Shown: piece by piece, positions 1 to 64,000 of the stretch
How positions within the stretch are numbered: the stretch's first letter is position 1
Layout of the letters: each line of letters starts with the position of its first letter
From: a virus
Virus record (IMG/VR): IMGVR_UViG_3300001450_000001
Coordinates: 81,442 to 145,441 of that record
Reading direction: 5' to 3' (one strand)
DNA: 64,000 nucleotides
Made by a program: the position numbers and the translations under genes
Notes under the pieces: model-generated
Told to the model about the DNA's origin: nothing
The model's database searches: none
What the model saw: only the letters and a program-made list of their open reading frames with translations

Positions 1-1
1 G

Positions 2-346
2 GTAGGTTGTATAATTTCACCTGAAGGCAAGGAGTGGGCAGATAACGGAATGGGTGAAGATGTAAGCCAAATATGTAATTTTTCATTTGTAAGAGAAACA
101 ATAAAAGATACAAACTTGGTAATACAGGTTGGAGATATATTTAAGTGGGATGCATCTTATTGGGAGGTAGATTCAGTTAATGATGAGCAATATCACATGG
201 CACACAATCCTGACACAACAACATTAGGTGATGAATTTGGTGCAAGTATATCAATATTGTGTAAAACACACATGGCAAGAAGAAGTAGTTTATCTATAGA
301 AAACACTAGTATAGGAAATGCAGGAATAATACCTGACAATATATAA
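2..346 (+). CDS. Neck/head-closure-like protein, 5' end outside window
   Basis: The open frame runs in from the left edge, so the N-terminus is missing; an internal ATG at 50 is probably not the real start. The visible 114 residues contain a 'VGDIFKWDASYWEVDSV' segment followed by 'ILCKTHMARRS'. This pattern recalls the C-terminal part of T4 gp14-type neck proteins, where an interface description is followed by a short strand and a basic tail. It sits immediately before a gp15-like gene and two genes before the sheath, the same order as T4 neck genes. The assignment is inferred from position and weak resemblance; it could be another connector protein. Confidence 0.4.
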   Translation, partial: VGCIISPEGKEWADNGMGEDVSQICNFSFVRETIKDTNLVIQVGDIFKWDASYWEVDSVNDEQYHMAHNPDTTTLGDEFGASISILCKTHMARRSSLSIENTSIGNAGIIPDNI

Positions 347-347
347 T

Positions 348-1253
348 ATGGCAATATCTGAATTAAATAAAAATCAAAGAGACAAAAAGTCTGCACCAGA
401 ATTAAGCCACAGAGGTGGAGAGGTAAGAGCTGGAAAGGTAGCTAGAAAGCTAGATATTAAGCTAGGCTTAATTGACATAGATAGTGTTATTGTTGACTAT
501 TTTGAGAACGCAATAATGCCAGAAATTACAGACAGTACGGGCCAAAGGGTGCAAGTACCTATAATGTATGGGAATCCAGAGAGATGGTCTAGTATACAAA
601 AAAGTAGGGTATATAGAGATAATAAGGGTAAATTACAATTACCTTTAATTATGTTTAAAAGAACAGGCATAGAAAAGCAAAGAGGCCTTGCGAATAAAAT
701 AGATGCAAACTCACCTAAGCTATATCAAGGTTTTGAAAATAACTTTAATATGGCAAATAAATATGACAACTTTCATAAGCTAAATGGGTTTACAAAAAAG
801 AAGACATATAAAAGAGTTGTTGTGCCTGATTATGTAGATTTAAGCTATGACTTTATTGTGACCACTGAGTTTATAGAACAAATGAATTCAATAATAGAAG
901 CTGTTAACTACGCAGAAGGTGCATACTGGGGTCAAAAAGAAAGATATAACTTTAAAAGTAAGATTGACTCATTTGATAATGTAACTGAAGTTGAGTCTGG
1001 AGCTGATAGAGTTATAACATCAAACTTTTCTTTAACATTGTCTGGGTTTTTAATACCTGATATATTACAGAAGAAAATAGCAGCTGAGTCTGAAGATGTA
1101 ATATCTCATATGGCAGTTCAGATAGGTGAAAGCATCGTAGGGCATCAAGGTGTTGAAACAATTAGTCCGGAAGTGTCTACGAATCAAACAGAAGTTGAGT
1201 CTGGAAACTCAAACGGTGGTTATCACCCATTAGGATCAAATACAAATAGTTAA
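348..1253 (+). CDS. Tail terminator / sheath stabiliser, T4 gp15-like
   Basis: 301 residues; T4 gp15 is about 272. The central part (roughly residues 65-230) follows the gp15 pattern: a 'VPIMYGNPERWSS' segment, a run of strands, 'VPDYVDLSYDFIVTTEFIEQ' and then 'SNFSLTLSGFLIPD'. In T4, gp15 caps the tail tube and sheath and joins the tail to the neck. The N-terminal 40 residues are basic and polar and the C-terminal 40 are Ser/Asn/Glu-rich, probably extensions. The gene starts one base after the preceding stop and lies upstream of the sheath gene, which agrees with the role. The resemblance is from memory. Confidence 0.6.
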   Translation: MAISELNKNQRDKKSAPELSHRGGEVRAGKVARKLDIKLGLIDIDSVIVDYFENAIMPEITDSTGQRVQVPIMYGNPERWSSIQKSRVYRDNKGKLQLPLIMFKRTGIEKQRGLANKIDANSPKLYQGFENNFNMANKYDNFHKLNGFTKKKTYKRVVVPDYVDLSYDFIVTTEFIEQMNSIIEAVNYAEGAYWGQKERYNFKSKIDSFDNVTEVESGADRVITSNFSLTLSGFLIPDILQKKIAAESEDVISHMAVQIGESIVGHQGVETISPEVSTNQTEVESGNSNGGYHPLGSNTNS

Positions 1254-1281
1254 GTTTTATAAAAATAATAAAGGGAAAAAC

Positions 1282-1530
1282 ATGAACAAGAAGTTTACAA
1301 CAGACGAATTAACAAAAATAAAAGAAACAAGAGAAAGATATCTAATAATACAAGATAAATTAGGTGGAATTGAAATTCAAAGTGCAATGCTACAAGAATC
1401 AAAGACATCTATACTCAAGGATCTACAAATCTTACAGAAAGATGAAAGTGACTTAGGGGAAACATTAAGATTAAAGTATGGTGAAGGTACAATTGATATG
1501 GACAAAGGAGAGTTTATACCAAAATCGTAA
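1282..1530 (+). CDS. Small coiled-coil protein, unknown function
   Basis: 82 residues, highly charged, with helical heptad-like spacing of Leu/Ile from about residue 8 to 62, so probably one long coiled coil. A purine-rich AAAGGGAAAAAC lies just upstream of the ATG. It sits between the tail terminator and sheath genes, so a small virion or assembly protein is possible, but I recognise no family. Confidence 0.6.
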   Translation: MNKKFTTDELTKIKETRERYLIIQDKLGGIEIQSAMLQESKTSILKDLQILQKDESDLGETLRLKYGEGTIDMDKGEFIPKS

Positions 1531-1547
1531 TTTTACAGTTTTAATCT

Positions 1548-1557
1548 GATATTTATA
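1548..1557 (+). promoter_or_regulatory. GATATTTATA motif upstream of sheath gene
   Basis: GATATTTATA lies 63 bases before the sheath ATG in a 90-base gap. The same motif recurs in other short gaps ahead of genes with good ribosome binding sites (3435, 5404, 24735, 35439, 56362, 63134). It is a candidate phage promoter element. Its function is inferred from recurrence only. Confidence 0.4.
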
Positions 1558-1620
1558 TAACGAATAGAATACATAAACGTATTGGATATTATATCAAAAC
1601 AAGAGATAGGAGAGAAATAA

Positions 1621-3432
1621 ATGGCTGAGAAAATTGTATCACCAGGTGTATTTACCTCGGAAAAAGATTTATCATTCTTACCACAAGCTGTAGGTGAGAT
1701 TGGTGCTGCTGTTATTGGGCCAACAGCTAAGGGGCCTGCGATGGCACCTACAATGGTGTCAAATTATAGTGAATATGTTCAAATTTTTGGAGACGTGGTA
1801 TCATCAGGTAGTTCCGATGCAGACACAAAAAATTATTCATATTTAACAAATACTGCTGCAAAAGAATATTTAAAGAATGGAAGTGCACTAACTGTAGTTA
1901 GAATGTTATCAGGTAGTTATACTGCTGCAACATGTAAGGTACCAGTTTCTGCATCAATAAATGCAGGTACTGCCCTAAACAACTATGCAGTCCAAGCATT
2001 AATAACTGCATCATTTACTACAGAAACACTATCACACGGTGTATTACAAACCAGTTCAGGGTCTATTTCAAACCATGTATTAACTGGAGCAGGTGATAAA
2101 GATAATTTAAGACTAGAAGTTAGTTCTGTTAATGACACAAAAGGTACATTTACACTAACTATTAGGCGAGGTGATGACTCTAAAAAGAGAAAGGTTGCTT
2201 TAGAATCATGGAATGGAGTTAATCTAGATCCTAATTCTACCAACTACATTGAAAGAGTTATTGGAAATCAAACCCACACTATTGCTGGATCAGGCAATAC
2301 AAGATATGTTAAGACAACAGGTAAGTATCCAAACAAATCTAAATATATTAGAATAAAGTCTGTAGATTTTGCAACACCAAACTATTTATTAGAAGATGGA
2401 AGCATAAGATTAAACTCAGCTACTGGTTCACTACCTACAAGGGTTGTTACTGGAGGAGTTTGGTCAGGTTCATTTACTGGAGGAAGTGATGGAAGTGCTG
2501 GGCCAAACAATGTAGTAGCAAATTGGCATGAAACTATTGATTCAACAAACGTTCAAGGATATGACTATTCTACATTAACATCATGCGATGAATTATATTC
2601 AGCAATACTTTTAATGGGTAATGCAGATGATTATGATATTAATATGTTATTAGTACCAGGTGTTCTTGCAGGTGAACATAGTGCATTAGCAACTCAAATT
2701 CTTAACTCATGTGAGGAAAGAGGTGATTGTATGGCAATTCTTGATCCTGTAAAATGGGATCAAAATGTAGCTACTGCTGCAACTCAAGGTGATAATTTTG
2801 ATTCATCTTATGGTGCAATGTACTACCCATGGTGTTTAACAAATGATAGTTCAACTAATCAATTAGTATGGGTGCCGGCATCTACTTTAATGGCAGGTGT
2901 ATTTGCATTCAATGACCAAGTTGCTCACGAATGGTTTGCTCCTGCAGGTTTGAATAGAGGTGGACTTGATTCTGCTATACAAGCTGAAAGAAAGCTACCA
3001 CATTCAGACAGAGATACATTATACGAAAAAGGTATTAATCCTATTGCAACATTCCCTGGACAAGGTGTATGTGCTTGGGGACAAAAGACACTACAAAGAA
3101 AAGCATCTGCACTTGATCGTGTAAATGTTAGAAGACTATTAATTAGACTTAAGAAGTTTATTGCATCTACATCTAGATTCTTAGTATTTGAAAATAATAC
3201 TGCTGCAACTAGAAATAGGTTCTTATCAGCTGTTAATCCTTATATGGCAGATGTACAAACGAAACAAGGTTTGTTTGCCTTTAGAGTTGTAATGGATGAA
3301 TCAAATAACACACCTGATGTAATTGACAGAAACATCTTAAAAGGTGAAATATTCTTACAACCGGCTAAGGCTGCAGAATTTATAGTAATTGACTTTAACG
3401 TATTACCAACTGGTGCAACTTTTGGTGAATAA
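1621..3432 (+). CDS. Contractile tail sheath protein (gp18-like)
   Basis: 603 residues; T4 gp18 is 659. The N-terminus 'VSPGVFTSEKD' followed by 'GAAVIGPTAKGPA' is the hallmark start of myovirus sheath proteins. The C-terminal domain has 'VNVRRLLIRLKKFI', 'FLVFENN' and a final 'AAEFIVIDFNVLPTGATF', the conserved sheath C-terminal fold that binds the tube and mediates contraction. The start is set by AGATAGGAGAG ten bases upstream. The tube gene follows 30 bases later, the usual sheath-tube order. The assignment is secure. Confidence 0.95.
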   Translation: MAEKIVSPGVFTSEKDLSFLPQAVGEIGAAVIGPTAKGPAMAPTMVSNYSEYVQIFGDVVSSGSSDADTKNYSYLTNTAAKEYLKNGSALTVVRMLSGSYTAATCKVPVSASINAGTALNNYAVQALITASFTTETLSHGVLQTSSGSISNHVLTGAGDKDNLRLEVSSVNDTKGTFTLTIRRGDDSKKRKVALESWNGVNLDPNSTNYIERVIGNQTHTIAGSGNTRYVKTTGKYPNKSKYIRIKSVDFATPNYLLEDGSIRLNSATGSLPTRVVTGGVWSGSFTGGSDGSAGPNNVVANWHETIDSTNVQGYDYSTLTSCDELYSAILLMGNADDYDINMLLVPGVLAGEHSALATQILNSCEERGDCMAILDPVKWDQNVATAATQGDNFDSSYGAMYYPWCLTNDSSTNQLVWVPASTLMAGVFAFNDQVAHEWFAPAGLNRGGLDSAIQAERKLPHSDRDTLYEKGINPIATFPGQGVCAWGQKTLQRKASALDRVNVRRLLIRLKKFIASTSRFLVFENNTAATRNRFLSAVNPYMADVQTKQGLFAFRVVMDESNNTPDVIDRNILKGEIFLQPAKAAEFIVIDFNVLPTGATFGE

Positions 3433-3434
3433 CA

Positions 3435-3444
3435 GATATTTATA
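3435..3444 (+). promoter_or_regulatory. GATATTTATA motif upstream of tube gene
   Basis: GATATTTATA lies in the 30-base gap between sheath and tube genes, 18 bases before the tube start, followed by TTAAAGAGGAG. Same motif family as at 1548. The tube protein is needed in many copies, so its own promoter would make sense, but this is inference. Confidence 0.4.
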
Positions 3445-3462
3445 TTAAAGAGGAGATAAAAT

Positions 3463-3951
3463 ATGGCTCAAGTAATAGACCCTAATGAACTAATGTTCAC
3501 AGCATTCCAACCTAAAACATCAAATAGGTTTGTACTATATGTTGATGGTGTCCCAAGTTTTATTTGCAAGAAGGTTAACAGACCAACAATTGCAATTGAA
3601 GCAAAGGAACTAGATCACATTAATACAAAAAGAAAGATTCAAGGTAAGGCTACATGGGAAAACGTAACAATAGAAATGTATGATCCAGTAGTACCTTCAG
3701 GTGCTCAGGCAGTGATGGAATGGGTTAGACTAGGATATGAATCAGTAACAGGTAGAGCAGGATATGCAGACTTTTATAAGAAAGATGTAACTATTAATGT
3801 ACTTGGACCTGTAGGTGATAAGGTTGAGGAATGGACATTGAAAGGTGCTTTTCCAGTTAACGCAACATTCGGTGACTTGGAATGGGCAACAGATGACCCA
3901 ATCAATATATCATTGGAACTAGCTTACGACTACGCAATCTTACAATACTAA
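3463..3951 (+). CDS. Tail tube protein (gp19-like)
   Basis: 162 residues, matching T4 gp19 (163). It starts with 'FTAFQPKTSNRFVLYVDG', followed by a 'VNRPTIAIEAKELDHINTKR' segment and 'WENVTIEMYDPVVPSGAQAV', all typical of phage tube proteins, which form stacked hexamers inside the sheath. The start is preceded by AGAGGAGATAAAAT. It directly follows the sheath gene. The assignment is secure. Confidence 0.93.
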   Translation: MAQVIDPNELMFTAFQPKTSNRFVLYVDGVPSFICKKVNRPTIAIEAKELDHINTKRKIQGKATWENVTIEMYDPVVPSGAQAVMEWVRLGYESVTGRAGYADFYKKDVTINVLGPVGDKVEEWTLKGAFPVNATFGDLEWATDDPINISLELAYDYAILQY

Positions 3952-3962
3952 GGAGAATTTGA

Positions 3963-4172
3963 ATGGCAAATTTTGATACAATAACTAAAATTTTAGTAGG
4001 TGATGCAGCAGATGGAGAAATTTCTACTACTGCAGGCAGCTTTGCAGAAGAAGTTAACACATATCTAGAAACAATAGATGATGCAAAGTTACTATCAATC
4101 ACTACAGCTTTTCAACCAACTAGAACTAACGGTGAGTACAAATTAGCAGTAGTAGTAATTACTAAAGTTTAG
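3963..4172 (+). CDS. Small tail-region protein, unknown
   Basis: 69 residues, acidic in the first half and ending in strand-like hydrophobic sequence (KLAVVVITKV). AAGGAGAATTTG precedes the ATG, and the gene starts 11 bases after the tube stop. It is therefore the last gene of the sheath-tube unit before a strong terminator. No family recognised; cotranscription suggests an abundant virion or assembly protein. Confidence 0.7.
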   Translation: MANFDTITKILVGDAADGEISTTAGSFAEEVNTYLETIDDAKLLSITTAFQPTRTNGEYKLAVVVITKV

Positions 4173-4200
4173 TGATTAACAAAAACAAAAATAATTAGAG

Positions 4201-4230
4201 AAAGATGCCCCCAATCGGGGCATTTTTTTT
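4201..4230 (+). terminator. Rho-independent terminator after tube operon
   Basis: A 7-bp perfect stem ATGCCCC / GGGGCAT (4205-4211 with 4217-4223) encloses a CAATC loop and is followed by a run of eight T. A/U pairs extend the base of the stem. The GC-rich stem stands out in AT-rich DNA and ends the sheath-tube transcription unit. Confidence 0.92.
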
Positions 4231-4237
4231 CTATAGT

Positions 4238-4247
4238 TATATTTATA
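4238..4247 (+). promoter_or_regulatory. TATATTTATA motif upstream of gp26-like gene
   Basis: TATATTTATA lies immediately after the terminator and 40 bases before the next gene. It is a one-base variant of the GATATTTATA element seen upstream of sheath and tube. A promoter is expected here because the terminator would stop upstream transcription. Confidence 0.4.
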
Positions 4248-4286
4248 TATAAGGTTATTATAAAACAACAATAAAGGAGAACAATA

Positions 4287-5162
4287 ATGGTAGATAAATT
4301 AGATACCGACTATCCAAACTCGAAAAAAGGTTCTGGAAACGAAGACTTAAAAAAACAACTTGTACAAGATTTTGAAAATGATGGAGGTGTGCTAAAGCAT
4401 GACTTTCCAACTGAGATGATTGATTTACCATCTGGTGGAGTATTATACGAAGATGACAATCCATTAAAGTCAGGTAAGGTTGAAATTAAATATATGACAG
4501 CAAAAGAAGAAGATATCTTAACTTCTCAGAACCTTATACAACAAGGTGTTGTTATTGATAAACTATTAAAATCACTGGTAGTTGGAAGTATTCCTTATCA
4601 TAAGCTACTTTTAGGTGATAAAAACGCAATTATGGTAGCTGCAAGGATATTAGGTTATGGTGCAGACTATGAAGTAGAAATTGCAGACCCATGGACAGGT
4701 GATAAGGAGAAGGTAAAAGTTGACTTACAAGACCTAAAGCATAAGAATGGCTTAGATAAAGCAAATTATGAACAAGGTGTAAATAAGTTTAATTTTGAAC
4801 TACCAGTATCTAAAAAGAAAATTACTTGGAAAATACTTAATCATGGTGATGAGGTTAAAATTGGACTTGATCTTAAAAAGTCTAATAGAGGTAAAAGAAA
4901 GGATGATCCAAGACAAGAGTTTACAACAAGACTAAGATATATGATTGTTGCAGTTGATGGTGATGATTCTGAAATTACTGTTAATAAGTTTGTAAAAAAT
5001 CAATTCTTAGCACAAGACTCAAAAGCATTTAGGGACCATATTCAAGAGATATCACCAGATGTTGATATGACATTTTGGTACTTTAGTGAATCAACAGGTA
5101 ATGAGCAGCAAATGAAGCTGCCACTTGGTGTCAACTTTTTTTGGCCTGGGGCCGGCGTATAG
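4287..5162 (+). CDS. Baseplate hub protein, T4 gp26-like
   Basis: 291 residues. The segment 'LPSGGVLYEDDNPLKSGKV' followed by 'IKYMTAKEEDILTSQNLI' (about residues 48-80), then 'ADPWTGDKEKVKVDL', is characteristic of the T4_baseplate/gp26 family. The C-terminus ends 'LPLGVNFFWPGAGV'. Family members commonly have a cysteine pair before the FFWP segment; none is present here. The start has AAAGGAGAACAATA upstream. The end of the gene overlaps another frame that continues in a tail-protein-like way (see 5125-5391), suggesting a programmed frameshift. Confidence 0.8.
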   Translation: MVDKLDTDYPNSKKGSGNEDLKKQLVQDFENDGGVLKHDFPTEMIDLPSGGVLYEDDNPLKSGKVEIKYMTAKEEDILTSQNLIQQGVVIDKLLKSLVVGSIPYHKLLLGDKNAIMVAARILGYGADYEVEIADPWTGDKEKVKVDLQDLKHKNGLDKANYEQGVNKFNFELPVSKKKITWKILNHGDEVKIGLDLKKSNRGKRKDDPRQEFTTRLRYMIVAVDGDDSEITVNKFVKNQFLAQDSKAFRDHIQEISPDVDMTFWYFSESTGNEQQMKLPLGVNFFWPGAGV

Positions 5163-5391
5163 ACCTGCCCTTCATAAAACAATCTTTCAAATTGTGTATC
5201 ACTCTGGTGGAGGCTTCTCGTTTAGCGACGTTTACAACCTCCCTATATGGATGCGAAGATTCTACATGAAAGAGCTTGAAGAACAAATGAAAAAGGAAAA
5301 TGATGCACAAAAACGAGCATCTAAAGGTAGAGGGTCTAACTCAAAACCTCCAAGTTTTTCAAAACCATCCACACCGTCTAGACGTAGATAA
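5125..5391 (+). CDS. Alternate-frame continuation of the gp26-like gene
   Basis: This frame has no convincing start: the first possible codon is a TTG at 5125 with no ribosome binding site, inside the gp26-like gene. From about 5158 it encodes 'YRPALHKTIFQIVYHSGGGF', then 'SDVYNLPIWMRRFYMKELEE' and a basic Ser/Pro-rich tail. The first part reads as conserved structured protein; I believe similar segments accompany gp26-type proteins in other T4-like phages, but I cannot verify this. A +1 or -2 ribosomal shift at T7 (5136-5142) would fuse it to the gp26-like protein, giving about 370 residues. The alternative is a separate, weakly initiated gene. Confidence 0.6.
   Translation: MVSTFFGLGPAYRPALHKTIFQIVYHSGGGFSFSDVYNLPIWMRRFYMKELEEQMKKENDAQKRASKGRGSNSKPPSFSKPSTPSRRR
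5136..5156 (+). promoter_or_regulatory. Candidate programmed ribosomal frameshift site
   Basis: A run of seven T (5136-5142, read AAC-TTT-TTT-TGG in the gp26 frame) is followed by GGCC-TGG-GGCC (5143-5153), a short GC stem, and by GCCGGC. GC content here is far above the neighbouring DNA. A slippery run plus downstream structure is the usual architecture of programmed frameshifts. The required shift is +1 or -2. Inferred, not shown. Confidence 0.5.
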
Positions 5392-5403
5392 TTTGAACTA
5401 ATT

Positions 5404-5413
5404 GATATTTATA
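5404..5413 (+). promoter_or_regulatory. GATATTTATA motif before 5438 gene
   Basis: GATATTTATA followed by ATAAAC, 25 bases before the next start codon, in a 47-base gap. Same recurring element as at 1548 and 3435. Confidence 0.4.
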
Positions 5414-5437
5414 ATAAACTAATTAGGAGAATTATCT

Positions 5438-5770
5438 ATGTCGAAAACAAATGAAGAGCTAAAAAACTTAATAAAATTAGAGATAAAAAAGAATATCTCA
5501 GAATTTGGACCACTATCCACACTGCAAGGAATAGCCAGTGGTATTTTAGATAAAATAGCAACAAAGCATAAAAATGCTGTCAACATGTCTTATGATAAGA
5601 AAATTGCAGCTGCAAAAGGTGAACATGCAAAAGCTACTGATTCAGTACTTAAATTAGCCAAAACTTTAGAAAAGAGATACGGATCTTGGGATAAAGTTCC
5701 AGATGGCTTTAAGATGACAATAGATAAAAAAATTCCAAATATTAAGAATAAGTTAAAAAACTTCGCATAG
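5438..5770 (+). CDS. Small helical tail-module protein, unknown
   Basis: 110 residues, lysine-rich and predominantly helical by composition, with 'YGSWDKVPDGFKMTIDKKI' near the C-terminus. TTAGGAGAATTATCT precedes the start. It lies between the hub protein and the tape measure, where tail-assembly chaperones are often found, so that role is possible. I do not recognise a family. Confidence 0.7.
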   Translation: MSKTNEELKNLIKLEIKKNISEFGPLSTLQGIASGILDKIATKHKNAVNMSYDKKIAAAKGEHAKATDSVLKLAKTLEKRYGSWDKVPDGFKMTIDKKIPNIKNKLKNFA

Positions 5771-5779
5771 GGATAAACC

Positions 5780-8272
5780 ATGTCAGATGACGCAGCAAGG
5801 AGTGCCAAAGAGTTAAGAGATGCCTATATTGATGCCAATAAAGAGGCTAAGTCTTTTGCATCGATGCTACAAGGCACAGTAAGTCACCTCAAAGAAGGTG
5901 GTGCAGCTGCAGACGTAATGGCTTCTGCAACTCAAAGCATGCAAGATGCAATGGCCGACAATCTTACAGCTAGTGAGAAGTTAAATTCACTATTGACTGC
6001 ACAAGATCAAATGATGCAGGATGCAGCTAAGGCTGGTTATAAGGTCAATGGCGCATTCATGGCAATACTACAGACTCAAATAGATATACAAAAGGCTGCA
6101 GAGGAGTTCGAAAAAACACAAGAGACTATTAAAAGCCTAGAGGAAGAGAGGAAAGAAAAGATAGAGGAGCTAGCAGATGAGTATGACACATTAGGCAATA
6201 AGGCAAAACAATTCTCTGATCTTGTAAAAGACCCAAAGATGATGGGCGTTTTGGCAATAGGCTTGCTAATGAAAGAGGTAGGTGCTGTTGGTAAAGCAAC
6301 TAGAGATCTTGTAAAAGATTTAGGTGCAGTAGGAGGTCAGGCATTTGAAATAGGTGCTCAGGTTACTGAAACTACTGCTAAGTTTAGGATGATGGGTGTA
6401 GATGCTGAAGAGGCTGCAGCTGCAGTTGGTGCAATTTATATGAATACTGCATTAACTGGTGAAGAGATGGATGCAGCAATTGATAAGGTTGCAGTACTTA
6501 CAGAAGGATTTGGAATGTCAGCTGATCAAGCTGCAGAGATGGTTGAGATGAGTGCAAATGCAGGACTTAATGCTGATGATATGGCAATTAGCCTTGCAAG
6601 AGCTAGGGGTGTAGCACCAGGAGCTATATTAGCAGATATGGCAACTAGCACAGAAGAAATTGCAAGGTTTGGTAAGGACGGAGCTGCCAGTTTTGTTGAG
6701 GCATCTGTAGGTGCAAAGCAATTAGGTATAGAAGTTAAGTCTGTAGTTGATGCAGGAAGAAGCTTACTAGATGTTGAATCTAGTATTGAAAAGCAAATGG
6801 AAGCTGAGGTACTTCTTGGTAGACAATTAAACTTAGATAGGGCAAGACAGGCAGCATTAGTAGGTGATCAAGCTACTGTAATGGAAGAGATACTTAAAAA
6901 TGTAGGAAGTATAGCAGAATTCCAGTCTATGAATGTTATAGAGCAACAGGCATTTGCAGATGCATTAGGTATGTCAGTACCAGATATAATTAACATGGCA
7001 GCAAATCAAGAAAAGGTTGCTGGTTTATCTCTAGAAGCAAAAGAACATTACGAAGCTACAGGTGAAATACTTTCAGAAAATAACTCTTTAAGTGAAGGTG
7101 CAGTTCAGGCCATGACACAATTAGGGCTAGCTGCTGCACAAGCTGTAATACAATTTGGTTTAATGAAAGGTATGCAGGCAATGTTTGGAGGTAATAAGAC
7201 TGGAGGGATGTCTGATGTAGTCTCCGCACCAAAAGCTCCTGCAACACCAAAAGGTGGTGTAAGTGATATGGGTGTATCAAAAGTTGGTAAGAATATGAAA
7301 AATATTGTTGCTGGTGCCGCTGCAATGATACTTATAGCTGCTGCAGTATTTGTATTTGCAAAAGCAGTTCAAGAATTTATGAAGGTTAGTTGGGGTGCAA
7401 TAGCAATGGCAGTTGTATCAATGTTAGCATTAGTAGGTGCAGTTGCACTTATTGGAGCAATAATGATGTCTGGTGTAGGTGCACTTGCAATTATTGCTGG
7501 TGCTGCTGCAATGTTAATAGTAGCTGCTGCAGTATTAGTATTAGCAGCTGCTTTATATGTAATGTCAATGGCAATACCTAACTTTTTACTATTAATAGAT
7601 GTACTACCACAATTAGCAATAGGAATGATGATGATGTATCCTGCAATCCCTGCTATGATGTTAATGGGATATGCTCTAATACCATTAGGTGTAGGATTAT
7701 TATTTGCATCATTGGGGATATTAGCATTTACTGCTGCTGGTGGAATTGAAGGAATTATGGCACTAGGAATGGGCTTACCACTGTTATCACAGGCAAATCC
7801 AGCAACACTAGGAGCATTAGGTTGGGCATTCTTATCTTTAGGTCTAGGACTTGTATTCCTTGGGATGGGACTAGCTGTACTAGGACCATCTGTAGGTGCA
7901 CTTTTAGCACTAGGTATAGCAATGCCAATATTATCAACAGAATTGACAAACTTAGCAGGCTTAGGTGGAGCATTATTTACAGTTGCACTAGGTATTGGGT
8001 CAATTGCATTATCAATAGTAGGCTTAGCTGCATCACTATTATTACTTACTCCAATGCTACCAACACTACTACTATTAGGCTCAGTCTTAGGAGGTACCTT
8101 AGGTGAAGTCTTGACTGGTGGTGGAGGCGAAGGCGGAGGAGGTAAAGACTCTGCAATTGTAGATAGGTTAGATAAATTAGAAAAGGCAATACTAGGTATG
8201 GAAGTTAAAATGGATGGCCAGAAAGTAGGAGAGATAATCTCATTATCTGGCGGAGCAAAAGGAGTATTCTAA
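5780..8272 (+). CDS. Tail tape measure protein
   Basis: 830 residues. The first 130 residues are coiled-coil, with a Glu/Lys-rich stretch near residues 105-140. The middle (about 180-450) is Ala/Glu-rich helix with 'GVDAEEAAAAVGAIYMN'. From about residue 505 to 765 there are long hydrophobic, Gly/Ala/Leu-rich membrane-like segments, followed by a Gly-rich linker (GGGGEGGGG) and a short coiled C-terminus. This is the typical architecture of tape measure proteins, which set tail length and can enter the host membrane during DNA injection. The position after the hub and before baseplate genes fits. The start is ATG nine bases after the preceding stop. Confidence 0.85.
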   Translation: MSDDAARSAKELRDAYIDANKEAKSFASMLQGTVSHLKEGGAAADVMASATQSMQDAMADNLTASEKLNSLLTAQDQMMQDAAKAGYKVNGAFMAILQTQIDIQKAAEEFEKTQETIKSLEEERKEKIEELADEYDTLGNKAKQFSDLVKDPKMMGVLAIGLLMKEVGAVGKATRDLVKDLGAVGGQAFEIGAQVTETTAKFRMMGVDAEEAAAAVGAIYMNTALTGEEMDAAIDKVAVLTEGFGMSADQAAEMVEMSANAGLNADDMAISLARARGVAPGAILADMATSTEEIARFGKDGAASFVEASVGAKQLGIEVKSVVDAGRSLLDVESSIEKQMEAEVLLGRQLNLDRARQAALVGDQATVMEEILKNVGSIAEFQSMNVIEQQAFADALGMSVPDIINMAANQEKVAGLSLEAKEHYEATGEILSENNSLSEGAVQAMTQLGLAAAQAVIQFGLMKGMQAMFGGNKTGGMSDVVSAPKAPATPKGGVSDMGVSKVGKNMKNIVAGAAAMILIAAAVFVFAKAVQEFMKVSWGAIAMAVVSMLALVGAVALIGAIMMSGVGALAIIAGAAAMLIVAAAVLVLAAALYVMSMAIPNFLLLIDVLPQLAIGMMMMYPAIPAMMLMGYALIPLGVGLLFASLGILAFTAAGGIEGIMALGMGLPLLSQANPATLGALGWAFLSLGLGLVFLGMGLAVLGPSVGALLALGIAMPILSTELTNLAGLGGALFTVALGIGSIALSIVGLAASLLLLTPMLPTLLLLGSVLGGTLGEVLTGGGGEGGGGKDSAIVDRLDKLEKAILGMEVKMDGQKVGEIISLSGGAKGVF

Positions 8273-10119
8273 TGGCATTTATTAAAACATCAGTAGATTT
8301 ATTAAAGTTTTGGGAAGATAATACCTCAAAGCATCAGAAGGTACCAAAAGATACAGCGGCTCCTGCAACAAATGAGTTCAAGAATAAAAAATTATCAGGT
8401 ACACAGATTAATCTAGATAAGATTAAGGACAGAGAAGACTCTAACATTTTAAAGCAATATGAAAAGTTTAGCCTAAGAGATGATGCAACTCCAAATATGG
8501 GTTGGTTTAAGCAGCCTTTTATTATGAGAGGAATACAGAGAAGAAAGAATAAAAAGCCACAATTTTGGGGCAGCTTTGGAGTATCTCCTTATGCAAAAAG
8601 AGGAGGTGAGATATTTTCTATGCCTTCAAATGTAACTAGAGGAGGTATTGCATCAATCGAAAGGCCTCTGGTAGACGGATTAAGAATATTAAAGTTTATG
8701 ACAGGTGGTGCACATGGATTGCTATTCGTAGCACAACAAATAGGCTTACAACTAACTGCACCAAAACTAGAAAAGAACGCTGGACTAATAACTCCAATCC
8801 CAAATATAGTTTCTAGAGCAACAAGAGTATATAACCCTGCATCAACACTATTACAGATAGCAGGAATGGGGTCTGGTTTACACTTAACCAGACATGGAAT
8901 ACTTTCTAACTTAAGTGTTACTTTACAAAGATACGAAAATGTTGCAAAACCTAGAAACACTGCTTTTCTTGGTAATGATTGGAAGTTAATTGATATAACA
9001 AGAATGCCAACTATGGGAGGCCAATCATATGAAAATGGATATAACAGATTAATTAACTTAACTAATGATGCATTTCACTCAAGAGGAGTACATCACTTAG
9101 CTGCAAATTTGGCTGGGGTATGGACATATCTTGATGGCCCTGGAGGTCCTAACTCAACCTATGGACTAGGTGGCGGAAAGCCTAAAAGAGTTGAGAATAC
9201 TGAGGCTGGGCTTATTCCAAATTCTCCAAATTCATACATAGCCATGAACACAATCAAGAGAGATCAGGCAATTGCAGACAGAGATGGCTCAAAGCTAATA
9301 GACTTTAGAGTATATAAGCAAGAAGGAGTATTATTACCTGGATATTCTAAAGGTGACACATACAGAGAGGGCATCAATGACAAAGACATTACGCTAGATG
9401 GAAGGATGGGATATAGTAGGGCTCAAGTAGATCAAAAGCCTAACCCCAACGATGATGGAAAAACAGTATTAGATGAATCGGGATATCCAGACTCAATAGA
9501 TGAGATGGGTGTTGTTAATAGTGGAGCTGGAGGTGTTGATAGCTGGACAACTGCAAAGTATAATGCAACATATGACTTAATACCTTTTGTATTTCAAGAT
9601 ATAGAAGCAGGAAAGAATGTAATGCAGTTTAGAGCAACACTTGAATCAATAACTGATACATTCTCACCAGAATGGACTTCTGAAAATTATATGGGTAGGG
9701 CAGAACCAGTATGGCACTACAAAGGTGCAGATTCTAGAAAAGTAAGTACAGGTTTTACTGCATACGCTACAAATAGAAGGAGCCTTAAGGCAATGTATCA
9801 AAAGCTAAATAGACTAGCAGGCTATACTATGCCAGAATATGTTGGTGGAAATTTTAATCAAATGTCTGCGCCCTTACTTAGACTTACTATAGGTGATTAT
9901 CTTAGAAATCAGCCTGGGTTTTTATCTTCTTTGACATTCAACATAGAAAATGATGTTCCATGGGAGGTCACTAAGTCTGAGAATGCAAAAGGTGATATAA
10001 CAACATATAGAGTGCCAAGAACAATAAAAGTAGATTTTGAATATACAATAATAGAAGAGAATCTAGTTCAAAGATACAAACCAAGTTTTGGAACTAAGGA
10101 CTGGTTAGATAGGGTTTAA
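8272..10119 (+). CDS. Baseplate / tail-tube initiator-like structural protein
   Basis: 615 residues, starting at a TAATG overlap with the tape measure. The C-terminal part (about 455-590) contains 'FRATLESITDTFSPEWTSEN', then 'YMGRAEPVWHYKG', 'LNRLAGYTMPEYVGG' and 'LLRLTIGDYLRNQPGFLSSL', ending in 'VPWEVT'. I associate this layout with tube-like baseplate proteins that nucleate the tail tube (gp48/gp54-type role) in diverse myoviruses. The N-terminal half is Arg/Lys-rich. The role is inferred from this pattern and from the position between the tape measure and a LysM baseplate protein. Confidence 0.65.
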   Translation: MAFIKTSVDLLKFWEDNTSKHQKVPKDTAAPATNEFKNKKLSGTQINLDKIKDREDSNILKQYEKFSLRDDATPNMGWFKQPFIMRGIQRRKNKKPQFWGSFGVSPYAKRGGEIFSMPSNVTRGGIASIERPLVDGLRILKFMTGGAHGLLFVAQQIGLQLTAPKLEKNAGLITPIPNIVSRATRVYNPASTLLQIAGMGSGLHLTRHGILSNLSVTLQRYENVAKPRNTAFLGNDWKLIDITRMPTMGGQSYENGYNRLINLTNDAFHSRGVHHLAANLAGVWTYLDGPGGPNSTYGLGGGKPKRVENTEAGLIPNSPNSYIAMNTIKRDQAIADRDGSKLIDFRVYKQEGVLLPGYSKGDTYREGINDKDITLDGRMGYSRAQVDQKPNPNDDGKTVLDESGYPDSIDEMGVVNSGAGGVDSWTTAKYNATYDLIPFVFQDIEAGKNVMQFRATLESITDTFSPEWTSENYMGRAEPVWHYKGADSRKVSTGFTAYATNRRSLKAMYQKLNRLAGYTMPEYVGGNFNQMSAPLLRLTIGDYLRNQPGFLSSLTFNIENDVPWEVTKSENAKGDITTYRVPRTIKVDFEYTIIEENLVQRYKPSFGTKDWLDRV

Positions 10120-10121
10120 TT

Positions 10122-10472
10122 ATGGCAAATAAAAGATATAAAAATACAAGTCAAGTTTCAGGCAAAAGCAAATTTGAAACAACACACTTTCAGTCTATAC
10201 CACCTGGTAGTAATGATCTATATATAATAGCAAAAAAGTATGATAGATTAGATCTATTAGCACATAAGTATTATGGTGATAGAAATCTTTGGTGGATAAT
10301 TGCAGTATCAAATGAGATGGTTAATGGCTCAGTAGTAGTACCTACTGGTAAAAGAATAAGAATTCCAGCATCAGGTATAGGATTTATGGATTCTATAGAT
10401 AAGTCTACATTTGACATAAAGTCTGAGAGTGGAGGCGGTTTGCCTGATGGACTTGGAGGAGGAGCTTATTAA
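10122..10472 (+). CDS. LysM-domain baseplate protein (gp53-like)
   Basis: 116 residues. Residues 30-85 form a LysM-like unit: 'LDLLAHKYYGDRNLWWIIAV', then 'VPTGKRIRIPA'. In T4-type phages gp53, a baseplate wedge protein, carries a LysM-type fold, and P2 gpX plays a comparable hub role. The C-terminus is Gly-rich. It starts two bases after the preceding stop and ends in a TAATG overlap with the large hub gene, placing it in the baseplate block. The domain is clear; wedge versus hub placement is not. Confidence 0.75.
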   Translation: MANKRYKNTSQVSGKSKFETTHFQSIPPGSNDLYIIAKKYDRLDLLAHKYYGDRNLWWIIAVSNEMVNGSVVVPTGKRIRIPASGIGFMDSIDKSTFDIKSESGGGLPDGLGGGAY

Positions 10473-13400
10473 TGTCTGTAAAAGCTAGCCATAGAGGAAT
10501 AACACTAGATCCTTTACACCCAAATGTTTCACAATTAGTTTCAAAATATGAAAGTGTATGGGGAGATGGAAGGTCTACTGAAACACTAAAAGAGATACAC
10601 TCAAGAACGCCTTTTATTACAGTATCATCAAATGCATTAGTAGGGGGAATAAATGGGTCTCAATACCAGTTGCAAGGTGATTGGCAAGCTCATTCAAGCT
10701 TTGAGAAATTAGCAAACAAGCGTACTGGATTTGCAAATACACGAGAATCAAAGTTTATGTATTATGGAGGCAAGGCTAGATATCTACCAAAAGCAGGTGT
10801 GTCTGAGCTAAGTGTTGATTCAAAAGGTGGCTTAGGTTCTATAAGATATGGATCGCTAAAGCTAAAAGCTTTTAGAAAAGATGATCTGGAAATAATAGAA
10901 AAATACTATATGGTTCCAGGCATGAGAATCTTAGTTCAGTGGGGATGGAGTACATTTAGTGGTGAGCTAATAGATCTTTATGACAAAAAGTATAATCATG
11001 GAAATGGTGAGATAGATGTACAACAAGACATAGTAAAAAAAGTGTTAGGTGTATCTTCTTTATATGAATCTGTACCAGCAGAAGGTAGTGATGATAATAC
11101 TCCTGGAAGATATGATGCAATGATAGGTCTAGTAACTAAGTTTGACTGGTCACTAGATGAAGGTGGTGCTTATAACATAACTATAGAGTTGACTAGTACA
11201 AATGGTCTTATGTTAACGACTCCAATGGACTCTGCTCAACTGGCTGCAGCTTTAATAACTACAAAAGATACATATGAGGACAATTACGGGTGGCCATTTG
11301 GAGAAGGTGATCAAAATTACAGCGAAACAGAATCAAACAGGCCAATTGGTGATATAGAAGCAATCTTATTTGGCCTAGAAGATTCTAGTGGCAAAGGTGT
11401 ATGGACTGGTGAAGGTGGTGATGACGGAATGATGGACTTTGATGGTAGCTCAGTTCAAAGAAACACAAAATTATATATAGGAAATAAATATATACAAAAG
11501 CAAGCACCATATTCTTTTGGGATGAAGAAGGAGATTCCAGTTCTTGTTAAAGATGAAAGTAATGATGGCGACTTAGGTAATAAGGTTGCTACTGCTACAT
11601 TCAGGCCTATTATTACAAAAAAGATTGCTGGAACAACTAAGCCTTTAGATTGGTCTCAAATAACCGGCAAAGACAGATCAATTATTAGAGGTCCGATAAG
11701 AGCAGTAGAACACACTGATTCTTGGCATGGCCAAACTTACGGATATCAAGGTGCATTATCAAACACTGATGCAGGAAACATACAGAAAATAATAAGTTGT
11801 AATAAAATAGGAACATGGATAAGTTATAGATTTATTGAAGATATATTAATAAACTTTATAGGTATACCAAAGAATGGCGAAGGGCTACCCGTTGTAGGTC
11901 TAAGTAGTACACACGAAGTATTTGGTGATTGGACTAAATATACTAGTGCTCATAAGCCATTAACTTCTGGGTATGCAAATAAAAGATACTTAAGCAATAA
12001 ATGTGTTAACCACCCACACCTAAGATCAACAAATCCAGATGTGTGTATGCTTCCAGGCCAGCAAGGTTTTCCATGTACAACAGATGAGATGGAAAAATTA
12101 GTAATGGAAGCTTGTAGTGGAAGAGAAGATGACTGGAGTAATGCAGCTGCATTTGGCTTTTGGGCAACAAGTGTCGGGAACGGCTTAACTAAAGGGACTT
12201 CAGGCTTTTATCAATCGGGCACAACAGGTGCTTTGTCATGGTCAAGAAATAGATATGACAGAGATGAATTTGATACTTTTTCTGCTAATAGTAAATGTAA
12301 TGAAGGATATATTAGGAACATAATGTTCAATACACAATTTGTTGCAGAGACATATAGAAATAATCCCTCTATGGATAACTTTCTTAAAGCACTACTAGAA
12401 GGTGCTAATAATGCATGTGGTAATGTGTGGGACTTTACTATAAAGGCAAATCCAAATGACAATGGATTAATACAAGTTACTGATAATAACTTGGCCCCAG
12501 GATTAAAAGAGATAGTAAAGAAAAAGCTAAAGGTATATCAATTAAAAGCGAATAGTGCACAAACAATACTTACAAATGTACAGATGACATCTAAGCTTCC
12601 AGATGCAGTTAAGAATGCAGCAATGTGTGCTATGACAGCAACTGAACCAGATAATACTACAAATGAAGATAGTGTACTATTTAAGATGTATGGTATTGGA
12701 GTAGAAGACAGGTTTACAAGAAAGGCAAGGAAGGAGTGGAAAGAAGGCCCTGGTCTTACTGAGAAAGAGGAGAAAGAAAAGTATGATAAAGCAGCTAAGA
12801 AGGTAGATGAGCTAGAAGAGAAAGGATTCTTAAAGTGGTCTGCTGGTGATTTAGAAGACTATAAAGCTGCACTAGCAATAACAGGTGGTGCAGGAACAAT
12901 ACCGGCAGATCTAAAATATAAACAGTGGTGCTATTCATACTGGTACTCAGTAATAACAGGAAATCAAACTGATCAAAGAACTGCAGCTACAAATCTAAAG
13001 GAGTATATCTCTCAGGAAATGAATTTTGGTGAGGGGCAAGAATCTACATCAACACTAATGCCAATAGAGTTGTCATTTGATATTGAAGGAATCTCTGGGT
13101 TTTTAATGGGTAATGCAATTAGTTGTGCACCGGTATCAAAAGGGGGAATACTACCAGATAGATATCATAACTCAGCACTTTTTCAAGTTGCAAAGGTCGA
13201 CCATTCAATAGGAAGAGAATCTTGGAAGACATCAGTAACTACACTTATGAGGATGACAAATGCACAAGTTCCAAAAAGATCTGCAAATGTCATTAAGACA
13301 ACTACTCCAGTAACGCACAAAAGGACAGCAACTAGTCCTCCAGGTGATTATAATCCACCAGTAGCAAAAGGTAAAGCTGAAGACTATCTTAATTATGATT

Positions 13401-14041
13401 CATTTGAAAAAACATGGAAAAAGAAAGGCTATACATGGATGACAAATGGCGAAGTAAACTCTGGTGCTATTAGAGTTAATAACTTTGAAAGGCATGGTAC
13501 AACTGGTAAAAGGAAAGATGGGATGGGCTTCATTGATTGGTTCTGTCATGCATATATTGAGGACGGAAAGAAAGTATTCGAAGCTCATGCATGCACAACC
13601 CTTCCTGGATCAAGTGTATTGACAAAGCCAAATTCCCTACATAAATCAGGAGGTTGGGCAATATTAAAGCCGGGAATGTATTACTCTCACACTTATGATT
13701 GGCATAATAGATCTAAAAAGTCTGGCCACTTAGCTGGGTCGCAAAGGGCAGGTAGTGTAACAGTATATAGAGATGCAACACTAGATAACAAACATGATCT
13801 TAACTCAACTACACTAACAACAGGTTATTTTGGAATAAACTTGCACAGATCACACCCAACAGGTCAGGCATCTAGGGTAGGAAACTATTCTTGGGGTTGC
13901 CAGGTATTTCTAAATAACTCAGACTTTTTAAGATGGACAGCAGCTGTGTCTAGTAAAAACTCAAAAAGTAAAACAAAACCAAAAAAGATTGGAATTCCAT
14001 TTGCACTATTTGATGAAGGTGATATGGTACTTAAAACCTAG
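10472..14041 (+). CDS. Large baseplate hub protein with C-terminal L,D-transpeptidase-like domain
   Basis: 1189 residues. The N-terminal two-thirds look like a structural hub: 'GSLKLKAFRKDDLEIIEKYY', 'VPGMRILVQWGWS' and 'SFDIEGISGFLMGN' recall hub proteins with a gp27-like role. Residues about 930-970 are a Pro/Thr linker. Residues 975-1189 form a separate domain with 'FGINLHR' near 1120 and 'SWGCQV' near 1140, the His...Cys signature of L,D-transpeptidase-fold enzymes. The same domain forms the stand-alone protein at 56409. I infer a tail-associated peptidoglycan-active domain, replacing the lysozyme of T4 gp5. Catalytic class is unproven. Confidence 0.75.
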   Translation: MSVKASHRGITLDPLHPNVSQLVSKYESVWGDGRSTETLKEIHSRTPFITVSSNALVGGINGSQYQLQGDWQAHSSFEKLANKRTGFANTRESKFMYYGGKARYLPKAGVSELSVDSKGGLGSIRYGSLKLKAFRKDDLEIIEKYYMVPGMRILVQWGWSTFSGELIDLYDKKYNHGNGEIDVQQDIVKKVLGVSSLYESVPAEGSDDNTPGRYDAMIGLVTKFDWSLDEGGAYNITIELTSTNGLMLTTPMDSAQLAAALITTKDTYEDNYGWPFGEGDQNYSETESNRPIGDIEAILFGLEDSSGKGVWTGEGGDDGMMDFDGSSVQRNTKLYIGNKYIQKQAPYSFGMKKEIPVLVKDESNDGDLGNKVATATFRPIITKKIAGTTKPLDWSQITGKDRSIIRGPIRAVEHTDSWHGQTYGYQGALSNTDAGNIQKIISCNKIGTWISYRFIEDILINFIGIPKNGEGLPVVGLSSTHEVFGDWTKYTSAHKPLTSGYANKRYLSNKCVNHPHLRSTNPDVCMLPGQQGFPCTTDEMEKLVMEACSGREDDWSNAAAFGFWATSVGNGLTKGTSGFYQSGTTGALSWSRNRYDRDEFDTFSANSKCNEGYIRNIMFNTQFVAETYRNNPSMDNFLKALLEGANNACGNVWDFTIKANPNDNGLIQVTDNNLAPGLKEIVKKKLKVYQLKANSAQTILTNVQMTSKLPDAVKNAAMCAMTATEPDNTTNEDSVLFKMYGIGVEDRFTRKARKEWKEGPGLTEKEEKEKYDKAAKKVDELEEKGFLKWSAGDLEDYKAALAITGGAGTIPADLKYKQWCYSYWYSVITGNQTDQRTAATNLKEYISQEMNFGEGQESTSTLMPIELSFDIEGISGFLMGNAISCAPVSKGGILPDRYHNSALFQVAKVDHSIGRESWKTSVTTLMRMTNAQVPKRSANVIKTTTPVTHKRTATSPPGDYNPPVAKGKAEDYLNYDSFEKTWKKKGYTWMTNGEVNSGAIRVNNFERHGTTGKRKDGMGFIDWFCHAYIEDGKKVFEAHACTTLPGSSVLTKPNSLHKSGGWAILKPGMYYSHTYDWHNRSKKSGHLAGSQRAGSVTVYRDATLDNKHDLNSTTLTTGYFGINLHRSHPTGQASRVGNYSWGCQVFLNNSDFLRWTAAVSSKNSKSKTKPKKIGIPFALFDEGDMVLKT

Positions 14042-14050
14042 GAGAAGATT

Positions 14051-14941
14051 ATGGCATTTATTAACAGACTTATTAAGCCCTTACCTAGCTTAGGTGGAAG
14101 AGCACAAGTAGAAGATGAACAAGATGTTGAGTCTGGAGCAGTACAAGAACAAGAATCTGAAAAGCAAGATGGCTCTCCAGGATATGCAACAACATCTGAG
14201 ACATTTACATATAATGAGCTAATGGCAAATCAAATTAAATTAATTGCAAATACTAGAATTGAAAGTAAACAAAATCCACCTTCTGAAGATGATTATAAAA
14301 AAGGCTTTTTTATGAGATATTTTGTAAAAAGATATGATAGCTTACCAACTGAAGTAGATAAAGATACCTTAGCAACAGTCAAGGAAAAGTCAGCAGACTC
14401 TCCAGGCCTATATAGTACTGCAGCAATAAAGTGGCATCTATCTGTTGAAAGGTTAGATCTGCTATTAGACTTAACAAATGATAGCGTACTTATGAAAGTA
14501 AAGTCTATGGAGCTAGGGCAAATGAAGAGGGATGTATCTAAGGTAAACGAAAGATATACAATGATAGCGAATAATAGGTGCCCAGGTATAATGGATGTAA
14601 TAGATGAAAACTATACAGAGTATACAGTTGAAAAAAGCACAGATAGTGTAAAAAGCTACTTATATACAAATGGGTCTGAATTTAAGAGGCCAAATGGGCA
14701 AGACTATGTAGGATATTATCACATACACAGCTCAAAAGGCGCAATGGTTGGTGCAAAGCACTCAGATAAAGCTCATGACAAGCTAATATCAGTTAAAGAC
14801 CTTGATATTAAGGTAAAAAGTGTATCTTATACTCCAAGCACTCAGAATGACACTAATAATTATAACAGTATGGTTCAGGAATCTCCAGCAACTAGTCCAG
14901 ATGCATCAACTGGCGGTGGAGGAAACACTTCGTCATATTAA
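14051..14941 (+). CDS. Baseplate-region structural protein, unknown
   Basis: 296 residues. The N-terminus is acidic and Gln-rich (residues 18-45). A central helical part contains 'IKWHLSVERLDLLLDLTND'. Near residue 225 comes 'YVGYYHIHSSKGAMVGAKHS', a His-rich motif I have seen in other phage virion proteins. The C-terminus is Ser/Thr/Gly-rich. It follows the hub gene by nine bases and is the last gene of the tail block. Virion function is inferred from location. Confidence 0.65.
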   Translation: MAFINRLIKPLPSLGGRAQVEDEQDVESGAVQEQESEKQDGSPGYATTSETFTYNELMANQIKLIANTRIESKQNPPSEDDYKKGFFMRYFVKRYDSLPTEVDKDTLATVKEKSADSPGLYSTAAIKWHLSVERLDLLLDLTNDSVLMKVKSMELGQMKRDVSKVNERYTMIANNRCPGIMDVIDENYTEYTVEKSTDSVKSYLYTNGSEFKRPNGQDYVGYYHIHSSKGAMVGAKHSDKAHDKLISVKDLDIKVKSVSYTPSTQNDTNNYNSMVQESPATSPDASTGGGGNTSSY

Positions 14942-14964
14942 TTTTTTTATTTAAGCTTTTTTTA

Positions 14965-14973
14965 TTATATTAA
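14965..14973 (+). promoter_or_regulatory. TTATATTAA promoter-like element, possible leaderless start
   Basis: T-rich DNA leads into TTATATTAA, which ends six bases before the ATG of the polymerase gene. No Shine-Dalgarno sequence is present. If this is a -10-type element, transcription would begin at about the start codon. The same arrangement recurs at 19114, 28669, 30946, 40359 and 49578. Confidence 0.5.
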
Positions 14974-14979
14974 GACTGT

Positions 14980-16014
14980 ATGAAAGTAAAAGATGTAATA
15001 GAAGAGTGTAATAGACTGAAAGATGAAATTTCACTATTATACTACCTTAAAAATAATAGCAGCATAGATGTAGACAAGATAACAACATCAGCTCACAGAT
15101 TCTATGAAAGACTGTATCCAAATAGAAATGACATAGACAGTATAATTCCACGTGGAAAACACATGGAGAGATTGTCACTGTTGAATGAAAAGTATAACGA
15201 GTTATATAATATTGATGGAGCAGCTACCGATATCTTTAATTTTTACAAGAATAAAATAATACCAACGTTTAGAGGTATAGAGACAAATAAATTATATACT
15301 GTTGCAGGTGAATATGAAAAGTCAAGATTTAATTTATTCACAACAACAGGAAGGCCTTCAAACAGTAATAACGGAATTAACTATGCAGCATTAAATAAGG
15401 AAGATGGGTCAAGAGACAAATACATCTCTAGATTTGATAATGGAAAGATAGTTGAAATGGACTACGATGCATTCCATCTAAGGTTAATTGCAAAAATAAT
15501 AGATTATAAGACACCAGATGAAAGTTTTCATAAATATCTAGGAAAACAATACTTTAGTTCTGACAATTTAACTGATGATCAATACTCTGAATCTAAAAAG
15601 ATAACATTTAGAATTCTATATGGTGGACTACCAGATGAATACAGACACATAAAATTCTTTTCTAAGACAGACGAATATATTTCTAAGCTATGGGATATTT
15701 ATATTAACAAAGGTTATATTAAGACACCAAAAGGTAAAAGGTTTTATAGGGCAAATCTAGGAAAAACAACTCCACAAAAACTTTTTAACTATGTAATTCA
15801 GGCATATGAGACTGAATTTAATACAGAAATAATTAGTAATGTTTCTAAGATTATTAATAAGTCTAAAATAATTCTTTATATCTATGATGCATTAGTATTT
15901 GATATGCATCCAGATGAGATTTGTAAACTAAAAGAAATAGAAAAGGCAATGGAGTTACCAGTAAAAACACTAGTAGGTAGTAATTACGGAAGCTTAACTG
16001 ATATTTATATTTAA
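14980..16014 (+). CDS. Compact family A DNA polymerase (polymerase domain only)
   Basis: 344 residues, against 550-930 for usual family A polymerases. Motif A is 'DYDAFHLRLI' (161-170). The O-helix-like motif B is 'KKITFRILYGG' (206-216). Then come 'YIKTPKGKRFYR' and motif C 'YIYDALVFD' (300-308), in which the usual His-Asp-Glu reads Tyr-Asp-Ala. 'FNLFTTTGRPSN' near 118 is the conserved thumb/palm entry segment. No 3'-5' exonuclease domain is present and no obvious exonuclease neighbour. Both metal-binding aspartates are retained, so it may be active. It could act in repair beside the DnaE-type replicase at 30959-34490, or have another synthetic role. Confidence 0.8.
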   Translation: MKVKDVIEECNRLKDEISLLYYLKNNSSIDVDKITTSAHRFYERLYPNRNDIDSIIPRGKHMERLSLLNEKYNELYNIDGAATDIFNFYKNKIIPTFRGIETNKLYTVAGEYEKSRFNLFTTTGRPSNSNNGINYAALNKEDGSRDKYISRFDNGKIVEMDYDAFHLRLIAKIIDYKTPDESFHKYLGKQYFSSDNLTDDQYSESKKITFRILYGGLPDEYRHIKFFSKTDEYISKLWDIYINKGYIKTPKGKRFYRANLGKTTPQKLFNYVIQAYETEFNTEIISNVSKIINKSKIILYIYDALVFDMHPDEICKLKEIEKAMELPVKTLVGSNYGSLTDIYI

Positions 16015-16217
16015 TGGAAAAGTTATTTAACATATTAAACAAGAACCTTTGGATAGAAGTAACACCTTCAATTGACACAAAAAATGATGAGTGGGTAGTT
16101 GCAATATATAAGAGAAAGAATAGTGAATGGATGCCTGAACTGACTGAAGGTGGCTTTAGAACTGCTCAGGATGCATATATATGGGCTTTTGGCCAAGTTG
16201 ATTATGACAAAGATTAG
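16014..16217 (+). CDS. Small protein, unknown
   Basis: 67 residues, starting in a TAATG overlap with the polymerase gene. It reads 'KNDEWVVAIYKRKN' in the middle and 'AQDAYIWAFGQVDYD' at the end, a small alpha/beta protein with aromatic content. No family recognised. Coupled translation with its neighbours supports expression. Confidence 0.65.
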   Translation: MEKLFNILNKNLWIEVTPSIDTKNDEWVVAIYKRKNSEWMPELTEGGFRTAQDAYIWAFGQVDYDKD

Positions 16218-18255
16218 TATTAATAAAATAGTAAGTGAATGGGCTTATAGAGTTAAGAACGGATGCCCAGACCCTAGCAATAAAGAGCATATAAGAATAC
16301 TCTCTGAAGTCTTGAGTGGTTTTAATTGCTCAAATAGTGACGTCGACAATATAATAGCCAATCTACAGAACCCCAATAACGGCGTAGAAGACTTTCAAAG
16401 GTTTTGTGTAGAGATTGGAAGATCACTAAGCAAAGATGAGTTAATAACTGAAGCTTCAATTTTCAAAAGTGAATATCCAGTAGGCCACCAAGTGATTCTT
16501 AAGGATAAGGACATTGGATGGTGGACAAAAAGATTTGGAAAAATACCTAAAATAATAAAAAAAGCAAAACCACAAGATGTACCAGAAGAAAACATAGGAA
16601 CTGCTGGCTCAGGAACTACGGAGGTATATTTAACTGATGGCACAAATGTTTGGAAGATAGTAGGAAAAGCTGATACAATAGGTAATAAGTTTAGCCACTA
16701 TGGTGATGATAAAGCAGGTGTAAAGTGGAAAGATACAACACTTGAATCTGCAGCATTGGCAGGCCTTAGTTTTAATCCTCAACCATATATTAATGCAATG
16801 CTAAGTGGTAACGAAAAGGTAGCTGCTAAGGCTCAAAAGGATGCAATAAAGGATATGAAGTCTGCACTAGGAAGTAGTGAGATGAGAGCAGGAAGCTTAG
16901 TAGCTTCTGGAATAGAAGGTAGTATCCCAGATCTAATTATGGCACTTGAATTAGCTAACGGAACTCATAAGTTTGCTAGTGACAAAGGTTGTATAGGCTG
17001 GAACTTTATTCATAAAAAGATTGACACATACTATACAGCTCATAATTCAAATCCAAAATTAGCTGATTCAAAAGCTGGAGGAAAGGTACCAACACCAGAC
17101 TGCATTATAGTTAAAGGTAGTCCAGATTCATTAATAAAAAATATAGCAAAAGACGAAGTAACATATACAAGTGATGGAAAATGTACAACATCTTCTGGAG
17201 ACGTATTCTGGCAGATAAGTAATAAAAAATCAGCATCAGGTGCACAATTAGGTAGAGTTACTGGCTTAGTTAAAGCAAGATACGGACTTCCAAAGTGGAG
17301 TGACGCTGTTAAATTTATGTTTGAGGATATTGGCAGATATGAAAATAGTGAATTTTTATTAAATGAAGGATTAAAAGATTATTTCAAAAAAGGTCTTGAA
17401 TACCTAAAAGATAAATACCAATCAGCAATATCAGCAGTTAGAGGTAGACTAAAAGGGTTTAGTTCATCAATATTGTCTGCACTAAAAAAGACAAATACTA
17501 AACCTATTGACAGTTTAATAAAAAAGTTAGGCAAGGGGTTTGAGAAAACATTAATGGAAGCAAAAGCTCCTTCGCTAAACCCTTGGTCATTCTCTCAAGC
17601 TGTCACAAATGAGTACCATCAAGGAAATACAAAAAGATATAAAGGTGTTGTTAATCATGCTGTAAAAGCCTATAAAGATGTAACTGGAAAGGTTAATCCT
17701 AGTAATGGTATAACAAAAACACCTGGCTCAAACCCACCTACACCAGCTTCACTACCAAAAGGTAATCCAGGTGCAAATACTGTAATAAAATTTATGGTAA
17801 ACTTTTTAGCCTATGATACTATGAAGACAATGATGTCTAACCAGTCTGGAAATATAAAAACTGCATCAAAAATCTTAGAAGACTTTGTAGAACTAGAAAA
17901 GGAAATGCATTTTGGCTCAACAAACCTTCCTATATATAAGGTATATATGAGCAATGATGGTAGTGGTGCATATAGCTATCTATTTTCTGGAGCAGAATTT
18001 AGAGAGAAAAAGTCAAGTATACTAGATGAATTTAAGACAAAGAATGTGCCCGGACTAGTAATAGAATCAAACGTACAATCAGCTGGATATACAAATAATG
18101 GTATTTATGTACTAAATGACTTTTTACAAGATGGCCCTACATATACACAGGTTGCATACAGATCAAGTGGAGACAATAAGCTTACATTCAGTGTTCAAGG
18201 TACAACAACTAGAAGTTGGGCCTGGATGCTAAAAAATAAAAAGGTAATAATGTAA
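16204..18255 (+). CDS. Large protein of unknown function with an ISNKK nuclease-like motif
   Basis: 683 residues from ATG 16204, which overlaps the preceding gene; an in-frame GTG at 16150 lies deep in that gene and is less likely. The N-terminus 'INKIVSEWAYRVKNGCPDP' resembles the start of many phage proteins of unknown role. Near residues 295-365, 'TPDCIIV' is followed about 40 residues later by 'VFWQISNKKSASGAQLGR'. The spacing of an acidic residue and a Lys-Lys pair recalls PD-(D/E)XK nucleases and 'ISLKK' proteins of T4-like cyanophages, but the second acidic residue is Gln here. The rest is Lys/Ser-rich. Function is undecided. Confidence 0.6.
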   Translation: MTKISINKIVSEWAYRVKNGCPDPSNKEHIRILSEVLSGFNCSNSDVDNIIANLQNPNNGVEDFQRFCVEIGRSLSKDELITEASIFKSEYPVGHQVILKDKDIGWWTKRFGKIPKIIKKAKPQDVPEENIGTAGSGTTEVYLTDGTNVWKIVGKADTIGNKFSHYGDDKAGVKWKDTTLESAALAGLSFNPQPYINAMLSGNEKVAAKAQKDAIKDMKSALGSSEMRAGSLVASGIEGSIPDLIMALELANGTHKFASDKGCIGWNFIHKKIDTYYTAHNSNPKLADSKAGGKVPTPDCIIVKGSPDSLIKNIAKDEVTYTSDGKCTTSSGDVFWQISNKKSASGAQLGRVTGLVKARYGLPKWSDAVKFMFEDIGRYENSEFLLNEGLKDYFKKGLEYLKDKYQSAISAVRGRLKGFSSSILSALKKTNTKPIDSLIKKLGKGFEKTLMEAKAPSLNPWSFSQAVTNEYHQGNTKRYKGVVNHAVKAYKDVTGKVNPSNGITKTPGSNPPTPASLPKGNPGANTVIKFMVNFLAYDTMKTMMSNQSGNIKTASKILEDFVELEKEMHFGSTNLPIYKVYMSNDGSGAYSYLFSGAEFREKKSSILDEFKTKNVPGLVIESNVQSAGYTNNGIYVLNDFLQDGPTYTQVAYRSSGDNKLTFSVQGTTTRSWAWMLKNKKVIM

Positions 18256-18656
18256 TGAGAACTCAGCTACTATGTACATTTTCAAATAGCAAGGCTTTAA
18301 CAAAGACTGTTGACGTAGTTGTTAAAACATATGATGTCTTATATAATAAAGTATTTGTGTTAAAAAATATTAATGATGCAAGAGAATTAATGTGTACGTA
18401 TAATGTTGAGGCAAGTACCGATATTACAATATTAGAAAATACTATATCACTACATAGAAAGAAGAATACAAACACACTATATACAATTAATGCACTAAAT
18501 AGATTAATTGAATCTGTAAATAATGGAGTATTAGATACAACATACCAAGTAGATTGGGAAAATTACAGAAATTGTATGCTACTAACAAATGATGAGGGAT
18601 TAAAAAGGGTAGATACAGAGGTACACGAAATTATCTACATTAAGGTAAAAAAATAG
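18255..18656 (+). CDS. Hypothetical protein
   Basis: 133 residues, TAATG-coupled to the preceding gene and probably expressed with it. Alternating strand and helix, with 'TLYTINALNRLIESVNNG' in the middle. No recognisable motif. It is the last gene before a 100-base gap holding a conserved promoter-like element. Confidence 0.6.
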   Translation: MRTQLLCTFSNSKALTKTVDVVVKTYDVLYNKVFVLKNINDARELMCTYNVEASTDITILENTISLHRKKNTNTLYTINALNRLIESVNNGVLDTTYQVDWENYRNCMLLTNDEGLKRVDTEVHEIIYIKVKK

Positions 18657-18723
18657 ATTGTTAATAACTTTCTAAAATAATACGTTAGAAATTTTTTTTC
18701 TTGCGTAAAATTTATTATATTAA
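18657..18723 (+). promoter_or_regulatory. 67-bp conserved promoter element, copy 1
   Basis: Begins ATTGTTAATAACTTT, contains TACGT about 25 bases in, then a T-run, TTGCGT and a terminal TTATATTAA. It aligns without gaps to 30888-30954 and 40301-40367. GTTAATAAC is a near-perfect palindrome that could bind a regulator. It lies 34 bases before the membrane protein gene that opens the repair/replication module. This gap holds no gene. Confidence 0.7.
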
Positions 18724-18757
18724 TAATAATTAAAAAATAACAAATAAAAACTGTATT

Positions 18758-19102
18758 ATGAGTAAACTCACACTGACGATTCTGTTCTTCCTAACAGGTC
18801 AAATCTTAATTTGGTTCCAAACAAATGGCCAATTCCTTTGGACATGGTTCCAGAAAAATCCACTAATTCTATCTTTAGTAGGTGGCACAACAATTTCATA
18901 CTGTTTTATAATGGGTACAAAGTTTGCATATGAATCCTTTGACGGCTTATTATGGCCAGGTAGATTCTTAGGCTTTGCTTTAGGTATATCATCATACGCA
19001 ATTTTAACTTGGGCATTTATGGGAGAAGGACTTTCATTAAAAACAATAACTTCACTAATTTTATCTGCTGGTATAATTTGTGTACAATTGTTTTGGAAAT
19101 AA
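18758..19102 (+). CDS. Small multi-pass membrane protein
   Basis: 114 residues with about four hydrophobic segments (residues 5-20, 35-52, 65-88, 95-113) and a short 'FIMGTKFAYESFDGLLWPGR' loop. It is reminiscent of small DMT-type transporter halves. It is the first gene after the long promoter element, so it is likely expressed at the start of that unit. No specific function can be assigned; modification of the host inner membrane is one possibility. Confidence 0.7.
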   Translation: MSKLTLTILFFLTGQILIWFQTNGQFLWTWFQKNPLILSLVGGTTISYCFIMGTKFAYESFDGLLWPGRFLGFALGISSYAILTWAFMGEGLSLKTITSLILSAGIICVQLFWK

Positions 19103-19113
19103 ATAAAAATTTA

Positions 19114-19122
19114 TTATATTAA
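19114..19122 (+). promoter_or_regulatory. TTATATTAA element 3 bases before uvdE start
   Basis: TTTATTATATTAA ends three bases before the ATG at 19126, with no ribosome binding site in between. A -10-like position would put the transcript start on the initiation codon, suggesting a leaderless mRNA. Confidence 0.5.
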
Positions 19123-19125
19123 ACT

Positions 19126-20148
19126 ATGGCAAAACAACTAGGATACGCATGTATAAATATGCAACTACGTAAGGAAGGCATTCACGCAAAACGTGGCCTT
19201 ATAAAAAGAACATTTGACACAAAAGGACTCCCATATGTATCAGAGCTATGTGTCGAAAATGTAAAAGGACTAATTGAAATTATTAAGTGGAATCATAACA
19301 ACGGAATCAAGGTATACAGAATGCCATCAGATATATTCCCTTGGATGTCACACTATAATTTTTCAGACCTACCAGACTACAAAAAAATATGTACATTACT
19401 CAGCGGTGCAGGCTCATTGGCTAAAAAATATGGTCAAAGACTATCATTCCACCCAGGCCAGTTTTGTGTATTGGCATCACCTAATCCAGATGTTGTAGAT
19501 GCTGCTATTGGAGAATTGGATAAAAATGCAGAAATTATGGATCTTATGGGGCTACCTAAATCTCGCATGTCAAAGATAAATATACATATTGGTGGTGCAT
19601 ACGGTGATAAAAAGTCTGCACTAGACAGATTCTGTAAAAATTACCTAAGGACGTCACCATCTGTTCAAGCAAGGCTCACTGTGGAAAATGATGACAAAGC
19701 ATCTATGTATTCAGTCCATGATCTATATTACAGTGTATATGAACGTGTTGGTATCCCAATTGTATTCGACTATCACCACCATAAATTCTGTCCAGGTGAA
19801 TTATCAGAAGAGGAGGCTCTAAAATTGGCTGCATCTACTTGGCCACCTGGAGTAAAGCAATGCACTCACTACTCAGAATCACGCAGAAAAGAACAAACAC
19901 TCATCGTAGAAGAGTTCTTAAATAAAAGTAATATAACACTAAATAATATTGGTGAATTTCCAACAATGGAAAAGCTGTATAAGGAAGCAAATAAAATAAA
20001 AGTACAAGCTCATTCAGATCTTATCGTAGATGAAATATATGACTATGGTCTTGATATAGATGTTGTTGTCGAGGCAAAACATAAAGAGGTTGCAGTATTA
20101 GGATACTTAAATAAATACGAAAAAAGCTTAGTAAAAGTTTCAAGTTAA
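19126..20148 (+). CDS. uvdE: UV damage endonuclease (UvdE/UVDE family)
   Basis: 340 residues, close to bacterial UvsE (about 300). The start 'LGYACINMQLRK' is the family signature. It is followed by 'YRMPSDIFPWMSHY', the metal-binding 'RLSFHPGQFCVLASPN' (about residues 105-120), 'INIHIGGAYGDK', 'RLTVENDD' and 'PIVFDYHHHKFCPGE'. These provide the His/Glu/Asp ligands of the TIM-barrel active site. The enzyme nicks 5' of UV photoproducts, fitting a sunlit surface-water phage. Leaderless-type promoter context (19114). Assignment is strong. Confidence 0.92.
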   Translation: MAKQLGYACINMQLRKEGIHAKRGLIKRTFDTKGLPYVSELCVENVKGLIEIIKWNHNNGIKVYRMPSDIFPWMSHYNFSDLPDYKKICTLLSGAGSLAKKYGQRLSFHPGQFCVLASPNPDVVDAAIGELDKNAEIMDLMGLPKSRMSKINIHIGGAYGDKKSALDRFCKNYLRTSPSVQARLTVENDDKASMYSVHDLYYSVYERVGIPIVFDYHHHKFCPGELSEEEALKLAASTWPPGVKQCTHYSESRRKEQTLIVEEFLNKSNITLNNIGEFPTMEKLYKEANKIKVQAHSDLIVDEIYDYGLDIDVVVEAKHKEVAVLGYLNKYEKSLVKVSS

Positions 20149-20159
20149 GGAAATTTTTA

Positions 20160-20168
20160 TTATATTAA
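20160..20168 (+). promoter_or_regulatory. TTATATTAA promoter-like element before the Hc1-like gene
   Basis: AAATTTTTATTATATTAA ends 39 bases before the ATG at 20208. Unlike the leaderless cases, here a normal leader with CAGGAG follows, consistent with strong translation of abundant DNA-binding proteins. Confidence 0.5.
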
Positions 20169-20207
20169 ACAATAATCAATAATTAATAACAAAAACAGGA
20201 GAAAAAC

Positions 20208-20381
20208 ATGGTTTCAACAGAAAACATCCAAGCGACCCTAACTAACATTCTAACAGATGTTGACAAATTCAATAATGGAAATATGTCAGCAGGAACAAGA
20301 ATTAGAAAGGCAATGCAAGAACTAAAGGCTCAAGCACAAGAGTTAAGATTAAATGTGCAAGAAATTAAAAATAATAAATAA
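20208..20381 (+). CDS. Histone H1-like protein (Hc1 family)
   Basis: 57 residues. AACAGGAGAAAAAC sets the start. The core 'NMSAGTRIRKAMQELKAQAQ' followed by 'ELRLNVQEIKNN' matches the pattern of the small Hc1/histone H1-like proteins common in Bacteroidota (GNxxAGTRxRKAxxEL). Known members are helical DNA- or nucleoid-associated proteins. Next to gp32 and UvsX, it may bind phage or host DNA. The family call is from memory; the alternative is a generic short coiled-coil protein. Confidence 0.65.
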   Translation: MVSTENIQATLTNILTDVDKFNNGNMSAGTRIRKAMQELKAQAQELRLNVQEIKNNK

Positions 20382-20397
20382 TTAAAAGGAGAAGAAA

Positions 20398-21156
20398 ATG
20401 GCAATTGATCTAAATGCAATCCGAGCTAAGCTCAACAATTTACAAAGTCAAACGACTAGAACAAATAATCTTTGGAAGCCTGATCCAGGCAAAAACCAAG
20501 TAAGAATAGTACCTTACCAATTTAATAAAGATAATCCATTCATAGAAATGTATTTTCATTATGACTTAGGAAAGAAAAACTATTTATCACCAGTAACATT
20601 TGGTGAAACTGACCCAGTAGTAGAATTTTCTGAGAAACTAAAATCATCGGGTAATAGAGATGATTGGAAATTAGGAAAGAAAATGGAACCTAAAATGAGA
20701 TGTTATCTACCAGTATTGGTAAGAGGTGCAGAATCAGAAGGTGTAAAGCTATGGGGATTTGGTAAAACTGTTTACCAAGAGTTATTACAATTTATAGCTG
20801 ATCCTGACTATGGTGACATCACAGATGTTAATAGTGGTAGAGATGTAGTGGTGACTTTTCATCCAGCTGAAGGAGCTGAAAGGTTCCCTAAGACTACTAT
20901 CATGGTAAAACCAAATCAGACACCAGCAACTGAAGATAAAAACATTGCTGATAAGATCATGAATGGTCAACAAGACATCTTTGATATCTATAAAAAAGTA
21001 GACTATGATACAATGAAGGCTGCACTACAAACTTGGCTTGATGGAGGCGAAGAGGAATCTTCTCAACCAGCACAAGTAGCTGCTGCACCTGCAGGTGTTG
21101 AAAAGAAAGATGATATTGGTGATGCATTTGATGACTTATTTAATGACAAAAACTAA
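20398..21156 (+). CDS. Single-stranded DNA-binding protein (gp32-like)
   Basis: 252 residues; T4 gp32 is 301. The N-terminal basic segment is followed by 'NLWKPDPGKNQVRIVPYQF' and an OB-fold-like core with 'RCYLPVLVRG' and 'KLWGFGKTVYQELLQF'. The C-terminus is a flexible Ala/Pro region ending 'DDIGDAFDDLF', the acidic tail that recruits replication proteins. No zinc-binding cysteine cluster is visible, unlike T4 gp32 but like many distant homologues. AAAAGGAGAAGAAA precedes the start. It lies directly upstream of UvsX. Confidence 0.88.
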   Translation: MAIDLNAIRAKLNNLQSQTTRTNNLWKPDPGKNQVRIVPYQFNKDNPFIEMYFHYDLGKKNYLSPVTFGETDPVVEFSEKLKSSGNRDDWKLGKKMEPKMRCYLPVLVRGAESEGVKLWGFGKTVYQELLQFIADPDYGDITDVNSGRDVVVTFHPAEGAERFPKTTIMVKPNQTPATEDKNIADKIMNGQQDIFDIYKKVDYDTMKAALQTWLDGGEEESSQPAQVAAAPAGVEKKDDIGDAFDDLFNDKN

Positions 21157-21166
21157 GAGGTAATAC

Positions 21167-22291
21167 ATGGCTAAGAAAAACAAAAGAGATGATTTGGCAA
21201 CTGTGCTTGCTGACTCACTAAATAAAAAGTTTAAGGACTTTAAGGTTGCTTATTTCTTGGATGGATCTGAGGATACACCTACAGATCTAACTGAATGGAT
21301 AAGTACAGGCTCTTCTGTTCTTGACCTAGCTATTGCCAATAGACCTCATGGTGGAATACCAGTAGGTAGAATAACTGAGATAACGGGTATGGAAGCAAGT
21401 GGTAAGTCACTGCTTTCTGCCCATCTCTTGGCTAATACACAAAAGCAAGGTGGTACTGCAGTCTATATTGATACTGAAAATGCTATGAATGAAGAGTTCT
21501 TAAGAGCAATTGGAATAGATGTATCAAAAATGTTATATGTTCAGCTGGAAACAGTTGAGGATATATTTGAGGTAATGGAAACTATTATTATAAAAGCTAG
21601 GGAATCTAATAAGGATAAGCTAGTAACTATAGTTGTAGATTCAATTGCAGCTGCAACCACAAGAGTTGAACAGTCAGCAGACTATGATAAGGACGGTTGG
21701 TCTACTGGAAAGGCAATTGTAATGTCTAAGGCAATGAGGAAAATTACAAACCTTATTGGTAGACAAAGAGTTGCATGTGTATTTACTAATCAGCTTAGGC
21801 AAAAGCTTGGAGTAATGTTTGGAGACCCTTGGACAACAAGTGGTGGAAAGGCACTACAATTCCATGCAAGTTGTAGGTTGAGGTTAAAGGCTGCAGGCCA
21901 AATTAAGGCTAAGGTTAATGGCAAAGAACAGGTTATTGGAATTAAGACTAAGTGTGTTGTTGTAAAAAACAGAATGGGACCACCATTAAGGACTGCTGAG
22001 TTTAACATATTCTTTGAATCTGGTGTAGATGACATAGGTGGATGGCTACAGGTACTAAAAGACTATAAACTAGTCACAGTATCTGGTGCATGGTACACTT
22101 ATACAGACCCAGAAACAAATGAAGAAATTAAGTTCCAGTCTAAGGACTTCGAATCAAGAGTACTAAAGGATGATGTTAATAAAAAGAGAATCTATAAGAT
22201 GATTTGTGATGCTCTTGTTATGAACTATAAGGCAGATGAATTTGGTATTGATGATATCGTAATTGGTAATGATGATGTCCCTACGGGATAA
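21167..22291 (+). CDS. uvsX: UvsX/RecA-type recombinase
   Basis: 374 residues. Walker A is 'GMEASGKS' (74-81), Walker B ends 'LVTIVVDSIAA' near residue 160, and 'RVACVFTNQLRQKLGV' corresponds to the DNA-binding loop region. The central 'TSGGKALQFHASCRLRL' is typical of RecA/UvsX. It forms filaments on ssDNA coated by gp32 and carries out strand exchange in recombination-dependent replication. AAGAGGTAATAC precedes the start. Assignment is secure. Confidence 0.93.
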   Translation: MAKKNKRDDLATVLADSLNKKFKDFKVAYFLDGSEDTPTDLTEWISTGSSVLDLAIANRPHGGIPVGRITEITGMEASGKSLLSAHLLANTQKQGGTAVYIDTENAMNEEFLRAIGIDVSKMLYVQLETVEDIFEVMETIIIKARESNKDKLVTIVVDSIAAATTRVEQSADYDKDGWSTGKAIVMSKAMRKITNLIGRQRVACVFTNQLRQKLGVMFGDPWTTSGGKALQFHASCRLRLKAAGQIKAKVNGKEQVIGIKTKCVVVKNRMGPPLRTAEFNIFFESGVDDIGGWLQVLKDYKLVTVSGAWYTYTDPETNEEIKFQSKDFESRVLKDDVNKKRIYKMICDALVMNYKADEFGIDDIVIGNDDVPTG

Positions 22292-22310
22292 AATAAAAAG
22301 GTTATAATTT

Positions 22311-23372
22311 ATGGATGAAAGAAGAGAAAGGTATTTTAGGATACTTGACGGTCTAAAAAAGGCCACTGAGGAGACTCACAAAAATAGTAGGATTCTACTA
22401 ATTGATGGACTAAATACATTTATCAGAAGCTTTGCTGTTAACCCCAGCTCAAATGATGATGGTGTACATGTAGGTGGTATGACTGGCTTCCTTCAATCCG
22501 TAGGTTATGCTGTAAGGAATATTAAGCCTACTAGAGTTATTATATGCTGGGATGGAAAAGGAGGATCTGCAAAACGTAGGAAGATATTTCCAGACTATAA
22601 AGCAAATAGAAAAGTTAGGACAAGACTAACTAGGATGTCTAATTATGGAAATGTTAGCGATGAGTCAATTGCAATGGGCCAACAAATAAAAAGGCTCACA
22701 CAATACTTAGAAACACTACCAGTTACTGTATTAGCAACAGAGAACATAGAAGCAGATGATGCAATAGCTTATATATGTGAACAAATATACCCTAATTCTC
22801 AGAAATTTATAATGTCTACAGATAAAGATTATTTGCAGCTTGTAAATGATAAGGTTCAGGTTTGGTCCCCTACAAAGAAAAAGTTTTACTTTGAGGAAAC
22901 AATACTTGAGGAATTTAAGGTACCGGCAAAGAACTTTTTGGAATATAGAACACTACTAGGTGACAGCTCAGATAATATTCCAGGTATTAAAGGTTGTGGC
23001 CTTAAAACTCTACAGAAAAGATTACCAATAATATTTGAGGACAAGAAAATTAGCGTTCAAGATATTATTAGCTATGCAGAAGACCACAAAGATGAGGCAA
23101 AAGTCTTAAAAGATATATCAGAACAATCAAAGAAGATAGAGCTTAATTTTGATCTAATGCAACTAAGAGAGGTTGATATATCTGGATATGCTAAAACTTC
23201 TATTATGGATATAGTAAAAAGGCCAATACAAAGGCTTATAAAGTTTGAATTCCTAAAAATGTTCTTAGAGGACAGAATAAATAGTACAATGAAGAACCCA
23301 GAGTTTTGGCTTCAAGATACATGGAAAGGCTTAGATTCATATTCAATAGTAGAGGACAAAAATGAGCAATAA
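22311..23372 (+). CDS. RNase H / 5'-3' exonuclease (FEN-like, T4 Rnh type)
   Basis: 353 residues. It has the PIN/FEN acidic set: 'ILLIDGLNTFIRSF' near 28, 'VIICWDGKGGSAKRRKIFPD' near 80, 'ENIEADDAIAYI' near 145 and 'MSTDKDYLQLV' near 168. A helix-three-turn-helix follows, 'LLGDSSDNIPGIKGCGLKTL'. In T4 this enzyme removes RNA primers. The N-terminal 25 residues are an extension. It overlaps the helicase gene by 11 bases, consistent with a replication operon. Confidence 0.88.
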   Translation: MDERRERYFRILDGLKKATEETHKNSRILLIDGLNTFIRSFAVNPSSNDDGVHVGGMTGFLQSVGYAVRNIKPTRVIICWDGKGGSAKRRKIFPDYKANRKVRTRLTRMSNYGNVSDESIAMGQQIKRLTQYLETLPVTVLATENIEADDAIAYICEQIYPNSQKFIMSTDKDYLQLVNDKVQVWSPTKKKFYFEETILEEFKVPAKNFLEYRTLLGDSSDNIPGIKGCGLKTLQKRLPIIFEDKKISVQDIISYAEDHKDEAKVLKDISEQSKKIELNFDLMQLREVDISGYAKTSIMDIVKRPIQRLIKFEFLKMFLEDRINSTMKNPEFWLQDTWKGLDSYSIVEDKNEQ

Positions 23373-24720
23373 ACTATCAGAATACGGATATGCGTTTCAG
23401 ATAAAGGTATTGACTTGCCTATTTACTGACAAAGCATTTACTCAGCAGATCATAGACATATTAAGTTCTGAATTCTTTGAGAATGATGCAAATAAGTTTT
23501 TGGTAGATGTTATAAGAGATTATTTTGCTGAGTATAAAGGAGTACCAACAAAAGAGGTACTTAAGGTAAAGGTGACAGAGATAGATAATGATGTCCTAAA
23601 GGAGACTGTGATATCTCATCTAAAAGATGTTTATAGATATATTGGTGCAGAGGATCTTGACTTTGTTAAGGAGCAAACACTAGACTTCTGTAAAAATCAG
23701 AATCTAAAGAATGCAATTGTTAAGTCTGTTGATCTACTAAAAGGTGGTGAATATGACTCAATAAAGCAGCTAATTGATGATGCAATGAAGGCTGGTGCAG
23801 AAAGAAACCTGGGGCATGAGTATATGGAAAATATTGATGACAGATACTCTGAGTCAGTAAGAAATACTTGTACTACTGGTTGGGATGTAATAGATGAATT
23901 GGCAGATGGAGGCTTAGGTAAAGGCGAACTAGGAGTTATGGTTGCCCCTGCAGGTATTGGTAAGTCTTGGGCATTGGTTAATGTTGCTGCAAATGCAGTT
24001 AAGGCAGGAAAGACAGTATTACACTATACACTTGAGCTAAATGAGGCATATGTAGGATTAAGATATGATAGTGTATTTACAGGCATTGCAGCACAAAACT
24101 TAAAGTATAATATAGATGAGGTAAAAGAGACTGTTGAAAAACTAACAGGAAATCTTATAGTAAAATACTATCCTACAAAAGGTGCATCTGTAAGTACAAT
24201 TGCAGGTCATATTGAAAGATGTAGGATGCAAGGAATAAACCCAGACCTTGTTATAGTTGACTACGCAGATCTATTAAGAGGTCAAGGCAAAACAACTGAG
24301 CTAAGAATACAGCTAGGTAATATCTATGAAGACTTAAGAGGCCTAGCAGGAGAACAAGAGATACCAGTATGGACTGCATCTCAAGCAAATAGGTCTGCAT
24401 TGCAAGAAGACATAATACAGGCAGATAAAATTGCTGAATCATATAGTAAAATTATGACAGCAGACTTTGTAGTTTCTTTAAGTAGAAAGATAGAAGACAA
24501 GGTCGATGGAACAGGAAGATGGCATGTAATTAAGAATAGATTTGGACCAGATGGAATTACACTACCAAGTAAGATGAATGCAAGTAACGGACACATAGAG
24601 ATATTTGCACAATCATCAGTACAAGGTAAGGAGGTTCAGCATAAAATGGATAATCATGAGGAGACAACCAGAAAATTACTTAAAAATAAATTTCAGGAGC
24701 TTAATGAGGAACCATCTTAA
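23362..24720 (+). CDS. Replicative DNA helicase (DnaB/gp41-like)
   Basis: 452 residues. The N-terminal helical domain (1-165) is followed by a RecA-like motor: Walker A 'APAGIGKS' (195-202), Walker B-type 'PDLVIVDYADLL' near 298 and sensor 'IPVWTASQANRSAL' near 335. Toward the end 'KNRFGPDG' is the arginine-finger segment seen in DnaB and gp41. It unwinds the lagging-strand template at the fork. A primase or loader gene is not present in this window. Confidence 0.9.
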   Translation: MSNKLSEYGYAFQIKVLTCLFTDKAFTQQIIDILSSEFFENDANKFLVDVIRDYFAEYKGVPTKEVLKVKVTEIDNDVLKETVISHLKDVYRYIGAEDLDFVKEQTLDFCKNQNLKNAIVKSVDLLKGGEYDSIKQLIDDAMKAGAERNLGHEYMENIDDRYSESVRNTCTTGWDVIDELADGGLGKGELGVMVAPAGIGKSWALVNVAANAVKAGKTVLHYTLELNEAYVGLRYDSVFTGIAAQNLKYNIDEVKETVEKLTGNLIVKYYPTKGASVSTIAGHIERCRMQGINPDLVIVDYADLLRGQGKTTELRIQLGNIYEDLRGLAGEQEIPVWTASQANRSALQEDIIQADKIAESYSKIMTADFVVSLSRKIEDKVDGTGRWHVIKNRFGPDGITLPSKMNASNGHIEIFAQSSVQGKEVQHKMDNHEETTRKLLKNKFQELNEEPS

Positions 24721-24734
24721 TATACATATATAAT

Positions 24735-24744
24735 GATATTTATA
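24735..24744 (+). promoter_or_regulatory. GATATTTATA motif before nrdB
   Basis: GATATTTATA lies 32 bases before the nrdB start in a 55-base gap and is followed by a good ribosome binding site (AACGGAGAATAAT). Same motif as upstream of sheath and tube, suggesting nrdBA forms its own transcription unit. Confidence 0.4.
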
Positions 24745-24775
24745 GATACAAAAATAAAAATAAACGGAGAATAAT

Positions 24776-25768
24776 ATGGCGCTTTTTGAGGAAAGAGTGC
24801 CTTTTAAGCCTTTTGAATACCCTATATATTATACAGAGGGTTGGCTTAAACAGGCACAAGCATTTTGGTTGCATACAGAAATAGCAATGCAAGGTGATGT
24901 AAAAGACTGGAAAGAAAATCTTTCACCAGCAGAAAAAAATTTAGTTGGAAATATACTTTTAGGGTTTGCACAAACTGAGTGTGCAGTTTCTGACTATTGG
25001 ACAAATATGGTTACTAAATGGTATCCAAAGCATGAGATAAGGCAAATGGCAATGATGTTTGGTTCACAAGAGACAATACATGCAGTTGCATATAGCTACT
25101 TAAACGAAACACTAGGCTTAGAAGATTTTGAGGCATTTTTACATGAACCTGCAACTGCAGATAAGTTTGATCTACTAATGAATACTGGTGGTGATTATAC
25201 TCACGAAGACTTAGCAACTTCACCAGATGCTAGAAAGGAAGTTGCAAAAAGTTTGGCAATCTTCTCCGCATTTGCAGAAGGTGTAAGCTTATATAGTTCA
25301 TTTGCAGTACTATATAGCTTTCAGATGAGAAACATGCTAAAAGGTGTAGGTCAACAAATGAAATGGAGTGTAAGAGATGAATCTCTACATAGTAGAATGG
25401 GTTGCCAACTATTTAATCATACGTGTGATGAATTTCCAGAATTAAGAGAGCAATCTAAGGAGTCAATACTAGAAGCTGCAAGGCTTATTGTTGATTTGGA
25501 AGAAAAGTTTATAGATAAAATGTTTGAAATGGGTGACTTGGAGAATTTATCAGCATCAGACTTAAAGGAGTTTATTAAACAAAGAACAAATGATAAATTA
25601 AAGGAGCTAGGATATGAACAAATTTTCACAGTTAATGAAAAGCAAGCCAGCAATCTGGATTGGTTCTATCATCTTACTGGTGGCCATACTCATACTGACT
25701 TTTTTAGTATTAGGCCTACTGATTATAGCAAAGCCGGTGAAGATGATAATTGGGATGAAATATTTTAA
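24776..25768 (+). CDS. nrdB: Ribonucleotide reductase, class I beta subunit
   Basis: 330 residues. The metal-ligand segments are visible: 'FWLHTEIAMQGDVKDW' near 30, 'AQTECAVSDYWTNM' near 67, 'MMFGSQETIHAVAYSY' near 95 and 'AEGVSLYSSFAVLYSF', then 'VRDESLHSRMGCQLF'. The C-terminus is acidic and ends 'DNWDEIF', the tail that docks on the alpha subunit. It generates the radical for reduction of ribonucleotides to deoxyribonucleotides. nrdA follows 14 bases downstream. Confidence 0.93.
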   Translation: MALFEERVPFKPFEYPIYYTEGWLKQAQAFWLHTEIAMQGDVKDWKENLSPAEKNLVGNILLGFAQTECAVSDYWTNMVTKWYPKHEIRQMAMMFGSQETIHAVAYSYLNETLGLEDFEAFLHEPATADKFDLLMNTGGDYTHEDLATSPDARKEVAKSLAIFSAFAEGVSLYSSFAVLYSFQMRNMLKGVGQQMKWSVRDESLHSRMGCQLFNHTCDEFPELREQSKESILEAARLIVDLEEKFIDKMFEMGDLENLSASDLKEFIKQRTNDKLKELGYEQIFTVNEKQASNLDWFYHLTGGHTHTDFFSIRPTDYSKAGEDDNWDEIF

Positions 25769-25782
25769 GAGGAGAGTTATAA

Positions 25783-27552
25783 ATGAAAAATCACGCAGAA
25801 CACTTAGGTTGGGAAATAGATGTAGACTTCCCAAGTTGGGCAAATAATCAAGTATATGTACAAACAATATCCAATGGATATCTGTATAATGGAGAGAAGC
25901 CTAAAGATGCATACTGGAGAGTATGTACAACGGTAGCAAAAAGGTTAGATAGACCTGAGTTGGCAACAAAATTCTTTGACTATATATGGAAAGGTTGGCT
26001 ATGTTTAGCTAGTCCAGTACTAAGTAACACAGGCCTAGAAAGAGGACTGCCAATTAGCTGCTTTGGAATAGATGTAGCAGATAGTATTGTTGATATTGGT
26101 AGAAAGAATCTGGAAATGATGTTGCTAGCAAAACATGGTGGAGGTGTAGGTATAGGAATAAACCAAATAAGACCAGCTGGAGCAAAAATATCAGGTAATG
26201 GAACCAGTGATGGAGTTGTTCCGTTTTGTAAGATATATGACTCTACAATACTTGCAACAAATCAAGGTGCAGTAAGAAGAGGTGCAGCTAGTGTTAATCT
26301 AAATATCGAACATCCAGATTTTGATGATTGGCTAGAAATAAGAGAACCAAAAGGTGATGTAAATAGACAGTCTCTTAATATGCACCAGTGTGCAGTTGTT
26401 GGTGACAAGTTTATGAGAAACCTTGAGGCAGGAGATCCAGAATCTAGAAGAAAGTGGATGAACCTACTTAAGAAGAGAAGACAAACTGGTGAGCCTTATG
26501 TAATGTATAGAGGAAATGTTAATAAACAAAACCCAGAGGCATATAAAAAGAATGCACTAAAGGTGTATATGACAAATATATGTAGTGAAATAGTATTACA
26601 TACAGATGAAAGTCACTCTTTTGTTTGCTGTCTAAGCTCACTGAATCTATCAAAATATGAGGAATGGAAAGATACAGATCTAATCTATACAGCAACTTGG
26701 TTCTTAGATGGTGTCTTGCAAGAGTTTATTGAAAAGGCTAAGCATAGACAAGGATTTGAAAACTCAGTGAGGAGTGCAGAGAAAGGTAGGGCATTAGGGC
26801 TAGGTGTGTTAGGATGGCATACATATCTACAGCAAAAAGGTATCCCTTTTGAAGGTTTGCCTGCACAATTTGAAACAAGAAGAATATTTGGACAAATAAA
26901 GACTGAATCTGATCATGCATCAAGAGATCTTGCAACAAAGTTTGGTGAACCACTATGGTGTGTTGGAACAGGAATGAGAAATACACACCTAAGAGCAGTT
27001 GCACCAACTGTATCAAATTCAAAGTTGGCTGGTGGTGTTAGTTCTGGAATTGAACCAATACCGGCAAATGTATATACAGAACAAAGTGCAAAAGGTACAT
27101 TTATTAGAAAGAATAAAGAATTAGAAAAAGTATTAAGAAAAGCAGGAATAAATAATAAAGAGACTTGGGATAAAATACTTGCAGATGGAGGAAGTGTGCA
27201 AGATATTAAAGAATTGGATAAGTGGTGCTACTTAAATGGAAAGTTAATTTTATGTAGTGACTCAACGGAGTTAGATGATCCAGTTTCGGTTAAAGAGGTT
27301 TATAAAACTTTTAAGGAAATTAACCAATTAGAACTAGTAAGACAGGGTGGTATTAGACAACAATATATTGACCAAGCAGTCTCTCTTAATCTAGCTTTCC
27401 CAAAAGAGGCTACACCAAAGTGGATTAATCAAGTTCACTTGGAAGCCTGGAAGCAAGGTATAAAAACTCTATATTATTTTAGAACAGAAAGTGTTCTTAG
27501 AGGAGATATTGCTGCTAATGCCATGAAGGAGTGTGCTGTCTGTGAGGGATAA
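25783..27552 (+). CDS. nrdA: Ribonucleotide reductase, class I alpha subunit
   Basis: 589 residues, short for the family (about 700-760) because the N-terminal ATP-cone activity domain is absent. Active-site features are present: 'LPISCFGIDVADS' carries the first redox cysteine near 87, 'TNICSEIVL' the radical-site Asn/Cys/Glu, and 'SFVCCLSSLNL' the second redox cysteine. 'CAVCEG' at the end is the C-terminal cysteine pair that is re-reduced. Without the ATP cone, overall activity should escape dATP inhibition, useful for a phage. GAGGAGAGTTATAA precedes the start. Confidence 0.92.
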   Translation: MKNHAEHLGWEIDVDFPSWANNQVYVQTISNGYLYNGEKPKDAYWRVCTTVAKRLDRPELATKFFDYIWKGWLCLASPVLSNTGLERGLPISCFGIDVADSIVDIGRKNLEMMLLAKHGGGVGIGINQIRPAGAKISGNGTSDGVVPFCKIYDSTILATNQGAVRRGAASVNLNIEHPDFDDWLEIREPKGDVNRQSLNMHQCAVVGDKFMRNLEAGDPESRRKWMNLLKKRRQTGEPYVMYRGNVNKQNPEAYKKNALKVYMTNICSEIVLHTDESHSFVCCLSSLNLSKYEEWKDTDLIYTATWFLDGVLQEFIEKAKHRQGFENSVRSAEKGRALGLGVLGWHTYLQQKGIPFEGLPAQFETRRIFGQIKTESDHASRDLATKFGEPLWCVGTGMRNTHLRAVAPTVSNSKLAGGVSSGIEPIPANVYTEQSAKGTFIRKNKELEKVLRKAGINNKETWDKILADGGSVQDIKELDKWCYLNGKLILCSDSTELDDPVSVKEVYKTFKEINQLELVRQGGIRQQYIDQAVSLNLAFPKEATPKWINQVHLEAWKQGIKTLYYFRTESVLRGDIAANAMKECAVCEG

Positions 27553-27557
27553 ACACT

Positions 27558-27764
27558 ATGAAACCAGTAGAAAATCTTAATGATAAGATTAAAGGTTTAC
27601 AAAAAGAAATAAATAAAATACAAAAAGAGTGTACACATAAAATGCAAGAGCTATCATTTTTGGAAGGTAGCAGTAACATAATGTGGGTATGTAAAGATTG
27701 CAAAAAGGAGATAAGGTGGCCATCACAAGAGGATACAATAGATTTTGTTTCGAAAAAGAAATGA
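27558..27764 (+). CDS. Small zinc-ribbon-like protein
   Basis: 68 residues. A helical N-terminus leads to 'CTHKMQEL' and 'WVCKDCKKEIRWP', giving a Cys-X-His...Cys-X2-Cys set that could hold zinc. It lies between nrdA and the cysteine synthase gene and ends in an ATGA overlap with the latter. Possible roles include a redox or regulatory partner; nothing specific can be shown. Confidence 0.65.
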   Translation: MKPVENLNDKIKGLQKEINKIQKECTHKMQELSFLEGSSNIMWVCKDCKKEIRWPSQEDTIDFVSKKK

Positions 27765-28645
27765 GATTAAGCAAAAATGTAGGTAATACACCGCTTATAC
27801 CAATTAGATTTGGAAAGTATACAGTATGGGGCAAATGTGAGTTTATGAACCCAGGAGGTAGTGTTAAAGACAGAATGGCAACATACATATTAAATGATGC
27901 CGAAAATAGAAAGCTAATTAAAAAAGGAGGCACACTAATAGAGGCAACTTCGGGCAATACAGGAATAGCTTTTGCAATGTTAGCAGCAGAAAGGGGCTAT
28001 AAGATGAAAATTGTTATGCCATCTAATATGTCTGAAGAGCGAAAACAAATGCTAAAGTTTTACGGAGCAGACTTAATACAAGTTGATGCCGGAGATTTTG
28101 ATGGAGCAATAGAAACTAGAGATACTTTAGCAGAAACATTTGGATACTTTAATTGCAATCAATTTCATAACCCACTTAATATAGAGGCACACTACAAAAC
28201 AACAGGACCAGAAATACATGATGAATACTATGAACTAACAGATCACTGGCCAGAGGCATTTGTAGTAGGCACAGGAACTGGAGGAACTATAATGGGTGCA
28301 GGAGGATATCTAAAGGAGCAAGTTCCAGGAATAAATATAGTAGCAGTTGAGCCAGAGGAAAGTGCAGTAATGAGCGGAGGAGAACCAGGACTTCATGGCA
28401 TACAAGGAATTGGTGATGGAAGCAAATTTTTAGTAGATCTAAACTTTGTTTCTGATATTGTACCAGTTAAAACTGAATGTGCTAAGGCAGCTGCAAGACA
28501 CTTAGCTCTAAGATATGGACTATTTGTAGGAATAAGTGCAGGTGCTAATGTTAAAGCTGCATTTCAATGGTTAAGAGATAATGATAAAACAAACGCAATT
28601 ACAATACTATGTGACAGAGGTGAAAGATATTTAAGTTGCTTATAA
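27761..28645 (+). CDS. Cysteine synthase (O-acetylserine sulfhydrylase, PLP-dependent)
   Basis: 294 residues from ATG 27761 (ATGA overlap); a longer frame from 27698 adds residues outside the family. The PLP-lysine segment is 'NPGGSVKDR' (30-38, Lys36). The substrate loop is 'TSGNTG' (63-68), the phosphate-binding loop 'GTGTGGT' (170-176), and the end 'ITILCDRGERYLS' is typical of CysK/CysM. The enzyme makes cysteine from O-acetylserine and sulfide. All key residues are intact, so activity is expected. It is an unusual metabolic gene for a phage; it may supply cysteine or relate to the sulfur genes at 41-50 kb. Confidence 0.9.
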   Translation: MRLSKNVGNTPLIPIRFGKYTVWGKCEFMNPGGSVKDRMATYILNDAENRKLIKKGGTLIEATSGNTGIAFAMLAAERGYKMKIVMPSNMSEERKQMLKFYGADLIQVDAGDFDGAIETRDTLAETFGYFNCNQFHNPLNIEAHYKTTGPEIHDEYYELTDHWPEAFVVGTGTGGTIMGAGGYLKEQVPGINIVAVEPEESAVMSGGEPGLHGIQGIGDGSKFLVDLNFVSDIVPVKTECAKAAARHLALRYGLFVGISAGANVKAAFQWLRDNDKTNAITILCDRGERYLSCL

Positions 28646-28654
28646 TTTTTTTTA

Positions 28655-28677
28655 TTCACAAAAATTTGTTATATTAA
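28655..28677 (+). promoter_or_regulatory. TTCACA...TTATATTA promoter-like element
   Basis: TTCACA followed by an A/T run and TTGTTATATTA, ending three to four bases before ATG 28681, with no ribosome binding site. It matches 49564-49585 at 21 of 22 positions. Its downstream half also matches the end of the 67-bp element at 30888. Confidence 0.6.
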
Positions 28678-28680
28678 AGT

Positions 28681-29640
28681 ATGAAAGAAAATAAAATGAA
28701 ACAAGGTTGTATATTAGGTGGAGGTCCGGCAGGTTTAATAGCTGGATACTACTTTCCAGAATATGCTGTTTATGATGAAAATCCACTAGGCCAGTTAAAT
28801 TTACCGTTTATTCCAGGACCTAGATTAATCCAAAAAACAGAAAATTCAGAAAAATTCGTTAGAAGTGTATTAAATGATGCAGGTTTGCATTCATATAGAA
28901 TAAAAACAGTTGTAGCAATTGTTGGGTATGAGGAAGATGGAAAAAGAGACGTAGTCCTACCTCCAGGTTTTAAGAATAAGTATACAAAACTTACTAGAGG
29001 AAAAAGTAAGTCTGAGTCAAGCTACCTATCTGAAGGCAAGAATGAAATACAGCACCTAGAAATAGAAGACATGGGTGAGGATAGCTATAAATTCTTATTT
29101 GAAACACTATTAAAAATAATTGATATTGATAGAGGTCAGCTTAAAAGAGAAAGAATTACAAAGGTAGACTCACACGGATACATATATGCAAAGGATGGTG
29201 CAGGACCTTCAATGTGTAGAAGCTATAATGTTGTTATAAACACACTTAATCTAAAGCTTCTTACTAAGGAATCTCCACTTGGTTCAATATGGGATGGAGA
29301 TGAGCTAGATAAATATGATCTTACAACACTACCAAAATGTTTCTACCAGACAAATAAAGGTGAGCTATCCAAGTTTGACTATATTTATGGTCACACAGAA
29401 GGCTGGTCAAGAAAGACATACTTTAATAATTATATGGTATATGAGTCTGTGGAGCCAATAACTCCACCTTATCCTATAATACATAAATTTGAAGGCTTGC
29501 CATTCCAAATTCAAAATAGTATTAATCTAGATAAGATAGACAAAATATATATGTTAGGTAGATTCGCACAATGGAATCATAAGGTAAAGGCAAATGAGGT
29601 ACTAGATAGAGTTCTAGGATGGACAAAGGAATTAAGATGA
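28681..29640 (+). CDS. FAD/NAD(P)-dependent oxidoreductase-like protein
   Basis: 319 residues. The N-terminus 'GCILGGGPAGLIAGYYF' is a dinucleotide-binding Rossmann motif (GxGxxG type) of FAD-dependent oxidoreductases, and 'YMLGRFAQWNHKVKANEVLD' at the C-terminus fits the second FAD-contacting segment. The overall pattern is reminiscent of UDP-galactopyranose mutase or NAD(P)-binding amine-oxidase-type proteins, but the substrate cannot be told. It starts with a leaderless-type promoter and overlaps the next gene (ATGA). ATG 28681 is chosen over an internal ATG at 28696 because of promoter spacing. Confidence 0.7.
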   Translation: MKENKMKQGCILGGGPAGLIAGYYFPEYAVYDENPLGQLNLPFIPGPRLIQKTENSEKFVRSVLNDAGLHSYRIKTVVAIVGYEEDGKRDVVLPPGFKNKYTKLTRGKSKSESSYLSEGKNEIQHLEIEDMGEDSYKFLFETLLKIIDIDRGQLKRERITKVDSHGYIYAKDGAGPSMCRSYNVVINTLNLKLLTKESPLGSIWDGDELDKYDLTTLPKCFYQTNKGELSKFDYIYGHTEGWSRKTYFNNYMVYESVEPITPPYPIIHKFEGLPFQIQNSINLDKIDKIYMLGRFAQWNHKVKANEVLDRVLGWTKELR

Positions 29641-30569
29641 AAGATAAATTAAAAGAAATTTTCGAATTACAAAAGAGCTTTACAGAGAAGTTCTTTAAAG
29701 ATAAACACAATCTTACAATAGATGATGTCGTTAATGATAAGGAATTAAAGATAAAATGGAATAAAGAATATGTTCTAGCATTATCTAAGGAAGTATATGA
29801 AGTACTAGATGAAATAGATTGGAAGATGCACACATCAAAAAAGACTGAAGATGTAAATGATAATGTATTAGAGGAATGTGTTGATGTATTAAAATATCTA
29901 TTTGGAATAATTCAACTTAATGGCTTTAGTGTAGATGACTTATATGAAAAGTTTATGGACAAATCAAGAGTTGTAGAGGCTAAATTTAACCAAGAAAAGG
30001 TAATGAAAAAGATTAAGGCATCTGATAAAAAGATTGCTTTTATAGATATAGATGGTGTACTTGCAGATTGGCCAGGTGGATTCTTAAAGTGGTCTGGCTA
30101 TGAAAGTCTAAGTCAATTCAAATCAGAAGTTGATAAAAAAGAACAATATAGAATAAAATCTGAATATAGAACATGTGGTGTAAAAGCAACATTAGATGTG
30201 CTAGATGGTGCAAAGCAGTTTATGAAAGACGCATGCAAGAAATATAGTGTTGTACTTCTTACCGCAAGGCCATATAAAAAGTATTTTAGAATATATTCAG
30301 ACACAATTAAGTGGCTTAAGGACAATGGTATATGCTATGATGCAATTGTGTTTGATGAAGAGAAGGAAAAGTATATTATAAATAACTTTGACCCCGAACA
30401 GGTTGCATTTTGTATAGATGATGATATAAATAATGCAAATAAATTAAATGATAGTGGATTTGAAGTATACTTAAAGCCAAACTTTGGCTTATATACAGAA
30501 GAGACACTAGATAGAAAACTAAATAAAGGTATAAAACATGAAAGTAAAATTAACAACCTGCTTCTATGA
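29637..30569 (+). CDS. dUTPase/MazG-like NTPase fused to HAD phosphatase
   Basis: 310 residues from ATG 29637 (ATGA overlap). Residues 1-120 are all-helical with 'LSKEVYEVLDEIDWK' (ExxE) and 'EECVDVLKYL' (ExxD), the metal-binding pairs of dimeric dUTPase/MazG-type pyrophosphatases. Residues 133-300 are a HAD domain: 'FIDIDGVLADWPGG' with the nucleophile Asp137, 'VLLTARPYKKYF' and a late 'FCIDDDINNA'. Related HAD enzymes include 5'-deoxynucleotidases. One polypeptide could hydrolyse dUTP to dUMP and act on a nucleotide monophosphate. The second substrate is uncertain. Confidence 0.8.
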   Translation: MKDKLKEIFELQKSFTEKFFKDKHNLTIDDVVNDKELKIKWNKEYVLALSKEVYEVLDEIDWKMHTSKKTEDVNDNVLEECVDVLKYLFGIIQLNGFSVDDLYEKFMDKSRVVEAKFNQEKVMKKIKASDKKIAFIDIDGVLADWPGGFLKWSGYESLSQFKSEVDKKEQYRIKSEYRTCGVKATLDVLDGAKQFMKDACKKYSVVLLTARPYKKYFRIYSDTIKWLKDNGICYDAIVFDEEKEKYIINNFDPEQVAFCIDDDINNANKLNDSGFEVYLKPNFGLYTEETLDRKLNKGIKHESKINNLLL

Positions 30570-30888
30570 AAATCCAGCTGCAAAGGCTGAGATTAAATTT
30601 TGGGAATCACAAGTAGAGAGTAATATAGATTCAAGATTATATATAGATGACTTTTGGAGCTATATACTAAATAGAGAAGACGGCACAAAAGAGTTCATGT
30701 TTTGCTTTCCCACTAATCTCATACAGTATCATGATATAAAAGGTTTGCAAAATTTAATAGATAACTATCTTTCAACACACCTCCCAAATGATAAGCTAGA
30801 AAGTGTGCACTATAAGACACTAACGTTTGGCAGACTGGAAAAAGAATACCTTAAGTTTTACGGAAAGTGGATGAACCATTGCATGTAA
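30538..30888 (+). CDS. Hypothetical protein
   Basis: 116 residues, overlapping the end of the dUTPase-HAD gene by 32 bases, which is more than the usual four here. It has a 'GRLEKEYLKFYGKWMNHC' C-terminus and 'LIQYHDIKGLQNLIDNYL' in the middle. No family recognised. It is the last gene before the second 67-bp promoter element. Codon use looks like that of its neighbours. Confidence 0.6.
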   Translation: MKVKLTTCFYENPAAKAEIKFWESQVESNIDSRLYIDDFWSYILNREDGTKEFMFCFPTNLIQYHDIKGLQNLIDNYLSTHLPNDKLESVHYKTLTFGRLEKEYLKFYGKWMNHCM

Positions 30889-30954
30889 TTGTTAATAACT
30901 TTCAAAAATAATACGTAAAAAGTTTTTTTACTTCAATAAAAATTGTTATATTAG
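30888..30954 (+). promoter_or_regulatory. 67-bp conserved promoter element, copy 2
   Basis: Begins ATTGTTAATAACTTT, carries TACGT and a T-run, and ends TTGTTATATTAG four bases before ATG 30959. It aligns gap-free with copies at 18657 and 40301. It drives, by position, the DnaE-type polymerase genes, apparently from a leaderless mRNA. Confidence 0.7.
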
Positions 30955-30958
30955 TACT

Positions 30959-32242
30959 ATGATAAAACCCAGGAAAGATGTTAAGAATGGCTTCGTACAA
31001 ATACATTGCCATAGTGAATTTTCAACCAGAGATGCACTTTCAAAGTTGCAGGAACTTATTGACTTCGGCAAGGAGAACAATTTAAGTCACTTAGCAATTA
31101 CTGATCACGGTGTGATCTCATCCTGGGCCAGGTTATGGAAGTATGCTAGACAAGAGGGTATTACTCCTGTGTTTGGTTGTGAACTATATGTTAACAATCA
31201 CAGATTTATGTCTGAGGGTGATAGGCAGATAGATGAAAACAAACAAAAATACAGAAAGTATTTTCACCTTCTTGTCTTAGCATATAATAATAAAGGAATA
31301 AAAAATCTAATTAGAATTAATAATGATGCCCACATGAATGGCTTCTATTCTAAACCAAGAACAGATTTTGAAATGCTTAGTAAATATGGTGAGGGTCTTG
31401 TAATCACTTCTGCATGTCTAGGTGGTGAAATACCGTTTCATTTAATGAATGGTGACTACGAACAGGCCAAAAGTGTGGCCAAAAGATATAAGGACAGATT
31501 TGGCGACAAATACTTTATAGAACTACAAGTACATCAGATGCAAGAACAAATTGATTGTAATAAACAACTTGTTCAGATTGCAAAAGAACTTGATATAGAA
31601 ACAGTTGTGACCAATGACGCTCACTATATTCGCTATGATGATCAGGAAGTTCATGACATGCTAATAACAATTAGAGATAGATCTAATAAGGATGGTATTA
31701 CTGATTGTGAAAACTTAAAAGGTTATCATGCCAGAGAACTTTATTATAAAAACTATGACGAAATGCATGCATCTTGGAAAAAGCACCACTGCAATGAGTG
31801 GTTTACTGAAGATGTATTTATTGAATCGGCAAATAACTGTCACAAAATACTTGACCTTGTTCAAGACACAAACTTTGATGCCGATGTAAAGCTTCCAAAA
31901 TTATATGATGATGAACAAGTCATATTTCAAGAAAAGATAAAACATGGACTTAAGTACAGATTTGGCAATGATATATCAGATGAGGTAAAAGATAGGATAA
32001 GATATGAATATTCAGTATTACGTAAAATGAATTACATTGGATACTTTCTTATACTTGAGGACATAATACAATATTGTAATAAAGAAAAGATATATATTGG
32101 ACCTGGTAGAGGTTCAGTTGCAGGAAGCCTAATTGCATTTGTGCTAGGCTTAACAGAAGTCAATCCACTAGATTGGGGTTTAATCTTTGAGAGGTTCTTA
32201 GACCTAGGTAGAGATAAAGCTTCATTCCCAAAAATGATATAA
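30959..32242 (+). CDS. DNA polymerase III alpha, N-terminal half (PHP and palm start)
   Basis: 427 residues. The N-terminal PHP domain has 'VQIHCHSEFSTRDAL', 'HLAITDHGVISSW' and 'VFGCELYV', with intact His/Asp metal ligands. The palm begins with 'IYIGPGRGSVAGSLIAFVLG' and 'GLIFERFLDLGR'. The gene stops at 'KASFPKMI', just before the motif that supplies the catalytic aspartates in DnaE. The second half follows one base after the stop in another frame. Together they are about the length of a full DnaE (1175 residues). Expressed from the 67-bp promoter. Confidence 0.9.
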   Translation: MIKPRKDVKNGFVQIHCHSEFSTRDALSKLQELIDFGKENNLSHLAITDHGVISSWARLWKYARQEGITPVFGCELYVNNHRFMSEGDRQIDENKQKYRKYFHLLVLAYNNKGIKNLIRINNDAHMNGFYSKPRTDFEMLSKYGEGLVITSACLGGEIPFHLMNGDYEQAKSVAKRYKDRFGDKYFIELQVHQMQEQIDCNKQLVQIAKELDIETVVTNDAHYIRYDDQEVHDMLITIRDRSNKDGITDCENLKGYHARELYYKNYDEMHASWKKHHCNEWFTEDVFIESANNCHKILDLVQDTNFDADVKLPKLYDDEQVIFQEKIKHGLKYRFGNDISDEVKDRIRYEYSVLRKMNYIGYFLILEDIIQYCNKEKIYIGPGRGSVAGSLIAFVLGLTEVNPLDWGLIFERFLDLGRDKASFPKMI

Positions 32243-32243
32243 T

Positions 32244-34490
32244 ATGAGTAAGATACTAATTGGAGATAAAATATTTACGAATGCATCAAAGGTCCTTAGG
32301 GAAAGAGGTCTTGATGAGCATATTGCTTGGCTACAACAAGAGTGTGATGCAATCGATTTTTACCAGGCACGATATCCAGACCAGTACAAGCAGATTCAGG
32401 CGTTTATAACCGAAAATAAAGGCAAGAAATTGCCAGGTAATAAACAAAATAGTCTGTTGTACTGGCTGTTGGATATTTATGAGGAAAACCCCATTGAAAC
32501 AAATAAAAAGCCAGAGATTATAACTGATGGTGATGTCGATCTTGTTGATATTGATCAAGATGTATGTAGGCATGGAAGGCAAAAGGTCATTAATTACATC
32601 TATGAAAGGTTTGGTAGAGAAAAGGTAAAACAAATTGGTGTATATCAGCTTGCAAAAACAAGGGCAATTATACAAGATGTTGCTGGTGCATTAGGTGTCC
32701 CTGCAAAGGATACATTCGGTATGACAAAGACTATCATGGCTGGTGAGTCAACTGAAAAGAAAACATTTGATGAACTTGCTAATGACTTTGACAAACTAAA
32801 ACAATACTTTACAAAATACCCCAAGGTTAAATTCTATGCAGAAAAGATTAGAGGTATGCTTAGGAATTACGGAACACATCCAGCTGGTGTTATTATATCA
32901 TCTGAAAACTTAGATGAAAATATTGCACTAAATAAAATTGGTGATGGTATATCATCAGCATGGGAGGAAGGTACTGGAACTTACGGCCTTAAGCATATGG
33001 GATATGTAAAGTTTGATATACTTGGCCTTAAAAATGTATCAATAGTAGGTGCAACTATGGACCTTGTTAATAAAAGGCATGGACTTAATCTAAAACTAGG
33101 TGACATTCCACTAGATGATGAATATACATTTAAGAAAATATTCCACACATCAGATACTGATACAATATTTCAATTTGAATCAGGCACAGCAAAAGGTATC
33201 TTAAAAGATGTTAAGGCAGACTCAGTTGCTGAACTATCAGCAGTTTCTGCACTATTAAGACCTGGCCCACTTATGGAAGGTATGCCAACTGAGTATGCCA
33301 AACGTAAACATTCAGGTGAGTACGAAAGGTGGCCAGAACCACTTAACACAGTCCTAGAAGAAACATATGGAATTATTACCTATCAAGAACAAATTATGAA
33401 ACTGGCACTTATTGCAGGGTTTACAGATTCAGAATCAAATAAGTTTAGAAAGGTATTAGTTAAGTACCGTGACTGGGAATCAATGGAGCAAAGGCAAAAG
33501 AATATTGGTCTATACAAGGAAAAGTTTATCAAAGGCTTATCAGTTCATATCAAGGAATCAGATGCAATGGATCTATTTGAAAAGTGTGCTGCATTTGCAG
33601 CCTATGGCTTTAATCAAGCCCATTCTGTATCTTATTCATTAATATCTTATTGGGGTGGATACTTTAAGGCAAATTACCCAATTGAATATATGAAGGTTAT
33701 GCTTGACAACTCTGAACCAGGAACTGATATGATGAAGCACATTAATGTTGCAAAGAAACTAGGCTTTAAAGTTGAACGTGCAAATATAAATGCATCTCAA
33801 AAAGGATTTACAATAGTTGATAAAAGTATACTATTTGGCTTTGATGCAATTAAGACTGTTTCACCTAGTGATGTGGAGCTAATACTAAATCACGCACCAT
33901 ATAATAGCTTCCAGGACTTCTTGGACAGATCTGAAATTAAAAATAAGTCAAAGGTTGAAAACTTAATATTTGCAGGTGCATTTGATTCATGGGATGAGGA
34001 GGTGGATACTTATAATCAATTTCATAAAGGTAGGCTACCAAAGAAAAAGCAACCTGACTATGAAGATAAAAAGTTTAACTTTACAGAGTTAAAAGAACTT
34101 GAATATGGTGCAATGTCTACTAATGTAAAGTATCTTATAAATGACACTATTAAAGAGATGGTACAAATACTTACAGAAAGAGACTTTAAGTTTCAAAATA
34201 CAATGCTACCAAGTGAAGTAAGGATGAAACTTGGTGACAAGATGGGTTGTTATATTATAGGTATAGTAGATAAATATATTGCAAAAAGAAGTAAGTCTTC
34301 TGGTAAGCCTATGGGTATTGCAACACTAAAAGATGACAATGGCTCAATAGACTTCTTTATATGGCAGAATAAGATGAAAGGTTTTGAGGAAATAGAACCT
34401 GGTGAATTGGTGCTAATATCTCTTGGTAGATTTAAAGATAGTGAGACAATGTTCTTAAATAAAATTTATGAAAGGTTTAATGATGAATAA
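32244..34490 (+). CDS. DNA polymerase III alpha, C-terminal half (catalytic Asp, fingers, OB)
   Basis: 748 residues. The first 95 residues match no DnaE segment I know. 'VDIDQDVCRHGRQKVINYIY' (101-120) then restores the catalytic Asp motif (D102, D104) and the conserved finger entry. Later segments 'VSALLRPGPLMEGMPTEYAK', 'FNQAHSVSYSLISYWGGYFK' and the helix-hairpin-helix 'FQDFLDRSEIKNKSKVENLI' are typical DnaE. An OB-fold ('YIIGIVDKYIAKRSKSSG', 'GIATLKDDNGSIDFFIW') ends the protein. Coupling to the first half suggests the two assemble into one polymerase. Confidence 0.9.
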   Translation: MSKILIGDKIFTNASKVLRERGLDEHIAWLQQECDAIDFYQARYPDQYKQIQAFITENKGKKLPGNKQNSLLYWLLDIYEENPIETNKKPEIITDGDVDLVDIDQDVCRHGRQKVINYIYERFGREKVKQIGVYQLAKTRAIIQDVAGALGVPAKDTFGMTKTIMAGESTEKKTFDELANDFDKLKQYFTKYPKVKFYAEKIRGMLRNYGTHPAGVIISSENLDENIALNKIGDGISSAWEEGTGTYGLKHMGYVKFDILGLKNVSIVGATMDLVNKRHGLNLKLGDIPLDDEYTFKKIFHTSDTDTIFQFESGTAKGILKDVKADSVAELSAVSALLRPGPLMEGMPTEYAKRKHSGEYERWPEPLNTVLEETYGIITYQEQIMKLALIAGFTDSESNKFRKVLVKYRDWESMEQRQKNIGLYKEKFIKGLSVHIKESDAMDLFEKCAAFAAYGFNQAHSVSYSLISYWGGYFKANYPIEYMKVMLDNSEPGTDMMKHINVAKKLGFKVERANINASQKGFTIVDKSILFGFDAIKTVSPSDVELILNHAPYNSFQDFLDRSEIKNKSKVENLIFAGAFDSWDEEVDTYNQFHKGRLPKKKQPDYEDKKFNFTELKELEYGAMSTNVKYLINDTIKEMVQILTERDFKFQNTMLPSEVRMKLGDKMGCYIIGIVDKYIAKRSKSSGKPMGIATLKDDNGSIDFFIWQNKMKGFEEIEPGELVLISLGRFKDSETMFLNKIYERFNDE

Positions 34491-35436
34491 AAGACTACAA
34501 TTGATATTTGAAGGACCTGACTGTTCAGGTAAGACAACTCAATACCAAAAGGTTTGGGAAATTATACAATCTGGCAACGACTATGACGTCCTCTTAAACG
34601 ATAGAGGCTTGATGTCAATAATGGCTTACGGCATGCTACATAACAGATTCGACAATAATGAAGAAAGAGAACATGAGTTTATATCTTATCTTAATGACAA
34701 TATAGTTTTCTATTTTGACATTAGTGAGGCAGAGTTGCATAGGAGATATTGTAATAGGGGAGATGAATTCCAGTCTTGGTCGTCAATAAAGCATGTGGCA
34801 AGAATATATAAAGATCTATGCATTAGATTTGAAAAGCATAGAAACTTTTGGGTAATAGATGGAGAGGATGATCCAGGATCTATTGCAAAAAGAATTAATG
34901 GCATTATAGAAATGTATAATGAATTTTTATTAAGCCCAGAGCACCAAATAGGAACAGCAATGACTGCATTACAGGAATACGGAGCTAGTGTTGGTGGTAC
35001 TAAGGAGCTTATAAATTATAAGATGGATTTAGATATGTCTTATGACGATGTGGAAAGTTGGGCATCAAAAGATCTATATACAGGGTTGGAGAATATAAAT
35101 GACTATATGCAGCTTGAAGTTGACAGTTATAAATTCCAATTAGCTAAATTCACAAAAAAGATAGAATCAGAGCTATCAGGATACTATGGAAAGAAGGAAG
35201 ACTCACATAGTAGAAGATTTGTATTTACAGATGATGAGTGCCTGTCATATGTTCATATTCTACTTAGAAATAATACATTAAATGTAAGTGTAAACTTTAG
35301 GTCCTCAAACGTAGGGCTATTTAACCATGACTTTATATCTATATGCAAAATGATAAAAATCTGGTTTGATAAAAATACTAAAGTAGAAAATATTAAAATA
35401 AATATAAAATTTGATTCGTTACATTTTTATATTTAA
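34483..35436 (+). CDS. Thymidylate kinase-like domain fused to thymidylate synthase-like C-terminal domain
   Basis: 317 residues from ATG 34483, spaced seven bases after AAAGG; ATGs at 34468 and 34480 are alternatives. Residues 1-150 form a P-loop kinase with 'IFEGPDCSGKTTQYQKV' and 'LLNDRGLMS', the DRx pattern of dTMP kinases. The C-terminal part contains 'CLSYVHILLRNNTLNVSVNF', 'RSSNVGLFNHDFISICKMI' and a final 'FDSLHFYI'. These line up with the end of ThyA-type synthases (the Cys-x-x-x-x-Q, RSxDV and GDxHxY segments) but lack most of the catalytic half. I read this as a kinase fused to a partial TS-fold domain; activity of the second domain is doubtful. Confidence 0.65.
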   Translation: MNKRLQLIFEGPDCSGKTTQYQKVWEIIQSGNDYDVLLNDRGLMSIMAYGMLHNRFDNNEEREHEFISYLNDNIVFYFDISEAELHRRYCNRGDEFQSWSSIKHVARIYKDLCIRFEKHRNFWVIDGEDDPGSIAKRINGIIEMYNEFLLSPEHQIGTAMTALQEYGASVGGTKELINYKMDLDMSYDDVESWASKDLYTGLENINDYMQLEVDSYKFQLAKFTKKIESELSGYYGKKEDSHSRRFVFTDDECLSYVHILLRNNTLNVSVNFRSSNVGLFNHDFISICKMIKIWFDKNTKVENIKINIKFDSLHFYI

Positions 35437-35438
35437 GA

Positions 35439-35454
35439 GATATTTATTATATTA
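35439..35454 (+). promoter_or_regulatory. Overlapping GATATTTAT and TTATATTA elements
   Basis: GATATTTATT (35439-35448) runs into TTATATTA (35447-35454), so both recurring motif types of this window occur together. The next start codon is 18 bases downstream with AAAGG in the leader. This is the only place I saw the two joined. Confidence 0.45.
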
Positions 35455-35472
35455 TAAAGGTTATATAAAATT

Positions 35473-36291
35473 ATGGAAGATAAATTAAGTTACGAGGTTG
35501 TAGAAAACCTAAGAAAAGTTATGGGAACTCTCCCAGAAGAGAGGCCACCAGTTGTTACTGAATTTCACGATATGATTGATGAGGTTGAGGTCACATTAGA
35601 AGACCACATGACAAATCCTTATAAGTCAATGTTTGTGACAAGTACTTCTACTTGGGGTGACAATAAGTTTAAGCAAAAATGGCCAGAAACAACTCCTGAA
35701 GGTAAGTTTGAGGTTGTAAAAGCTGTATTGACTCACAATACACTACCACAAGCAAGAGAAATGGTACAATTTATATTCAGAGTAAGAGGTGTACCAAGAT
35801 GGCTATTTGACTACCACACTCAGACCCCATTCACAAGTTTTATGAGTATAGGATGCAGAGACAATAATAAGTCTGATGTAGACATTATTACTGTAGGCAA
35901 AAGAAAACTATCATCAGAAGAAAAGAAAACATTTAATGACTTAAAGCAAATATATGCAGATGTATTAAATGAAGATCAATCAAGTTGGCAGTCTGGTAGA
36001 ACATTCTTACCACAAAGCTATCAACACTCATATCATTTTGGCCAAAATTTACTTTCATTAGTATCAATGAGAGGATTCAATGCATCAGGAAAGTTTGGTG
36101 ATAATGTAAAAGAGCAGTCATTGGCAATACTCTATAAAGAACTTGTAAGTGTTGTTGAAAAACAATTCCCATTTATAGGTTTATATCTGAGTGTAATATT
36201 TGAAAATACAGATGTTGTATTACATAAGATAAGAGAATATAAATTTGAAGATTTAAGCAAAAAGGATAAAGAATTATTTTATGAAAGTTAA
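35473..36291 (+). CDS. ThyX-like protein with degenerate catalytic motif
   Basis: 272 residues. The order of segments follows flavin-dependent thymidylate synthase: 'TNPYKSMFVTSTS', 'VLTHNTLPQAREMVQFIF', 'RVRGVPRWLFDYHTQ', 'LPQSYQHSYHFGQNLLSLVS' and a C-terminal 'FPFIGLYL'. An ungapped comparison puts Gln117-Thr118-Pro119 where ThyX has its signature Arg-His-Arg. The downstream Ser122 and Arg129 are kept, and the activating serine is Gly127. ThyX normally makes dTMP from dUMP using FAD; with these changes the reaction may be lost or altered. The family call is from pattern memory. Confidence 0.6.
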   Translation: MEDKLSYEVVENLRKVMGTLPEERPPVVTEFHDMIDEVEVTLEDHMTNPYKSMFVTSTSTWGDNKFKQKWPETTPEGKFEVVKAVLTHNTLPQAREMVQFIFRVRGVPRWLFDYHTQTPFTSFMSIGCRDNNKSDVDIITVGKRKLSSEEKKTFNDLKQIYADVLNEDQSSWQSGRTFLPQSYQHSYHFGQNLLSLVSMRGFNASGKFGDNVKEQSLAILYKELVSVVEKQFPFIGLYLSVIFENTDVVLHKIREYKFEDLSKKDKELFYES

Positions 36292-37000
36292 TAACATTGA
36301 AATAAAGTGTGGAGTGAAAGGTCTAGAAGTAGACATTTTGAATTGGCATCAGGCTTCTGGTATGATAACATATAGAGTAAAAGGGACACCAATTTGCCAA
36401 TATGATCAACATTCAAGGGCTAGAGTAGGAATTAAATTTAAGCAATATGAGGTTAATCCAAACCCAACATATGTGGTTTATACTCAGGTATATGAGTTAA
36501 TGGAGAAGAACTCAGACTTTCGCGACAAAACCATAAAAACGCTATCTGAACTGGAAAAGCACAGAGTATCTGAAAGCGAAAATCCTGAATTGTTTAATTT
36601 AATGTCAAGAGAATGTACATACGTAGTTGAGCAAAATATTAATTCTCTTAGAGGACAGATGATGAGAAGGCTTAAGTTTTGCGAGGAAGAGTTTATTGTA
36701 GGTTTACATTGGCTATTAAGAGAGAAGATGATCGATATGGGAATTGAAGCTGCAAAAAGCTTCAAGCCAGGATGTGACTTAATAGGAAAGTGTGACTACG
36801 CAGCTGCAGATTATTTATCAAATGCATTTGGGTGTCTATTTGCAGGTTGTGGAAGGTTCCCAAGTAAAACAGATTTTGCAAGCTTTAACCAGTCTTGCAC
36901 AACACCAGAAGTAATGAAAGACCAATTAGGAATATCATGTGTAAGAAGCTCACATGAAATAGAAAATAAATTAAGAATTAAAGATAAGGAGGCAATATAA
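36281..37000 (+). CDS. Cys-rich protein of unknown function
   Basis: 239 residues, overlapping the ThyX-like gene by 11 bases. Features: 'TPICQYDQHSRARVGIKFKQ' near residue 36, a helical middle with 'NINSLRGQMMRRLKFCEEEF' and a C-terminal third rich in Cys ('GCLFAGCGRF', 'NQSCTTP', 'GISCVRS'), perhaps metal-binding. It ends in a TAATG overlap with groES. No family recognised. Conserved linkage to nucleotide metabolism and chaperonin genes is the only context. Confidence 0.6.
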   Translation: MKVNNIEIKCGVKGLEVDILNWHQASGMITYRVKGTPICQYDQHSRARVGIKFKQYEVNPNPTYVVYTQVYELMEKNSDFRDKTIKTLSELEKHRVSESENPELFNLMSRECTYVVEQNINSLRGQMMRRLKFCEEEFIVGLHWLLREKMIDMGIEAAKSFKPGCDLIGKCDYAAADYLSNAFGCLFAGCGRFPSKTDFASFNQSCTTPEVMKDQLGISCVRSSHEIENKLRIKDKEAI

Positions 37001-37293
37001 TGTTTACACCAACAGGAGGAAATGTAGTATTAAAAGGATTAGAACCAGATGAAATGACATCAGGTGGAGTAATTATGCCAGAAGTTGATGCAGAAGTATC
37101 ACTTAAAGGCGAAGTATTAGCAGTAGGTCCCGGCCCACTACTAAATACTGGAAAAAGAGGTCATATGCAATGTAAGGTAGGCGATGTAGTATACTATCCA
37201 AAATTTTCAGCTAAAAGACTTGAAGTTAATAGAGAAGAGTTCATCGTATGTAGAGAAGATGAAATTTTAACAATTTATAAGGAGACAAAATAA
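37000..37293 (+). CDS. groES: Co-chaperonin GroES
   Basis: 97 residues, the usual GroES length. 'FTPTGGNVVLKGLEPDEMTS' with 'GGVIMPE' covers the start and the mobile loop region. 'KGEVLAVGPGPLLNTGKRG', 'CKVGDVVYYPKFSAKRLEV' and 'IVCREDEILTIYKE' are standard GroES segments. It caps the GroEL ring. The stop codon overlaps the groEL start (TAATG), so the two are translationally coupled. AAGGAGGCAATA precedes the start. Confidence 0.93.
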   Translation: MFTPTGGNVVLKGLEPDEMTSGGVIMPEVDAEVSLKGEVLAVGPGPLLNTGKRGHMQCKVGDVVYYPKFSAKRLEVNREEFIVCREDEILTIYKETK

Positions 37294-38951
37294 TGAAGAA
37301 AAGAATTGAATTTAACGAAGATGCAAGAAGCCTAATTGGAAAAGGTGTTCAAAAACTTTCAACAGCAGTTAGTGCAACTTTAGGACCTAAAGGTAGAAAT
37401 GTAATTCTTGAAAAAAATGGTGAGTTTGTATCAACAAAAGATGGTGTTTCTGTTGCAAAGGAAGTATTTTTGGAAGATGAAGTTGAAAATGCAGGTGCAC
37501 AAATGGTAAAAGAGGTTGCAAATCAAGTTAACGATGAGGCAGGTGATGGAACAACTACAGCCACTGTATTAGCAAATTCAATACTAAGAAGAGGTTTTAA
37601 TTGTATCACAGAACTAAAGGCTAATCCAGTTGATATAAAAAGGGGAATGGATATTGGGGTAACTTCAGTAGTAGAAAAGCTTGATGATATAGCAACAGAT
37701 ATCTCTTCTCAAGAAGAAATAGAACAGGTGGCTACAATTTCAGCAAACAATGATGCTGAGGTTGGTAAGTTAATTGCAACTGCAATGGATAAAGTAGGAA
37801 GAGAAGGTGTAATTACAGTAGAGGAGTCTAGAACAAATGATACATACCTTGAAACAGTAGAAGGTGTTCAATTTGATAGAGGTTATATATCACCATACTT
37901 TGTTACAGATAATAATCACATGCATGCACAATTTGAAGACCCATGGATATTATTGGTTGACAAAAAGATTCAAACACTTAAAGAGTTAGTAAAACCATTA
38001 GAAGCTGCAATCGCACAAGACAAGCCACTATTAATAGTTGCTCATGATGTTGAAGGCGAGGCACTAGCTGGACTTATTGTAAATAAGGCAAGGGGAACAC
38101 TTAAGGTTGCTGCAGTAAAGGCACCTGAATTTGGTGAAAAGAGAACTCAATTGCTTGAGGATATTGCAACAATTACTGGAGGAACAGTAATAAGTAAGAA
38201 TAAAGGTCATAAACTAGATACTATTAATGTATCAGACTTTGCAGGTAGTGCAAAAACAGTAACTGTTAGTGGAAAGTCAACAACAATAGTTGATGGTGCA
38301 GGTGACCCAGAATCAATAGCAAATAGAGTAAACGAGATTAAGGTACTACTTGAAACATCAGACTCAGACTATGAAAAAGAAGTATATCAGCAAAGAGTTG
38401 GAAAGATGGCTGGAGGTGTAGCAATTCTTAAAATAGGTGCTGAATCAGAAATTGAAATGAAGGAAAAGAAGGACAGAGTTGAGGATGCATTACATGCTAC
38501 TAGGGCTGCACTTGATGAAGGTATAGTACCTGGTGGAGGAATTGCACTAAGAAGTTGCTTTGATGATGATGTTGTTGATGATGTATTTGAAAATGAGGAC
38601 CAAATTACAGGCTATAGAATTGTGATGGAAGCAGTACAAGAGCCATTTGAAATCATTATGAAAAATGCAGGCCTTGATGCAGCAAATATCTGGAATGAGA
38701 TTCATGCATTTGATGGAATGTCAGATGAAGACTCTGTACCTTTTACTATGGGCTTTGATGCAAGAACAGAACAAGTTGTTGATATGATGAAATCTGGTAT
38801 TATTGATCCAGCAAAAGTAACAAGAGTTGCATTAGAAAAAGCTGTTTCAGTTGCAGGTACAATTTTAACAACTGAGTGTATAATTATTAATGAAAATAAC
38901 AATGAAGAAGAAGCTGCCCAACCAATGGGTGGTGGATTTGGAATGATGTAA
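37293..38951 (+). CDS. groEL: Chaperonin GroEL
   Basis: 552 residues, full length. The ATP-binding segment 'GDGTTTAT' (84-91), '[15 protein letters not shown]' near 27, '[13 protein letters not shown]' near 408 (with the ATPase Asp just upstream in the family) and '[18 protein letters not shown]' near 510 are intact. The C-terminus ends 'PMGGGFGMM', the Gly/Met tail of bacterial GroEL. With GroES it should form a functional folding chamber, presumably for capsid or other virion proteins. GGAG precedes the start. No sign of decay. Confidence 0.96.
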
Positions 38952-38962
38952 GGAGAGAAAAT

Positions 38963-39199
38963 ATGACTCAAGCACAACAACTTTTAGATGCATTGGTTAA
39001 AAGATATCAGGCACAAAAAGCAGAAGGAATAGCAATATTAAATCTTTATACTAATCAATCTGTAGGAGTAGGAGAACACCCACAGATATTAGATGAAATG
39101 GATAAGGCAATATCAAAAATTGCAGAAGCAGAAGAAAAGATTAGCTTAATTATCTCTATGATACCAAAGCAAGAAGAAGGCGAGAAAACTGATGGATAA
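38963..39199 (+). CDS. Small helical protein, unknown
   Basis: 78 residues, helical, with 'QQLLDALVKRYQAQKAEGIA' at the N-terminus and 'MDKAISKIAEAEEKISLIIS' later, likely a helical hairpin. GGAGAGAAAATA sets the start. It follows groEL by 11 bases and overlaps the next gene. It may be a chaperonin-linked or metabolic accessory; no evidence beyond linkage. Confidence 0.65.
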   Translation: MTQAQQLLDALVKRYQAQKAEGIAILNLYTNQSVGVGEHPQILDEMDKAISKIAEAEEKISLIISMIPKQEEGEKTDG

Positions 39200-39440
39200 T
39201 ACAGGCAATATGAAATTAAATATAAAACCAGAAGACATGAAAGACGTTTGCTGTGATAAGTGTCAAAACCAAACATTTGTGCCAGTATTTTTATTTAAGG
39301 AAGTGTCTGCAGTAGTATCACCAAATGGAAAGAAAAGCTTAGTACCTATGCAAATATTTAAGTGTGATGAATGTGGCCACATAAATGATGCATTTCTACC
39401 TAAGAAGAAAAAGGATGATAAAGGGTTAAAGCTTGTCTAA
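39192..39440 (+). CDS. Zinc-ribbon protein
   Basis: 82 residues with two Cys-X2-Cys knuckles, 'CCDKCQNQTF' and 'FKCDECGHINDAF', about 45 residues apart, a clear zinc-ribbon arrangement. The segment between holds strands (LFKEVSAVVSPNGKKS). Such small ribbons occur widely in T4-like phages, usually of unknown role. Overlaps both neighbours by about eight bases. Confidence 0.75.
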   Translation: MDNTGNMKLNIKPEDMKDVCCDKCQNQTFVPVFLFKEVSAVVSPNGKKSLVPMQIFKCDECGHINDAFLPKKKKDDKGLKLV

Positions 39441-39639
39441 AAATGATAACGTAAAACACCCTCTTCATTATACAAGGGGAATAGAGATGTGGGAATATGC
39501 CCACTCTCATAACCTTGACTTCTTTGAAGGTAATATAATAAAGTATGTTACAAGATGGAAGCATAAGAATGGTATTGAAGACCTTCTTAAGGCAAAGCAA
39601 TACCTTGATAAACTTATAGAAAAGACCAGGCAGAAATAA
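39433..39639 (+). CDS. DUF3310-type small protein
   Basis: 68 residues from a TTG start at 39433; no in-frame ATG lies upstream of the conserved part. The pattern 'HYTRGIEMWEYAHSHNLDFF' followed by 'GNIIKYVTRWKHKNGIEDLL' matches DUF3310, a family common in phages and sometimes linked to nucleotide metabolism. The conserved His-Tyr and Gly-Asn-Ile-Ile-Lys-Tyr residues are intact. It overlaps the zinc-ribbon gene by eight bases. Confidence 0.8.
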   Translation: MSKNDNVKHPLHYTRGIEMWEYAHSHNLDFFEGNIIKYVTRWKHKNGIEDLLKAKQYLDKLIEKTRQK

Positions 39640-39640
39640 A

Positions 39641-40300
39641 ATGATTAAAGATAGACAGCTAAGAAGTGAGGTAGAAACTTATCTAAGTGAAGGTAAGTCA
39701 GAAGGCATTGACCAGTGTGCAACATTTTTAGCTACAAGTTATCATAGAAATATAGGAATACCAGCTATGGACCCAGTTGGAAATATTGCAATAAGAACAA
39801 CAAGTTGGGATAATGGGTGGGGAGACCAAGATAAGCAAGCTAGAGGAGAAGATGAGGCAAAGCCACCTAATGATTGGAAATGGGATGCAGTAACTGGTAA
39901 GTATCAATTTACTGGAGGTAAGGTAAAGGTCTTATTTAGCGCATGGAAGAAGTGCTTTGAAATGCAGGCTAAGGTCCCAGCTAATCTAGGTAAGCCACCG
40001 TATTTATTACCTGCAACTGCAATTATTACATACTGGACTGGCCAGTCATTCTTGCCTGTAATACCACACAGTCCTGGCTTCCTTCCTGGAATATCTAATA
40101 TGATTGTATTCCCAGGTACACCAATTAAGATGGCATCTGAGATATATGATGCATTTACATCAAAGCGATATAAGACTGTAGCTCAAAAATATACAGACTC
40201 TGTAGTTAAACATCTTGATCAAATAAAAGGAATATGGACAGGACCACATCCAGGATCTCCACCTTATGTAGCACCAGTTAACTGGTCAAAATTAAAATAA
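39641..40300 (+). CDS. Probable virion-associated protein, unknown
   Basis: 219 residues. It contains 'QCATFLATSYHRNIGIPAMD', Trp/Pro-rich middle sequence, 'LPATAIITYWTGQSFLPVIP' and a C-terminal 'IKGIWTGPHPGSPPYVAPVN'. The Trp-Thr-Gly and Pro-rich ending is reminiscent of phage baseplate or virion proteins, but I cannot name a family. It is the last gene before the third 67-bp promoter element. Confidence 0.6.
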   Translation: MIKDRQLRSEVETYLSEGKSEGIDQCATFLATSYHRNIGIPAMDPVGNIAIRTTSWDNGWGDQDKQARGEDEAKPPNDWKWDAVTGKYQFTGGKVKVLFSAWKKCFEMQAKVPANLGKPPYLLPATAIITYWTGQSFLPVIPHSPGFLPGISNMIVFPGTPIKMASEIYDAFTSKRYKTVAQKYTDSVVKHLDQIKGIWTGPHPGSPPYVAPVNWSKLK

Positions 40301-40367
40301 ATTGTTAATAACTTTTTAGCATTTTACGTTAGAAATTTTTTTTCTTGCGTTATTTTTATTATATTTA
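40301..40367 (+). promoter_or_regulatory. 67-bp conserved promoter element, copy 3
   Basis: Begins ATTGTTAATAACTTT, then TACGTTAGAAA, a T-run, CTTGCGT, and ends TTATATTTA three bases before ATG 40371. It is nearly identical to copy 1 (18657) through the TACGTTAGAAA...CTTGCGT part. No ribosome binding site precedes the nuclease start, so a leaderless mRNA is likely. Confidence 0.7.
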
Positions 40368-40370
40368 TAT

Positions 40371-41288
40371 ATGCAAATAAAAACACCAAAAGACTTAGCT
40401 ATAAAGGCCAGAATGATGGGGAAAAAGACCATCTCATACAGCCAGTTAAATATGTATAAAGGTTGCCCACTACAATGGAAGCTTACATATATTGACAAAC
40501 ACAGAGAATTTATACCTTCTATGTTTCTAGTATTTGGTACGGCAATGCATGAGGTATTACAACAATACTTAACAACAATGTATGAAAAAACTGCTGTCGC
40601 AGCAAATGCATTCGACTCTGAAAAGATGTTAAAAGAATGTATGGCAACAGAATATAAAAAAGCAGTAAAAGACACTGGTGGCCATTTTTCTGATCCTGCA
40701 GAAATGCAAGAATTCTATGATGAAGGTGTATTAATTATAGACTACTTTAAGAAAAGGCGAGGTGCATATTTTTCAAAAAAGAATACAGAACTACTTGGTG
40801 TTGAAATACCAATTTTATGCGAAAGTGATGACAACTCAAATATAATGTTAATGGGTTTTGCAGATATTGTAATGAAGCAAGGTGACACAATTACAATATA
40901 TGACATTAAAACTTCAATGTTTGGTTGGAAGGCAAAAAAGAAAAAGGCAGAAGGTGATCAGCTTAGAATATACAAAAGGTATTTCTCAAAGCAATATGAT
41001 GTACCAGAGGAAAATATAAACATAGAATACTTTATAGTCAAAAGAAAGCTATATGAAAACTTTGACTTCCCCCAAAAAAGGATACAACAATATAGACCTC
41101 CACATGGTAAGGTCTCTATGAATAAAACAAAAAAGCTATTAACTGAATTTATAGCCCACGCATTTACAGATGATGGAAAGCACAATAAAGATGCAAACTA
41201 TCCAGCACTAAGAACAGGTTGCACATACTGTTCATTCAAGAAAAATTATGAATTGTGCCCAAAACAAAATAGAAAGTTAGTAAAATGA
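40371..41288 (+). CDS. Cas4/RecB-like PD-(D/E)XK nuclease
   Basis: 305 residues. 'ISYSQLNMYKGCPLQWKLTY' at the start with 'FGTAMHEVLQQYL' is the RecB-nuclease-domain signature. The active site is 'LMGFADIVM...ITIYDIKTS' (Asp, then Asp-x-Lys), followed by 'DQLRIYKRYF' (Gln-x3-Tyr). A C-terminal cysteine set ('GCTYCSFKKNYELCP', with an early Cys near residue 30) could hold an iron-sulfur cluster as in Cas4/AddB. Role: end-processing exonuclease in recombination or host DNA degradation. No CRISPR genes are nearby. Confidence 0.85.
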   Translation: MQIKTPKDLAIKARMMGKKTISYSQLNMYKGCPLQWKLTYIDKHREFIPSMFLVFGTAMHEVLQQYLTTMYEKTAVAANAFDSEKMLKECMATEYKKAVKDTGGHFSDPAEMQEFYDEGVLIIDYFKKRRGAYFSKKNTELLGVEIPILCESDDNSNIMLMGFADIVMKQGDTITIYDIKTSMFGWKAKKKKAEGDQLRIYKRYFSKQYDVPEENINIEYFIVKRKLYENFDFPQKRIQQYRPPHGKVSMNKTKKLLTEFIAHAFTDDGKHNKDANYPALRTGCTYCSFKKNYELCPKQNRKLVK

Positions 41289-42046
41289 TATATTGGTTTA
41301 CAGGCCAGCCAGGAGCTGGAAAGACAACATTAGCAAAAGCACTTATAGATAGATGTAGTGATAATTGTATTCACATAGATGGAGATGGATTAAGGGATCT
41401 ATTTCAAAATTTTAATTATAGTCCAGAAGGTAGGAGAAAGAATATAAGGTCAGTACTAGACCTTTGTAGATTCCTAGACAATAAAGGGTTTACACCAGTA
41501 GTGTCAGTAGTTGCACCTTATAGAGATATGAGAGATGAATTAAAAGAGACAAATGATGTCACTGAGATATATGTACACACAACTGATATAAGGGGAAGAG
41601 AGAAATATTTTGCACAAGATTATGAAAAGCCAATAGAGCACTTTATAGATATTGATACAACAGGCTCTCCGACACTTGATGAGTGCCTTGAAGGTATTGA
41701 ATTTAATAGAAAGAAGAAAAATACATACTTCTGCGACATTGATGGAACAATATTTAAGTACAGAAAATTTGAAACATATGAATCTACAGATGCAGAACCA
41801 ATAAAGGCAACAGTGGATAAGTTAAATGAATGGTATGATGATGGCCATATGATAATATTAACAACTGCTAGACCAGAGACATTAAAGGGGCTTACGATAG
41901 GTGAGCTAACAAAAAGTGGAATCCCATATGATAAATTAATTATGGGTATTGAAAGAGGCCCTAGATATATTATAAATGATATGGACCCAAATAAGTCTGG
42001 CAAAAGAGCAATAGCAATAAATGTAAAAAGGGATAAAGGGATATGA
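41285..42046 (+). CDS. Adenylylsulfate (APS) kinase fused to HAD phosphatase
   Basis: 253 residues. The N-terminal half is a CysC-type kinase: P-loop 'GQPGAGKTT' (7-15), 'HIDGDGLRDLFQ' near 30, 'GRRKNIRSVLDLCRFLDNKG' and 'VVAPYRDMRDELK'. Residues 145-250 are a HAD domain with 'YFCDIDGTIFKY' (Asp151), 'IILTTARPE' and 'YIINDMDP'. APS kinase makes PAPS, the sulfate donor used by sulfotransferases such as the one at 49591. The HAD part may act on PAP or a sugar phosphate; unknown. ATGA overlaps on both sides. Confidence 0.85.
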   Translation: MIYWFTGQPGAGKTTLAKALIDRCSDNCIHIDGDGLRDLFQNFNYSPEGRRKNIRSVLDLCRFLDNKGFTPVVSVVAPYRDMRDELKETNDVTEIYVHTTDIRGREKYFAQDYEKPIEHFIDIDTTGSPTLDECLEGIEFNRKKKNTYFCDIDGTIFKYRKFETYESTDAEPIKATVDKLNEWYDDGHMIILTTARPETLKGLTIGELTKSGIPYDKLIMGIERGPRYIINDMDPNKSGKRAIAINVKRDKGI

Positions 42047-42396
42047 AAAAGTACTCAATGTTTATAGGAAGGTGGCAGCCTTGGCACAAAGGACACCGAT
42101 GGTTAATAGATCAAAGGCTTAATGAAGGTAAGAATGTATGGATAGCAATAAGAGATGTTAAACCAAATGAAAATCAACCTTGGACACCACATGAGGTTCT
42201 AACAAATCTAAGTAGTGAGCTAAAAGGCTTAATAGATGAAGGTAGAATAAAAATAACAATAGTTCCAGACATAGAATCAGTAAATTATGGTAGAGGTGTA
42301 GGATATGAAGTTATAGAACACGTACCACCTAATCAAGTTGAACAAATTTCAGCAACAAAGATTAGAGCTCAAATGAGAAAGGAGGGTTCCTTGTGA
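42043..42396 (+). CDS. Nucleotidyltransferase (HxGH family)
   Basis: 117 residues. 'FIGRWQPWHKGHRWLIDQ' carries the HxGH nucleotide-binding motif and 'ISATKIRAQMRKEG' the C-terminal ISxTxIR motif, the pair that defines cytidylyl/adenylyltransferases (NMN adenylyltransferase, glycerol-phosphate cytidylyltransferase). The protein is short but complete. It overlaps the APS kinase and DUF2061 genes, so it likely works in that pathway. The substrate is unknown. Confidence 0.8.
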   Translation: MKKYSMFIGRWQPWHKGHRWLIDQRLNEGKNVWIAIRDVKPNENQPWTPHEVLTNLSSELKGLIDEGRIKITIVPDIESVNYGRGVGYEVIEHVPPNQVEQISATKIRAQMRKEGSL

Positions 42397-42623
42397 TTGT
42401 AAGAAATAGTTGGCCAGCAAGAAAAAGGCACATAGTTAAAACTATTACGTGGAGAGCTATAGGAACATTGGACACAATGGCATTAGGTTGGCTAATTACA
42501 GGAGACCCAATTGTTGGGCTAAAGGTGGGAGGACTTGAGCTCTTTACAAAAATGATATTATACTATTTTCACGAAAGGGCATGGTATATATATAGACCAA
42601 ATAGAAATAAGAATAGAAAATGA
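42393..42623 (+). CDS. DUF2061-type membrane protein
   Basis: 76 residues from a GTG start overlapping the previous stop. 'IVKTITWRAIGTLDTMALGW' and 'ELFTKMILYYFHERAWYIY' match the DUF2061 pattern (KTxxWR...EhxxKxxLYYxHER). Two hydrophobic helices suggest an inner-membrane protein. In bacteria this family is often linked to sulfate-assimilation genes, which agrees with the neighbouring APS kinase. Confidence 0.8.
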   Translation: MIVRNSWPARKRHIVKTITWRAIGTLDTMALGWLITGDPIVGLKVGGLELFTKMILYYFHERAWYIYRPNRNKNRK

Positions 42624-43021
42624 AAGTAGGAATAATAGGAAGTAGGCAATACGAAAATAGAAAGAAGGTTAAGGACACAATTTTTAACTTACAGAAAAAG
42701 TTCGGGTCAAAGTTAACAATTGTTAGTGGCGGATGCAAAGATGGTGCAGACAGGTATGCAAAGAAGTTTGCACTAGAATTTAACTGTAAATATGTTGAAT
42801 TTAATCCGGCACATACTGTCTACAATTTTTATTCAGCACTTAACGAGAAATATTACGGAAAGCAATATAATACAAAGCACTTCTTTATAAGAAATGTTAT
42901 GTTAGCAAAGTATTGTGATGTAGTTATAGGATTTGTAGCAACTGGAAACGAGGCAAGAGGAACTAACCATGCACTCACAGAAGCTAAAAAAAATAATAAG
43001 AAAGTCGTAATTATTTCATAA
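42620..43021 (+). CDS. SLOG/DprA-like nucleotide-binding protein
   Basis: 133 residues. 'MKVGIIGSRQYENRKKVKD', 'LTIVSGGCKDGADRYAKKFA' and 'DVVIGFVATGNEARGTNHAL' form the SLOG-type Rossmann fold (GSR, SGGxxGAD, GTxxA). Members bind nucleotides or sugars and include DprA- and YspA/DUF2493-type proteins. A role in nucleotide sensing or DNA processing is possible. Ends the 40.4-43.0 kb operon. Confidence 0.75.
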   Translation: MKVGIIGSRQYENRKKVKDTIFNLQKKFGSKLTIVSGGCKDGADRYAKKFALEFNCKYVEFNPAHTVYNFYSALNEKYYGKQYNTKHFFIRNVMLAKYCDVVIGFVATGNEARGTNHALTEAKKNNKKVVIIS

Positions 43022-43027
43022 TGAATA

Positions 43028-43037
43028 TATATTTATA
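43028..43037 (+). promoter_or_regulatory. TATATTTATA motif before the RHH gene
   Basis: TATATTTATA is 24 bases before the small regulator gene, followed by TTGGAGG. It is a one-base variant of the recurring GATATTTATA motif and identical to that at 4238. Confidence 0.35.
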
Positions 43038-43060
43038 TACAAATATAATTGGAGGTTATG

Positions 43061-43228
43061 ATGGATAGACACAAAAAAAGGTTAACATCTGTGAACGTAG
43101 ATAAAAACATTCACAAGGAGTTCAAAATTCTTAGTATTAAGGAAGGTATTACTTTTCAAAAGTTAGTTAATTTAACTTTGGAAATGTATATTAAAGACAA
43201 AGAGTTTAGAAGCAAATTTAATAAATAA
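43061..43228 (+). CDS. Small ribbon-helix-helix DNA-binding protein
   Basis: 55 residues; ATG 43061 is five bases after GGAGG, with another in-frame ATG at 43058. 'RLTSVNVDKNIHKEFKILSI' gives the beta-ribbon and first helix, 'KEGITFQKLVNLTLEMYI' the second, a typical Arc/CopG/MetJ layout. Such proteins are usually dimeric transcription repressors. It is a candidate regulator of the glycan cluster downstream or of the 67-bp promoter elements. Confidence 0.75.
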   Translation: MDRHKKRLTSVNVDKNIHKEFKILSIKEGITFQKLVNLTLEMYIKDKEFRSKFNK

Positions 43229-43242
43229 TTAGGGAAAAGGTT

Positions 43243-44664
43243 ATGACAAAAAAGAAGAAGATACTCTTATTAGGTGATGATATTAGGCTACCGTCTGGTG
43301 TTGGCACAATGAGTAAAGAAATAGTACTAAAGTCTTTAGATAAATATGACTGGGTACAGATAGCAGGTGCACTACAATCACCAGATAAAGGTAATGTAGT
43401 TGACTTAAGTAAAAATGAGGATGTAAAAAGGGATAGCGGTGTTGATAACTTCTATCTTAAGTTATATCCAGTAGATGGTTATGGAAACAAGCAAATATTA
43501 CAGCAGATATTATCAATCGAGAAGCCTGATGCAATAATACACTTTACAGACCCAAGGTTTTGGGGTTGGCTATATCAAATGGAGCATGAATTAAGACAAA
43601 CTACTCCTATTATGTACTATAATATATGGGATGACCTTCCTTTTCCTCATTGGAATGAGCCATTCTATGACTGTTGTGATTCACTAATTGCAATATCAAA
43701 ACAAACATATAATATAAATAAGCATGTATGCCAAAAGAATCCGAGAAAAGAAGGTGTAGATTTAACATATGTACCACATGGAGTTGATGAAAAGGTATTT
43801 AAGCCACTTGACAAATCTGATAAGGGCTTAATTGAATTTAAGGATAAATATTTCCCACAACTAAGTGATGATTCTTTTGTTTTACTATTTAATAGCAGAA
43901 ATATACAAAGAAAGAGACCACAAGATTTAATACTAGCATATAAAACATTTGTTGATTCACTAGAGACTGAGGCTGAAAGGCAAAATGCATTTCTAATACT
44001 ACATACAGATCCAATAGATCAAAATGGAACAGATCTCCCTGCAGTAGTTAAAGCATTAGCTCCTAAAGCAAATGTTATATTCTCAAGTGGAAAGATACCA
44101 TCAAATCAGCTAAATTATCTATACAATCTTTCAGATGTAACCTGTCAACCAAGCTCAGCTGAAGGATTTGGTCTTAGTGTAATGGAATCAATAATGTCAG
44201 GAACACCAATTATTGCAAGCTGTATAGGTGGCCTGCAGGACCAGATGGGCTTTAAGAATGAAAAAGGTAATGACCTAACAGTAAATGACTATACAGAATC
44301 TTGGCCAAGTAATAGTAATGGTAGATATAAAGAACATGGTGAATGGGCATTTCCAATGTGGCCACAAATAAACTTGGTAGGTTCACCAGTAACACCTTAT
44401 ATTTATGATAGTAGAGTTAGTGTAAGTGATATAACAAATGCAATAAATAGTGTATATTCATTAAGCAAAGATGAAAGATCTTCAGCTGGAACAAAAGGTA
44501 GAGAATGGGCCTTAGCAAATAATTTTACTGCGCAAGCAATGGCAGATGGCGTATCTAACTCTATTGATATTTGTCTTAATTCATTTAAGCCTAGAAAAAT
44601 ATTTACACTAAAAAGAAAAACAAATAATAAATTAATAAAATACCCTACGGGAGTTATAAGATGA
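43243..44664 (+). CDS. Glycosyltransferase, GT4-like
   Basis: 473 residues. N-terminal 'ILLLGDDIRLPSGVGTMSKE' is the acceptor-side Rossmann fold start. The C-terminal donor domain holds 'LLFNSRNIQRKRPQDLILAY' and 'SSAEGFGLSVMESIMSGTPI', the Glu-x7-Glu nucleotide-sugar motif of retaining GT-B enzymes. It is the first gene of the 43-56 kb glycan cluster and overlaps the next GT gene (ATGA). Sugar and acceptor are unknown. Confidence 0.85.
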   Translation: MTKKKKILLLGDDIRLPSGVGTMSKEIVLKSLDKYDWVQIAGALQSPDKGNVVDLSKNEDVKRDSGVDNFYLKLYPVDGYGNKQILQQILSIEKPDAIIHFTDPRFWGWLYQMEHELRQTTPIMYYNIWDDLPFPHWNEPFYDCCDSLIAISKQTYNINKHVCQKNPRKEGVDLTYVPHGVDEKVFKPLDKSDKGLIEFKDKYFPQLSDDSFVLLFNSRNIQRKRPQDLILAYKTFVDSLETEAERQNAFLILHTDPIDQNGTDLPAVVKALAPKANVIFSSGKIPSNQLNYLYNLSDVTCQPSSAEGFGLSVMESIMSGTPIIASCIGGLQDQMGFKNEKGNDLTVNDYTESWPSNSNGRYKEHGEWAFPMWPQINLVGSPVTPYIYDSRVSVSDITNAINSVYSLSKDERSSAGTKGREWALANNFTAQAMADGVSNSIDICLNSFKPRKIFTLKRKTNNKLIKYPTGVIR

Positions 44665-45914
44665 GTAAAACAACAATAGGCTTTCAGGCCCCAATATTTT
44701 CAAGATCTGGATATGGAGATCATGCAAGAGATCTATTAAAAAGCTTAATAGCTATGGATAGGTTTGATATTAAATGTGTTCCAACAAACTGGGGAGACTG
44801 CCCAAATGATAAGTTTCCAGAATTTGAAAAGTATGTACTTAAAGATCAAAAGCAACAAATTGATGTATTCATGCAGCTATCAGTACCTAATGAATTCAAG
44901 AAAGTTGCAAAATATAATATAGGAATTACTGCTGGAATAGAAACAACACAGGCACCTCACGAGTGGATAGATGGCTGTAATAGAATGGACAGAGTAATCG
45001 TACCATCACACCACGCAAGGCAAATTCTTGTGGATACAGTATATGATAAAAAAAATGACCAAACAGGTGAAATTATAGGCTCGCTTAAGTGTGAAGTTCC
45101 AATAGACGTACTATTTGAAGGAATAGATACAGATGTATTTAGAAAGGTTGACAAGGCTGAGATACCAGCTACAATAGTAGATAGCCTAGACAATATAGAT
45201 GAAGACTTTTGCTTCTTATTTACAGGACATTGGATTGCAGGAGGGTTTGGCCATGACAGAAAAGATATTGGTGGAACAATAAAGACATTCTTAGAAACAT
45301 TTAAGAATACAGGCAAATCAAAGAGGCCAGCACTAGTAATAAAGACATCTGGTGCAACATTTAGCATACTTGAATATAACGAAATAGATAAAAAGATACA
45401 ACAAATTACTGAAGGATATGATAATCCTCCAAACATATATGTTCTTGAAGGTAAATTAACTGAAGACGAGATGAATGGTTTATATAATCATCCAAAGATT
45501 AAGGCTATGGTGTCATTTTCTCATGGTGAAGGATATGGAAGGCCACTAGCAGAATTCTGTATAACACAAAAGCCACTAATTGTATCAAATTGGTCAGGAC
45601 AAGTAGACTTCACTACACATGCAATTAAGCTACCAGGTAAGCTAATGGAAGTGGACAAATCTGCAGCAAATAATATGATATTAAAAGGCTCGAAATGGTT
45701 TTATGTTGATTATGGCTATGCATCAAGTATATTAAAAGATGTATTTAAGAATTATAAGACATATATACCAGATGCAAGAAAGCAGGCAAGATTAATAAGA
45801 GAAGACTTTAATTTGGATGAAATGACAAAAAGTTTTGATAAAATACTTGAATCAAATCTTCCAAAGTTTGCAAAAAAGATTAAGTTAAACATACCAAAAC
45901 TGGAGAAAGTATAA
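44661..45914 (+). CDS. Glycosyltransferase, GT-B fold
   Basis: 417 residues. N-terminus 'TTIGFQAPIFSRSGYGDHAR' resembles the start of GT4-type enzymes. The C-terminal 'VSFSHGEGYGRPLAEFCITQ' with 'KPLIVSNWSGQVDF' is the donor-binding segment. A large insert lies around residues 120-190. It overlaps genes on both sides. A different, likely related, second transferase of the cluster; substrate unknown. Confidence 0.8.
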   Translation: MSKTTIGFQAPIFSRSGYGDHARDLLKSLIAMDRFDIKCVPTNWGDCPNDKFPEFEKYVLKDQKQQIDVFMQLSVPNEFKKVAKYNIGITAGIETTQAPHEWIDGCNRMDRVIVPSHHARQILVDTVYDKKNDQTGEIIGSLKCEVPIDVLFEGIDTDVFRKVDKAEIPATIVDSLDNIDEDFCFLFTGHWIAGGFGHDRKDIGGTIKTFLETFKNTGKSKRPALVIKTSGATFSILEYNEIDKKIQQITEGYDNPPNIYVLEGKLTEDEMNGLYNHPKIKAMVSFSHGEGYGRPLAEFCITQKPLIVSNWSGQVDFTTHAIKLPGKLMEVDKSAANNMILKGSKWFYVDYGYASSILKDVFKNYKTYIPDARKQARLIREDFNLDEMTKSFDKILESNLPKFAKKIKLNIPKLEKV

Positions 45915-46375
45915 TGGATAATAGCAAAGCTGAATGGGTAGTAAGCCCAATAACAAATGAAAAGCATGTAATACAAGAGCTTGATGATAGACATGGAGTG
46001 TCAAAGATGTGTGTTGGAAGTGGATTCTATACTAATGAAAATCCGTTAAATTATAAAAAGAACCCAGACTTTGATATAGAAAAGTATGAATCGAATATGC
46101 CAAAATTAATGAAAGACCTAAGATTTGATGATGGAGAATCATATTGGTACCCAACAACTATACAGACTGAGAGAGGAATGATATATCCTGAGGGGCGCAA
46201 GGATAAATGGGGCTGGTCATACACACCAATTGTTCAGCTAACAGAAGATGAGGCTTCTAGTGCTTCGCAGGGCACACTAAAGTATGAGTCTAAATTAGAA
46301 ACAAAAGACACTAAGCACTTTAAGAGATTCTTAGAGGCATGTAATGAAATGGGCGAGATAAAATTCGATGGCTAA
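45914..46375 (+). CDS. Hypothetical protein in glycan cluster
   Basis: 153 residues, TAATG-coupled to the preceding transferase. It contains 'GVSKMCVGSGFYTNENPLNY' and 'DGESYWYPTTIQTERGMIYP', Trp/Tyr-rich. No family recognised. The short acidic C-terminus overlaps the next gene. It may be a virion protein or part of the glycan pathway. Confidence 0.6.
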   Translation: MDNSKAEWVVSPITNEKHVIQELDDRHGVSKMCVGSGFYTNENPLNYKKNPDFDIEKYESNMPKLMKDLRFDDGESYWYPTTIQTERGMIYPEGRKDKWGWSYTPIVQLTEDEASSASQGTLKYESKLETKDTKHFKRFLEACNEMGEIKFDG

Positions 46376-46850
46376 GCAAAAGGTAGAAGGTAGATTAAAT
46401 GAGCACTTGATTAGAGTGCAAGGTAAGTACCCAACAAATATAGCTAAACTAGAAAGAGGTATGTTAATTGAGTGTAGATACAAAGGGCTAGAAGGTGCAA
46501 GTAAGAGGCAAGTATTAGTTGTACTAAATGCAGAACACCTAAAGAAGACTCATTGTATGTCATTGGATAAAGTATCATATAGTGCATTTAATAGATGGGT
46601 TGAATCTGTAGGTTTAAGAACACTAGATACAACACCTGAAATATTGGCATTAGATATACCAGTTCTTCAAATGCAGGCAGACCCAAGAAACTTCTATAAA
46701 ACAGTATTAAAGGCAACATATAAGACAGATACTTTTGGTTTAGGTGATAGCTATAGAACTTTTTTCACTGCTAAGCTAAGAGGAATACAATTATTAGATT
46801 ATAAATTTAACAGTAAGGTAGAAAAATTATGGCGAAAGAACTCACTATAG
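46368..46850 (+). CDS. Hypothetical protein
   Basis: 160 residues. Pattern: 'IAKLERGMLIECRYKG', 'RQVLVVLNAEHLKKTHCMSL', 'FFTAKLRGIQLLDYKFNSKV'. The 'LVVLN...K.HCMSLD' arrangement recalls proteins of unknown role in many T4-like phages. It overlaps neighbours on both sides, implying translation coupled with the glycan genes. Confidence 0.6.
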   Translation: MAKQKVEGRLNEHLIRVQGKYPTNIAKLERGMLIECRYKGLEGASKRQVLVVLNAEHLKKTHCMSLDKVSYSAFNRWVESVGLRTLDTTPEILALDIPVLQMQADPRNFYKTVLKATYKTDTFGLGDSYRTFFTAKLRGIQLLDYKFNSKVEKLWRKNSL

Positions 46851-47479
46851 GATACATGATTCTCTGTAAGAATGAAGATGAATCACTTAATCAATTATTA
46901 AAACAAATTACTGAATTAAAAGGCACTAGTGACAAAGTTTATATTGTTCGAGACTCAAACGGATCAAATAATAAGACAAAATATATAATTGAAAGCTATA
47001 AGGATGATATTATATCATTTGAAAAGCCTGTAGATAAGGCAATTCATGACCAAAAAAATTGGCTGGCAACACAAGCAGATACAGACTATTTATTCTATTT
47101 AGATGCAGATGAATTGCTTGATGAAAGATTCTATATGATAGTTCATAATCTAATAAGTACAAATGATGTTGATGTATTCTTTCTACCAAGAACTAATATT
47201 GTAGAAGGGCTTACAGAGGAATATAGAGCTTCAAGAGGTTGGGTCTTAGATGAAAAAGGTAGAGTTAACTGGCCAGATGTTCAGGACAGGCTATTCAGAA
47301 ATAATAAAGGTATTCATTTTAATCCAATACCTCACGGAAGACTAATAGGGCAAGACACATTCGCAGCACTACCAGAGGAAGAGCTTTATGCAATATATCA
47401 TAGAAAAACACTGGAAAAACAAGTTAGTGATAATGACTGGCATGATAATAAAGAAAGAGAAATGGGATTAAGGAAATGA
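46829..47479 (+). CDS. Glycosyltransferase, GT2-like (GT-A fold)
   Basis: 216 residues. 'TIGYMILCKNEDESLNQLLK' is the GT2 start. 'YLFYLDADELLDERFYMIV' carries the DxD-type metal/UDP motif near residue 90, and 'NWPDVQDRLFRNNKGIHFNP' fits the acceptor region of GT2 enzymes of the LPS type. ATG 46829 lies within the preceding gene's end. Ends in an ATGA overlap with the next transferase. Confidence 0.8.
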   Translation: MAKELTIGYMILCKNEDESLNQLLKQITELKGTSDKVYIVRDSNGSNNKTKYIIESYKDDIISFEKPVDKAIHDQKNWLATQADTDYLFYLDADELLDERFYMIVHNLISTNDVDVFFLPRTNIVEGLTEEYRASRGWVLDEKGRVNWPDVQDRLFRNNKGIHFNPIPHGRLIGQDTFAALPEEELYAIYHRKTLEKQVSDNDWHDNKEREMGLRK

Positions 47480-48786
47480 AGACACCAATTATAATGTGTA
47501 ATTGGAAGAGGACAGATAATATACCTAGAACTCTTGCAATGCTTGAAGGCCAAACAACTCATGAATTCGATTTGTATATTTGGAATAATAATGCTGATGA
47601 TAGTAAAAAACTAGATGAAATAGTGTCAATGTATAAGCTATCATATAATATTGAAGTTCACCATAGCAAAGATAATGTAGGAGGAATAGGAAGATTCTAT
47701 TTTGCAAAGAATCTAACAGATCAATACGAAGGCCCATGTATTTTTATAGATGATGATGTACAATTTGGTGAAGATATGGTAGAGACATTCTTATCAGAAT
47801 ATAGACCAGATACAATATTTTCATTTTATGCACATAGAATAAAAGAGTCCTACTGGGATAAGGAAGGAGTTGATACTCCTGGAGAGGATGTCGATTACTG
47901 TGGTACTGGTGGTATGATATTACCAATTCGTGTGTTTACCGAAAACGAACTTTTTGATAATTTGCCAGATAAGTACAAATTTATTGAAGATTTATGGTTA
48001 AGCTATTACTTTAAGCACAAATATAAAGGCAACCTTAAGAGATCAAATAATAATTTCATTCTTGAGTCTGATCAGCATGATCAAGGTAGACAGACTGAGT
48101 TAAGATCCAAGAAGGATGAGCTGCTTGACTTTTGTAAAGATACATTCATAAGAAATGAGACAAAACTTTCAAAAAAGTTTAATAACATGTTTGAAGAGAC
48201 CTATGTTGTAAATATGAAGTCAAGACCAGATAGAATGATAAGGTCAAAGTCTAGGTTAAAAGATCTTTCTATAAACTTTAGAAGGTTTGAGGCAGTAGAT
48301 GGCAATACACAAGCTAGACACCAAAACTTAAACTCAGGAGAGGTAGGATGCTATCTATCACATTTTAATATAATATCAGAGGCAAAGGCAAGGGGCCTAA
48401 AGTCAATTCTTATATTGGAAGATGATGTAGTATTTATTGACAATATGCTTGAAAAGTTTTTTGAAGGCTATAGTAATATACCAGAAGATTGGGAGATGAT
48501 CTATTTAGGTTGCAATCACAAAAAGCCATATACAAGAGTAAATGACAAAATAGTAAAATGTAATTTTGCATATACAACATCAGCTTATATTATAAAAGAT
48601 ACCGCCTACGACAAGCTACTTGAAGCAACAAGATTCATTAACAGACAAATTGATGTACAATATGCAGAGATGCAAGCTGCTGGCCAGCTAAATGCATATG
48701 CTTTCCACCCTTGGCTAATGTATCAAGAGGATGGATGGAGTGATATACAACAAAGAAATGTAGACTACGGAATGATGAGGTTATAA
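47476..48786 (+). CDS. Bifunctional glycosyltransferase, GT2-like plus GT25-like
   Basis: 436 residues with two domains. Residues 1-230: 'TPIIMCNWKRTDNIPRTLAM' and 'GPCIFIDDDVQFGEDMVETF', a GT-A fold with a DDD metal motif. Residues from about 240: 'TYVVNMKSRPDRMIRSKSRL', 'SGEVGCYLSHFNIISEAKAR' and 'SILILEDDVVFIDNMLEKFF', the signature of LPS-type GT25 enzymes. Such fusions could add two sugars in sequence. It overlaps both neighbours by a few bases. Confidence 0.82.
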   Translation: MKTPIIMCNWKRTDNIPRTLAMLEGQTTHEFDLYIWNNNADDSKKLDEIVSMYKLSYNIEVHHSKDNVGGIGRFYFAKNLTDQYEGPCIFIDDDVQFGEDMVETFLSEYRPDTIFSFYAHRIKESYWDKEGVDTPGEDVDYCGTGGMILPIRVFTENELFDNLPDKYKFIEDLWLSYYFKHKYKGNLKRSNNNFILESDQHDQGRQTELRSKKDELLDFCKDTFIRNETKLSKKFNNMFEETYVVNMKSRPDRMIRSKSRLKDLSINFRRFEAVDGNTQARHQNLNSGEVGCYLSHFNIISEAKARGLKSILILEDDVVFIDNMLEKFFEGYSNIPEDWEMIYLGCNHKKPYTRVNDKIVKCNFAYTTSAYIIKDTAYDKLLEATRFINRQIDVQYAEMQAAGQLNAYAFHPWLMYQEDGWSDIQQRNVDYGMMRL

Positions 48787-49544
48787 TGGCAAGTGTAATT
48801 ATAAAAGATAGTATCAATAATAATGGCCTCGGAAATACACTATTTCAGTTAGCAGCTGCAAAGGCAGCATCTTTAAGGGATGGTGTAGAAATGACAAGCA
48901 CAATACCTCCAGGATATAATGAGTATAAAGATAATATACTTAGAAATATAAAGATATCAGAAAGTATACAAAACAATATCTACAAAGAGCAGTCATTTGA
49001 ATATAATGAAATACCGCCAAACGTCTCACTAGATGGATACTTTCAGTCAGAGCAATACTTTTATGACTATGGTGGCTTTATATATGATATGCTCTCACCA
49101 ACAAAAGAGATAGAAGATTATATAGATAATAAATACGGAAACATATTATTCAATAGTCTTGGGATACATATAAGAAGGGGTGATTATATAAAATACCCAA
49201 CAATGCATCCAGTATGTAATATGGAATACTACTCAAAGGCTATAGGCTTACTAGCAGATAAGAAGTTATACAGTAATTACATAATCTTTAGTGATGATAT
49301 CAACTGGTGTAAGGATAACTTTAGTAGTGAATTTAACTTTATTGAAGGCGAGAAGGACTATATTGATATGTATACAATGTCTATGTGTAGCGACAACGTT
49401 ATAGCAAATAGTACATTTAGTTGGTGGGCTGCTTGGCTAAATAGAAATAGTGACAAAAGAGTTGTTGCACCTATGACTTGGTTTGGAACAGATAAGAAAC
49501 TAAATACAAATGACTTAATACCAAAAGAATGGATAAAAATATGA
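48786..49544 (+). CDS. Alpha-1,2-fucosyltransferase-like (GT11)
   Basis: 252 residues. 'NNNGLGNTLFQLAAAKAAS' at the start and 'LGIHIRRGDYIKYPTMH' (HIRRGDY, 128-134) are the GT11 hallmarks, the latter binding GDP-fucose. 'ANSTFSWWAAWLN' near 200 is also conserved in the family. GDP-fucose can be supplied by Gmd and Fcl encoded at 52.9-55.9 kb. The acceptor is unknown. Confidence 0.88.
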   Translation: MASVIIKDSINNNGLGNTLFQLAAAKAASLRDGVEMTSTIPPGYNEYKDNILRNIKISESIQNNIYKEQSFEYNEIPPNVSLDGYFQSEQYFYDYGGFIYDMLSPTKEIEDYIDNKYGNILFNSLGIHIRRGDYIKYPTMHPVCNMEYYSKAIGLLADKKLYSNYIIFSDDINWCKDNFSSEFNFIEGEKDYIDMYTMSMCSDNVIANSTFSWWAAWLNRNSDKRVVAPMTWFGTDKKLNTNDLIPKEWIKI

Positions 49545-49563
49545 AATTAAAAAAGTTAAGTAA

Positions 49564-49585
49564 TTCACAAAAAATTGTTATATTA
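49564..49585 (+). promoter_or_regulatory. TTCACA...TTATATTA promoter-like element
   Basis: TTCACA, an A-run, then TTGTTATATTA, ending five bases before ATG 49591 without a ribosome binding site. It matches 28655-28676 at 21 of 22 positions and the end of the 67-bp element at 30888 at 20 of 22. It opens a new unit inside the glycan cluster. Confidence 0.6.
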
Positions 49586-49590
49586 TACAT

Positions 49591-50211
49591 ATGAAAAACT
49601 TTGACAAAAACATAACACAATTAGTTTCTTACCCAAGAACAGGAAGTCACTGGGTAAGAATGGTAATGGAAAAATATCTTGGAGAATATTGCTTACCAAC
49701 ATCATTTTACAACTCTAAACTTCATTGGGGCTTTCACTTACACGATAGAGAAGTAGGAAATGGAGATGAAGGCATCACTGAGGGATTTGACAGAGTAATC
49801 TATTTATATAGAAATCCAGTTGATGTTGTATATTCTCTGCTAAAGTATGAAAGCTGGGGAGATGATAGAAGAGGTGAGATAATAGAAGAGTATAAAATCC
49901 ATCTTAATAGATGGCTAAATAACAATAGTGATATTAAACACATCATGTTTATAAAGTACGAAGATATAAAAGCCGACCCAGTCTCTTCATTTACAAAGAT
50001 TCTTGAGTTTATAGGATTCCAAGATGTTAGAGAGGACACTCTTGCAAAAATATGTAATGAGTCAACTTTAAAGAACCTAAAGCAGTCTATAGGTGATGAT
50101 AGTGTGATAAATGAAAACCACTTTGGTGGAGATTATAAGACTGAGAGAGAGAGATTTAGAGATAATTATGGTAGTACTATATTAAAGGAGTTTGAGGGGT
50201 TATGGCTGTAA
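49591..50211 (+). CDS. PAPS-dependent sulfotransferase
   Basis: 206 residues. The 5'-phosphosulfate loop is 'VSYPRTGSHWVRMVME' (12-27), and the 3'-phosphate segment is 'YRNPVDVVYSLLKYE' (73-87). 'IKYEDIKADPVSSFTKILEF' follows, as in cytosolic-type and bacterial sulfotransferases. Together these identify PAPS binding. PAPS can come from the phage APS kinase at 41285. It lies between two fucosyltransferase genes, so a sulfated sugar is a reasonable inference. Confidence 0.88.
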   Translation: MKNFDKNITQLVSYPRTGSHWVRMVMEKYLGEYCLPTSFYNSKLHWGFHLHDREVGNGDEGITEGFDRVIYLYRNPVDVVYSLLKYESWGDDRRGEIIEEYKIHLNRWLNNNSDIKHIMFIKYEDIKADPVSSFTKILEFIGFQDVREDTLAKICNESTLKNLKQSIGDDSVINENHFGGDYKTERERFRDNYGSTILKEFEGLWL

Positions 50212-51110
50212 AAGTAAACATATGGGATACAAATAATGCTCACTCAAATAGCTGGAAAGAAGCTGGCCTTGAGTGTGGTATAAGAATAGATAGCTCACCA
50301 CTTATTACTGGACCAGAAAATGTTGAATGGGTTAGAGGACTAAAGTCATTTGAAGGCATAACAGTATTTACAGATAGCTATCTAGATAGAGAATTAATTT
50401 CATCTGTAAACTCAACAGTCAAGGTAGGCCTAGTAATGGAGCCAATTGCACACAAATACAAACCATATAATGACATTCAGGAAGTTGAAGATCTACTAGA
50501 CTTTATATTTACATTTAATAAGCAATTAATAGATAAGGATCCAAATAAATATAAATTTATTCCAGCAGATTGGGTCTGTATAGAGCAAAAATCTCATGGA
50601 TTAAATGTAAATGGCAAGACAAAGCTTGTATCAATGTTGTACTCTAACAAGGGAGGGATAGATAGGCCTATGAGGCATAATGTTGCTGATATGTTTTCTG
50701 ATAAAATAGATCTTTTTGGAGGACCTGCAGGTGAAGTTAAATTAAAATCATCAACACTAAATGACTATATGTTTTCAGTAGCTATTGAAAACTCAGTAGA
50801 CAACTTTTACTATACAGAAAAGATCATTGATTGTTTTATAACAGGTAACATTCCGATATATAGAGGTGCCAAGAATATATCTGAATTCTTTGACAAGAGA
50901 GGTATAATAGAATGGAATACACTTGATGAGTTAGACACAATATTAAATAGTATAACAAAACAGAAGTATTATGATATGCTACCATTTGCACAGAATAATT
51001 TTAATATGGCTAAAAAATATATTAGCTCAGATGATGTACTTCTTGAATTAATTTATAAGTGCATTAGTAATAAAGAATATGACACAATAGGAGAGTTTAG
51101 ATATGAATAG
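50202..51110 (+). CDS. Alpha-1,3-fucosyltransferase-like (GT10)
   Basis: 302 residues. 'YMFSVAIENSVDNFYYTEKI' followed by 'IDCFITGNIPIYRGAKNISE' (about 189-228) is the diagnostic GT10 donor-binding block of alpha-1,3/1,4-fucosyltransferases. The start overlaps the sulfotransferase by ten bases (GGGGTT before ATG). A second fucosyl linkage in addition to the GT11 enzyme is implied. Helicobacter and eukaryotic enzymes share this motif. Confidence 0.88.
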   Translation: MAVKVNIWDTNNAHSNSWKEAGLECGIRIDSSPLITGPENVEWVRGLKSFEGITVFTDSYLDRELISSVNSTVKVGLVMEPIAHKYKPYNDIQEVEDLLDFIFTFNKQLIDKDPNKYKFIPADWVCIEQKSHGLNVNGKTKLVSMLYSNKGGIDRPMRHNVADMFSDKIDLFGGPAGEVKLKSSTLNDYMFSVAIENSVDNFYYTEKIIDCFITGNIPIYRGAKNISEFFDKRGIIEWNTLDELDTILNSITKQKYYDMLPFAQNNFNMAKKYISSDDVLLELIYKCISNKEYDTIGEFRYE

Positions 51111-51678
51111 AAAATTAAATAAAGCAGAAGAGTTTGACTTTTGGTTTGAAAATCCAGAGTTTGATGATCACGATCAATTCGGTAGTAGCTATTATGTTAA
51201 TACATTTTATAATGATATAGTAGTTAATCTGGACGTCCCAGATGAAGGCTATATAGTTGTAATGGGAACAGCAAGGGCAGTTTCTTTTGATATATTATGT
51301 AAGCATTTTGGTGAGGATAGGTGTATAGGATTTGACTTATATAATCCCTCAGAACACCCAAGAGTTAAAATTAAAGACTGTATGGAGTTATCTGATATAG
51401 ATAATATTCCTATTGCTTTTGCACACAATGATATGGGTAGCTTACCTCACACACCTGAGCTAAAGATACATACTCATAGATGGCTTGCAAATAATATTAT
51501 TGAAGGAGGCTATTTATTAGGAAATAATAATCTTAATAGAGCTAAATTTGACTTTGAAGGCTTAATGCATAAAATGAATTATAAAAATACACAGTTTTCT
51601 GACCTAGATAATAGATTAATTAAGAATCTACCTGTCGAAAGAATAGAAGGCTATATGTTATCAAGGAGAGATAAATGA
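51103..51678 (+). CDS. Methyltransferase-like Rossmann protein
   Basis: 191 residues. 'YIVVMGTARAVSFDILCKHF' and 'CIGFDLYNP' resemble the SAM-binding motif I and the acidic end of strand 2 of class I methyltransferases, but the glycine signature is weak. The rest ('NNIIEGGYLLGNNNL') fits the fold. It overlaps both neighbours. Could methylate a sugar; alternatively a non-catalytic relative. Confidence 0.55.
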   Translation: MNRKLNKAEEFDFWFENPEFDDHDQFGSSYYVNTFYNDIVVNLDVPDEGYIVVMGTARAVSFDILCKHFGEDRCIGFDLYNPSEHPRVKIKDCMELSDIDNIPIAFAHNDMGSLPHTPELKIHTHRWLANNIIEGGYLLGNNNLNRAKFDFEGLMHKMNYKNTQFSDLDNRLIKNLPVERIEGYMLSRRDK

Positions 51679-52328
51679 CAAAAATTATAAAGTTTGACAA
51701 ACAAAAATACCCATTTGATAAGATGGTTGCTAATCTATATGATGTACCATTAAGCACATTAGATGATAATCTAGACCATACAGGTGGAGATCTAGGTGCA
51801 GATACAGACTCACAATGGCATACAAGATTCTATGACAGGCTAAGACAAGGCTGGCCTGAGTTTATCTCTTTATACGAAGCATTTATAAAAGATGAGCTGG
51901 CACCAATGTTTAAAGACGAGTCAGAAATAATCTACCAAAAAACTCCTTCATTTAGAGTTAATCAGCCAGGAGGTAAGGCTATATATGTGCCTCATTGTGA
52001 TGGAGATAAAGATCATAAGCACCCAGCTGGAGAGATAAATATATTAATGCCTTTAACAAGAATGTACGGAAACAATGGTATGTATGTTGAGTCAATGCCA
52101 GGTTTAGGTGACTATAACTCTCATGAGATGGAGTTTGGAGAAGTTATGATGTTCTATGGAAATAGACAAAGACACTTTAATAAATTTAACGACACAAATC
52201 AGACAAGGTGTAGCTTTGACTTTAGGATTGTACCTCCTTGTAACTATGATGCAGGATATGAATTAGAAAGTGCAACAATGAAAAATAAATTTATTGTAGG
52301 TGGATACTATAGTATAATGGACAAATAA
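51675..52328 (+). CDS. Probable 2-oxoglutarate/Fe(II)-dependent oxygenase
   Basis: 217 residues. 'YVPHCDGDKDHKHPAGEINI' gives a His-x-Asp, 'FYGNRQRHFNKFNDTNQTRC' a distal His, and a nearby Arg can bind 2-oxoglutarate. This is the facial triad of the double-stranded beta-helix oxygenases. 'GGKAIYVPHCD' and 'GEVMMFYGN' resemble antibiotic/sugar-modifying members (StrG type). A role in oxidising a sugar of the cluster is plausible. Confidence 0.65.
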   Translation: MTKIIKFDKQKYPFDKMVANLYDVPLSTLDDNLDHTGGDLGADTDSQWHTRFYDRLRQGWPEFISLYEAFIKDELAPMFKDESEIIYQKTPSFRVNQPGGKAIYVPHCDGDKDHKHPAGEINILMPLTRMYGNNGMYVESMPGLGDYNSHEMEFGEVMMFYGNRQRHFNKFNDTNQTRCSFDFRIVPPCNYDAGYELESATMKNKFIVGGYYSIMDK

Positions 52329-52329
52329 T

Positions 52330-52947
52330 ATGGAAGATCAATTTATTAAACAAGAACATGACAGATGGTTCAGAGATATGGGTGACACAACAAGGCTACT
52401 TAACTATAATCTTAATAGTGATTCTGTAGTGTTCGACTGTGGAGGCTATATGGGCAATTGGTCTAGCAACATATATAGTAAGTATGAGTGTAATATACAC
52501 ATATTCGAGCCACTAAAAGAATACCAAGGATATATTAAGCAGCTATTAGGTAATAATAAAAAAGTGCAAATTAATAAATTTGGAGTATCAAACCAAAATA
52601 GAGCTGCAAATATATACTTACAGAAGGATGGTTCATCGGAATACCTAGTTCAAGACAAAGATGCAGACTATGAAGCTGTAAAATTAAAGAGACTTTCTGA
52701 TCTAATAGACTCAAATATTGACCTAATAAAGATGAACATTGAAGGTTCAGAATATGAAGTAGTAATAGACTTAATAAATACTAAGAAGATAAAATTTATA
52801 GATAATTTACTTGTACAATTTCATTCTGAAAATGATGGCATAGAAGGTGCAACTAATATAAGAAAAGATATACATGATAGTCTGAAGAAGACTCATAAGC
52901 TATCTTGGAACTATGAATTTTGCTGGGAAAGCTGGGAGAGATTATGA
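52330..52947 (+). CDS. FkbM-family methyltransferase
   Basis: 205 residues. 'SVVFDCGGYMGNWSSNIYSK' is motif I, 'NIHIFEPLKEYQGYIKQLL' has the acidic residue, and 'DLIKMNIEGSEYEVVIDL' is the FkbM signature (D-x-x-K-x-D/N-x-E-G-x-E). FkbM enzymes O-methylate sugars or other hydroxyl groups. It is one of two possible methyltransferases in the glycan cluster. Ends in an ATGA overlap with fcl. Confidence 0.82.
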   Translation: MEDQFIKQEHDRWFRDMGDTTRLLNYNLNSDSVVFDCGGYMGNWSSNIYSKYECNIHIFEPLKEYQGYIKQLLGNNKKVQINKFGVSNQNRAANIYLQKDGSSEYLVQDKDADYEAVKLKRLSDLIDSNIDLIKMNIEGSEYEVVIDLINTKKIKFIDNLLVQFHSENDGIEGATNIRKDIHDSLKKTHKLSWNYEFCWESWERL

Positions 52948-53849
52948 AATTACTAGTTACAGGAGGCACAGGATTAGTTGGTTCTGCAATAAAAGACGCT
53001 AACTTTAGGCTAAATTCTGCAGATGCTGATCTAAGGTGTGCTGACCAATGCAATAATATATTTAATGAAAAGAAGCCAACACACGTAATCCACTGTGCAG
53101 CAAGAGTAGGAGGCTTAGGTGGTAATATGGATGCAAAAGGCGAGTTTTACTATGATAATATAATGATGAACACTAATGTTATAGAGGCCTGTAGAAAATA
53201 TAATGTAGAAAAGCTTATATGCTTTTTATCTACGTGTGTATTCCCAGATAATGCCACTTACCCACTAACAGAGGAAATGATCCATGAAGGAGAGCCACAT
53301 AGTTCAAATTTTGGCTATGCATATGCAAAGAGAATGGCAGATGTACAAATTAGGGCATATAAAGAGCAATATGGACTAAAATACTTATCTGTTATACCAT
53401 GTGGTGTCTATGGAATAAATGATAACTTTAATATAAAAAATGGCCATGTAATTCCTTCACTAATACATAAGTGTTATATAGCAAAACACACAAATACAGA
53501 CTTTGAGGTTTGGGGTTCTGGTGAGCCACTAAGAGAGTTTTTATACTCAAAAGACATAGGAAAGATATGTAATTATTTGATAGAAAATCACAATGGAACA
53601 GATCCTATAATATTAACTAGTGGCCTTGAGTATTCTATAAAGGATATAGTAAGTTTAATAGTTAATGCAATGGAGTTTAAGGGGAATGTAAAGTGGCTTG
53701 ATGATAAACCAGATGGCCAATACAGAAAGCCAGCATCAAATAAGAGACTATTATCAATAATTCCAGACCTTGAGTTTACACCGATTGAGGTAGGAATAAA
53801 AGAGACTGTAGAATGGTTTACAGAGAACTATGAAAGGGCAAGAAAATGA
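52944..53849 (+). CDS. fcl: GDP-L-fucose synthase
   Basis: 301 residues from ATG 52944 (ATGA overlap). 'LLVTGGTGLVGSAI' (3-16) binds NADPH. 'ICFLSTCVFPDNATYPLTEE' and 'NFGYAYAKRMADVQIRAYKE' with Tyr125-x3-Lys129 are the GDP-fucose synthase active-site blocks. 'VWGSGEPLREFLYSKDIGKI' is a strongly conserved Fcl segment. It epimerises and reduces GDP-4-keto-6-deoxymannose. Together with Gmd at 54951 it completes GDP-L-fucose synthesis. Confidence 0.9.
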   Translation: MKLLVTGGTGLVGSAIKDANFRLNSADADLRCADQCNNIFNEKKPTHVIHCAARVGGLGGNMDAKGEFYYDNIMMNTNVIEACRKYNVEKLICFLSTCVFPDNATYPLTEEMIHEGEPHSSNFGYAYAKRMADVQIRAYKEQYGLKYLSVIPCGVYGINDNFNIKNGHVIPSLIHKCYIAKHTNTDFEVWGSGEPLREFLYSKDIGKICNYLIENHNGTDPIILTSGLEYSIKDIVSLIVNAMEFKGNVKWLDDKPDGQYRKPASNKRLLSIIPDLEFTPIEVGIKETVEWFTENYERARK

Positions 53850-54256
53850 TAGAGAAAATTTATTCAAAAATAGATGGCAAATTATTACATATTGTCAACA
53901 GATTTGATTATATTAAAACAAGAACTGATATTGTGCCAGAAGAAAACTTTATACAATGTGCGACACTTAAAATGGAAAAGGGAAAGACATTCCCAGCACA
54001 TAAGCATATAGTAAAAGAAAGACACTATGACAAAAAGATAGCACAAGAATCTTGGGTAGTAATAAAAGGTAGTGTTAGGTGTAAGTTCTATGATGTTGAC
54101 AATACACTAATTGCAGAGCCAATACTTAAGCCTGGCGATGCTAGCTTTACACTATATGGTGGACACACATATGAGATCTTAGAAGAAGATACAATAGTAT
54201 ATGAATATAAAACTGGCCCATATGAAGGCCAAGAATTTGATAAGGAGTTATTATAA
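53846..54256 (+). CDS. Cupin-fold protein
   Basis: 136 residues. 'FPAHKHIVKERHYDKKIAQE', 'WVVIKGSVRCKFYDVDNTLI' and 'LKPGDASFTLYGGHTYEI' follow the cupin motif pattern, with His residues available for metal. Cupins of this sort include sugar epimerases/isomerases and binding proteins; in this cluster a sugar-modifying role is likely. No specific family. ATGA overlap with fcl. Confidence 0.65.
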   Translation: MIEKIYSKIDGKLLHIVNRFDYIKTRTDIVPEENFIQCATLKMEKGKTFPAHKHIVKERHYDKKIAQESWVVIKGSVRCKFYDVDNTLIAEPILKPGDASFTLYGGHTYEILEEDTIVYEYKTGPYEGQEFDKELL

Positions 54257-54961
54257 ATGGCAAATAAAAAATACACAGTCTGGCCAGTAGGCAAGCTACC
54301 TAAGGAGCTACAAAGGCCTGAGCTAGACCAACTAAGAGAGGCTGGTTATAAATGGGATGACCCAAGAGATGCAATAGATATGTTTGAGGAAAAGGTTGCA
54401 AAATTTGCAGGTAGTAAATATGCAGTTGCATTAGATACATGTTCACATGGCCTATTCTTGTGCATGAAATATATGAAATGTAAAGGTAAGATAACAATAC
54501 CTAAAAACACATATTGTTCACCTCCAATGCAAATTATACATGCAGGCTGTGAGGTTGAATTTGAAGACTTAGAATGGTCAGGTGTCTATCAATTTAAGCC
54601 ATATAATATATGGGATGGTGCAGTTAGGTGGCAAAAAGGGATGTATGTTGGTAATGATGCACTACAAGTTGTGTCATTCCAGATAAAGAAAAGGGTACCT
54701 ATAGGAAAAGGCGGAATAATAATGACAGACAGCAAAGAGGCGTATGAGTGGTTTAAGTATGCATCTTATGATGGAAGAGACCTAACAAAGCAATATATGG
54801 ATGATGACTTTAATATGATAGGTTGGCACTTTTATATGACACCAGAAGATGCTGCAAGAGGAATACTCTTAATGGACCAAATACCAGAGTGGAATGAAGA
54901 CACTGGAAACTCAAATACATACTCAGATATATCAAAAAAGGAGATCTTTAATGGAAAATAA
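54257..54961 (+). CDS. Short DegT/StrS-type PLP aminotransferase
   Basis: 234 residues, against about 370 for the family. N-terminal 'FEEKVAKFAGSKYAVALDTC', 'ITIPKNTYCSPPMQIIHAGC' and 'VVSFQIKKRVPIGKGGIIMT' (lysine for PLP) match the large domain of sugar aminotransferases. The C-terminal domain is missing; the frame ends in the gmd overlap without sign of a frameshift. A full enzyme would make GDP-perosamine from Gmd product; this short form may be a specialised or reduced enzyme. Confidence 0.75.
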   Translation: MANKKYTVWPVGKLPKELQRPELDQLREAGYKWDDPRDAIDMFEEKVAKFAGSKYAVALDTCSHGLFLCMKYMKCKGKITIPKNTYCSPPMQIIHAGCEVEFEDLEWSGVYQFKPYNIWDGAVRWQKGMYVGNDALQVVSFQIKKRVPIGKGGIIMTDSKEAYEWFKYASYDGRDLTKQYMDDDFNMIGWHFYMTPEDAARGILLMDQIPEWNEDTGNSNTYSDISKKEIFNGK

Positions 54962-55937
54962 AAAAGCATTTATAACAGGAATATCAGGCCAGGATGGAAG
55001 CTATCTTGCAGAATATTTAGTAGAATTAGGATATGAAGTTCATGGAATTGTTAGGAGAAATTCAACAGCTGAAAATCAACATAATAGAATTGATCACCTA
55101 GATGACAAGATTCATACATACTATGGAGATCTATTAGATCAAGGCGGAATTGAAAGACTATTGGACAAGATACAGCCAGATGAAATTTATAATATAGCAG
55201 CACAGTCACATGTAAGAATAAGCTTTGACATACCACAATTTACAGTTCAGACAAATGCGCTAGGTGTATTAAATATATTAGAGGCATATAGAAGATCTTG
55301 CCCTAAGGCTAAGTTCTATCAGGCAAGCTCATCTGAGATGTTTGGACTATCAGTTGATGATGACAAATTCCAAAGAGAAACAACACCAATGAATCCAGTG
55401 TCTCCTTATGGTTGTTCAAAGGTATTTGGCTATAATATAACAAGAAACTATAGAAGAGCATATAATCTTCATATATGTAATGGTATTCTTTTTAACCATG
55501 AATCTCCACGTAGAGGTAGTAATTTTGTAACAAATAAGGTAGCAAAAGCAGCTGCAAGGATAGCATTAGGACTACAAGATAAGCTTGAACTAGGTAATAT
55601 GGATTCATATAGAGACTGGGGGCATTCATATGACTACGTTAGAGCAATGCATCAAATAATGCAACATGCATGGCCAGAAGATTGGGTAGTATCAACAATG
55701 CAAACACATTCAGTTAGAGAAATGTGCCAAATAGTATTTGATAGGGTTGGCCTAAATATGTATGATCATGTAGTACAAAACTCAGCATATATGAGACCGG
55801 AAGAGCTACCATATCTTAGAGGTGACTCTACAAAAATTAGAAAAACTTTAGGATGGAAGCCAGAATATACTTTTGAAGCTATGATGGAAGAGATGGTTGA
55901 CCACTGGTTAGAATATTATAAGGCTGAAGCTAAATAG
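54951..55937 (+). CDS. gmd: GDP-mannose 4,6-dehydratase
   Basis: 328 residues from ATG 54951, eight bases after AAGGAG; longer frame starts lie in the preceding gene. 'AFITGISGQDGSYLAEYLVE' (GxxGQDG, family-specific), 'SSSEMFG' (126-132), 'SPYGCSK' (Tyr-x3-Lys, 151-157), 'ILFNHESPRRGSNFVTNKVA' and 'GDSTKIRKTLGWKPEYTFEA' are all Gmd hallmarks. It converts GDP-mannose to GDP-4-keto-6-deoxymannose, the substrate of Fcl. Confidence 0.95.
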   Translation: MENKKAFITGISGQDGSYLAEYLVELGYEVHGIVRRNSTAENQHNRIDHLDDKIHTYYGDLLDQGGIERLLDKIQPDEIYNIAAQSHVRISFDIPQFTVQTNALGVLNILEAYRRSCPKAKFYQASSSEMFGLSVDDDKFQRETTPMNPVSPYGCSKVFGYNITRNYRRAYNLHICNGILFNHESPRRGSNFVTNKVAKAAARIALGLQDKLELGNMDSYRDWGHSYDYVRAMHQIMQHAWPEDWVVSTMQTHSVREMCQIVFDRVGLNMYDHVVQNSAYMRPEELPYLRGDSTKIRKTLGWKPEYTFEAMMEEMVDHWLEYYKAEAK

Positions 55938-56186
55938 ATGGACTACTTTATTATAGGTGCAGGTGAAAGTGAAAGTAATTCATATCATGATGCAAATCTA
56001 CTTGGAAAAGACAATGGCTTTGGAGTATTTTGGGCAGGTTCAGGCTTAAAAAAGTTAATGTCTATTGTAGATAAGCAACCTGAACTATTAGAACACATAA
56101 ACATAAAAACAGATAAAAATGAAACTATCACAGTAGATCAGTTTCTTAAAAATATACAAAAACTCCAAGTGAGGATACAAAAATGA
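55938..56186 (+). CDS. Hypothetical protein
   Basis: 82 residues, starting right after the gmd stop. 'DYFIIGAGESESNSYHDANL' and 'GVFWAGSGLKKLMSIVDKQP' suggest a small alpha/beta protein. It ends in an ATGA overlap with the next small gene. No family recognised; it may close the glycan operon. Confidence 0.6.
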   Translation: MDYFIIGAGESESNSYHDANLLGKDNGFGVFWAGSGLKKLMSIVDKQPELLEHINIKTDKNETITVDQFLKNIQKLQVRIQK

Positions 56187-56359
56187 AAAATTTAGTTGGC
56201 AAGAAGTGTAAAATGAAAATATCAATTGAAGATATTAATGGTATGTTATCGGCAGGCTCAAAGGTTAAGATTGAGGAATACCTTGACATACATAATATCA
56301 GAATTAAAGATATGTCAGGTAGAATCTTCTGGGTAGATATTAAACAATTAAATGTCTAG
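56183..56359 (+). CDS. Small protein, unknown
   Basis: 58 residues, ATGA-coupled to the preceding gene. It reads 'NLVGKKCKMKISIEDINGML' then 'KDMSGRIFWVDIKQLNV', beta-rich, perhaps a small barrel. Basic with balanced acidic residues. No known family. Confidence 0.6.
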   Translation: MKNLVGKKCKMKISIEDINGMLSAGSKVKIEEYLDIHNIRIKDMSGRIFWVDIKQLNV

Positions 56360-56361
56360 CT

Positions 56362-56371
56362 GATATTTATT
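56362..56371 (+). promoter_or_regulatory. GATATTTATT motif before endolysin gene
   Basis: GATATTTATT lies 38 bases before the endolysin start, right after the preceding stop. The recurring motif before a late-type function supports its being a late promoter element. Confidence 0.4.
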
Positions 56372-56408
56372 ACTGTTATTAAATTAAAGTTTTTACATGA
56401 GGAGAAAT

Positions 56409-57011
56409 ATGTATACAAGAAAACAAATTGAAGAAGCAGTAATCAACAAAGGATACAAGTGGTTTGAAAGTGGAGACTTAAATGTCAACATAGTAGGGGT
56501 AAGAAACGACGAAACAAAAGGTAAGGTAACAAATAAATTTGATGATCATATAACAATATCTTATAAGATAGATGGTGAATGGCAATTTGAATGTTATAAA
56601 TGTACAACAGATCCTGGAGATAATTGGATGGATAACCCAATGATGTCTAAAGGTTGTGCAATTCTAAAACCAGGACAATATAGAGGATCACATAAGCTTA
56701 GGCTACATGGTGGAAAGTATTTGGCTCTAGGCCAACAAAAACCAGTAACAGTATATAGAGATGCTAATCGTGATGATAACTATGATCTTGATGAGTCAAA
56801 AACTGACACAGGATTATTTGGAATCAATATACACAGAGCAACAGCATTGTCTGGTAAAACATCCACCTATGTAGACAAATGGTCTGCAGGTTGTCAAGTA
56901 ATAGCATCAAATGATGATTGGATGGAATTCTTAGGAATTTGTCAAGCAGCAAGAGAAAAGTGGAGTAATAACTTCACATATACGCTTATTAATAGTGGTG
57001 ATATAAAATAG
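56409..57011 (+). CDS. Endolysin-like protein with L,D-transpeptidase-like fold
   Basis: 200 residues from ATG 56409, set by GAGGAGAAAT; an upstream in-frame ATG at 56397 overlaps this ribosome site. The whole protein is one domain homologous to residues 975-1189 of the hub protein. 'LFGINIHRA' (136-144) and 'KWSAGCQV' (157-164, Cys162) form the His/Cys pair. 'QKPVTVYRDANRDDNYD' is also shared with the hub domain. L,D-transpeptidase-fold enzymes act on peptidoglycan peptides. Lysis is inferred from the neighbouring holin-like and lipoprotein genes. Confidence 0.7.
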   Translation: MYTRKQIEEAVINKGYKWFESGDLNVNIVGVRNDETKGKVTNKFDDHITISYKIDGEWQFECYKCTTDPGDNWMDNPMMSKGCAILKPGQYRGSHKLRLHGGKYLALGQQKPVTVYRDANRDDNYDLDESKTDTGLFGINIHRATALSGKTSTYVDKWSAGCQVIASNDDWMEFLGICQAAREKWSNNFTYTLINSGDIK

Positions 57012-57020
57012 GAGAATAAA

Positions 57021-57326
57021 ATGGCTAAAAAGGCTACAGTAAAGAAGGCGGCTAAGAAAGTTGTCAAAAAAGTTTTGGATAAAACAGAACTAGATGAAAA
57101 GCTCATTGCAAAATATAATAAGAACAAATCTACTTATGATTTGGCATTATGTTATATTAATTGCTATGGTGCATATATAACTGCAATAGGTGTTGGTTGT
57201 ATGTTTGGTGTTAATAATTGGGTGGCATTAGGTTTATTGGCAGTGACTGCTGGATGGGCTTGGTATGCTGTCTGTAAATGTAAGCCATGTAGGGGTGGTG
57301 AGAAAGGAGCTTGTTGCAATGGATAA
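57021..57326 (+). CDS. Membrane protein with Lys-rich start and Cys-rich tail
   Basis: 101 residues. A Lys/Ala-rich start (first 20 residues) is followed by a short helix and hydrophobic segments at about 45-62 and 66-83 ('WVALGLLAVTAGWAWYAVC'). The end is unusually Cys-rich: 'CKCKPCRGGEKGACC'. GAGAATAAA precedes the ATG. Next to the endolysin-like gene it could be a holin, though the Cys tail is odd and may bind metal or be lipid-linked. Confidence 0.6.
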   Translation: MAKKATVKKAAKKVVKKVLDKTELDEKLIAKYNKNKSTYDLALCYINCYGAYITAIGVGCMFGVNNWVALGLLAVTAGWAWYAVCKCKPCRGGEKGACCNG

Positions 57327-57702
57327 TTATGTAGAGAAAGGCAAATTTAATTCAAAGAAGTGGATTGCCAACAATACAACACCAATAAACGAACATACAA
57401 TTACTTTTACTTCAGATGAAATGAAAGTACTACATAACACTGGTGAGCTTGTAAAAACTGACCCAGAAGGCAAAGAGCATACTTATATGTACTCAGAGTC
57501 TAAAGGTGTTAATGAAGCAGGTATGGATAAAGGATTTGAAAAGGAATTCGAATCAAGCTGCAATGCATTTATAAACCATATAAAAGAAGAAATAAAGACT
57601 GCTAAAGGTTCTGATAAGTCAACATTGCAAAAAATGCTAAAGAATCTTTTAACTGTAAAGGGTTATCCTAAGTTGATGGCTAAAATTGTAGGGTACGAAT
57701 AA
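57319..57702 (+). CDS. Hypothetical protein
   Basis: 127 residues from ATG 57319, ten bases after AAGGAG; an upstream frame opening at 57265 is only a shadow of the Cys-rich tail. Lys/Glu-rich and helical, with 'AFINHIKEEIKTAKGSDKST' near the C-terminus. It overlaps its upstream neighbour and touches the next (TAATG). No family recognised. Confidence 0.6.
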   Translation: MDNYVEKGKFNSKKWIANNTTPINEHTITFTSDEMKVLHNTGELVKTDPEGKEHTYMYSESKGVNEAGMDKGFEKEFESSCNAFINHIKEEIKTAKGSDKSTLQKMLKNLLTVKGYPKLMAKIVGYE

Positions 57703-58091
57703 TGGATAAATACATCTACAGAGCTAAACTTGAAAGAGTTGTTGATGGTGATACCATTGATGCTATGATTGATATAGGATTTGATATCTGGATTAAAAGA
57801 AGAATTAGATACATGGGTATTGATACTTGGGAATCAAGAACAAGAGATCTTGATGAAAAGAAAAAAGGGCTTGCAGCAAAGGCTAGAAACAAAGAGCTTT
57901 TGGAAAAGGTAAGTGCTAAGTCTGGATATTTTAGGCTAAAGTCTCATGGTGTAGGAAAGTATGGTAGAGTTCTAGGTGAATTATTTATACAAGACATAGA
58001 TGGAAACTCTATGTGTATTAATGAGCAATTAAAAGTTGAAGGTCACGCATATGAATACGATGGTGGCACAAAAAAAGTATTTGGAGCTTAA
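57702..58091 (+). CDS. Micrococcal (SNase-like) nuclease
   Basis: 129 residues, the size of a minimal SNase domain. 'LERVVDGDTIDAMIDIGF' with Asp ligands, 'RIRYMGIDTWESR' (catalytic Arg and Glu) and 'VGKYGRVLGELFI' (second Arg) are the family motifs. There is no signal peptide, so it would act in the cytoplasm or after lysis. It may degrade host nucleic acid. TAATG overlap upstream. Confidence 0.88.
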   Translation: MDKYIYRAKLERVVDGDTIDAMIDIGFDIWIKRRIRYMGIDTWESRTRDLDEKKKGLAAKARNKELLEKVSAKSGYFRLKSHGVGKYGRVLGELFIQDIDGNSMCINEQLKVEGHAYEYDGGTKKVFGA

Positions 58092-58092
58092 T

Positions 58093-58305
58093 ATGAGAAT
58101 AATTGCAATACTAATGATACTAGCATTAAGTTCATGTATGGTGTCACAAAAAACATTTGATGAAAAATGTTGTAAAATGGAAGCACAAATTAGTGAACTT
58201 GAAGGTAAAGCTCGTGGAATGGAATTAAAAGAGCAGTTATTAAGACAGGCAATTCATGATTTACAGAATGATACAATAGTACCTCATGACCCTGCAAATG
58301 ATTAA
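58093..58305 (+). CDS. Small lipoprotein, spanin-like
   Basis: 70 residues from ATG 58093 (two bases after the nuclease stop; earlier frame starts are in that gene). 'MRIIAILMILALSSCMVSQ' is a lipoprotein signal with lipobox LSSC. The rest is a coiled coil ('MEAQISELEGKARGMELKEQ'). Small coiled-coil lipoproteins next to endolysins are often outer-membrane spanins; no inner spanin partner is proven, though 62482 is a candidate. Confidence 0.65.
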   Translation: MRIIAILMILALSSCMVSQKTFDEKCCKMEAQISELEGKARGMELKEQLLRQAIHDLQNDTIVPHDPAND

Positions 58306-58325
58306 TTAAATAAAGGAGAATTGTT

Positions 58326-58478
58326 ATGAAAATAAATTGGATAAACGGATTTGATGCCGGTAATAAAAAAGAAAAGTACTACCTAGAGTTTAGGATAGGT
58401 ACTTTTACAGTATTAGAAATTAAAATAGAAAAATCTAAGTTTAGATTTATGATATTAAATTTGGGGTTTGAAATATGA
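58326..58478 (+). CDS. Small protein, unknown
   Basis: 50 residues after a good AAAGGAGAATTGTT site, ending in an ATGA overlap with the T9SS-substrate gene. It reads 'WINGFDAGNKKEKYYLEFRI' then 'VLEIKIEKSKFRFMILNLGF', beta-rich and basic. No family recognised; coupled translation ties it to the secreted protein. Confidence 0.6.
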   Translation: MKINWINGFDAGNKKEKYYLEFRIGTFTVLEIKIEKSKFRFMILNLGFEI

Positions 58479-61402
58479 GAAAATTATTATTAGTATTGGC
58501 TTTATTGCCAACAATGTTATTAGCACAAAATAGTTGGATAAACATACAACTATTAACAGATAATTATCCATCAGAAACAAGCTGGAATATTACACCTCCA
58601 GGAGGTTCACCTATTATTATAGGAAATGATTCAATCACAGAAGCTAATTTTTTATATGATACAATTATTCCAATAGGAGGAGATATTGTTGTATCTATAT
58701 TTGATCAGTATGGTGATGGATTAGCTGCTTCGCAATGGGGTGGAACTGATGGATGGTTTTTAATTCAAAATGATTGTCAAGATACATTATTATATGTAGC
58801 TGGTAATTTTGGGCTATCATATATAGATACATTAACAATTGCACCTTGTGCACCACCTGCACCAGATGTGTTTGGATGTATAGATACAAATGCATTAAAC
58901 TATGACTCACTAGCAACTGCAGATGATGGTAGTTGTACATATCCTGCCTGTGGTGGGATTTTGTCGTCTAATGCATATCAAAATTGTTATCCAGGAGGAC
59001 AAGCCTTAATTGTATTTGAATGGACTACAGAAGATTATAATCCTTCTTGTGAAACAGTTCAGGTATGGTATACAAATGCAGAAGGTGTTGGACCATATCA
59101 ATACGGTGTACCAGCAAATGCAACTAATTTTGCAGTAAATGCAGGTAATGGCCAAATGCCACCTAATTGGAGTGTAGAACATTATTTACAAGTAGAGTTT
59201 GCAGATGGCACAATGTCTGATACTATTACTTACACACCTACTCCATGTATAGATGGTTGTACAGATCCTACTCAAATATCTTATAATCCTTGGGCAACAA
59301 ATGATGACGGAAGTTGTGCTGGTACAATATGTGATACAACAAATGAATACCAAATAACAATGGAAATTACATTAGATAACTGGCCAGGTGAAACATCATG
59401 GATAATGAATAGCTTAGGGGTTATTGACTCAGTACTTGTAGGAGAATATGACTTTAATGATATAGGACAGACATACACATATAATTTTTGTGTAGACCAA
59501 AATTCAGGGTTTGAATTAATAGTTAATGATGACTTTGGTGATGGAATGGCAGGTTCTACATCTGGTGGAACAATGGATGGTTCAATTGTTATTTACGATT
59601 GTACAGGTGACACTATTTGGTATATGGACAATCCAGGCTTTGGAAATACTTTATATTCAGGAGCACAAACAGCAACACCTTGCCCTACAATATCAGAAAT
59701 ACCTGGATGTACAGATGATGATTATGTAGAATTTAATCCCCAAGCAAATGTTGATGATGGATCTTGTACTAACCTACATATTTACGGATGTACTAACCCT
59801 AATGCATTTAACTATGACTCAACAGCTACTATGATGGACTTAATACCAGATTGTAATTACGAATTATGGATTGGAGATGCTGGAGGAGATGGCTGGGGTA
59901 ATTCATATATAGGTGTATATCAGAATGGTATTAATCTTGGAACTTATACATTAGGCCCAGGAAATTATCAAAATACATGGAATATAATTCTTGATCCAGG
60001 TGTACCAGTAGATGTATTCTATTTTGAAGTAGGTGGACCTCAACAACCACCACAAGAAGTACAATTTCAAACTTGGCATAATTCATTTAAGCTAACAAAT
60101 GCTAATGGTGTTGAGTTATTATATGAAGGACAAAATCCATTTGCAAATAACGGTCAAGGAGCACTTCAAGGATTTGATTCTCCATTCTTTACAAAATATA
60201 CAGCAATACCATTTTGTGGAACAACATGTATACCAACAGTGTTAGGATGTATGGATTCTACTGCATTTAATTATAACCCTAATGCTAATACAGATGATGG
60301 AAATTGTATTCCTGAGATATTAGGTTGTACTAATGATTTAGCATTTAATTACAATCCATTAGCTAATGTAGATGATAATAGCTGTGTACCAATTATTACA
60401 GGATGTACTGATACAATAGCAGATAACTATAATGCTTCTGCAAATACAGATGATGGATCTTGTTATTATATAGGTTGTACAGATATTACAGCTCTTAATT
60501 ATGACCCAACAGCAACAGTAAATAATGGGTGTATTTATCCAGTGTTAGGTTGTACAGACCCAACAGCATTTAACTATGATCCATTAGCTAATGTAGATGA
60601 TTCATCTTGTATACAAGTTGTAATTGGATGTATGGATGTAACGATGTTTAACTATGATCCACTAGCAAATACACCATCTGGTAACTGCATACCATTTATT
60701 TATGGATGTACAGATTCAACACAATTTAATTATGACCCACTAGCAAATACAGATAATGGAACATGTGAACCATTTGTCTATGGTTGTACAGATAATACAT
60801 CATTAAACTTTAATCCACTAGCAAATACATTAGATAATTCATGTTGTTATATAGCTGGATGTACTCAAGATTGGTCATTAAACTATGACCCAGATGCTTG
60901 TTATGATGATGGTAGTTGTATTGACATAGTGATAGGTTGTACAGATGTAAGTGCATGGAATTATGATCCATTAGCAAATGTATCAGACTCAACATCTTGC
61001 TTATATAATGCAGGATGCTATGGAGGACCAGGAATTCCTTATTGGTTAAATGATGGATGCTATGCTTGGGTAATTGATGTAGATGACTATTGTTGTACAA
61101 ATAGTTGGGATGCAAGTTGTCAATCAATGTATGACTATTGTCAATTAGGTTGGCCAGTAGGGATAGATGATATATCAGCACTAGGAATAGTAGTTTACCC
61201 AAATCCAACTAATAACATATTAAATATAGAAACAAGGCTTGATGTTAGGGTTGATTTATATGATATGATGGGTAGAACAATATTAAGTGAGGCAGGAAGT
61301 AATACAATAAGATTAAGCTTAGAGGGTGTTTCTCCAGGTACATATAATATGGTCATAACACATAAAGAAAATAGATACAGTAAGAGGATAATAAAACAAT
61401 GA
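58475..61402 (+). CDS. Secreted repeat protein with T9SS sorting domain
   Basis: 975 residues. Signal peptide: 'MRKLLLVLALLPTMLLAQ'. Two beta-domains (about 20-125 and 297-405) share 'SETSWNI'/'GETSWIM' and 'YGDGLA'/'FGDGMA' segments common in flavobacterial exported proteins; a third 'GGDGWG' domain lies near 470-580. Fourteen GC(T/M)D...NYDP...DDGSC units follow, ten in tandem (590-842). Residues about 905-975 are a type IX secretion sorting domain: 'VVYPNPTNNILNIE', 'VDLYDMMGRTIL', 'LEGVSPGTYNMVI' and 'YSKRIIKQ'. Known proteins of this type cross the outer membrane by T9SS and attach to the cell surface. Function in infection is unknown. Confidence 0.9.
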   Translation: MRKLLLVLALLPTMLLAQNSWINIQLLTDNYPSETSWNITPPGGSPIIIGNDSITEANFLYDTIIPIGGDIVVSIFDQYGDGLAASQWGGTDGWFLIQNDCQDTLLYVAGNFGLSYIDTLTIAPCAPPAPDVFGCIDTNALNYDSLATADDGSCTYPACGGILSSNAYQNCYPGGQALIVFEWTTEDYNPSCETVQVWYTNAEGVGPYQYGVPANATNFAVNAGNGQMPPNWSVEHYLQVEFADGTMSDTITYTPTPCIDGCTDPTQISYNPWATNDDGSCAGTICDTTNEYQITMEITLDNWPGETSWIMNSLGVIDSVLVGEYDFNDIGQTYTYNFCVDQNSGFELIVNDDFGDGMAGSTSGGTMDGSIVIYDCTGDTIWYMDNPGFGNTLYSGAQTATPCPTISEIPGCTDDDYVEFNPQANVDDGSCTNLHIYGCTNPNAFNYDSTATMMDLIPDCNYELWIGDAGGDGWGNSYIGVYQNGINLGTYTLGPGNYQNTWNIILDPGVPVDVFYFEVGGPQQPPQEVQFQTWHNSFKLTNANGVELLYEGQNPFANNGQGALQGFDSPFFTKYTAIPFCGTTCIPTVLGCMDSTAFNYNPNANTDDGNCIPEILGCTNDLAFNYNPLANVDDNSCVPIITGCTDTIADNYNASANTDDGSCYYIGCTDITALNYDPTATVNNGCIYPVLGCTDPTAFNYDPLANVDDSSCIQVVIGCMDVTMFNYDPLANTPSGNCIPFIYGCTDSTQFNYDPLANTDNGTCEPFVYGCTDNTSLNFNPLANTLDNSCCYIAGCTQDWSLNYDPDACYDDGSCIDIVIGCTDVSAWNYDPLANVSDSTSCLYNAGCYGGPGIPYWLNDGCYAWVIDVDDYCCTNSWDASCQSMYDYCQLGWPVGIDDISALGIVVYPNPTNNILNIETRLDVRVDLYDMMGRTILSEAGSNTIRLSLEGVSPGTYNMVITHKENRYSKRIIKQ
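60242..61000 (+). repeat. Tandem GCTD/NYDP/DDGSC protein repeats
   Basis: Ten tandem 23-27-residue units (residues 590-842 of the secreted protein) share Gly-Cys at the start, Asn-Tyr-(Asp/Asn)-Pro in the middle and Asp-Asp-Gly-Ser-Cys at the end. Each unit has two cysteines, suggesting one disulfide per unit, and the Asp clusters could bind calcium. Four more units occur upstream as spacers. Confidence 0.85.
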
Positions 61403-62472
61403 AAAAAATACTAGTAATTTTATTAGCAATATTAATTGCATCTTGTGCAGTCCCAAATAAGTGCTGTGCACAAGAGAAAAAAGTAGATCTTAAAAAGATA
61501 TTTAAGTTTGCAACATTTTATGGCGCAATCAACGGAGGAAATTCAGTTTCTGATGTAGATGTATTTTCAGTAAACAATGGATTGTCTACTCAAACAATTG
61601 CAACACCATTTGATTATTCAATTACATTCGGTGTAAGAAAGATTGCTAGGTTAGGATATGAAAATAGAGCAAATACATTCTATAATGGTACAGAAAATTC
61701 ATTTAGTGATGCTGCTACTATTGGAAAGTTAAAGGGGTTTGAGTTTTTATTCGAGGCAGACTACACAAGACAGCAAGGTACTAATTTCTTAAATCAAAAC
61801 CACTTTTTAAGATATGTTGCAAACGATTGGATTGCTAAGGTTGAATATTTACAAGATGGATTTGCAGACATAGAATACTTTGAAGCTTCCGAGAGATACA
61901 GATATAAACTAGGAAACAAGTTATCATTCAATGTAGGTGCAGTACAGAGATTGGCTGAACCTTATGGCTATGATCCTTTGGAAGAGTGGCTATTATCAAA
62001 TGGCAATCTACACTATACAGAATTAGCAATACAAGAGGGCTATAGTGTACAATTTGATGGTCAAGGTGGCGTTGCATATATTAATCAATCTGGTAACGAA
62101 GTAGCTACAAGCACAGAGGTCTGGGAAGCTGTTGTTATACCAACAATGTTGTCTGAGTATACCGAAAACAAAAGAAATGAATTAAAAAGTACACTTCAAC
62201 ACTCTGTTGTAATTGGATTTGACTTTTATCATTACACAAAGACATTTTGGGTACATTCATGGGGTAATTTAATGCCATATCACTATGATGATGGTGGTGA
62301 ATTTAGCTACCATGCTTATAATGGTGGCCAATGGATAGACTATTCAGGTGGTTTGATATTTGGATATAAGTTTGATAAGCACTTAGGTTGCTTTATAGAG
62401 GGTAAATATAATAAGTACTGGAACCGTAATTGGCATGACTTTAGTATAGGTGTTAATTACGTCATATTTTAG
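61399..62472 (+). CDS. Exported protein, probable outer-membrane beta-barrel
   Basis: 357 residues. The N-terminus has a signal sequence with a possible lipobox 'LIASC' at residue 16 and an alternative cleavage after 'CCAQ'. The mature part is rich in alternating aromatic strands ('FLFEADYTRQQGTNFL', 'GFDFYHYTKTFWVHSWG', 'GLIFGYKFDKHLGCFIEGKY') and ends 'DFSIGVNYVIF', a C-terminal Phe typical of barrels. It overlaps the T9SS substrate gene (ATGA). It might change surface receptors, for example to block superinfection; this is inference. Confidence 0.65.
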   Translation: MKKILVILLAILIASCAVPNKCCAQEKKVDLKKIFKFATFYGAINGGNSVSDVDVFSVNNGLSTQTIATPFDYSITFGVRKIARLGYENRANTFYNGTENSFSDAATIGKLKGFEFLFEADYTRQQGTNFLNQNHFLRYVANDWIAKVEYLQDGFADIEYFEASERYRYKLGNKLSFNVGAVQRLAEPYGYDPLEEWLLSNGNLHYTELAIQEGYSVQFDGQGGVAYINQSGNEVATSTEVWEAVVIPTMLSEYTENKRNELKSTLQHSVVIGFDFYHYTKTFWVHSWGNLMPYHYDDGGEFSYHAYNGGQWIDYSGGLIFGYKFDKHLGCFIEGKYNKYWNRNWHDFSIGVNYVIF

Positions 62473-62481
62473 GAGAATGAA

Positions 62482-62766
62482 ATGGCAAAAGAGTTAAACG
62501 AAGATACAGGCTTTAAGGTCAGTATAAAAACATTAATAGGAATAGCATTTGCAATTGCAACTGTTGTAGGTATGTGGTTTGCACTACAAGCGGATATTCA
62601 GGAAGCAAAAGAACTTCCGGTCCCACCACCACCAGATGTCACAAGAATGGAATTTGACATGAAAGATAAAAATATACGTCTAACTATCGAAAATACTGCA
62701 GATGATGTGGAAGAGTTAAAAGAAGACTTAGATAGAATAGAACAAAAAATAGACAGACTCAGATAG
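62482..62766 (+). CDS. Single-span membrane protein with coiled coil
   Basis: 94 residues. One hydrophobic span at about 16-36 ('TLIGIAFAIATVVGMWFAL'), a proline-rich hinge ('PVPPPPDV') and a C-terminal coiled coil ('VEELKEDLDRIEQKIDRL'). This layout suits an inner-membrane spanin or holin accessory; the lipoprotein at 58093 would be a possible partner. AGGAGAATGAA before the start. Confidence 0.65.
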   Translation: MAKELNEDTGFKVSIKTLIGIAFAIATVVGMWFALQADIQEAKELPVPPPPDVTRMEFDMKDKNIRLTIENTADDVEELKEDLDRIEQKIDRLR

Positions 62767-62775
62767 GAGATAGTT

Positions 62776-63135
62776 ATGAAAACAAAATTAGGTTATTTAC
62801 TAACAATATTATTTTTACTATGTATGTCTACAGCAATAGGCCAAACACTAAAACTAGGCAGTGATCTTACTATAGTACACTTTAATGCAGGATGGAACTC
62901 TGCAAATGATGTCGAATGGGTCTCAAGCCTAAATGATGCAAAATTAAAATCTTGTGACATTGCAACAGATACAAAGGCTCAAAATAAATACGAAATAGTA
63001 GTTGTACCAACAATTATTATATTTTATGAAGGTGAAGAAGTTAAAAGGTATCAAGCTGATATATCTTTTACAATGAAAGTAACAAAAGATGAGGTTCAGG
63101 AGGCAATAGACGAAATTTTAATGGACTCATTTTGA
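62776..63135 (+). CDS. Exported thioredoxin-fold protein without CxxC
   Basis: 119 residues. Signal peptide 'MKTKLGYLLTILFLLCMSTA' with cleavage near 'IGQ'. The fold pattern is thioredoxin: 'LTIVHFNAGWNSANDVEW' where active enzymes have W-C-x-x-C, and 'VVVPTIIIFYEGEEVKRY' with the cis-Pro strand. The two redox cysteines are replaced by Asn/Ala, so it is unlikely to be an oxidoreductase. It may be a binding or scaffold protein in the periplasm. Confidence 0.7.
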   Translation: MKTKLGYLLTILFLLCMSTAIGQTLKLGSDLTIVHFNAGWNSANDVEWVSSLNDAKLKSCDIATDTKAQNKYEIVVVPTIIIFYEGEEVKRYQADISFTMKVTKDEVQEAIDEILMDSF

Positions 63136-63143
63136 TATTTATT
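63134..63143 (+). promoter_or_regulatory. GATATTTATT motif before holin-like gene
   Basis: GATATTTATTAT overlaps the preceding stop and lies about 22 bases before the next start; TATAGAGGAC supplies the ribosome binding site. Another copy of the recurring motif. Confidence 0.4.
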
Positions 63144-63164
63144 ATAAAATTATAGAGGACTACT

Positions 63165-63380
63165 ATGTGGAATATATTCAAAGATGATAATAACTGGAAT
63201 GAAAAAGCCATTGTTGGCTTTATTGCGTTTATTATTATGTGTTTAATTATGATTGCTGATCTAGTAACTGGTTGGGTTGGAAAAGACCTAGTTATAAATG
63301 AGTTTGTTTATGATTCATTCGTATTAGTTGTTCTTGGTTGCTTTGGAATAGCAGGCTTGGAAAAGTTTGCAAAAAAATAG
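63165..63380 (+). CDS. Holin-like two-span membrane protein
   Basis: 71 residues. Two hydrophobic spans (about 15-36 and 48-66) are separated by a 'TGWVGKDLVINEF' turn; the tail is 'LEKFAKK'. Small two-span proteins with a basic end are typical holins (class II). Its place next to spanin-like and endolysin-like genes supports this, although several small membrane proteins in the region compete for the role. Confidence 0.6.
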   Translation: MWNIFKDDNNWNEKAIVGFIAFIIMCLIMIADLVTGWVGKDLVINEFVYDSFVLVVLGCFGIAGLEKFAKK

Positions 63381-63389
63381 GAGATATCT

Positions 63390-63554
63390 ATGTCTAGAAG
63401 AAAAAACGGTGTTAGAAAAGATTGGAAAAAGAAATTAACTGAAATTTCTATGCTAAAAAAGAAACTTAGAAAGAACCCTGAAAACAGTGCAATTAAAAGT
63501 AAGGTAAAAAGTCTGTGCTCAAGTGTAGTAATGCCAAAAAAAGGGAAAAAGTAA
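63390..63554 (+). CDS. Small basic protein
   Basis: 54 residues, very Lys/Arg-rich, helical in the middle ('LTEISMLKKKLRKNPENS'). ATAGGAGATATCT precedes the start. The basic composition would suit nucleic acid or protein binding. No family recognised. Confidence 0.6.
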   Translation: MSRRKNGVRKDWKKKLTEISMLKKKLRKNPENSAIKSKVKSLCSSVVMPKKGKK

Positions 63555-63555
63555 T

Positions 63556-64000
63556 ATGATAAAGCTTAAAGATATATTAAATGAAGATAGAATGGACAAC
63601 ACTAAGATGTTTGATCAGTCTACAGTTAGTAAGATAGTAGCTGATATTAAAAAGCTAACCAAATATAAAGATGACTATGGTTCATCATTCGAATACAGTG
63701 AATTTAGATTTGGTGATGGCACAGGTGGATTTAGTTTCAAATGGCATCATTCAAGAAATATGGGTGGGCAGATAGGAGTAAGCTTTAGGAGGAATGGCAA
63801 GCATCAATACTTTAACTACAGTTGGTATGATAAAAATAAAACTGGCCCAGCAGATATAGATGGCAAAAAGGTATTTAAGTTTAAAGGTAATCCAGTTGAA
63901 TGGAGAGACTTTACAAACGAACATCTATTAGAATTTTGGAAGAAAAACAAGTCTGCAATCAAGAAGAACGAAGCAGGTGCCAAAGCAGCATTAGATAAAG
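63556..64000 (+). CDS. Hypothetical protein, 3' end outside window
   Basis: At least 148 residues, open to the right edge; the stop lies beyond the window. 'RFGDGTGGFSFKWHHSRNMG' and 'RRNGKHQYFNYSWYDKNKTG' are aromatic and Gly-rich beta segments; 'EWRDFTNEHLLEFWKKNKSA' follows. The start is one base after the preceding stop, without a clear ribosome site but with GGGAAAAAG upstream. No family recognised. Confidence 0.6.
   Translation, partial: MIKLKDILNEDRMDNTKMFDQSTVSKIVADIKKLTKYKDDYGSSFEYSEFRFGDGTGGFSFKWHHSRNMGGQIGVSFRRNGKHQYFNYSWYDKNKTGPADIDGKKVFKFKGNPVEWRDFTNEHLLEFWKKNKSAIKKNEAGAKAALDK

Follow-up and report, generated by a model that had tools for sequence, protein, structure and literature searches.

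Does a phage that carries an APS kinase gene and a sulfotransferase gene use both enzymes in one sulfation pathway, and from which compound would that pathway start? The question arose from a sequence-only reading of the window, i.e. the whole 64,000-nucleotide stretch analysed here, which makes up the final part of a virus record 145,441 bases long. That reading proposed that an APS kinase-HAD fusion makes PAPS, that a sulfotransferase uses it, and that a sulfated, fucosylated glycan results.

Gene content of the window

When open reading frames were re-called, the coordinates in that reading were reproduced, with all genes on the + strand and in the claimed order GT11, sulfotransferase, GT10. 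The DUF2061 protein and nucleotidyltransferase that it placed beside the kinase were also recovered, both with Pfam matches above cut-off. The kinase and sulfotransferase genes are 7.5 kb apart, on the same strand and non-adjacent.

41285-42046, +, APS-kinase/HAD fusion ORF, 253 aa
41285-41710, +, APS-kinase-type domain of the short-lid subfamily, residues about 1-142, P-loop at 41303-41326 (PF01583, AF2/Foldseek)
41711-42046, +, HAD-type domain fused to the kinase, candidate PAP phosphatase or pyrophosphatase (weak Pfam/PHROG matches)
42043-42396, +, HxGH-type nucleotidyltransferase, 117 aa, GRWQPWHKGH at 42067-42096 and ISATKIR at 42346-42366 (PF01467)
42393-42623, +, DUF2061, small predicted membrane protein, 76 aa (PF09834, 80.9 bits)
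48786-49544, +, GT11, alpha-1,2-fucosyltransferase-type, 252 aa, possible acceptor builder (PF01531, 98.9 bits)
49591-50211, +, sulfotransferase, 206 aa, PAPS-loop motif SYPRTGSHWVR at 49627-49659 (PF00685)
50202-51110, +, GT10, fucosyltransferase-type, 302 aa, possible acceptor builder (PF00852, 32.3 bits, cut-off 23.9)
52920-53849, +, NAD-dependent epimerase, GDP-fucose-synthase-like (PF01370, 160.7 bits; phrog_540 nucleotide-sugar epimerase)
54894-55937, +, GDP-mannose 4,6-dehydratase (PF16363, 390.8 bits)

The kinase-HAD fusion and DUF2061

The fusion was borne out, with a PF01583 (APS_kinase) match of 60.8 bits against a cut-off of 21.1, and weak matches in the HAD half. The Pfam match covers only positions 4-110 of the 152 in the profile, and the TIGR00455 equivalog cut-off was missed (64.2 versus 138.7 bits, profile positions 20-124 of 184). 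The alignment showed that the C-terminal lid is absent, the canonical KGLYKKAR..FTGI region being missing. Because the cut-off was missed and the lid is absent, the enzyme was classed as a short-lid PF01583 member and not as a TIGR00455 equivalog. The kinase motifs, described earlier as intact, were present on direct reading (P-loop GQPGAGKT, DGD, R37, R50 and N53). In the AF2 model of the fusion, residues 1-140 were well predicted and the HAD half was poorly predicted; the top Foldseek matches of the kinase half were APS kinases (best 7yq1, E 2.4e-8, TM by target 0.69).

The kinase has 350 viral relatives. Its cellular relatives are housed in cysC-DUF2061-cysD-cysN operons, with cysD or cysN in the fetched flanks of 21/26 Bacteroidota-type loci, many of which also have DUF2061. 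Pfam confirmed one of these loci, whose cysD/cysN operon encodes a kinase-HAD fusion. Since the cellular relatives sit in such operons, the short-lid kinase is best read, from sequence and context, as a true APS kinase. DUF2061 was present in the viral cassette at 71 of 81 loci and adjoins cysC/cysD in Bacteroidota; the greedy ORF caller overlooked the kinase at 10 of 52 cellular loci, which affects the DUF2061 counts there.

The HAD half (residues 144-253) gave Pfam scores below cut-off for Acid_phosphat_B (22.5, cut-off 27), HAD_PNKP (19.3, cut-off 27) and Hydrolase_3 (16.1, cut-off 20.9), and was matched by HAD-containing PHROG families at E 5e-13 to 2e-9. In many relatives the HAD is a gene of its own between the kinase and the nucleotidyltransferase. 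The domain might act as a PAP phosphatase or pyrophosphatase. A polynucleotide-kinase reading of the fusion was rejected as the main one, as the polynucleotide kinase families phrog_505 and phrog_415 match the HAD half only and the Foldseek matches of the kinase half are APS kinases.

The sulfotransferase and its glycan neighbours

The sulfotransferase motifs could also be read directly (SYPRTGSHWVR and the YRNPVDVVYSLLKYE region), and PF00685 (Sulfotransfer_1) matched at 58.3 bits against a cut-off of 22. PDB sulfotransferases matched the enzyme at E 8e-10, and in 5x2b the N-terminal loop is the part that aligns with SYPRTGSHWVR. When the window and the 80 kb read upstream of it were scanned with the two viral sulfotransferase profiles, this enzyme was the sole match. 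There was no tblastn match to it among 50,697 phage records and no exact-pattern match in IMG/VR. As neither search gave a match, co-occurrence was assessed through Pfam models and through the sulfotransferases of the kinase's relatives.

The GDP-mannose 4,6-dehydratase and the GDP-fucose-synthase-like epimerase encoded downstream make a supply of GDP-fucose plausible. With GT10 and GT11 also present, a fucosylated acceptor is plausible, though for this genome alone; in most relatives the sulfotransferase adjoins other neighbours, namely very long ORFs, glycosyltransferases, a carbamoyltransferase and a 2OG oxygenase.

Co-occurrence across viruses

In 78/81 viral loci the nucleotidyltransferase gene directly adjoins the kinase/HAD genes on the same strand (gap of at most 30 bases); kinase and nucleotidyltransferase, in most cases joined by DUF2061, constitute a conserved cassette. 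A PF00685 sulfotransferase was found in 22 of the 50 kinase-bearing virus records. It lies less than 450 bases upstream of the kinase on the same strand in 16 of these 22, and overlaps of 4 bases between the two genes occur in six loci. A second, HS2ST-like sulfotransferase family was found in 13 further records. Either family was thus present in 35/50 kinase records as compared to 0/33 random virus records (Fisher p 1e-11), the random contigs being unmatched for lineage or habitat; they were used in place of a DNA-polymerase lineage control, which was dropped with only 7 relatives. Neither family was found in the other 15 records, including the two largest near relatives, G001 (170.8 kb) and G002 (105.3 kb). 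This co-occurrence, a check called for by the sequence-only reading, and the cysD/cysN context in cells support its view that one phage combines a sulfotransferase of the PAPS-dependent type with an enzyme of the APS-kinase type and that the two are, in general, functionally linked. A full-text literature search, with most subscription journals outside its scope, found no paper joining APS kinase and sulfotransferase in one phage, and none that identifies this nucleotidyltransferase as an ATP sulfurylase.

The nucleotidyltransferase as a candidate ATP sulfurylase

The 117-aa protein matched PF01467 (CTP_transf_like) at 23.7 bits against a cut-off of 21, and had no match to Sat (PF01747) at E up to 1. 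By sequence it was nearest to NMN adenylyltransferases, at scores far under the cut-offs (PRK01153, 31.5 versus 127 bits; TIGR01527, 25.1 versus 181.2 bits), and cytidylyltransferase-like proteins also resemble it. A model was built with AF2 (pLDDT 81), and the family alignment held 60 sequences. Foldseek gave no match for the model at E 0.001 or better. VIA-align gave Z of about 6 to the ATP sulfurylases 1i2d, 7fha and 1g8f, and of 6-8 to PPAT and NMNAT; with scores this close, structure does not decide the identity of the enzyme.

CysD was absent from 7/7 genomes with the nucleotidyltransferase beside the kinase and present in 32/34 other genomes, while Sat was absent from all 41. G063 and G082 have no nucleotidyltransferase beside the kinase, yet CysD is also missing from them. 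Across 199 genomes of the phylum Marinimicrobia, all 12 strong nucleotidyltransferase carriers lacked Sat and CysN above cut-off, and at least one of these was present in 103 of the 187 others; because most of the 12 belong to one clade with small genomes (0.7-1.0 Mb), the carriers are non-independent and possibly incomplete. In 10 of the 12, the fetched stretch also contained a Sulfotransfer_5 gene. In G190 a canonical CysC (TIGR00455 268.6 bits, cut-off 138.7) occupies the same chromosomal site and overlaps the start of the nucleotidyltransferase, which itself nests inside viral sequences whose partner is the short-lid kinase. Kinase-nucleotidyltransferase fusion proteins also exist, including L131. 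In G240 a divergent kinase-nucleotidyltransferase pair coexists with Sat. The 395 genomes of G084's class gave one strong nucleotidyltransferase match, G084 itself, and one weak match.

On these genomic patterns the nucleotidyltransferase emerges as the leading candidate for an ATP sulfurylase of a minimal, unrecognised kind, and the sulfation route may therefore begin at sulfate and not at APS. We give roughly even chances to the wider proposal that it represents a third ATP sulfurylase class in addition to Sat and CysDN, dispersed in large part by viruses, which with the short-lid APS kinase would form a minimal sulfate-to-PAPS pathway in phages and some streamlined marine bacteria, serving surface-glycan sulfation rather than assimilation.

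Alternative functions

The host could supply APS and the phage PAPS, with the nucleotidyltransferase making an activated sugar or another glycan precursor. Its resemblance to NMN adenylyltransferases and cytidylyltransferase-like proteins would fit, as would the frequent position of the cassette among glycan genes. However, the nucleotidyltransferase accompanies the kinase in 78/81 loci whatever glycan genes are present, is fused to it in some proteins, partners two kinds of APS kinase, and occurs where CysD/CysN and Sat are absent; we regard this division of labour as rather unlikely. Campylobacter Cj1415/Cj1416 carry out phosphoramidate-type chemistry, and Cj1415-type kinases carry an APS kinase annotation. 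The cassette might similarly serve such chemistry, or NAD metabolism in the manner of NadR, leaving an indirect link to the sulfotransferase, and the NMNAT-like sequence and a NADAR-like neighbour in Stenotrophomonas phage Suzuki also speak for this. It is made improbable by the cellular kinase orthologues in cysD/cysN operons and by G190, where the site of the kinase is taken by a canonical CysC.

A table in a 2025 review places viral cysC under assimilatory sulfate reduction, as not validated (PMC12713726). Were cysC to serve that purpose here too, the sulfotransferase would be unrelated to the kinase. The PAPS reductase family (PF01507) was unmatched in the virus record, for which reason the PAPS-reduction reading was rejected, and sulfotransferases lie adjacent to or co-occur with the kinase, making an assimilatory role improbable.

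Proposed pathway

We consider it probable that the phage carries a sulfation module leading from sulfate through APS and PAPS to a sulfated acceptor. In the first step, the 117-aa nucleotidyltransferase would catalyse attack of sulfate on ATP, releasing PPi and yielding APS. The short-lid kinase, placed by family, fold and context, is predicted to phosphorylate APS at the 3' position to give PAPS, from which the sulfotransferase, assigned by family, would transfer the sulfuryl group to an acceptor. Here the acceptor would most likely be a fucosylated glycan built by GT11, GT10 and other glycosyltransferases with GDP-fucose from the dehydratase and epimerase pair. The HAD domain might remove PAP or PPi and so pull the pathway, and DUF2061, a small predicted membrane protein, would be linked in some way to sulfate activation. 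The predicted sulfated product would most likely sit on virions or on the surface of infected cells, where the mimicry or protection suggested in the sequence-only reading would be conceivable.

Viral cysC genes have been assigned to assimilatory sulfur metabolism and viral sulfotransferases listed without a role; the cassette, a small gene set found again in many other viruses and in some bacteria, ties both together. According to PMC10580990, the role of phage sulfotransferases remains unclear, and sulfation of a surface product during infection is a candidate job for them. If the nucleotidyltransferase does make APS, it would be a third enzyme class for a central reaction of sulfur metabolism, one that current models put closest to NMN adenylyltransferases, and a fresh reading would be due for genomes regarded as incapable of sulfate activation.

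Comparison with known systems

Phage sulfotransferases of the same Sulfotransferase family are known from OM43 phages and from the cyanophages S-SRM01, S-SCSM1 and S-SKS1, whose enzymes are 29-31% identical to the viral operon sulfotransferase; unlike the present virus, the three cyanophages yielded no kinase match in their records. The Stenotrophomonas/Xanthomonas phage fusion (phrog_10255 type) likewise has kinase and nucleotidyltransferase domains, joined in one protein, with a Sulfotransfer_4-type gene nearby in 4/5 records; DLP_6 has the fusion and no match to that gene. It differs in its divergent kinase (PF01583 24.0 and 37.9 bits) and NADAR-like neighbour. NADAR-like and MazG-like genes were seen near the divergent fusion in isolated phages, and these neighbours could point to NAD metabolism.

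Bifunctional PAPS synthetases and SAT/APS kinase fusions (human PAPSS, Aquifex) also join the kinase to a nucleotidyl-transferring domain of the same superfamily, whereas the 117-residue phage enzyme is unrecognised as Sat, and NMNAT and PPAT structures align with it equally or better. Compared with APS kinase CysC (PF01583, TIGR00455), the window kinase is short-lidded, HAD-fused and below the TIGR00455 cut-off, but the two share the P-loop, DGD, R and GR..N motifs and the fold, and the cellular orthologues of the window kinase lie in cysD/cysN operons.

Gene layout of the window phage

The window, the terminal 64 kb of a virus record of 145,441 bases, contains no tRNAs and encodes a T4-like tail sheath, for which the nearest phage relatives are Flavobacterium phages immuto (46%). 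ORF calls and Pfam recovered, at the expected positions, all genes named in a sequence-only reading, which had proposed that a kinase makes PAPS and a sulfotransferase uses it; the epimerase and the dehydratase in this list are additions to that reading:

41285-42046, + strand, APS kinase-HAD fusion
42043-42396, + strand, nucleotidyltransferase, 117 aa
42393-42623, + strand, DUF2061 protein
48786-49544, GT11 fucosyltransferase
49591-50211, sulfotransferase
50202-51110, GT10 fucosyltransferase
52920-53849, GDP-fucose-synthase-like epimerase
54894-55937, GDP-mannose 4,6-dehydratase

Overlaps of 4 bases join, in order, a PDDEXK protein, the kinase-HAD fusion, the nucleotidyltransferase, the DUF2061 protein and a SLOG-type protein, and because every junction overlaps in this way the run was read as one unit. 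The SLOG/YspA-family gene (42620-43021), which overlaps the preceding DUF2061 gene by 4 bases, is retained in two other kinase loci (L003 and L005). The sulfotransferase lies 7.5 kb downstream of the kinase, flanked by GT11 and GT10 amid a glycosyltransferase run that is followed by an FkbM methyltransferase, the epimerase and the dehydratase. Between the last two sits a DegT/DnrJ aminotransferase (54257-54961), perhaps truncated, of just 234 aa versus a profile of 360. The phage also encodes a full-length Cpn60/GroEL (37293-38951; 552 aa, 221 bits) and, alongside its T4-like tail sheath, a DnaE-like DNA polymerase III alpha as two adjacent ORFs (30959-34490; 427 and 748 aa).

The short-lid kinase

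Pfam assigned the window kinase to APS_kinase over profile positions 4-110 of 152 only, and its TIGR00455 score did not reach the equivalog cut-off. When viral and cellular members were aligned with canonical enzymes, the family was seen to retain the P-loop, the DGD motif, R37, R50 and N53 and to lack the canonical lid; D32, G33, D34, R37, R50 and N53 were invariant across 52 aligned rows. The AF2 model of the fusion was confident for residues 1-140 and poor for the HAD half, with APS kinases as top structural matches.

The kinase alignment, used to scan genomes of bacteria, picked out 52 loci. Among the 26 Bacteroidota-type loci (L098-L122 and L127; L099 is titled Euryarchaeota, and its kinase also bears a HAD domain), 21 had cysD or cysN inside the fetched flanks, commonly in the order kinase-DUF2061-cysD-cysN. 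Sulfotransferase-type genes adjoined the kinase in the two Verrucomicrobia loci read, above the cut-off in L136 and under it in L132. Given this cellular gene context, a genuine APS kinase is the best reading of the short-lid enzyme.

The cassette in other viruses and its sulfotransferases

Kinase relatives were encoded in 350 IMG/VR stretches, of which 80 were fetched and examined with the window's own locus (81 loci). The kinase or HAD gene abutted the nucleotidyltransferase in 78; of the three exceptions, L047 and L059 had no nucleotidyltransferase in the stretch examined and L023 had one 573 bases away. DUF2061 was found by BLAST in 71 loci, within 60 bases of the nucleotidyltransferase in 62. 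HAD was fused in 5 and a separate cassette gene in 30 (manual count). At L008 (8125-9006 and neighbours), three tandem paralogous ORFs of 287-299 aa stand on the upstream side of the kinase. A QueC-type gene (L069:7376-8167; 133 bits) lies close to the cassette; L054, L067 and L081 have the same cluster.

The 50 longest contigs among the 80 records were each searched whole for sulfotransferases. PF00685 matched in 22, and in 16 of these the sulfotransferase shares the strand of the kinase and ends less than 450 bases before it. Across the 81 loci, a sulfotransferase gene of ~272 aa was present in 19, and in six it has 4 bases in common with the start of the kinase gene. A second candidate family (240-270 aa, PRCAST-type motif) occurred in 13 of the 50 records, all lacking PF00685, and 1.7-5.4 kb downstream in 18 of the 81 loci. 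Its profile matched heparan sulfate 2-O-sulfotransferase (E 4e-4). Of six members scanned, three matched no sulfotransferase model, and for two the Sulfotransfer_1 score was below cut-off, one of these also scoring 18.0 bits for Sulfotransfer_2 against a cut-off of 22; because Pfam matches were absent or sub-threshold, we assign the family to HS2ST-like sulfotransferases with moderate confidence. In one group of relatives (L026, L033, L051, L053 and similar loci), the neighbours of the cassette include a second sulfotransferase family together with genes for a 2OG-oxygenase, a tryptophan-halogenase-like protein and a NodU-type carbamoyltransferase.

As a control we took virus records sharing an arbitrary 14-mer (56 found) and dropped the 23 shorter than 25 kb, which left 33; neither PF00685 nor the second family was present in any of the 33. 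The Fisher p-values against this control (1.5e-6 for PF00685, 22/50; 9.5e-12 for either family, 35/50) are overstated, because several of the 50 records are near-duplicates and the control was unmatched for lineage. The adjacency of sulfotransferase and kinase is independent of these p-values. Together the two families occurred in 35 of the 50 records. The other 15 had neither; among them are the window phage's largest near relatives, G001 and G002 (kinase 78%).

The nucleotidyltransferase as candidate APS source

The nucleotidyltransferase family retains GRWQ..H.GH, R37-D38, GRGVGY and IS.T.IR. It had no Sat match in Pfam and is NMNAT-like, far under curated cut-offs. We compared 41 kinase-bearing bacterial genomes, seven of them with the nucleotidyltransferase beside the kinase (five Marinimicrobia, one Bacteroidota fusion and one viral-looking Chitinophagaceae contig). 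CysD was present in 0/7 of these versus 32/34 of the others, and Sat in none of the 41.

A survey of 199 Marinimicrobia-phylum genomes gave 12 with a strong match (E < 1e-50). Sat or CysN above cut-off occurred in 0/12 strong carriers versus 103/187 other genomes (p 1e-4), the carriers representing one or two events rather than twelve because most belong to one clade of 0.7-1.0 Mb genomes. A thirteenth carrier (G249), with the gene in two pieces, likewise lacked Sat and CysN; in G240, a divergent kinase-nucleotidyltransferase pair coexists with Sat. The weak match in G144 reads as a pantothenate-synthetase-like ORF.

An APS-kinase-type gene lay near the nucleotidyltransferase in all 12 strong carriers, adjacent in 11. 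In G190 this kinase is a canonical CysC (TIGR00455, 268.6 bits), not the short-lid type; its stop overlaps the nucleotidyltransferase start, and the neighbourhood is as in relatives, with a Sulfotransfer_5 gene upstream. The G190 nucleotidyltransferase nests in the tree within viral ones paired with short-lid kinases (support 100/85), so two different APS kinases serve the same nucleotidyltransferase partner. The fetched stretch held a Sulfotransfer_5 gene in 10 of the 12 carriers; that of G081 had none and that of G263 was just 3.5 kb. In five Marinimicrobia loci (L123, L125, L128, L130, L230), an ORF that we read as branched-chain-aminotransferase-like lies near the kinase pair, usually adjoining the Sulfotransfer_5 gene. 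From the absence of CysD, CysN and Sat, the APS-kinase adjacency, the kinase swap in G190 and the Sulfotransfer_5 neighbours, we infer that the nucleotidyltransferase supplies APS.

A divergent kinase-nucleotidyltransferase fusion was found in 5 of 50,697 phage records. The Sulfotransfer_4-type gene of its neighbourhood (25.7 vs 22.8 bits) occurred in 6 phage records, 4 of them with the fusion; the pairing represents few events because the carrier phages are closely related. This divergent branch could alternatively have an NAD-related role, as the gene between the fusion and the Sulfotransfer_4-type gene in phage Suzuki reads as NADAR-like and phage AhaSv carries a MazG-like gene.

Proposed route and earlier work

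In the sulfation route, sulfate would be converted to APS, the short-lid kinase would form PAPS (judged by its family and gene context), and the sulfotransferase, as its family predicts, would transfer the sulfate to an acceptor, with HAD possibly clearing waste PAP or PPi. The gene neighbourhood alone makes a fucosylated glycan the most likely acceptor in the window phage; the sulfated product may be placed on the virion or on the cell surface. A full-text literature search found no paper linking viral cysC with phage sulfotransferases. One source reports the function of phage sulfotransferases as unclear (PMC10580990), and another tabulates viral cysC as assimilatory, not validated (PMC12713726).

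Follow-up and report, generated by a model that had tools for sequence, protein, structure and literature searches.

A conserved four-gene module of predicted envelope proteins, including a putative T9SS cargo, in marine Bacteroidota phages

Four neighbouring genes of a large marine Bacteroidota phage, which has many uncultured relatives, form a conserved unit that recurs in T4-like and in small marine phages. They encode a putative cargo of the type IX secretion system (T9SS), a predicted outer-membrane beta-barrel, a membrane-anchored coiled-coil protein and an exported thioredoxin-fold protein. As one of four exported proteins bears an address tag of the host T9SS, the infected cell probably comes to carry this phage protein on its surface ahead of lysis. 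We tentatively favour, at somewhat less than an even chance, a conserved envelope module that is likely made late and displays a host-like adhesin via the host T9SS before lysis, masking or diverting the cell surface.

The eleven-gene stretch and its surroundings

The window, the whole stretch of 64,000 nt that was analysed, covers positions 81442-145441 of the 145,441-bp IMG/VR record IMGVR_UViG_3300001450_000001, and gene coordinates are positions counted within it. Upstream stretches of the record were read as loci. Families found for the terminase, portal, major head protein and baseplate wedge identify the record as a T4-like myophage. By terminase, Microcystis phage Mel-JY01 is its closest cultured relative (59%), ahead of Flavobacterium phage immuto (54.8%), and a DNA-level search against cultured phages gave no useful match. 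No tRNAs were found in the window. Promoter scans were equally uneventful: the T4-like late promoter motif TATAAATA was seen 15 times (14.5 expected) and the Bacteroidota -33/-7 motif 4 times (3.3 expected), while the sigma-70 scan remained below chance.

The first-pass annotation had described positions 56409-63380 as an envelope and lysis island of eleven consecutive genes. The genes are indeed consecutive, all on the plus strand, and spaced by -8 to +29 nt. The stretch has no clear borders, however, since the tight packing runs on upstream into a sugar-nucleotide (GMD)/glycosyltransferase cassette and downstream as far as the contig end. The four export signals that had been claimed (58093, 58475, 61399 and 62776) were all upheld, three by our heuristic and that of 62776 by its homologues. 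Signal-peptide-like genes thus make up 4 of the 11 genes in this stretch and 6 of the 160 in the record outside it (Fisher p 0.0016). This enrichment should be read with care, since the region was picked post hoc and the strict heuristic by itself yields 3/11. Among the claimed membrane proteins, 62482 (one TM) and 63165 (two TM) stood, but the hairpin of 57021 falls under the TM cut-off.

The first gene (56409..57011, +) encodes an endolysin-type protein of 200 aa that lacks an export signal. It matches phrog_3000 (1e-35) and the endolysin family phrog_33083 (7e-15), in agreement with the peptidoglycan-active fold proposed earlier, and carries an H..SAGC motif discerned by eye; its start codon is backed by homologues that begin with 'MYTRE'. 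It is followed by a candidate small membrane protein with a Lys-rich N terminus and a hydrophobic hairpin (57021..57326, +), whose homologues occur in ~18 loci at variable positions, and by a soluble protein (57319..57702, +) that matches no family at E <0.01 and has few homologues nearby in related loci. The proposed nuclease (57702..58091, +) is confirmed as a member of the Staphylococcal nuclease family by PF00565 (4.5e-6) and phrog_452 (4e-38), and has no signal peptide. Next comes a small lipoprotein with lipobox LSSC and a coiled-coil-like tail (58093..58305, +). It might be an o-spanin, but its homologues are confined to two of the related loci (L012 and L032). The last gene before the cargo (58326..58478, +) overlaps the cargo gene by 4 nt and encodes a conserved 50-aa protein, whose homologues reach up to 96% identity and often lie immediately 5' of the cargo gene.

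The surplus over a minimal holin-endolysin pair that had been noticed is borne out: beside the lysis genes lie others for exported or envelope proteins, among them a surface-aimed protein with a T9SS sorting domain and a predicted outer-membrane protein. Conservation as a block holds for a core of four genes in many phages, but not for the eleven genes together, as the others come, go or move. The conserved unit is therefore the four genes for the cargo, the barrel, the TM/coiled-coil protein and the thioredoxin-fold protein, rather than all eleven.

The four-gene module

The cargo gene (58475..61402, +) encodes a protein of 975 aa with a signal peptide, beta-sandwich domains, repeats, a Cys-rich domain and a C-terminal sorting domain, the last of which escaped the first-pass annotation and was found in the follow-up. 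This domain (~61193-61402) matches TIGR04183 (4.4e-11) and PF18962 (1.7e-11), in both cases above the curated cut-offs (42.6 bits vs 23 and 44.7 vs 27, respectively). The N-terminal Sec signal is of the SPI type by our heuristic and ends in ..MLLAQ, an AQ-type end that is kept in homologues. The T9SS is an outer-membrane secretion route of Bacteroidota and their relatives (PMC7468147). Since proteins with a type A sorting domain pass the outer membrane via the T9SS, the phage appears to encode a cargo for the secretion system of its host. The first 555 mature residues are predicted to form beta-sandwich domains, with a low pTM of 0.35. Their fold was considered as a clue and set aside as uninformative, the matches being generic Ig/FnIII-type beta-sandwiches and phage tail-tip domains. 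The body also contains ~10 GCTDxxAxNYxPxAxxDDGSC repeats and the Cys-rich domain.

Relatives of the cargo were found in 72 viral loci in IMG/VR. Their length and domain content vary (~650-1465 aa), whereas the barrel is nearly constant. TIGR04183 matched 77 of 94 distinct cargo C-termini, and the remaining 17 tails have no sorting-domain match. All 13 large phage records contain exactly one sorting domain. In many small phages the cargo tail is shortened (for example, ending in DLLGRPTKIIKNKLLLFIYSDGSVEKKLIK), and a sorting-domain match is lacking in 15 of 20 small records. When the sorting domain alone was compared with phage records by tblastn, only weak matches appeared (E >=0.07).

The barrel gene (61399..62472, +) encodes a 357-aa protein that is, by prediction, an exported outer-membrane beta-barrel of ~12 strands. 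The AlphaFold model has a mean pLDDT of 77, and the protein ends in an aromatic beta-signal (NYVIF), as judged with a 37-row alignment. Its export signal combines a lipobox with an AQ site, while most homologues have a plain SPI signal. Structure comparison gave VIA Z values of 12.8-13.6 to the EstA barrel domain, Tsx and NalP, with EstA and Tsx on top (13.6). As barrels of this size look alike, the fold gives no function. OMPLA, OmpT and LpxR are structural neighbours merely as common 12-strand barrels; their catalytic motifs were sought by eye among the invariant residues and none was seen, although the barrel may still be an enzyme. No PorP/SprF model matched the barrel in NCBIfam, nor did one in Pfam match any of 37 members at E up to 1, where it should be kept in mind that profiles can miss remote barrels. 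Structures of PorV and PorP are absent from the fold lists, which carries no weight either way.

By its distribution, the barrel is phage-specific and has no bacterial counterpart in the genomes searched. Confirmed matches occur in at least 581 viral stretches of IMG/VR, compared with 4 loci across ~85,000 bacterial and archaeal genomes. We also searched 296 genomes of the order of one MAG that holds a barrel relative. The sole match in these 296 genomes was the phage-like contig of that MAG itself. A tblastn search of the cargo, barrel and coiled-coil proteins against 50,697 phage records returned no match, and the barrel consensus gave nothing meaningful against phage records at E up to 10. 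The central domains and repeats of the cargo have a different distribution. Large proteins encoded by 23 additional genomes of the same order contain them, with ~31-41% identity over the domains; most of these genomes are small (0.9-1.8 Mb). For this reason, the cargo resembles a surface protein that was taken up from a host. In a Flavobacteriales MAG with a relative, 42 sorting-domain matches make a T9SS likely.

The third module gene (62482..62766, +) encodes a protein of 94 aa, predicted from its sequence to be anchored in the inner membrane by an N-terminal TM segment, followed by a Pro-rich linker and a coiled coil of only ~30 aa. It is 59-90% conserved in more than 45 loci. The fourth (62776..63135, +) encodes an exported protein of 119 aa with a thioredoxin fold, as indicated by profile matches. 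Its profile reached 1e-8 at best against PDB thioredoxins, and 24 of 25 members matched PF00085 at E up to 1. The signal peptide ends in IGQ and went unseen by our heuristic, but a ..GQ, AQ or SQ end is kept in nearly all 25 aligned homologues. Because CxxC is replaced by GWNSAN or GFNEAN throughout this alignment, the protein is no disulfide enzyme of the usual kind.

The gene neighbourhood was counted in 33 barrel loci whose flanks exceed 5 kb to either side, which are the best-matching loci rather than a random sample. The cargo and thioredoxin genes lay within 6 kb of the barrel in all 33 of them, and 30 also had the coiled-coil gene within this distance. The cargo of small phages is sometimes encoded apart from the barrel. 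Comparisons of close pairs gave dN/dS values of 0.04-0.14 for the barrel, 0.01-0.24 for the coiled-coil protein, 0.03-0.22 for the cargo as a whole (<0.5 for the sorting domain) and 0.02-0.58 for the thioredoxin-fold protein, the fastest-evolving of the four. By these estimates, all four genes are maintained under purifying selection.

Proposed surface display and competing explanations

The final gene of the stretch (63165..63380, +) encodes a holin-like protein of 71 aa with two TM segments. In five loci (L015, L016, L017, L045 and L055), a homologue of the endolysin-type gene 56409 lies directly behind a homologue of 63165. This arrangement fits a holin-endolysin cassette, and by sequence the two look like holin and endolysin. 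The module is probably made late and usually lies near such genes.

If the host possesses a T9SS, as we assume, the cargo would pass the inner membrane through the Sec pathway and then cross the outer membrane through the host T9SS. The phage barrel would serve as its outer-membrane partner in surface display, by analogy with SprF for SprB, while the coiled-coil and thioredoxin-fold proteins may link or assist the cargo across the periplasm. Before the holin fires, the infected cell would thus be covered with a host-like, variable adhesin, or the output of its T9SS would be diverted. This could mask T9SS-dependent phage receptors, reducing superinfection and the re-adsorption of progeny to debris. 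Late-only expression, which the first-pass annotation had regarded as refuting, is compatible with such a pre-lysis role, since even a late-made T9SS cargo needs export ahead of holin action.

The function, whether receptor masking and exclusion or an aid to the rupture of the outer membrane, is what we infer from these features. We favour masking or diversion because gld and spr (T9SS) mutations of Flavobacterium columnare led to resistance to phage V156 (PMC9233685), and because a variable, host-like cargo is combined with constant partners. Variable cargo domains alone do not establish receptor masking, however, and the adjacent lysis genes suit a role in lysis equally well.

The main rival is a non-canonical form of outer-membrane lysis, in which a trans-envelope complex of the coiled-coil, thioredoxin-fold and barrel proteins would rupture or fuse the outer membrane after endolysin action, replacing Rz/Rz1 spanins, with the cargo as an accessory loosening surface attachments. 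We consider this rather unlikely, but the evidence does not decisively separate it from masking or diversion. Its topology would be fitting, with components in the inner membrane, periplasm and outer membrane. Moreover, 49 of 60 barrel loci with flanks of at least 5 kb have a recognised holin- or endolysin-type gene within 6 kb, although this proximity is partly due to chance because the loci are short. These lysis genes are diverse, with two holin-type kinds and four unrelated endolysin-type kinds, among them an amidase, an M15 peptidase, DUF5675 and the type found in the window; in one locus (L080), an amidase gene lies immediately behind the thioredoxin-fold gene. Distances in whole records are better evidence than the 60 loci, though the records are mutually related. 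A single copy of the holin-like gene is present in 12 of the 13 large records, and in 9 of these 12 no more than ~3 kb separates it from the barrel. In the three others (G005, G010 and G012), however, it lies ~35 kb or more from the barrel, beside an endolysin-type gene. By its shape, an N-terminal TM segment with a coiled coil, the third module protein might be an i-spanin, yet its coiled coil is short and matches to spanin families stayed within noise. Furthermore, displaying a surface protein of ~1000 aa is unnecessary for lysis.

Another explanation might be that the cargo is an auxiliary, moron-like gene of host origin that aids the infected cell, for instance in adhesion to particles or nutrient capture. 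The host-like domains of the cargo would suit this, as would the T9SS cargos of Cryophage, which are variable accessory enzymes (PMC7468147). We regard it as improbable, because a moron would hardly occur as one cargo per record (13/13 large records), keep the same partners and be strongly conserved in unrelated types of phage. That the module proteins are instead virion components, such as an adhesin or fibre, with misleading signals is very improbable: in small phages the module does lie between the gene of a giant virion-type protein and putative structural genes, and GCTD repeats are shared by other large phage proteins that lack signal peptides, but Sec signals and a sorting domain under purifying selection would take the proteins out of the cytoplasm, where virions are assembled.

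Relation to known systems

Phage-encoded T9SS cargo as such is already known from two reports, on crAss-like BACON phages in 2019 (PMC6949934) and on Cryophage in 2020, where it was termed a unique occurrence (PMC7468147). The module shares with these cargos the terminal sorting domain and the presumed use of the host secretion system. The Cryophage cargos are variable accessory genes, however, whereas here a single cargo belongs to a conserved four-gene set of many marine phages. Among 13 cultured Bacteroidota phages that we checked, a sorting domain was found in immuto only (MW353175.1), a T4-like flavophage with, like the large records, exactly one sorting-domain protein. This is a cohesin-domain protein among several exported ones and differs from the module cargo; a search of immuto for the barrel found no relative. 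We found no description of the four-gene module in the searchable open literature, which took in few subscription papers and bioRxiv preprints only as far as they are in PMC.

In Flavobacterium johnsoniae, SprB is a large, repeat-rich adhesin exported by the T9SS, and the gene of its outer-membrane partner SprF is adjacent. The module likewise combines a gene for a repeat-rich T9SS surface protein with that of an outer-membrane protein. It differs from SprB/SprF in being phage-encoded, in a barrel that matches no PorP/SprF model, in a sorting domain of type A instead of type B, and in the addition of a TM coiled-coil protein and a cysteine-less thioredoxin fold. Rz/Rz1 spanins also pair an inner-membrane coiled coil with an outer-membrane component beside holin and endolysin genes. 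In the module, however, the outer-membrane part is a predicted beta-barrel, and the thioredoxin fold and T9SS cargo have no spanin counterpart. Phage-encoded porins, such as Lc of PA-2, are outer-membrane barrels able to alter surface receptors, and further ones were found in BFVD. Both kinds of barrel are phage-encoded, but their sequences are unrelated and the porins are not coupled to a secreted surface protein.

Bacteroidota rank among the main marine heterotrophs, and phage resistance in flavobacteria repeatedly maps to T9SS and gliding genes. Possibly, though we would not put it at an even chance, hundreds of marine Bacteroidota phages recoat their host with a mimic protein via the T9SS and a phage barrel, in an exclusion or anti-readsorption system of an undescribed kind. 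The proposed module gives concrete predictions on surface localisation, adsorption and T9SS dependence. If it is true, the T9SS would be a target of phage takeover besides a route to resistance, and the module would account for a large block of genes that lack annotation in marine viruses.

Genes of the island and elsewhere in the window

A glycan cassette lies directly 5' of the island (window 43243-55937). Family matches assigned its glycosyltransferases to GT group 1, GT25/GT2 and a GT10 fucosyltransferase-like group, and also identified a sulfotransferase, an FkbM methyltransferase and an epimerase, while aminotransferase-like and GDP-mannose dehydratase-like proteins were recognized by eye. 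The cassette may serve to modify host surface sugars or virions.

The start of the gene for the cargo, the island protein with the T9SS sorting domain, is overlapped by 4 nt in many relatives by a gene encoding a 50-aa protein (window 58326-58478), whose conservation reaches up to 96%. This small gene is placed 3' of the outer-membrane beta-barrel gene in other relatives.

The endolysin-type domain of the island has a second copy at the C terminus of a 1189-aa protein (window 10472-14041), which is probably virion-associated; the two genes share 73% DNA identity over 96 bp. The phage also encodes a GroEL-type chaperonin (window 37293-38951; phrog_5725, 7e-158).

Cargo tails and upstream genes of small marine phages

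Several small marine phages (loci L108, L121, L123, L132, L133, L155 and others) carry a shortened cargo tail, in which the YPNP strand is missing and both the Lys-rich end and the D-x-x-G-R motif are still present. Possibly, this tail is a reduced sorting signal. Giant proteins of 2400-3200 aa are encoded directly upstream of the barrel in three of these phages (L108:2799-10004, L132:1087-9972 and L133:317-9967). The one giant protein tested had no Pfam match; these proteins are probably internal to the virion.

Database entries and cultured phages

The phage module was also present in a metagenome-assembled genome labelled as the archaeon Nitrosopelagicus (L081, CALBOT010000064.1), which is almost certainly a binning error. 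The viral protein BFVD A0A516LKJ4 forms the same kind of barrel (22% identity, Foldseek 1.2e-20), and its source phage may be a cultured relative.

The closest terminase (59%) was that of Microcystis phage Mel-JY01 (L161, PP395634.1), despite its stated cyanobacterial host. A search of this phage found neither the sorting domain nor the barrel, and its host label is worth checking. The cultured Flavobacterium phage immuto (L162, MW353175.1) encodes a run of exported proteins at 10.5-16.4 kb, including a C-type lectin and a cohesin with a T9SS sorting domain. Further proteins of this run resemble curli-secretion components by eye, with no match in Pfam. Immuto offers a tractable system to test how phages use T9SS.

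Follow-up and report, generated by a model that had tools for sequence, protein, structure and literature searches.

We found that a marine phage encodes a 975-amino-acid protein that ends in a type A sorting domain of the bacterial type IX secretion system (T9SS), and its sequence indicates that this cargo protein is very likely displayed on the cell surface in a T9SS-dependent manner. The reading that we favor, and consider reasonably probable on the sequence evidence, is that the cargo borrows the export machinery of the host, becomes surface-displayed and works with an outer-membrane barrel, most likely so that late in infection the host surface is remodeled or shielded.

The window analyzed here is a stretch of 64,000 nt that corresponds to positions 81,442–145,441 of the IMG/VR record IMGVR_UViG_3300001450_000001, which is 145,441 bp long and of marine source; the cargo gene occupies window positions 58475–61402. 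This 145-kb fragment of a myovirus genome encodes a terminase, a major head protein, a tail sheath, a baseplate wedge protein, UvsX and a DNA polymerase, which bears out the placement of the gene within a phage genome by an earlier, sequence-only reading. We rejected the possibility that a host gene had been trapped in a phage contig, as the gene and identical phage neighbors recur in more than 60 viral contigs. Further genes on the record encode a DnaB-like helicase, a ribonucleotide reductase, a GroEL chaperonin (window positions 37293–38951; phrog_5725, E 7e-158) and a long block of glycosyltransferases and nucleotide-sugar epimerases (43243–55937), which lies just upstream of the cassette described below and suggests phage-driven modification of glycans or surface polysaccharides. 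The DNA polymerase gene is apparently in two pieces (30959–34490), a pair of ORFs separated by a single base, which match consecutive parts of phrog_405. The features of the cargo gene are as follows.

58475..61402, + strand: T9SS cargo protein, 975 aa, ATG start (ORF; PF18962 and TIGR04183 above cut-off; viral relatives)
58475..58528, + strand: predicted Sec signal peptide, residues 1–18 (conserved hydrophobic N-terminus; AlphaFold2 (AF2) helix 2–16)
58538..59689, + strand: two copies of a beta-domain (approximately residues 22–124 and 290–405) around an Ig/FnIII-like domain (sequence; AF2 strands)
60245..61000, + strand: main Cys-repeat block, GCTDxxAxNYDPxANxDDGSC, residues ~591–842
61193..61399, + strand: type A T9SS C-terminal sorting domain (CTD), residues 907–975 (profiles, fold match, dN/dS)

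The sequence-only reading had assigned a signal peptide, tandem Cys repeats and a sorting domain to this one gene, and had named a profile search, structure prediction and a search of related phages as ways to check it. The profiles PF18962 (44.7 bits, curated cut-off 27; E 1.7e-11) and TIGR04183 (42.6 bits, curated cut-off 23) both matched residues 907–975 above their curated cut-offs, and the YPNP, LYDMMGR and GxY motifs as well as the K-rich end are all present in the cargo C-terminus. When the whole 145,441-bp record was searched with TIGR04183, the cargo C-terminus was the sole match (E 1.6e-13); a single match of this kind is not due to chance. The type B sorting domain TIGR04131 gave no match to the window cargo in the NCBIfam search. 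An AlphaFold2 model of the cargo, for which 37 window and viral sequences served as input and which reached a modest pLDDT of 71, predicts a beta-sandwich CTD fold that superimposes on the solved CTD of Tannerella mirolase (8qb1) with an rmsd of 2.0 Å over 88 columns (TM 0.72, E 4.4e-4). The cargo family profile also matches solved T9SS CTDs, including 8glk/8glj, and the remaining whole-chain Foldseek matches were to long beta-domain proteins at a TM of about 0.1, which carries little meaning. The median pairwise dN/dS of the CTD was 0.23 over 205 non-independent pairs, indicating that the domain is maintained; it is under purifying selection.

Cargo relatives were found in at least 72 IMG/VR loci, most of them full length, although the counts of relatives are partly non-independent, since some loci of the two scans share a contig. 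The 85 complete relatives range in length from 626 to 1465 aa and in Cys-repeat copies from 7 to 33. A T9SS-type tail lies at the C-terminus of 126 of the 128 relatives whose C-terminus could be read, and TIGR04183 matched in 34 of 47 related virus records, exactly once in 33 of those. One homologue (L133:1802-3829) ends in ...IDIDEYC, before the C-terminal signal, possibly owing to a frameshift or an assembly error. None of the cultivated phages in INPHARED has the barrel gene or the thioredoxin-like gene of the cassette, and the CTD alone gave only weak matches there, to two huge metagenomic phages; a 642-kb metagenomic phage has a weak CTD-like match (LR756502.1 325937-326140, E 0.07). Beyond the repeats, the cargo search gave no match in the marine single-cell virus and cyanophages that were matched. 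Taken with the exchange of sorting domains described below, the profile matches, the predicted fold, the purifying selection and the more than 100 phage copies strongly support the export through the host T9SS that had been proposed. What the sequence-only reading overlooked was the set of conserved partner genes around the cargo, above all the barrel gene downstream.

56397..57011, + strand: endolysin-like protein of the neighboring lysis region (phrog_3000 E 1e-35; phrog_33083 endolysin E 7e-15)
58326..58478, + strand: 50-aa conserved protein (MINWINGFDAGNKKEKY...), immediately upstream of the cargo gene with a 4-bp overlap (conserved neighbor)
61399..62472, + strand: outer-membrane beta-barrel specific to phages, 357 aa, overlapping the cargo gene by 4 bp (AF2; Foldseek; IMG/VR distribution)
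62482..62766, + strand: 94-aa protein with one TM segment and a coiled coil, MAKELNED family, i-spanin-like topology (conserved neighbor, n=62)
62776..63135, + strand: thioredoxin-fold protein with a signal peptide and no CxxC (Pfam Thioredoxin E 2.9e-4, sub-threshold; conserved neighbor, n=52)
63165..63380, + strand: 71-aa two-TM protein, holin-like by topology only (conserved neighbor, n=33)

The barrel is better conserved than the cargo, with relatives 57–86% identical to the window copy. Its AF2 model (pLDDT 72.7) contains 14 long strands, and Foldseek against the PDB retrieved porins and other barrels, NanC being the best (E 2.8e-5); the viral protein A0A516LKJ4 matches it along its length. 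In GTDB genomes the barrel occurs at five loci only, all on phage-like contigs, and among 298 genomes of the candidate host order it occurs in one, on a phage contig already counted among these. As far as tested, the barrel is phage-specific. In Flavobacterium johnsoniae, type B cargo such as SprB requires a barrel encoded immediately downstream (PMC12618676), and PorP-like barrels have been proposed as anchors of type B cargo (PMC9143113). The phage barrel, directly downstream of the cargo, has this PorP/SprF-like gene placement. It matched neither TIGR03519 nor any other NCBIfam model, and no relevant Pfam match appeared in 43 members; hhalign gave probabilities of 14 against PorP/SprF and 21 against PorV, in a comparison where the positive control, PorP against PorV, was negative too. 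A PorP/SprF or PorV protein of recent host origin was set aside, as no family model matched. The phage pair may act like a cargo/barrel pair, with a barrel that has no detectable kinship to PorP/SprF. A more specific version, which we put forward only tentatively, is a dedicated cargo-plus-shuttle system in which the barrel would collect or anchor the type A cargo at the translocon, replacing PorV or acting beside it, with tails exchanged according to the signals of the host. If this were true, a branch of type IX secretion peculiar to the phage would rebuild the surface of the infected cell.

The clustered genes run from cargo to barrel to the 94-aa TM/coiled-coil protein to the thioredoxin-like protein, with the cargo first and lysis genes beside them; genes for an endolysin and a holin-like protein with two TM segments are often found close by. 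Of the 38 cases in which the cargo and barrel genes are adjacent, 30 have a 4-bp overlap. In some phages the order is altered (barrel-TM-thioredoxin-cargo), and the gene set remains together. An independent search seeded with the barrel retrieved at least 574 IMG/VR stretches, and among the 80 that were kept, nearly all with enough flanking sequence have the same partners. A tail-sheath match was present in 14 of 40 cassette-bearing records; the cassette probably spans several phage types, although many of the records are fragments. In a second phage group (L112, L114, L139 and others), a giant protein of ~2300 aa is encoded directly before the barrel gene, and no family was found for the one that was scanned. 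The idea that the thioredoxin-like protein catalyzes disulfide formation in the Cys repeats was rejected, since the sequences inspected have no CxxC. The phrog_3000 lysin-like domain of the endolysin-like gene (56397–57011) occurs a second time in the window, where it terminates a 1189-aa protein of the structural region (10472–14041).

This neighborhood gives rise to the main rival explanation, in which the cassette assists lysis or release: cargo and barrel would act on the outer membrane as infection ends, weakening or bridging it, and the TM/coiled-coil protein would be an i-spanin. Endolysin, holin-like and spanin-like genes adjoin the cassette in the window and in its relatives, the 94-aa protein has an i-spanin topology, and the location close to lysis genes is as consistent with lysis as with shielding. 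However, a large repeat protein of variable length is not a known lysis factor, one phage group has the cassette beside non-lysis genes, and a full set of lysis genes is present anyway, so that we regard a lysis accessory as unlikely.

The N-terminus of the cargo, MRKLLLVLALLPTMLLAQ, is signal-peptide-like and forms a helix at residues 2–16 in the AF2 model, and a hydrophobic stretch is present at this position in all 87 cargo relatives that have an N-terminus. It contains 48 Cys residues and at least nine strict GCxD...C repeat units. Together with the profile matches, these features uphold the three-part architecture claimed for the gene. The body is phage-specific, in that bacterial genomes match only at the repeats (residues 584–850), one phage contig aside; unlike the body, the Cys repeats are widespread in Flavobacteriales, with 53 of 148 genomes carrying them. 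The abundance of same-type repeats in these genomes, and a copy number of 7–33 that varies as in adhesin stalks, would also suit a fitness cargo that serves particle attachment, aggregation or the capture of ions or nutrients during infection rather than the exclusion of phages. We think this improbable, as our Pfam search of the cargo found no enzymatic or nutrient-binding domain and slow traits would be of little benefit to a lytic-type phage.

Further support for the favored reading, export through the host T9SS, comes from the sorting tail. Among the 128 readable relatives, 109 end in a YPNP/HPNP-type CTD and 17 in a shorter tail with the pattern ITDLLGRxxK...LLFFIYDDGTVEKKIxKK, which is not recognized by NCBIfam models, TIGR04183 included. 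In the pairs L144/L145 and L116/L128 the body sequences are almost the same as far as the last Cys motif, after which the entire tail differs. When tail type was placed on a quick barrel tree, at least six changes were needed, four of them forced by starred branches. Within the order to which the Flavobacteriales bin G001 belongs, 54 of 148 genomes have the short tail as a recurrent C-terminus, with as many as 45 ORFs ending in it in a single genome, and several of these host ORFs have signal-peptide-like starts. The genomes tested from this order each contain 34–64 TIGR04183 domains, and T9SS genes were found in the tested genomes of the candidate order (SprA in 12/12, PorV in 6/6, PorP/SprF in 4/4). 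From these sequence patterns we infer that the short tail may serve T9SS as a second sorting signal. This candidate signal of ~40 aa, DLLGRxxK...LFYIYDDGTVEKKIIIE, ends the proteins of L144, L114, L128, L139 and L140 and those of the host loci L163–L174. A swap between two host C-terminal signals is expected if the domain is an export tag and is hard to explain for a part of the virion. A virion component such as a tail-fiber or adhesion protein, whose CTD would serve in assembly or in binding a receptor and not in export, is very improbable and its identity as a tail fiber disfavored, despite similar GCTD repeats in proteins of cyanophage S-CAM3 (one annotated as a virion structural protein) and weak Foldseek matches to phage tail tips at very low TM: the signal-peptide-like leader and the CTD are kept in nearly all relatives, the CTD is exchanged for another host C-terminal signal, and the gene sits apart from those for the tail, coupled to one for an outer-membrane barrel.

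Related phage contigs have been binned with Flavobacteriales, Sphingobacteriales and Winogradskyella, and also with one Maricaulis and one Nitrosopelagicus, which are probably misbinned contigs. A single tRNA-Arg was the only tRNA found and is uninformative for the host. The host would most naturally be a T9SS-bearing marine member of the Flavobacteriales.

The CTD, its conservation, the operon coupling and the CTD swapping can be read directly from the DNA, and from them we infer export, the partnership with the barrel, the timing and the shielding. The cargo would be made in the infected cell and cross the inner membrane via Sec. Its type A CTD would then be recognized by the host T9SS, with the SprA translocon and the PorV shuttle; in F. 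johnsoniae, type A CTDs suffice for the export of a reporter and use PorV (PMC12618676). The cargo, predicted to be long, disulfide-rich and adhesin-like, would be exposed on the exterior of the infected cell, where it may cooperate with the phage barrel encoded just downstream, as in host cargo/barrel pairs. By analogy, the surface would be remodeled or shielded late in infection, such that further phages or the phage's own progeny would not adsorb. In Cellulophaga, phages are suspected of using the T9SS adhesins SprB and RemA as receptors (PMC13288928), and because T9SS adhesins are suspected in this role, a phage coat delivered via T9SS could plausibly stop adsorption.

The statement in the sequence-only reading that no phage-encoded T9SS cargo had been described was wrong, so that its claim to novelty falls while host T9SS export remains strongly supported. 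In 2019, T9SS sorting domains had been reported together with BACON ORFs in crAss-like contigs (PMC6949934); these contigs share phage-encoded sorting domains with our phages but differ in domains and neighborhood. Cryophage (2020) is a Bacteroidetes phage with three genes that encode type A T9SS sorting domains, for which hijacking and a superinfection idea had already been proposed (PMC7468147). There, the cargo consists of an endoglucanase, a GH39 protein and a PA14 protein in variable islands, and the accessible part of the report mentions no conserved barrel cassette (PMC7468147). Flavobacterium SprB/SprF-type pairs likewise consist of a secreted adhesin gene followed directly by an outer-membrane barrel gene (PMC12618676, PMC9143113), but they are host genes with a type B CTD and a PorP/SprF barrel (TIGR03519), whereas the phage cargo is type A and its barrel lacks TIGR03519. 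Host RemA-type adhesins resemble the cargo as large adhesins with a signal peptide and a type A CTD, but RemA is a host gliding adhesin with no phage cassette. Judged against the open-licence literature, two things appear to be new: the wide occurrence of a cargo/barrel cassette coupled as an operon, and the swapping of sorting tails.

Until now, the use of T9SS by phages had been mentioned in passing for one or two metagenomic phages, and here it is conserved in many ocean phages. The short candidate sorting signal is missed by current T9SS models. Phage hijacking of type IX secretion now becomes directly testable, and the cassette points to an unstudied way for phages to alter the surfaces of marine bacteria during infection.
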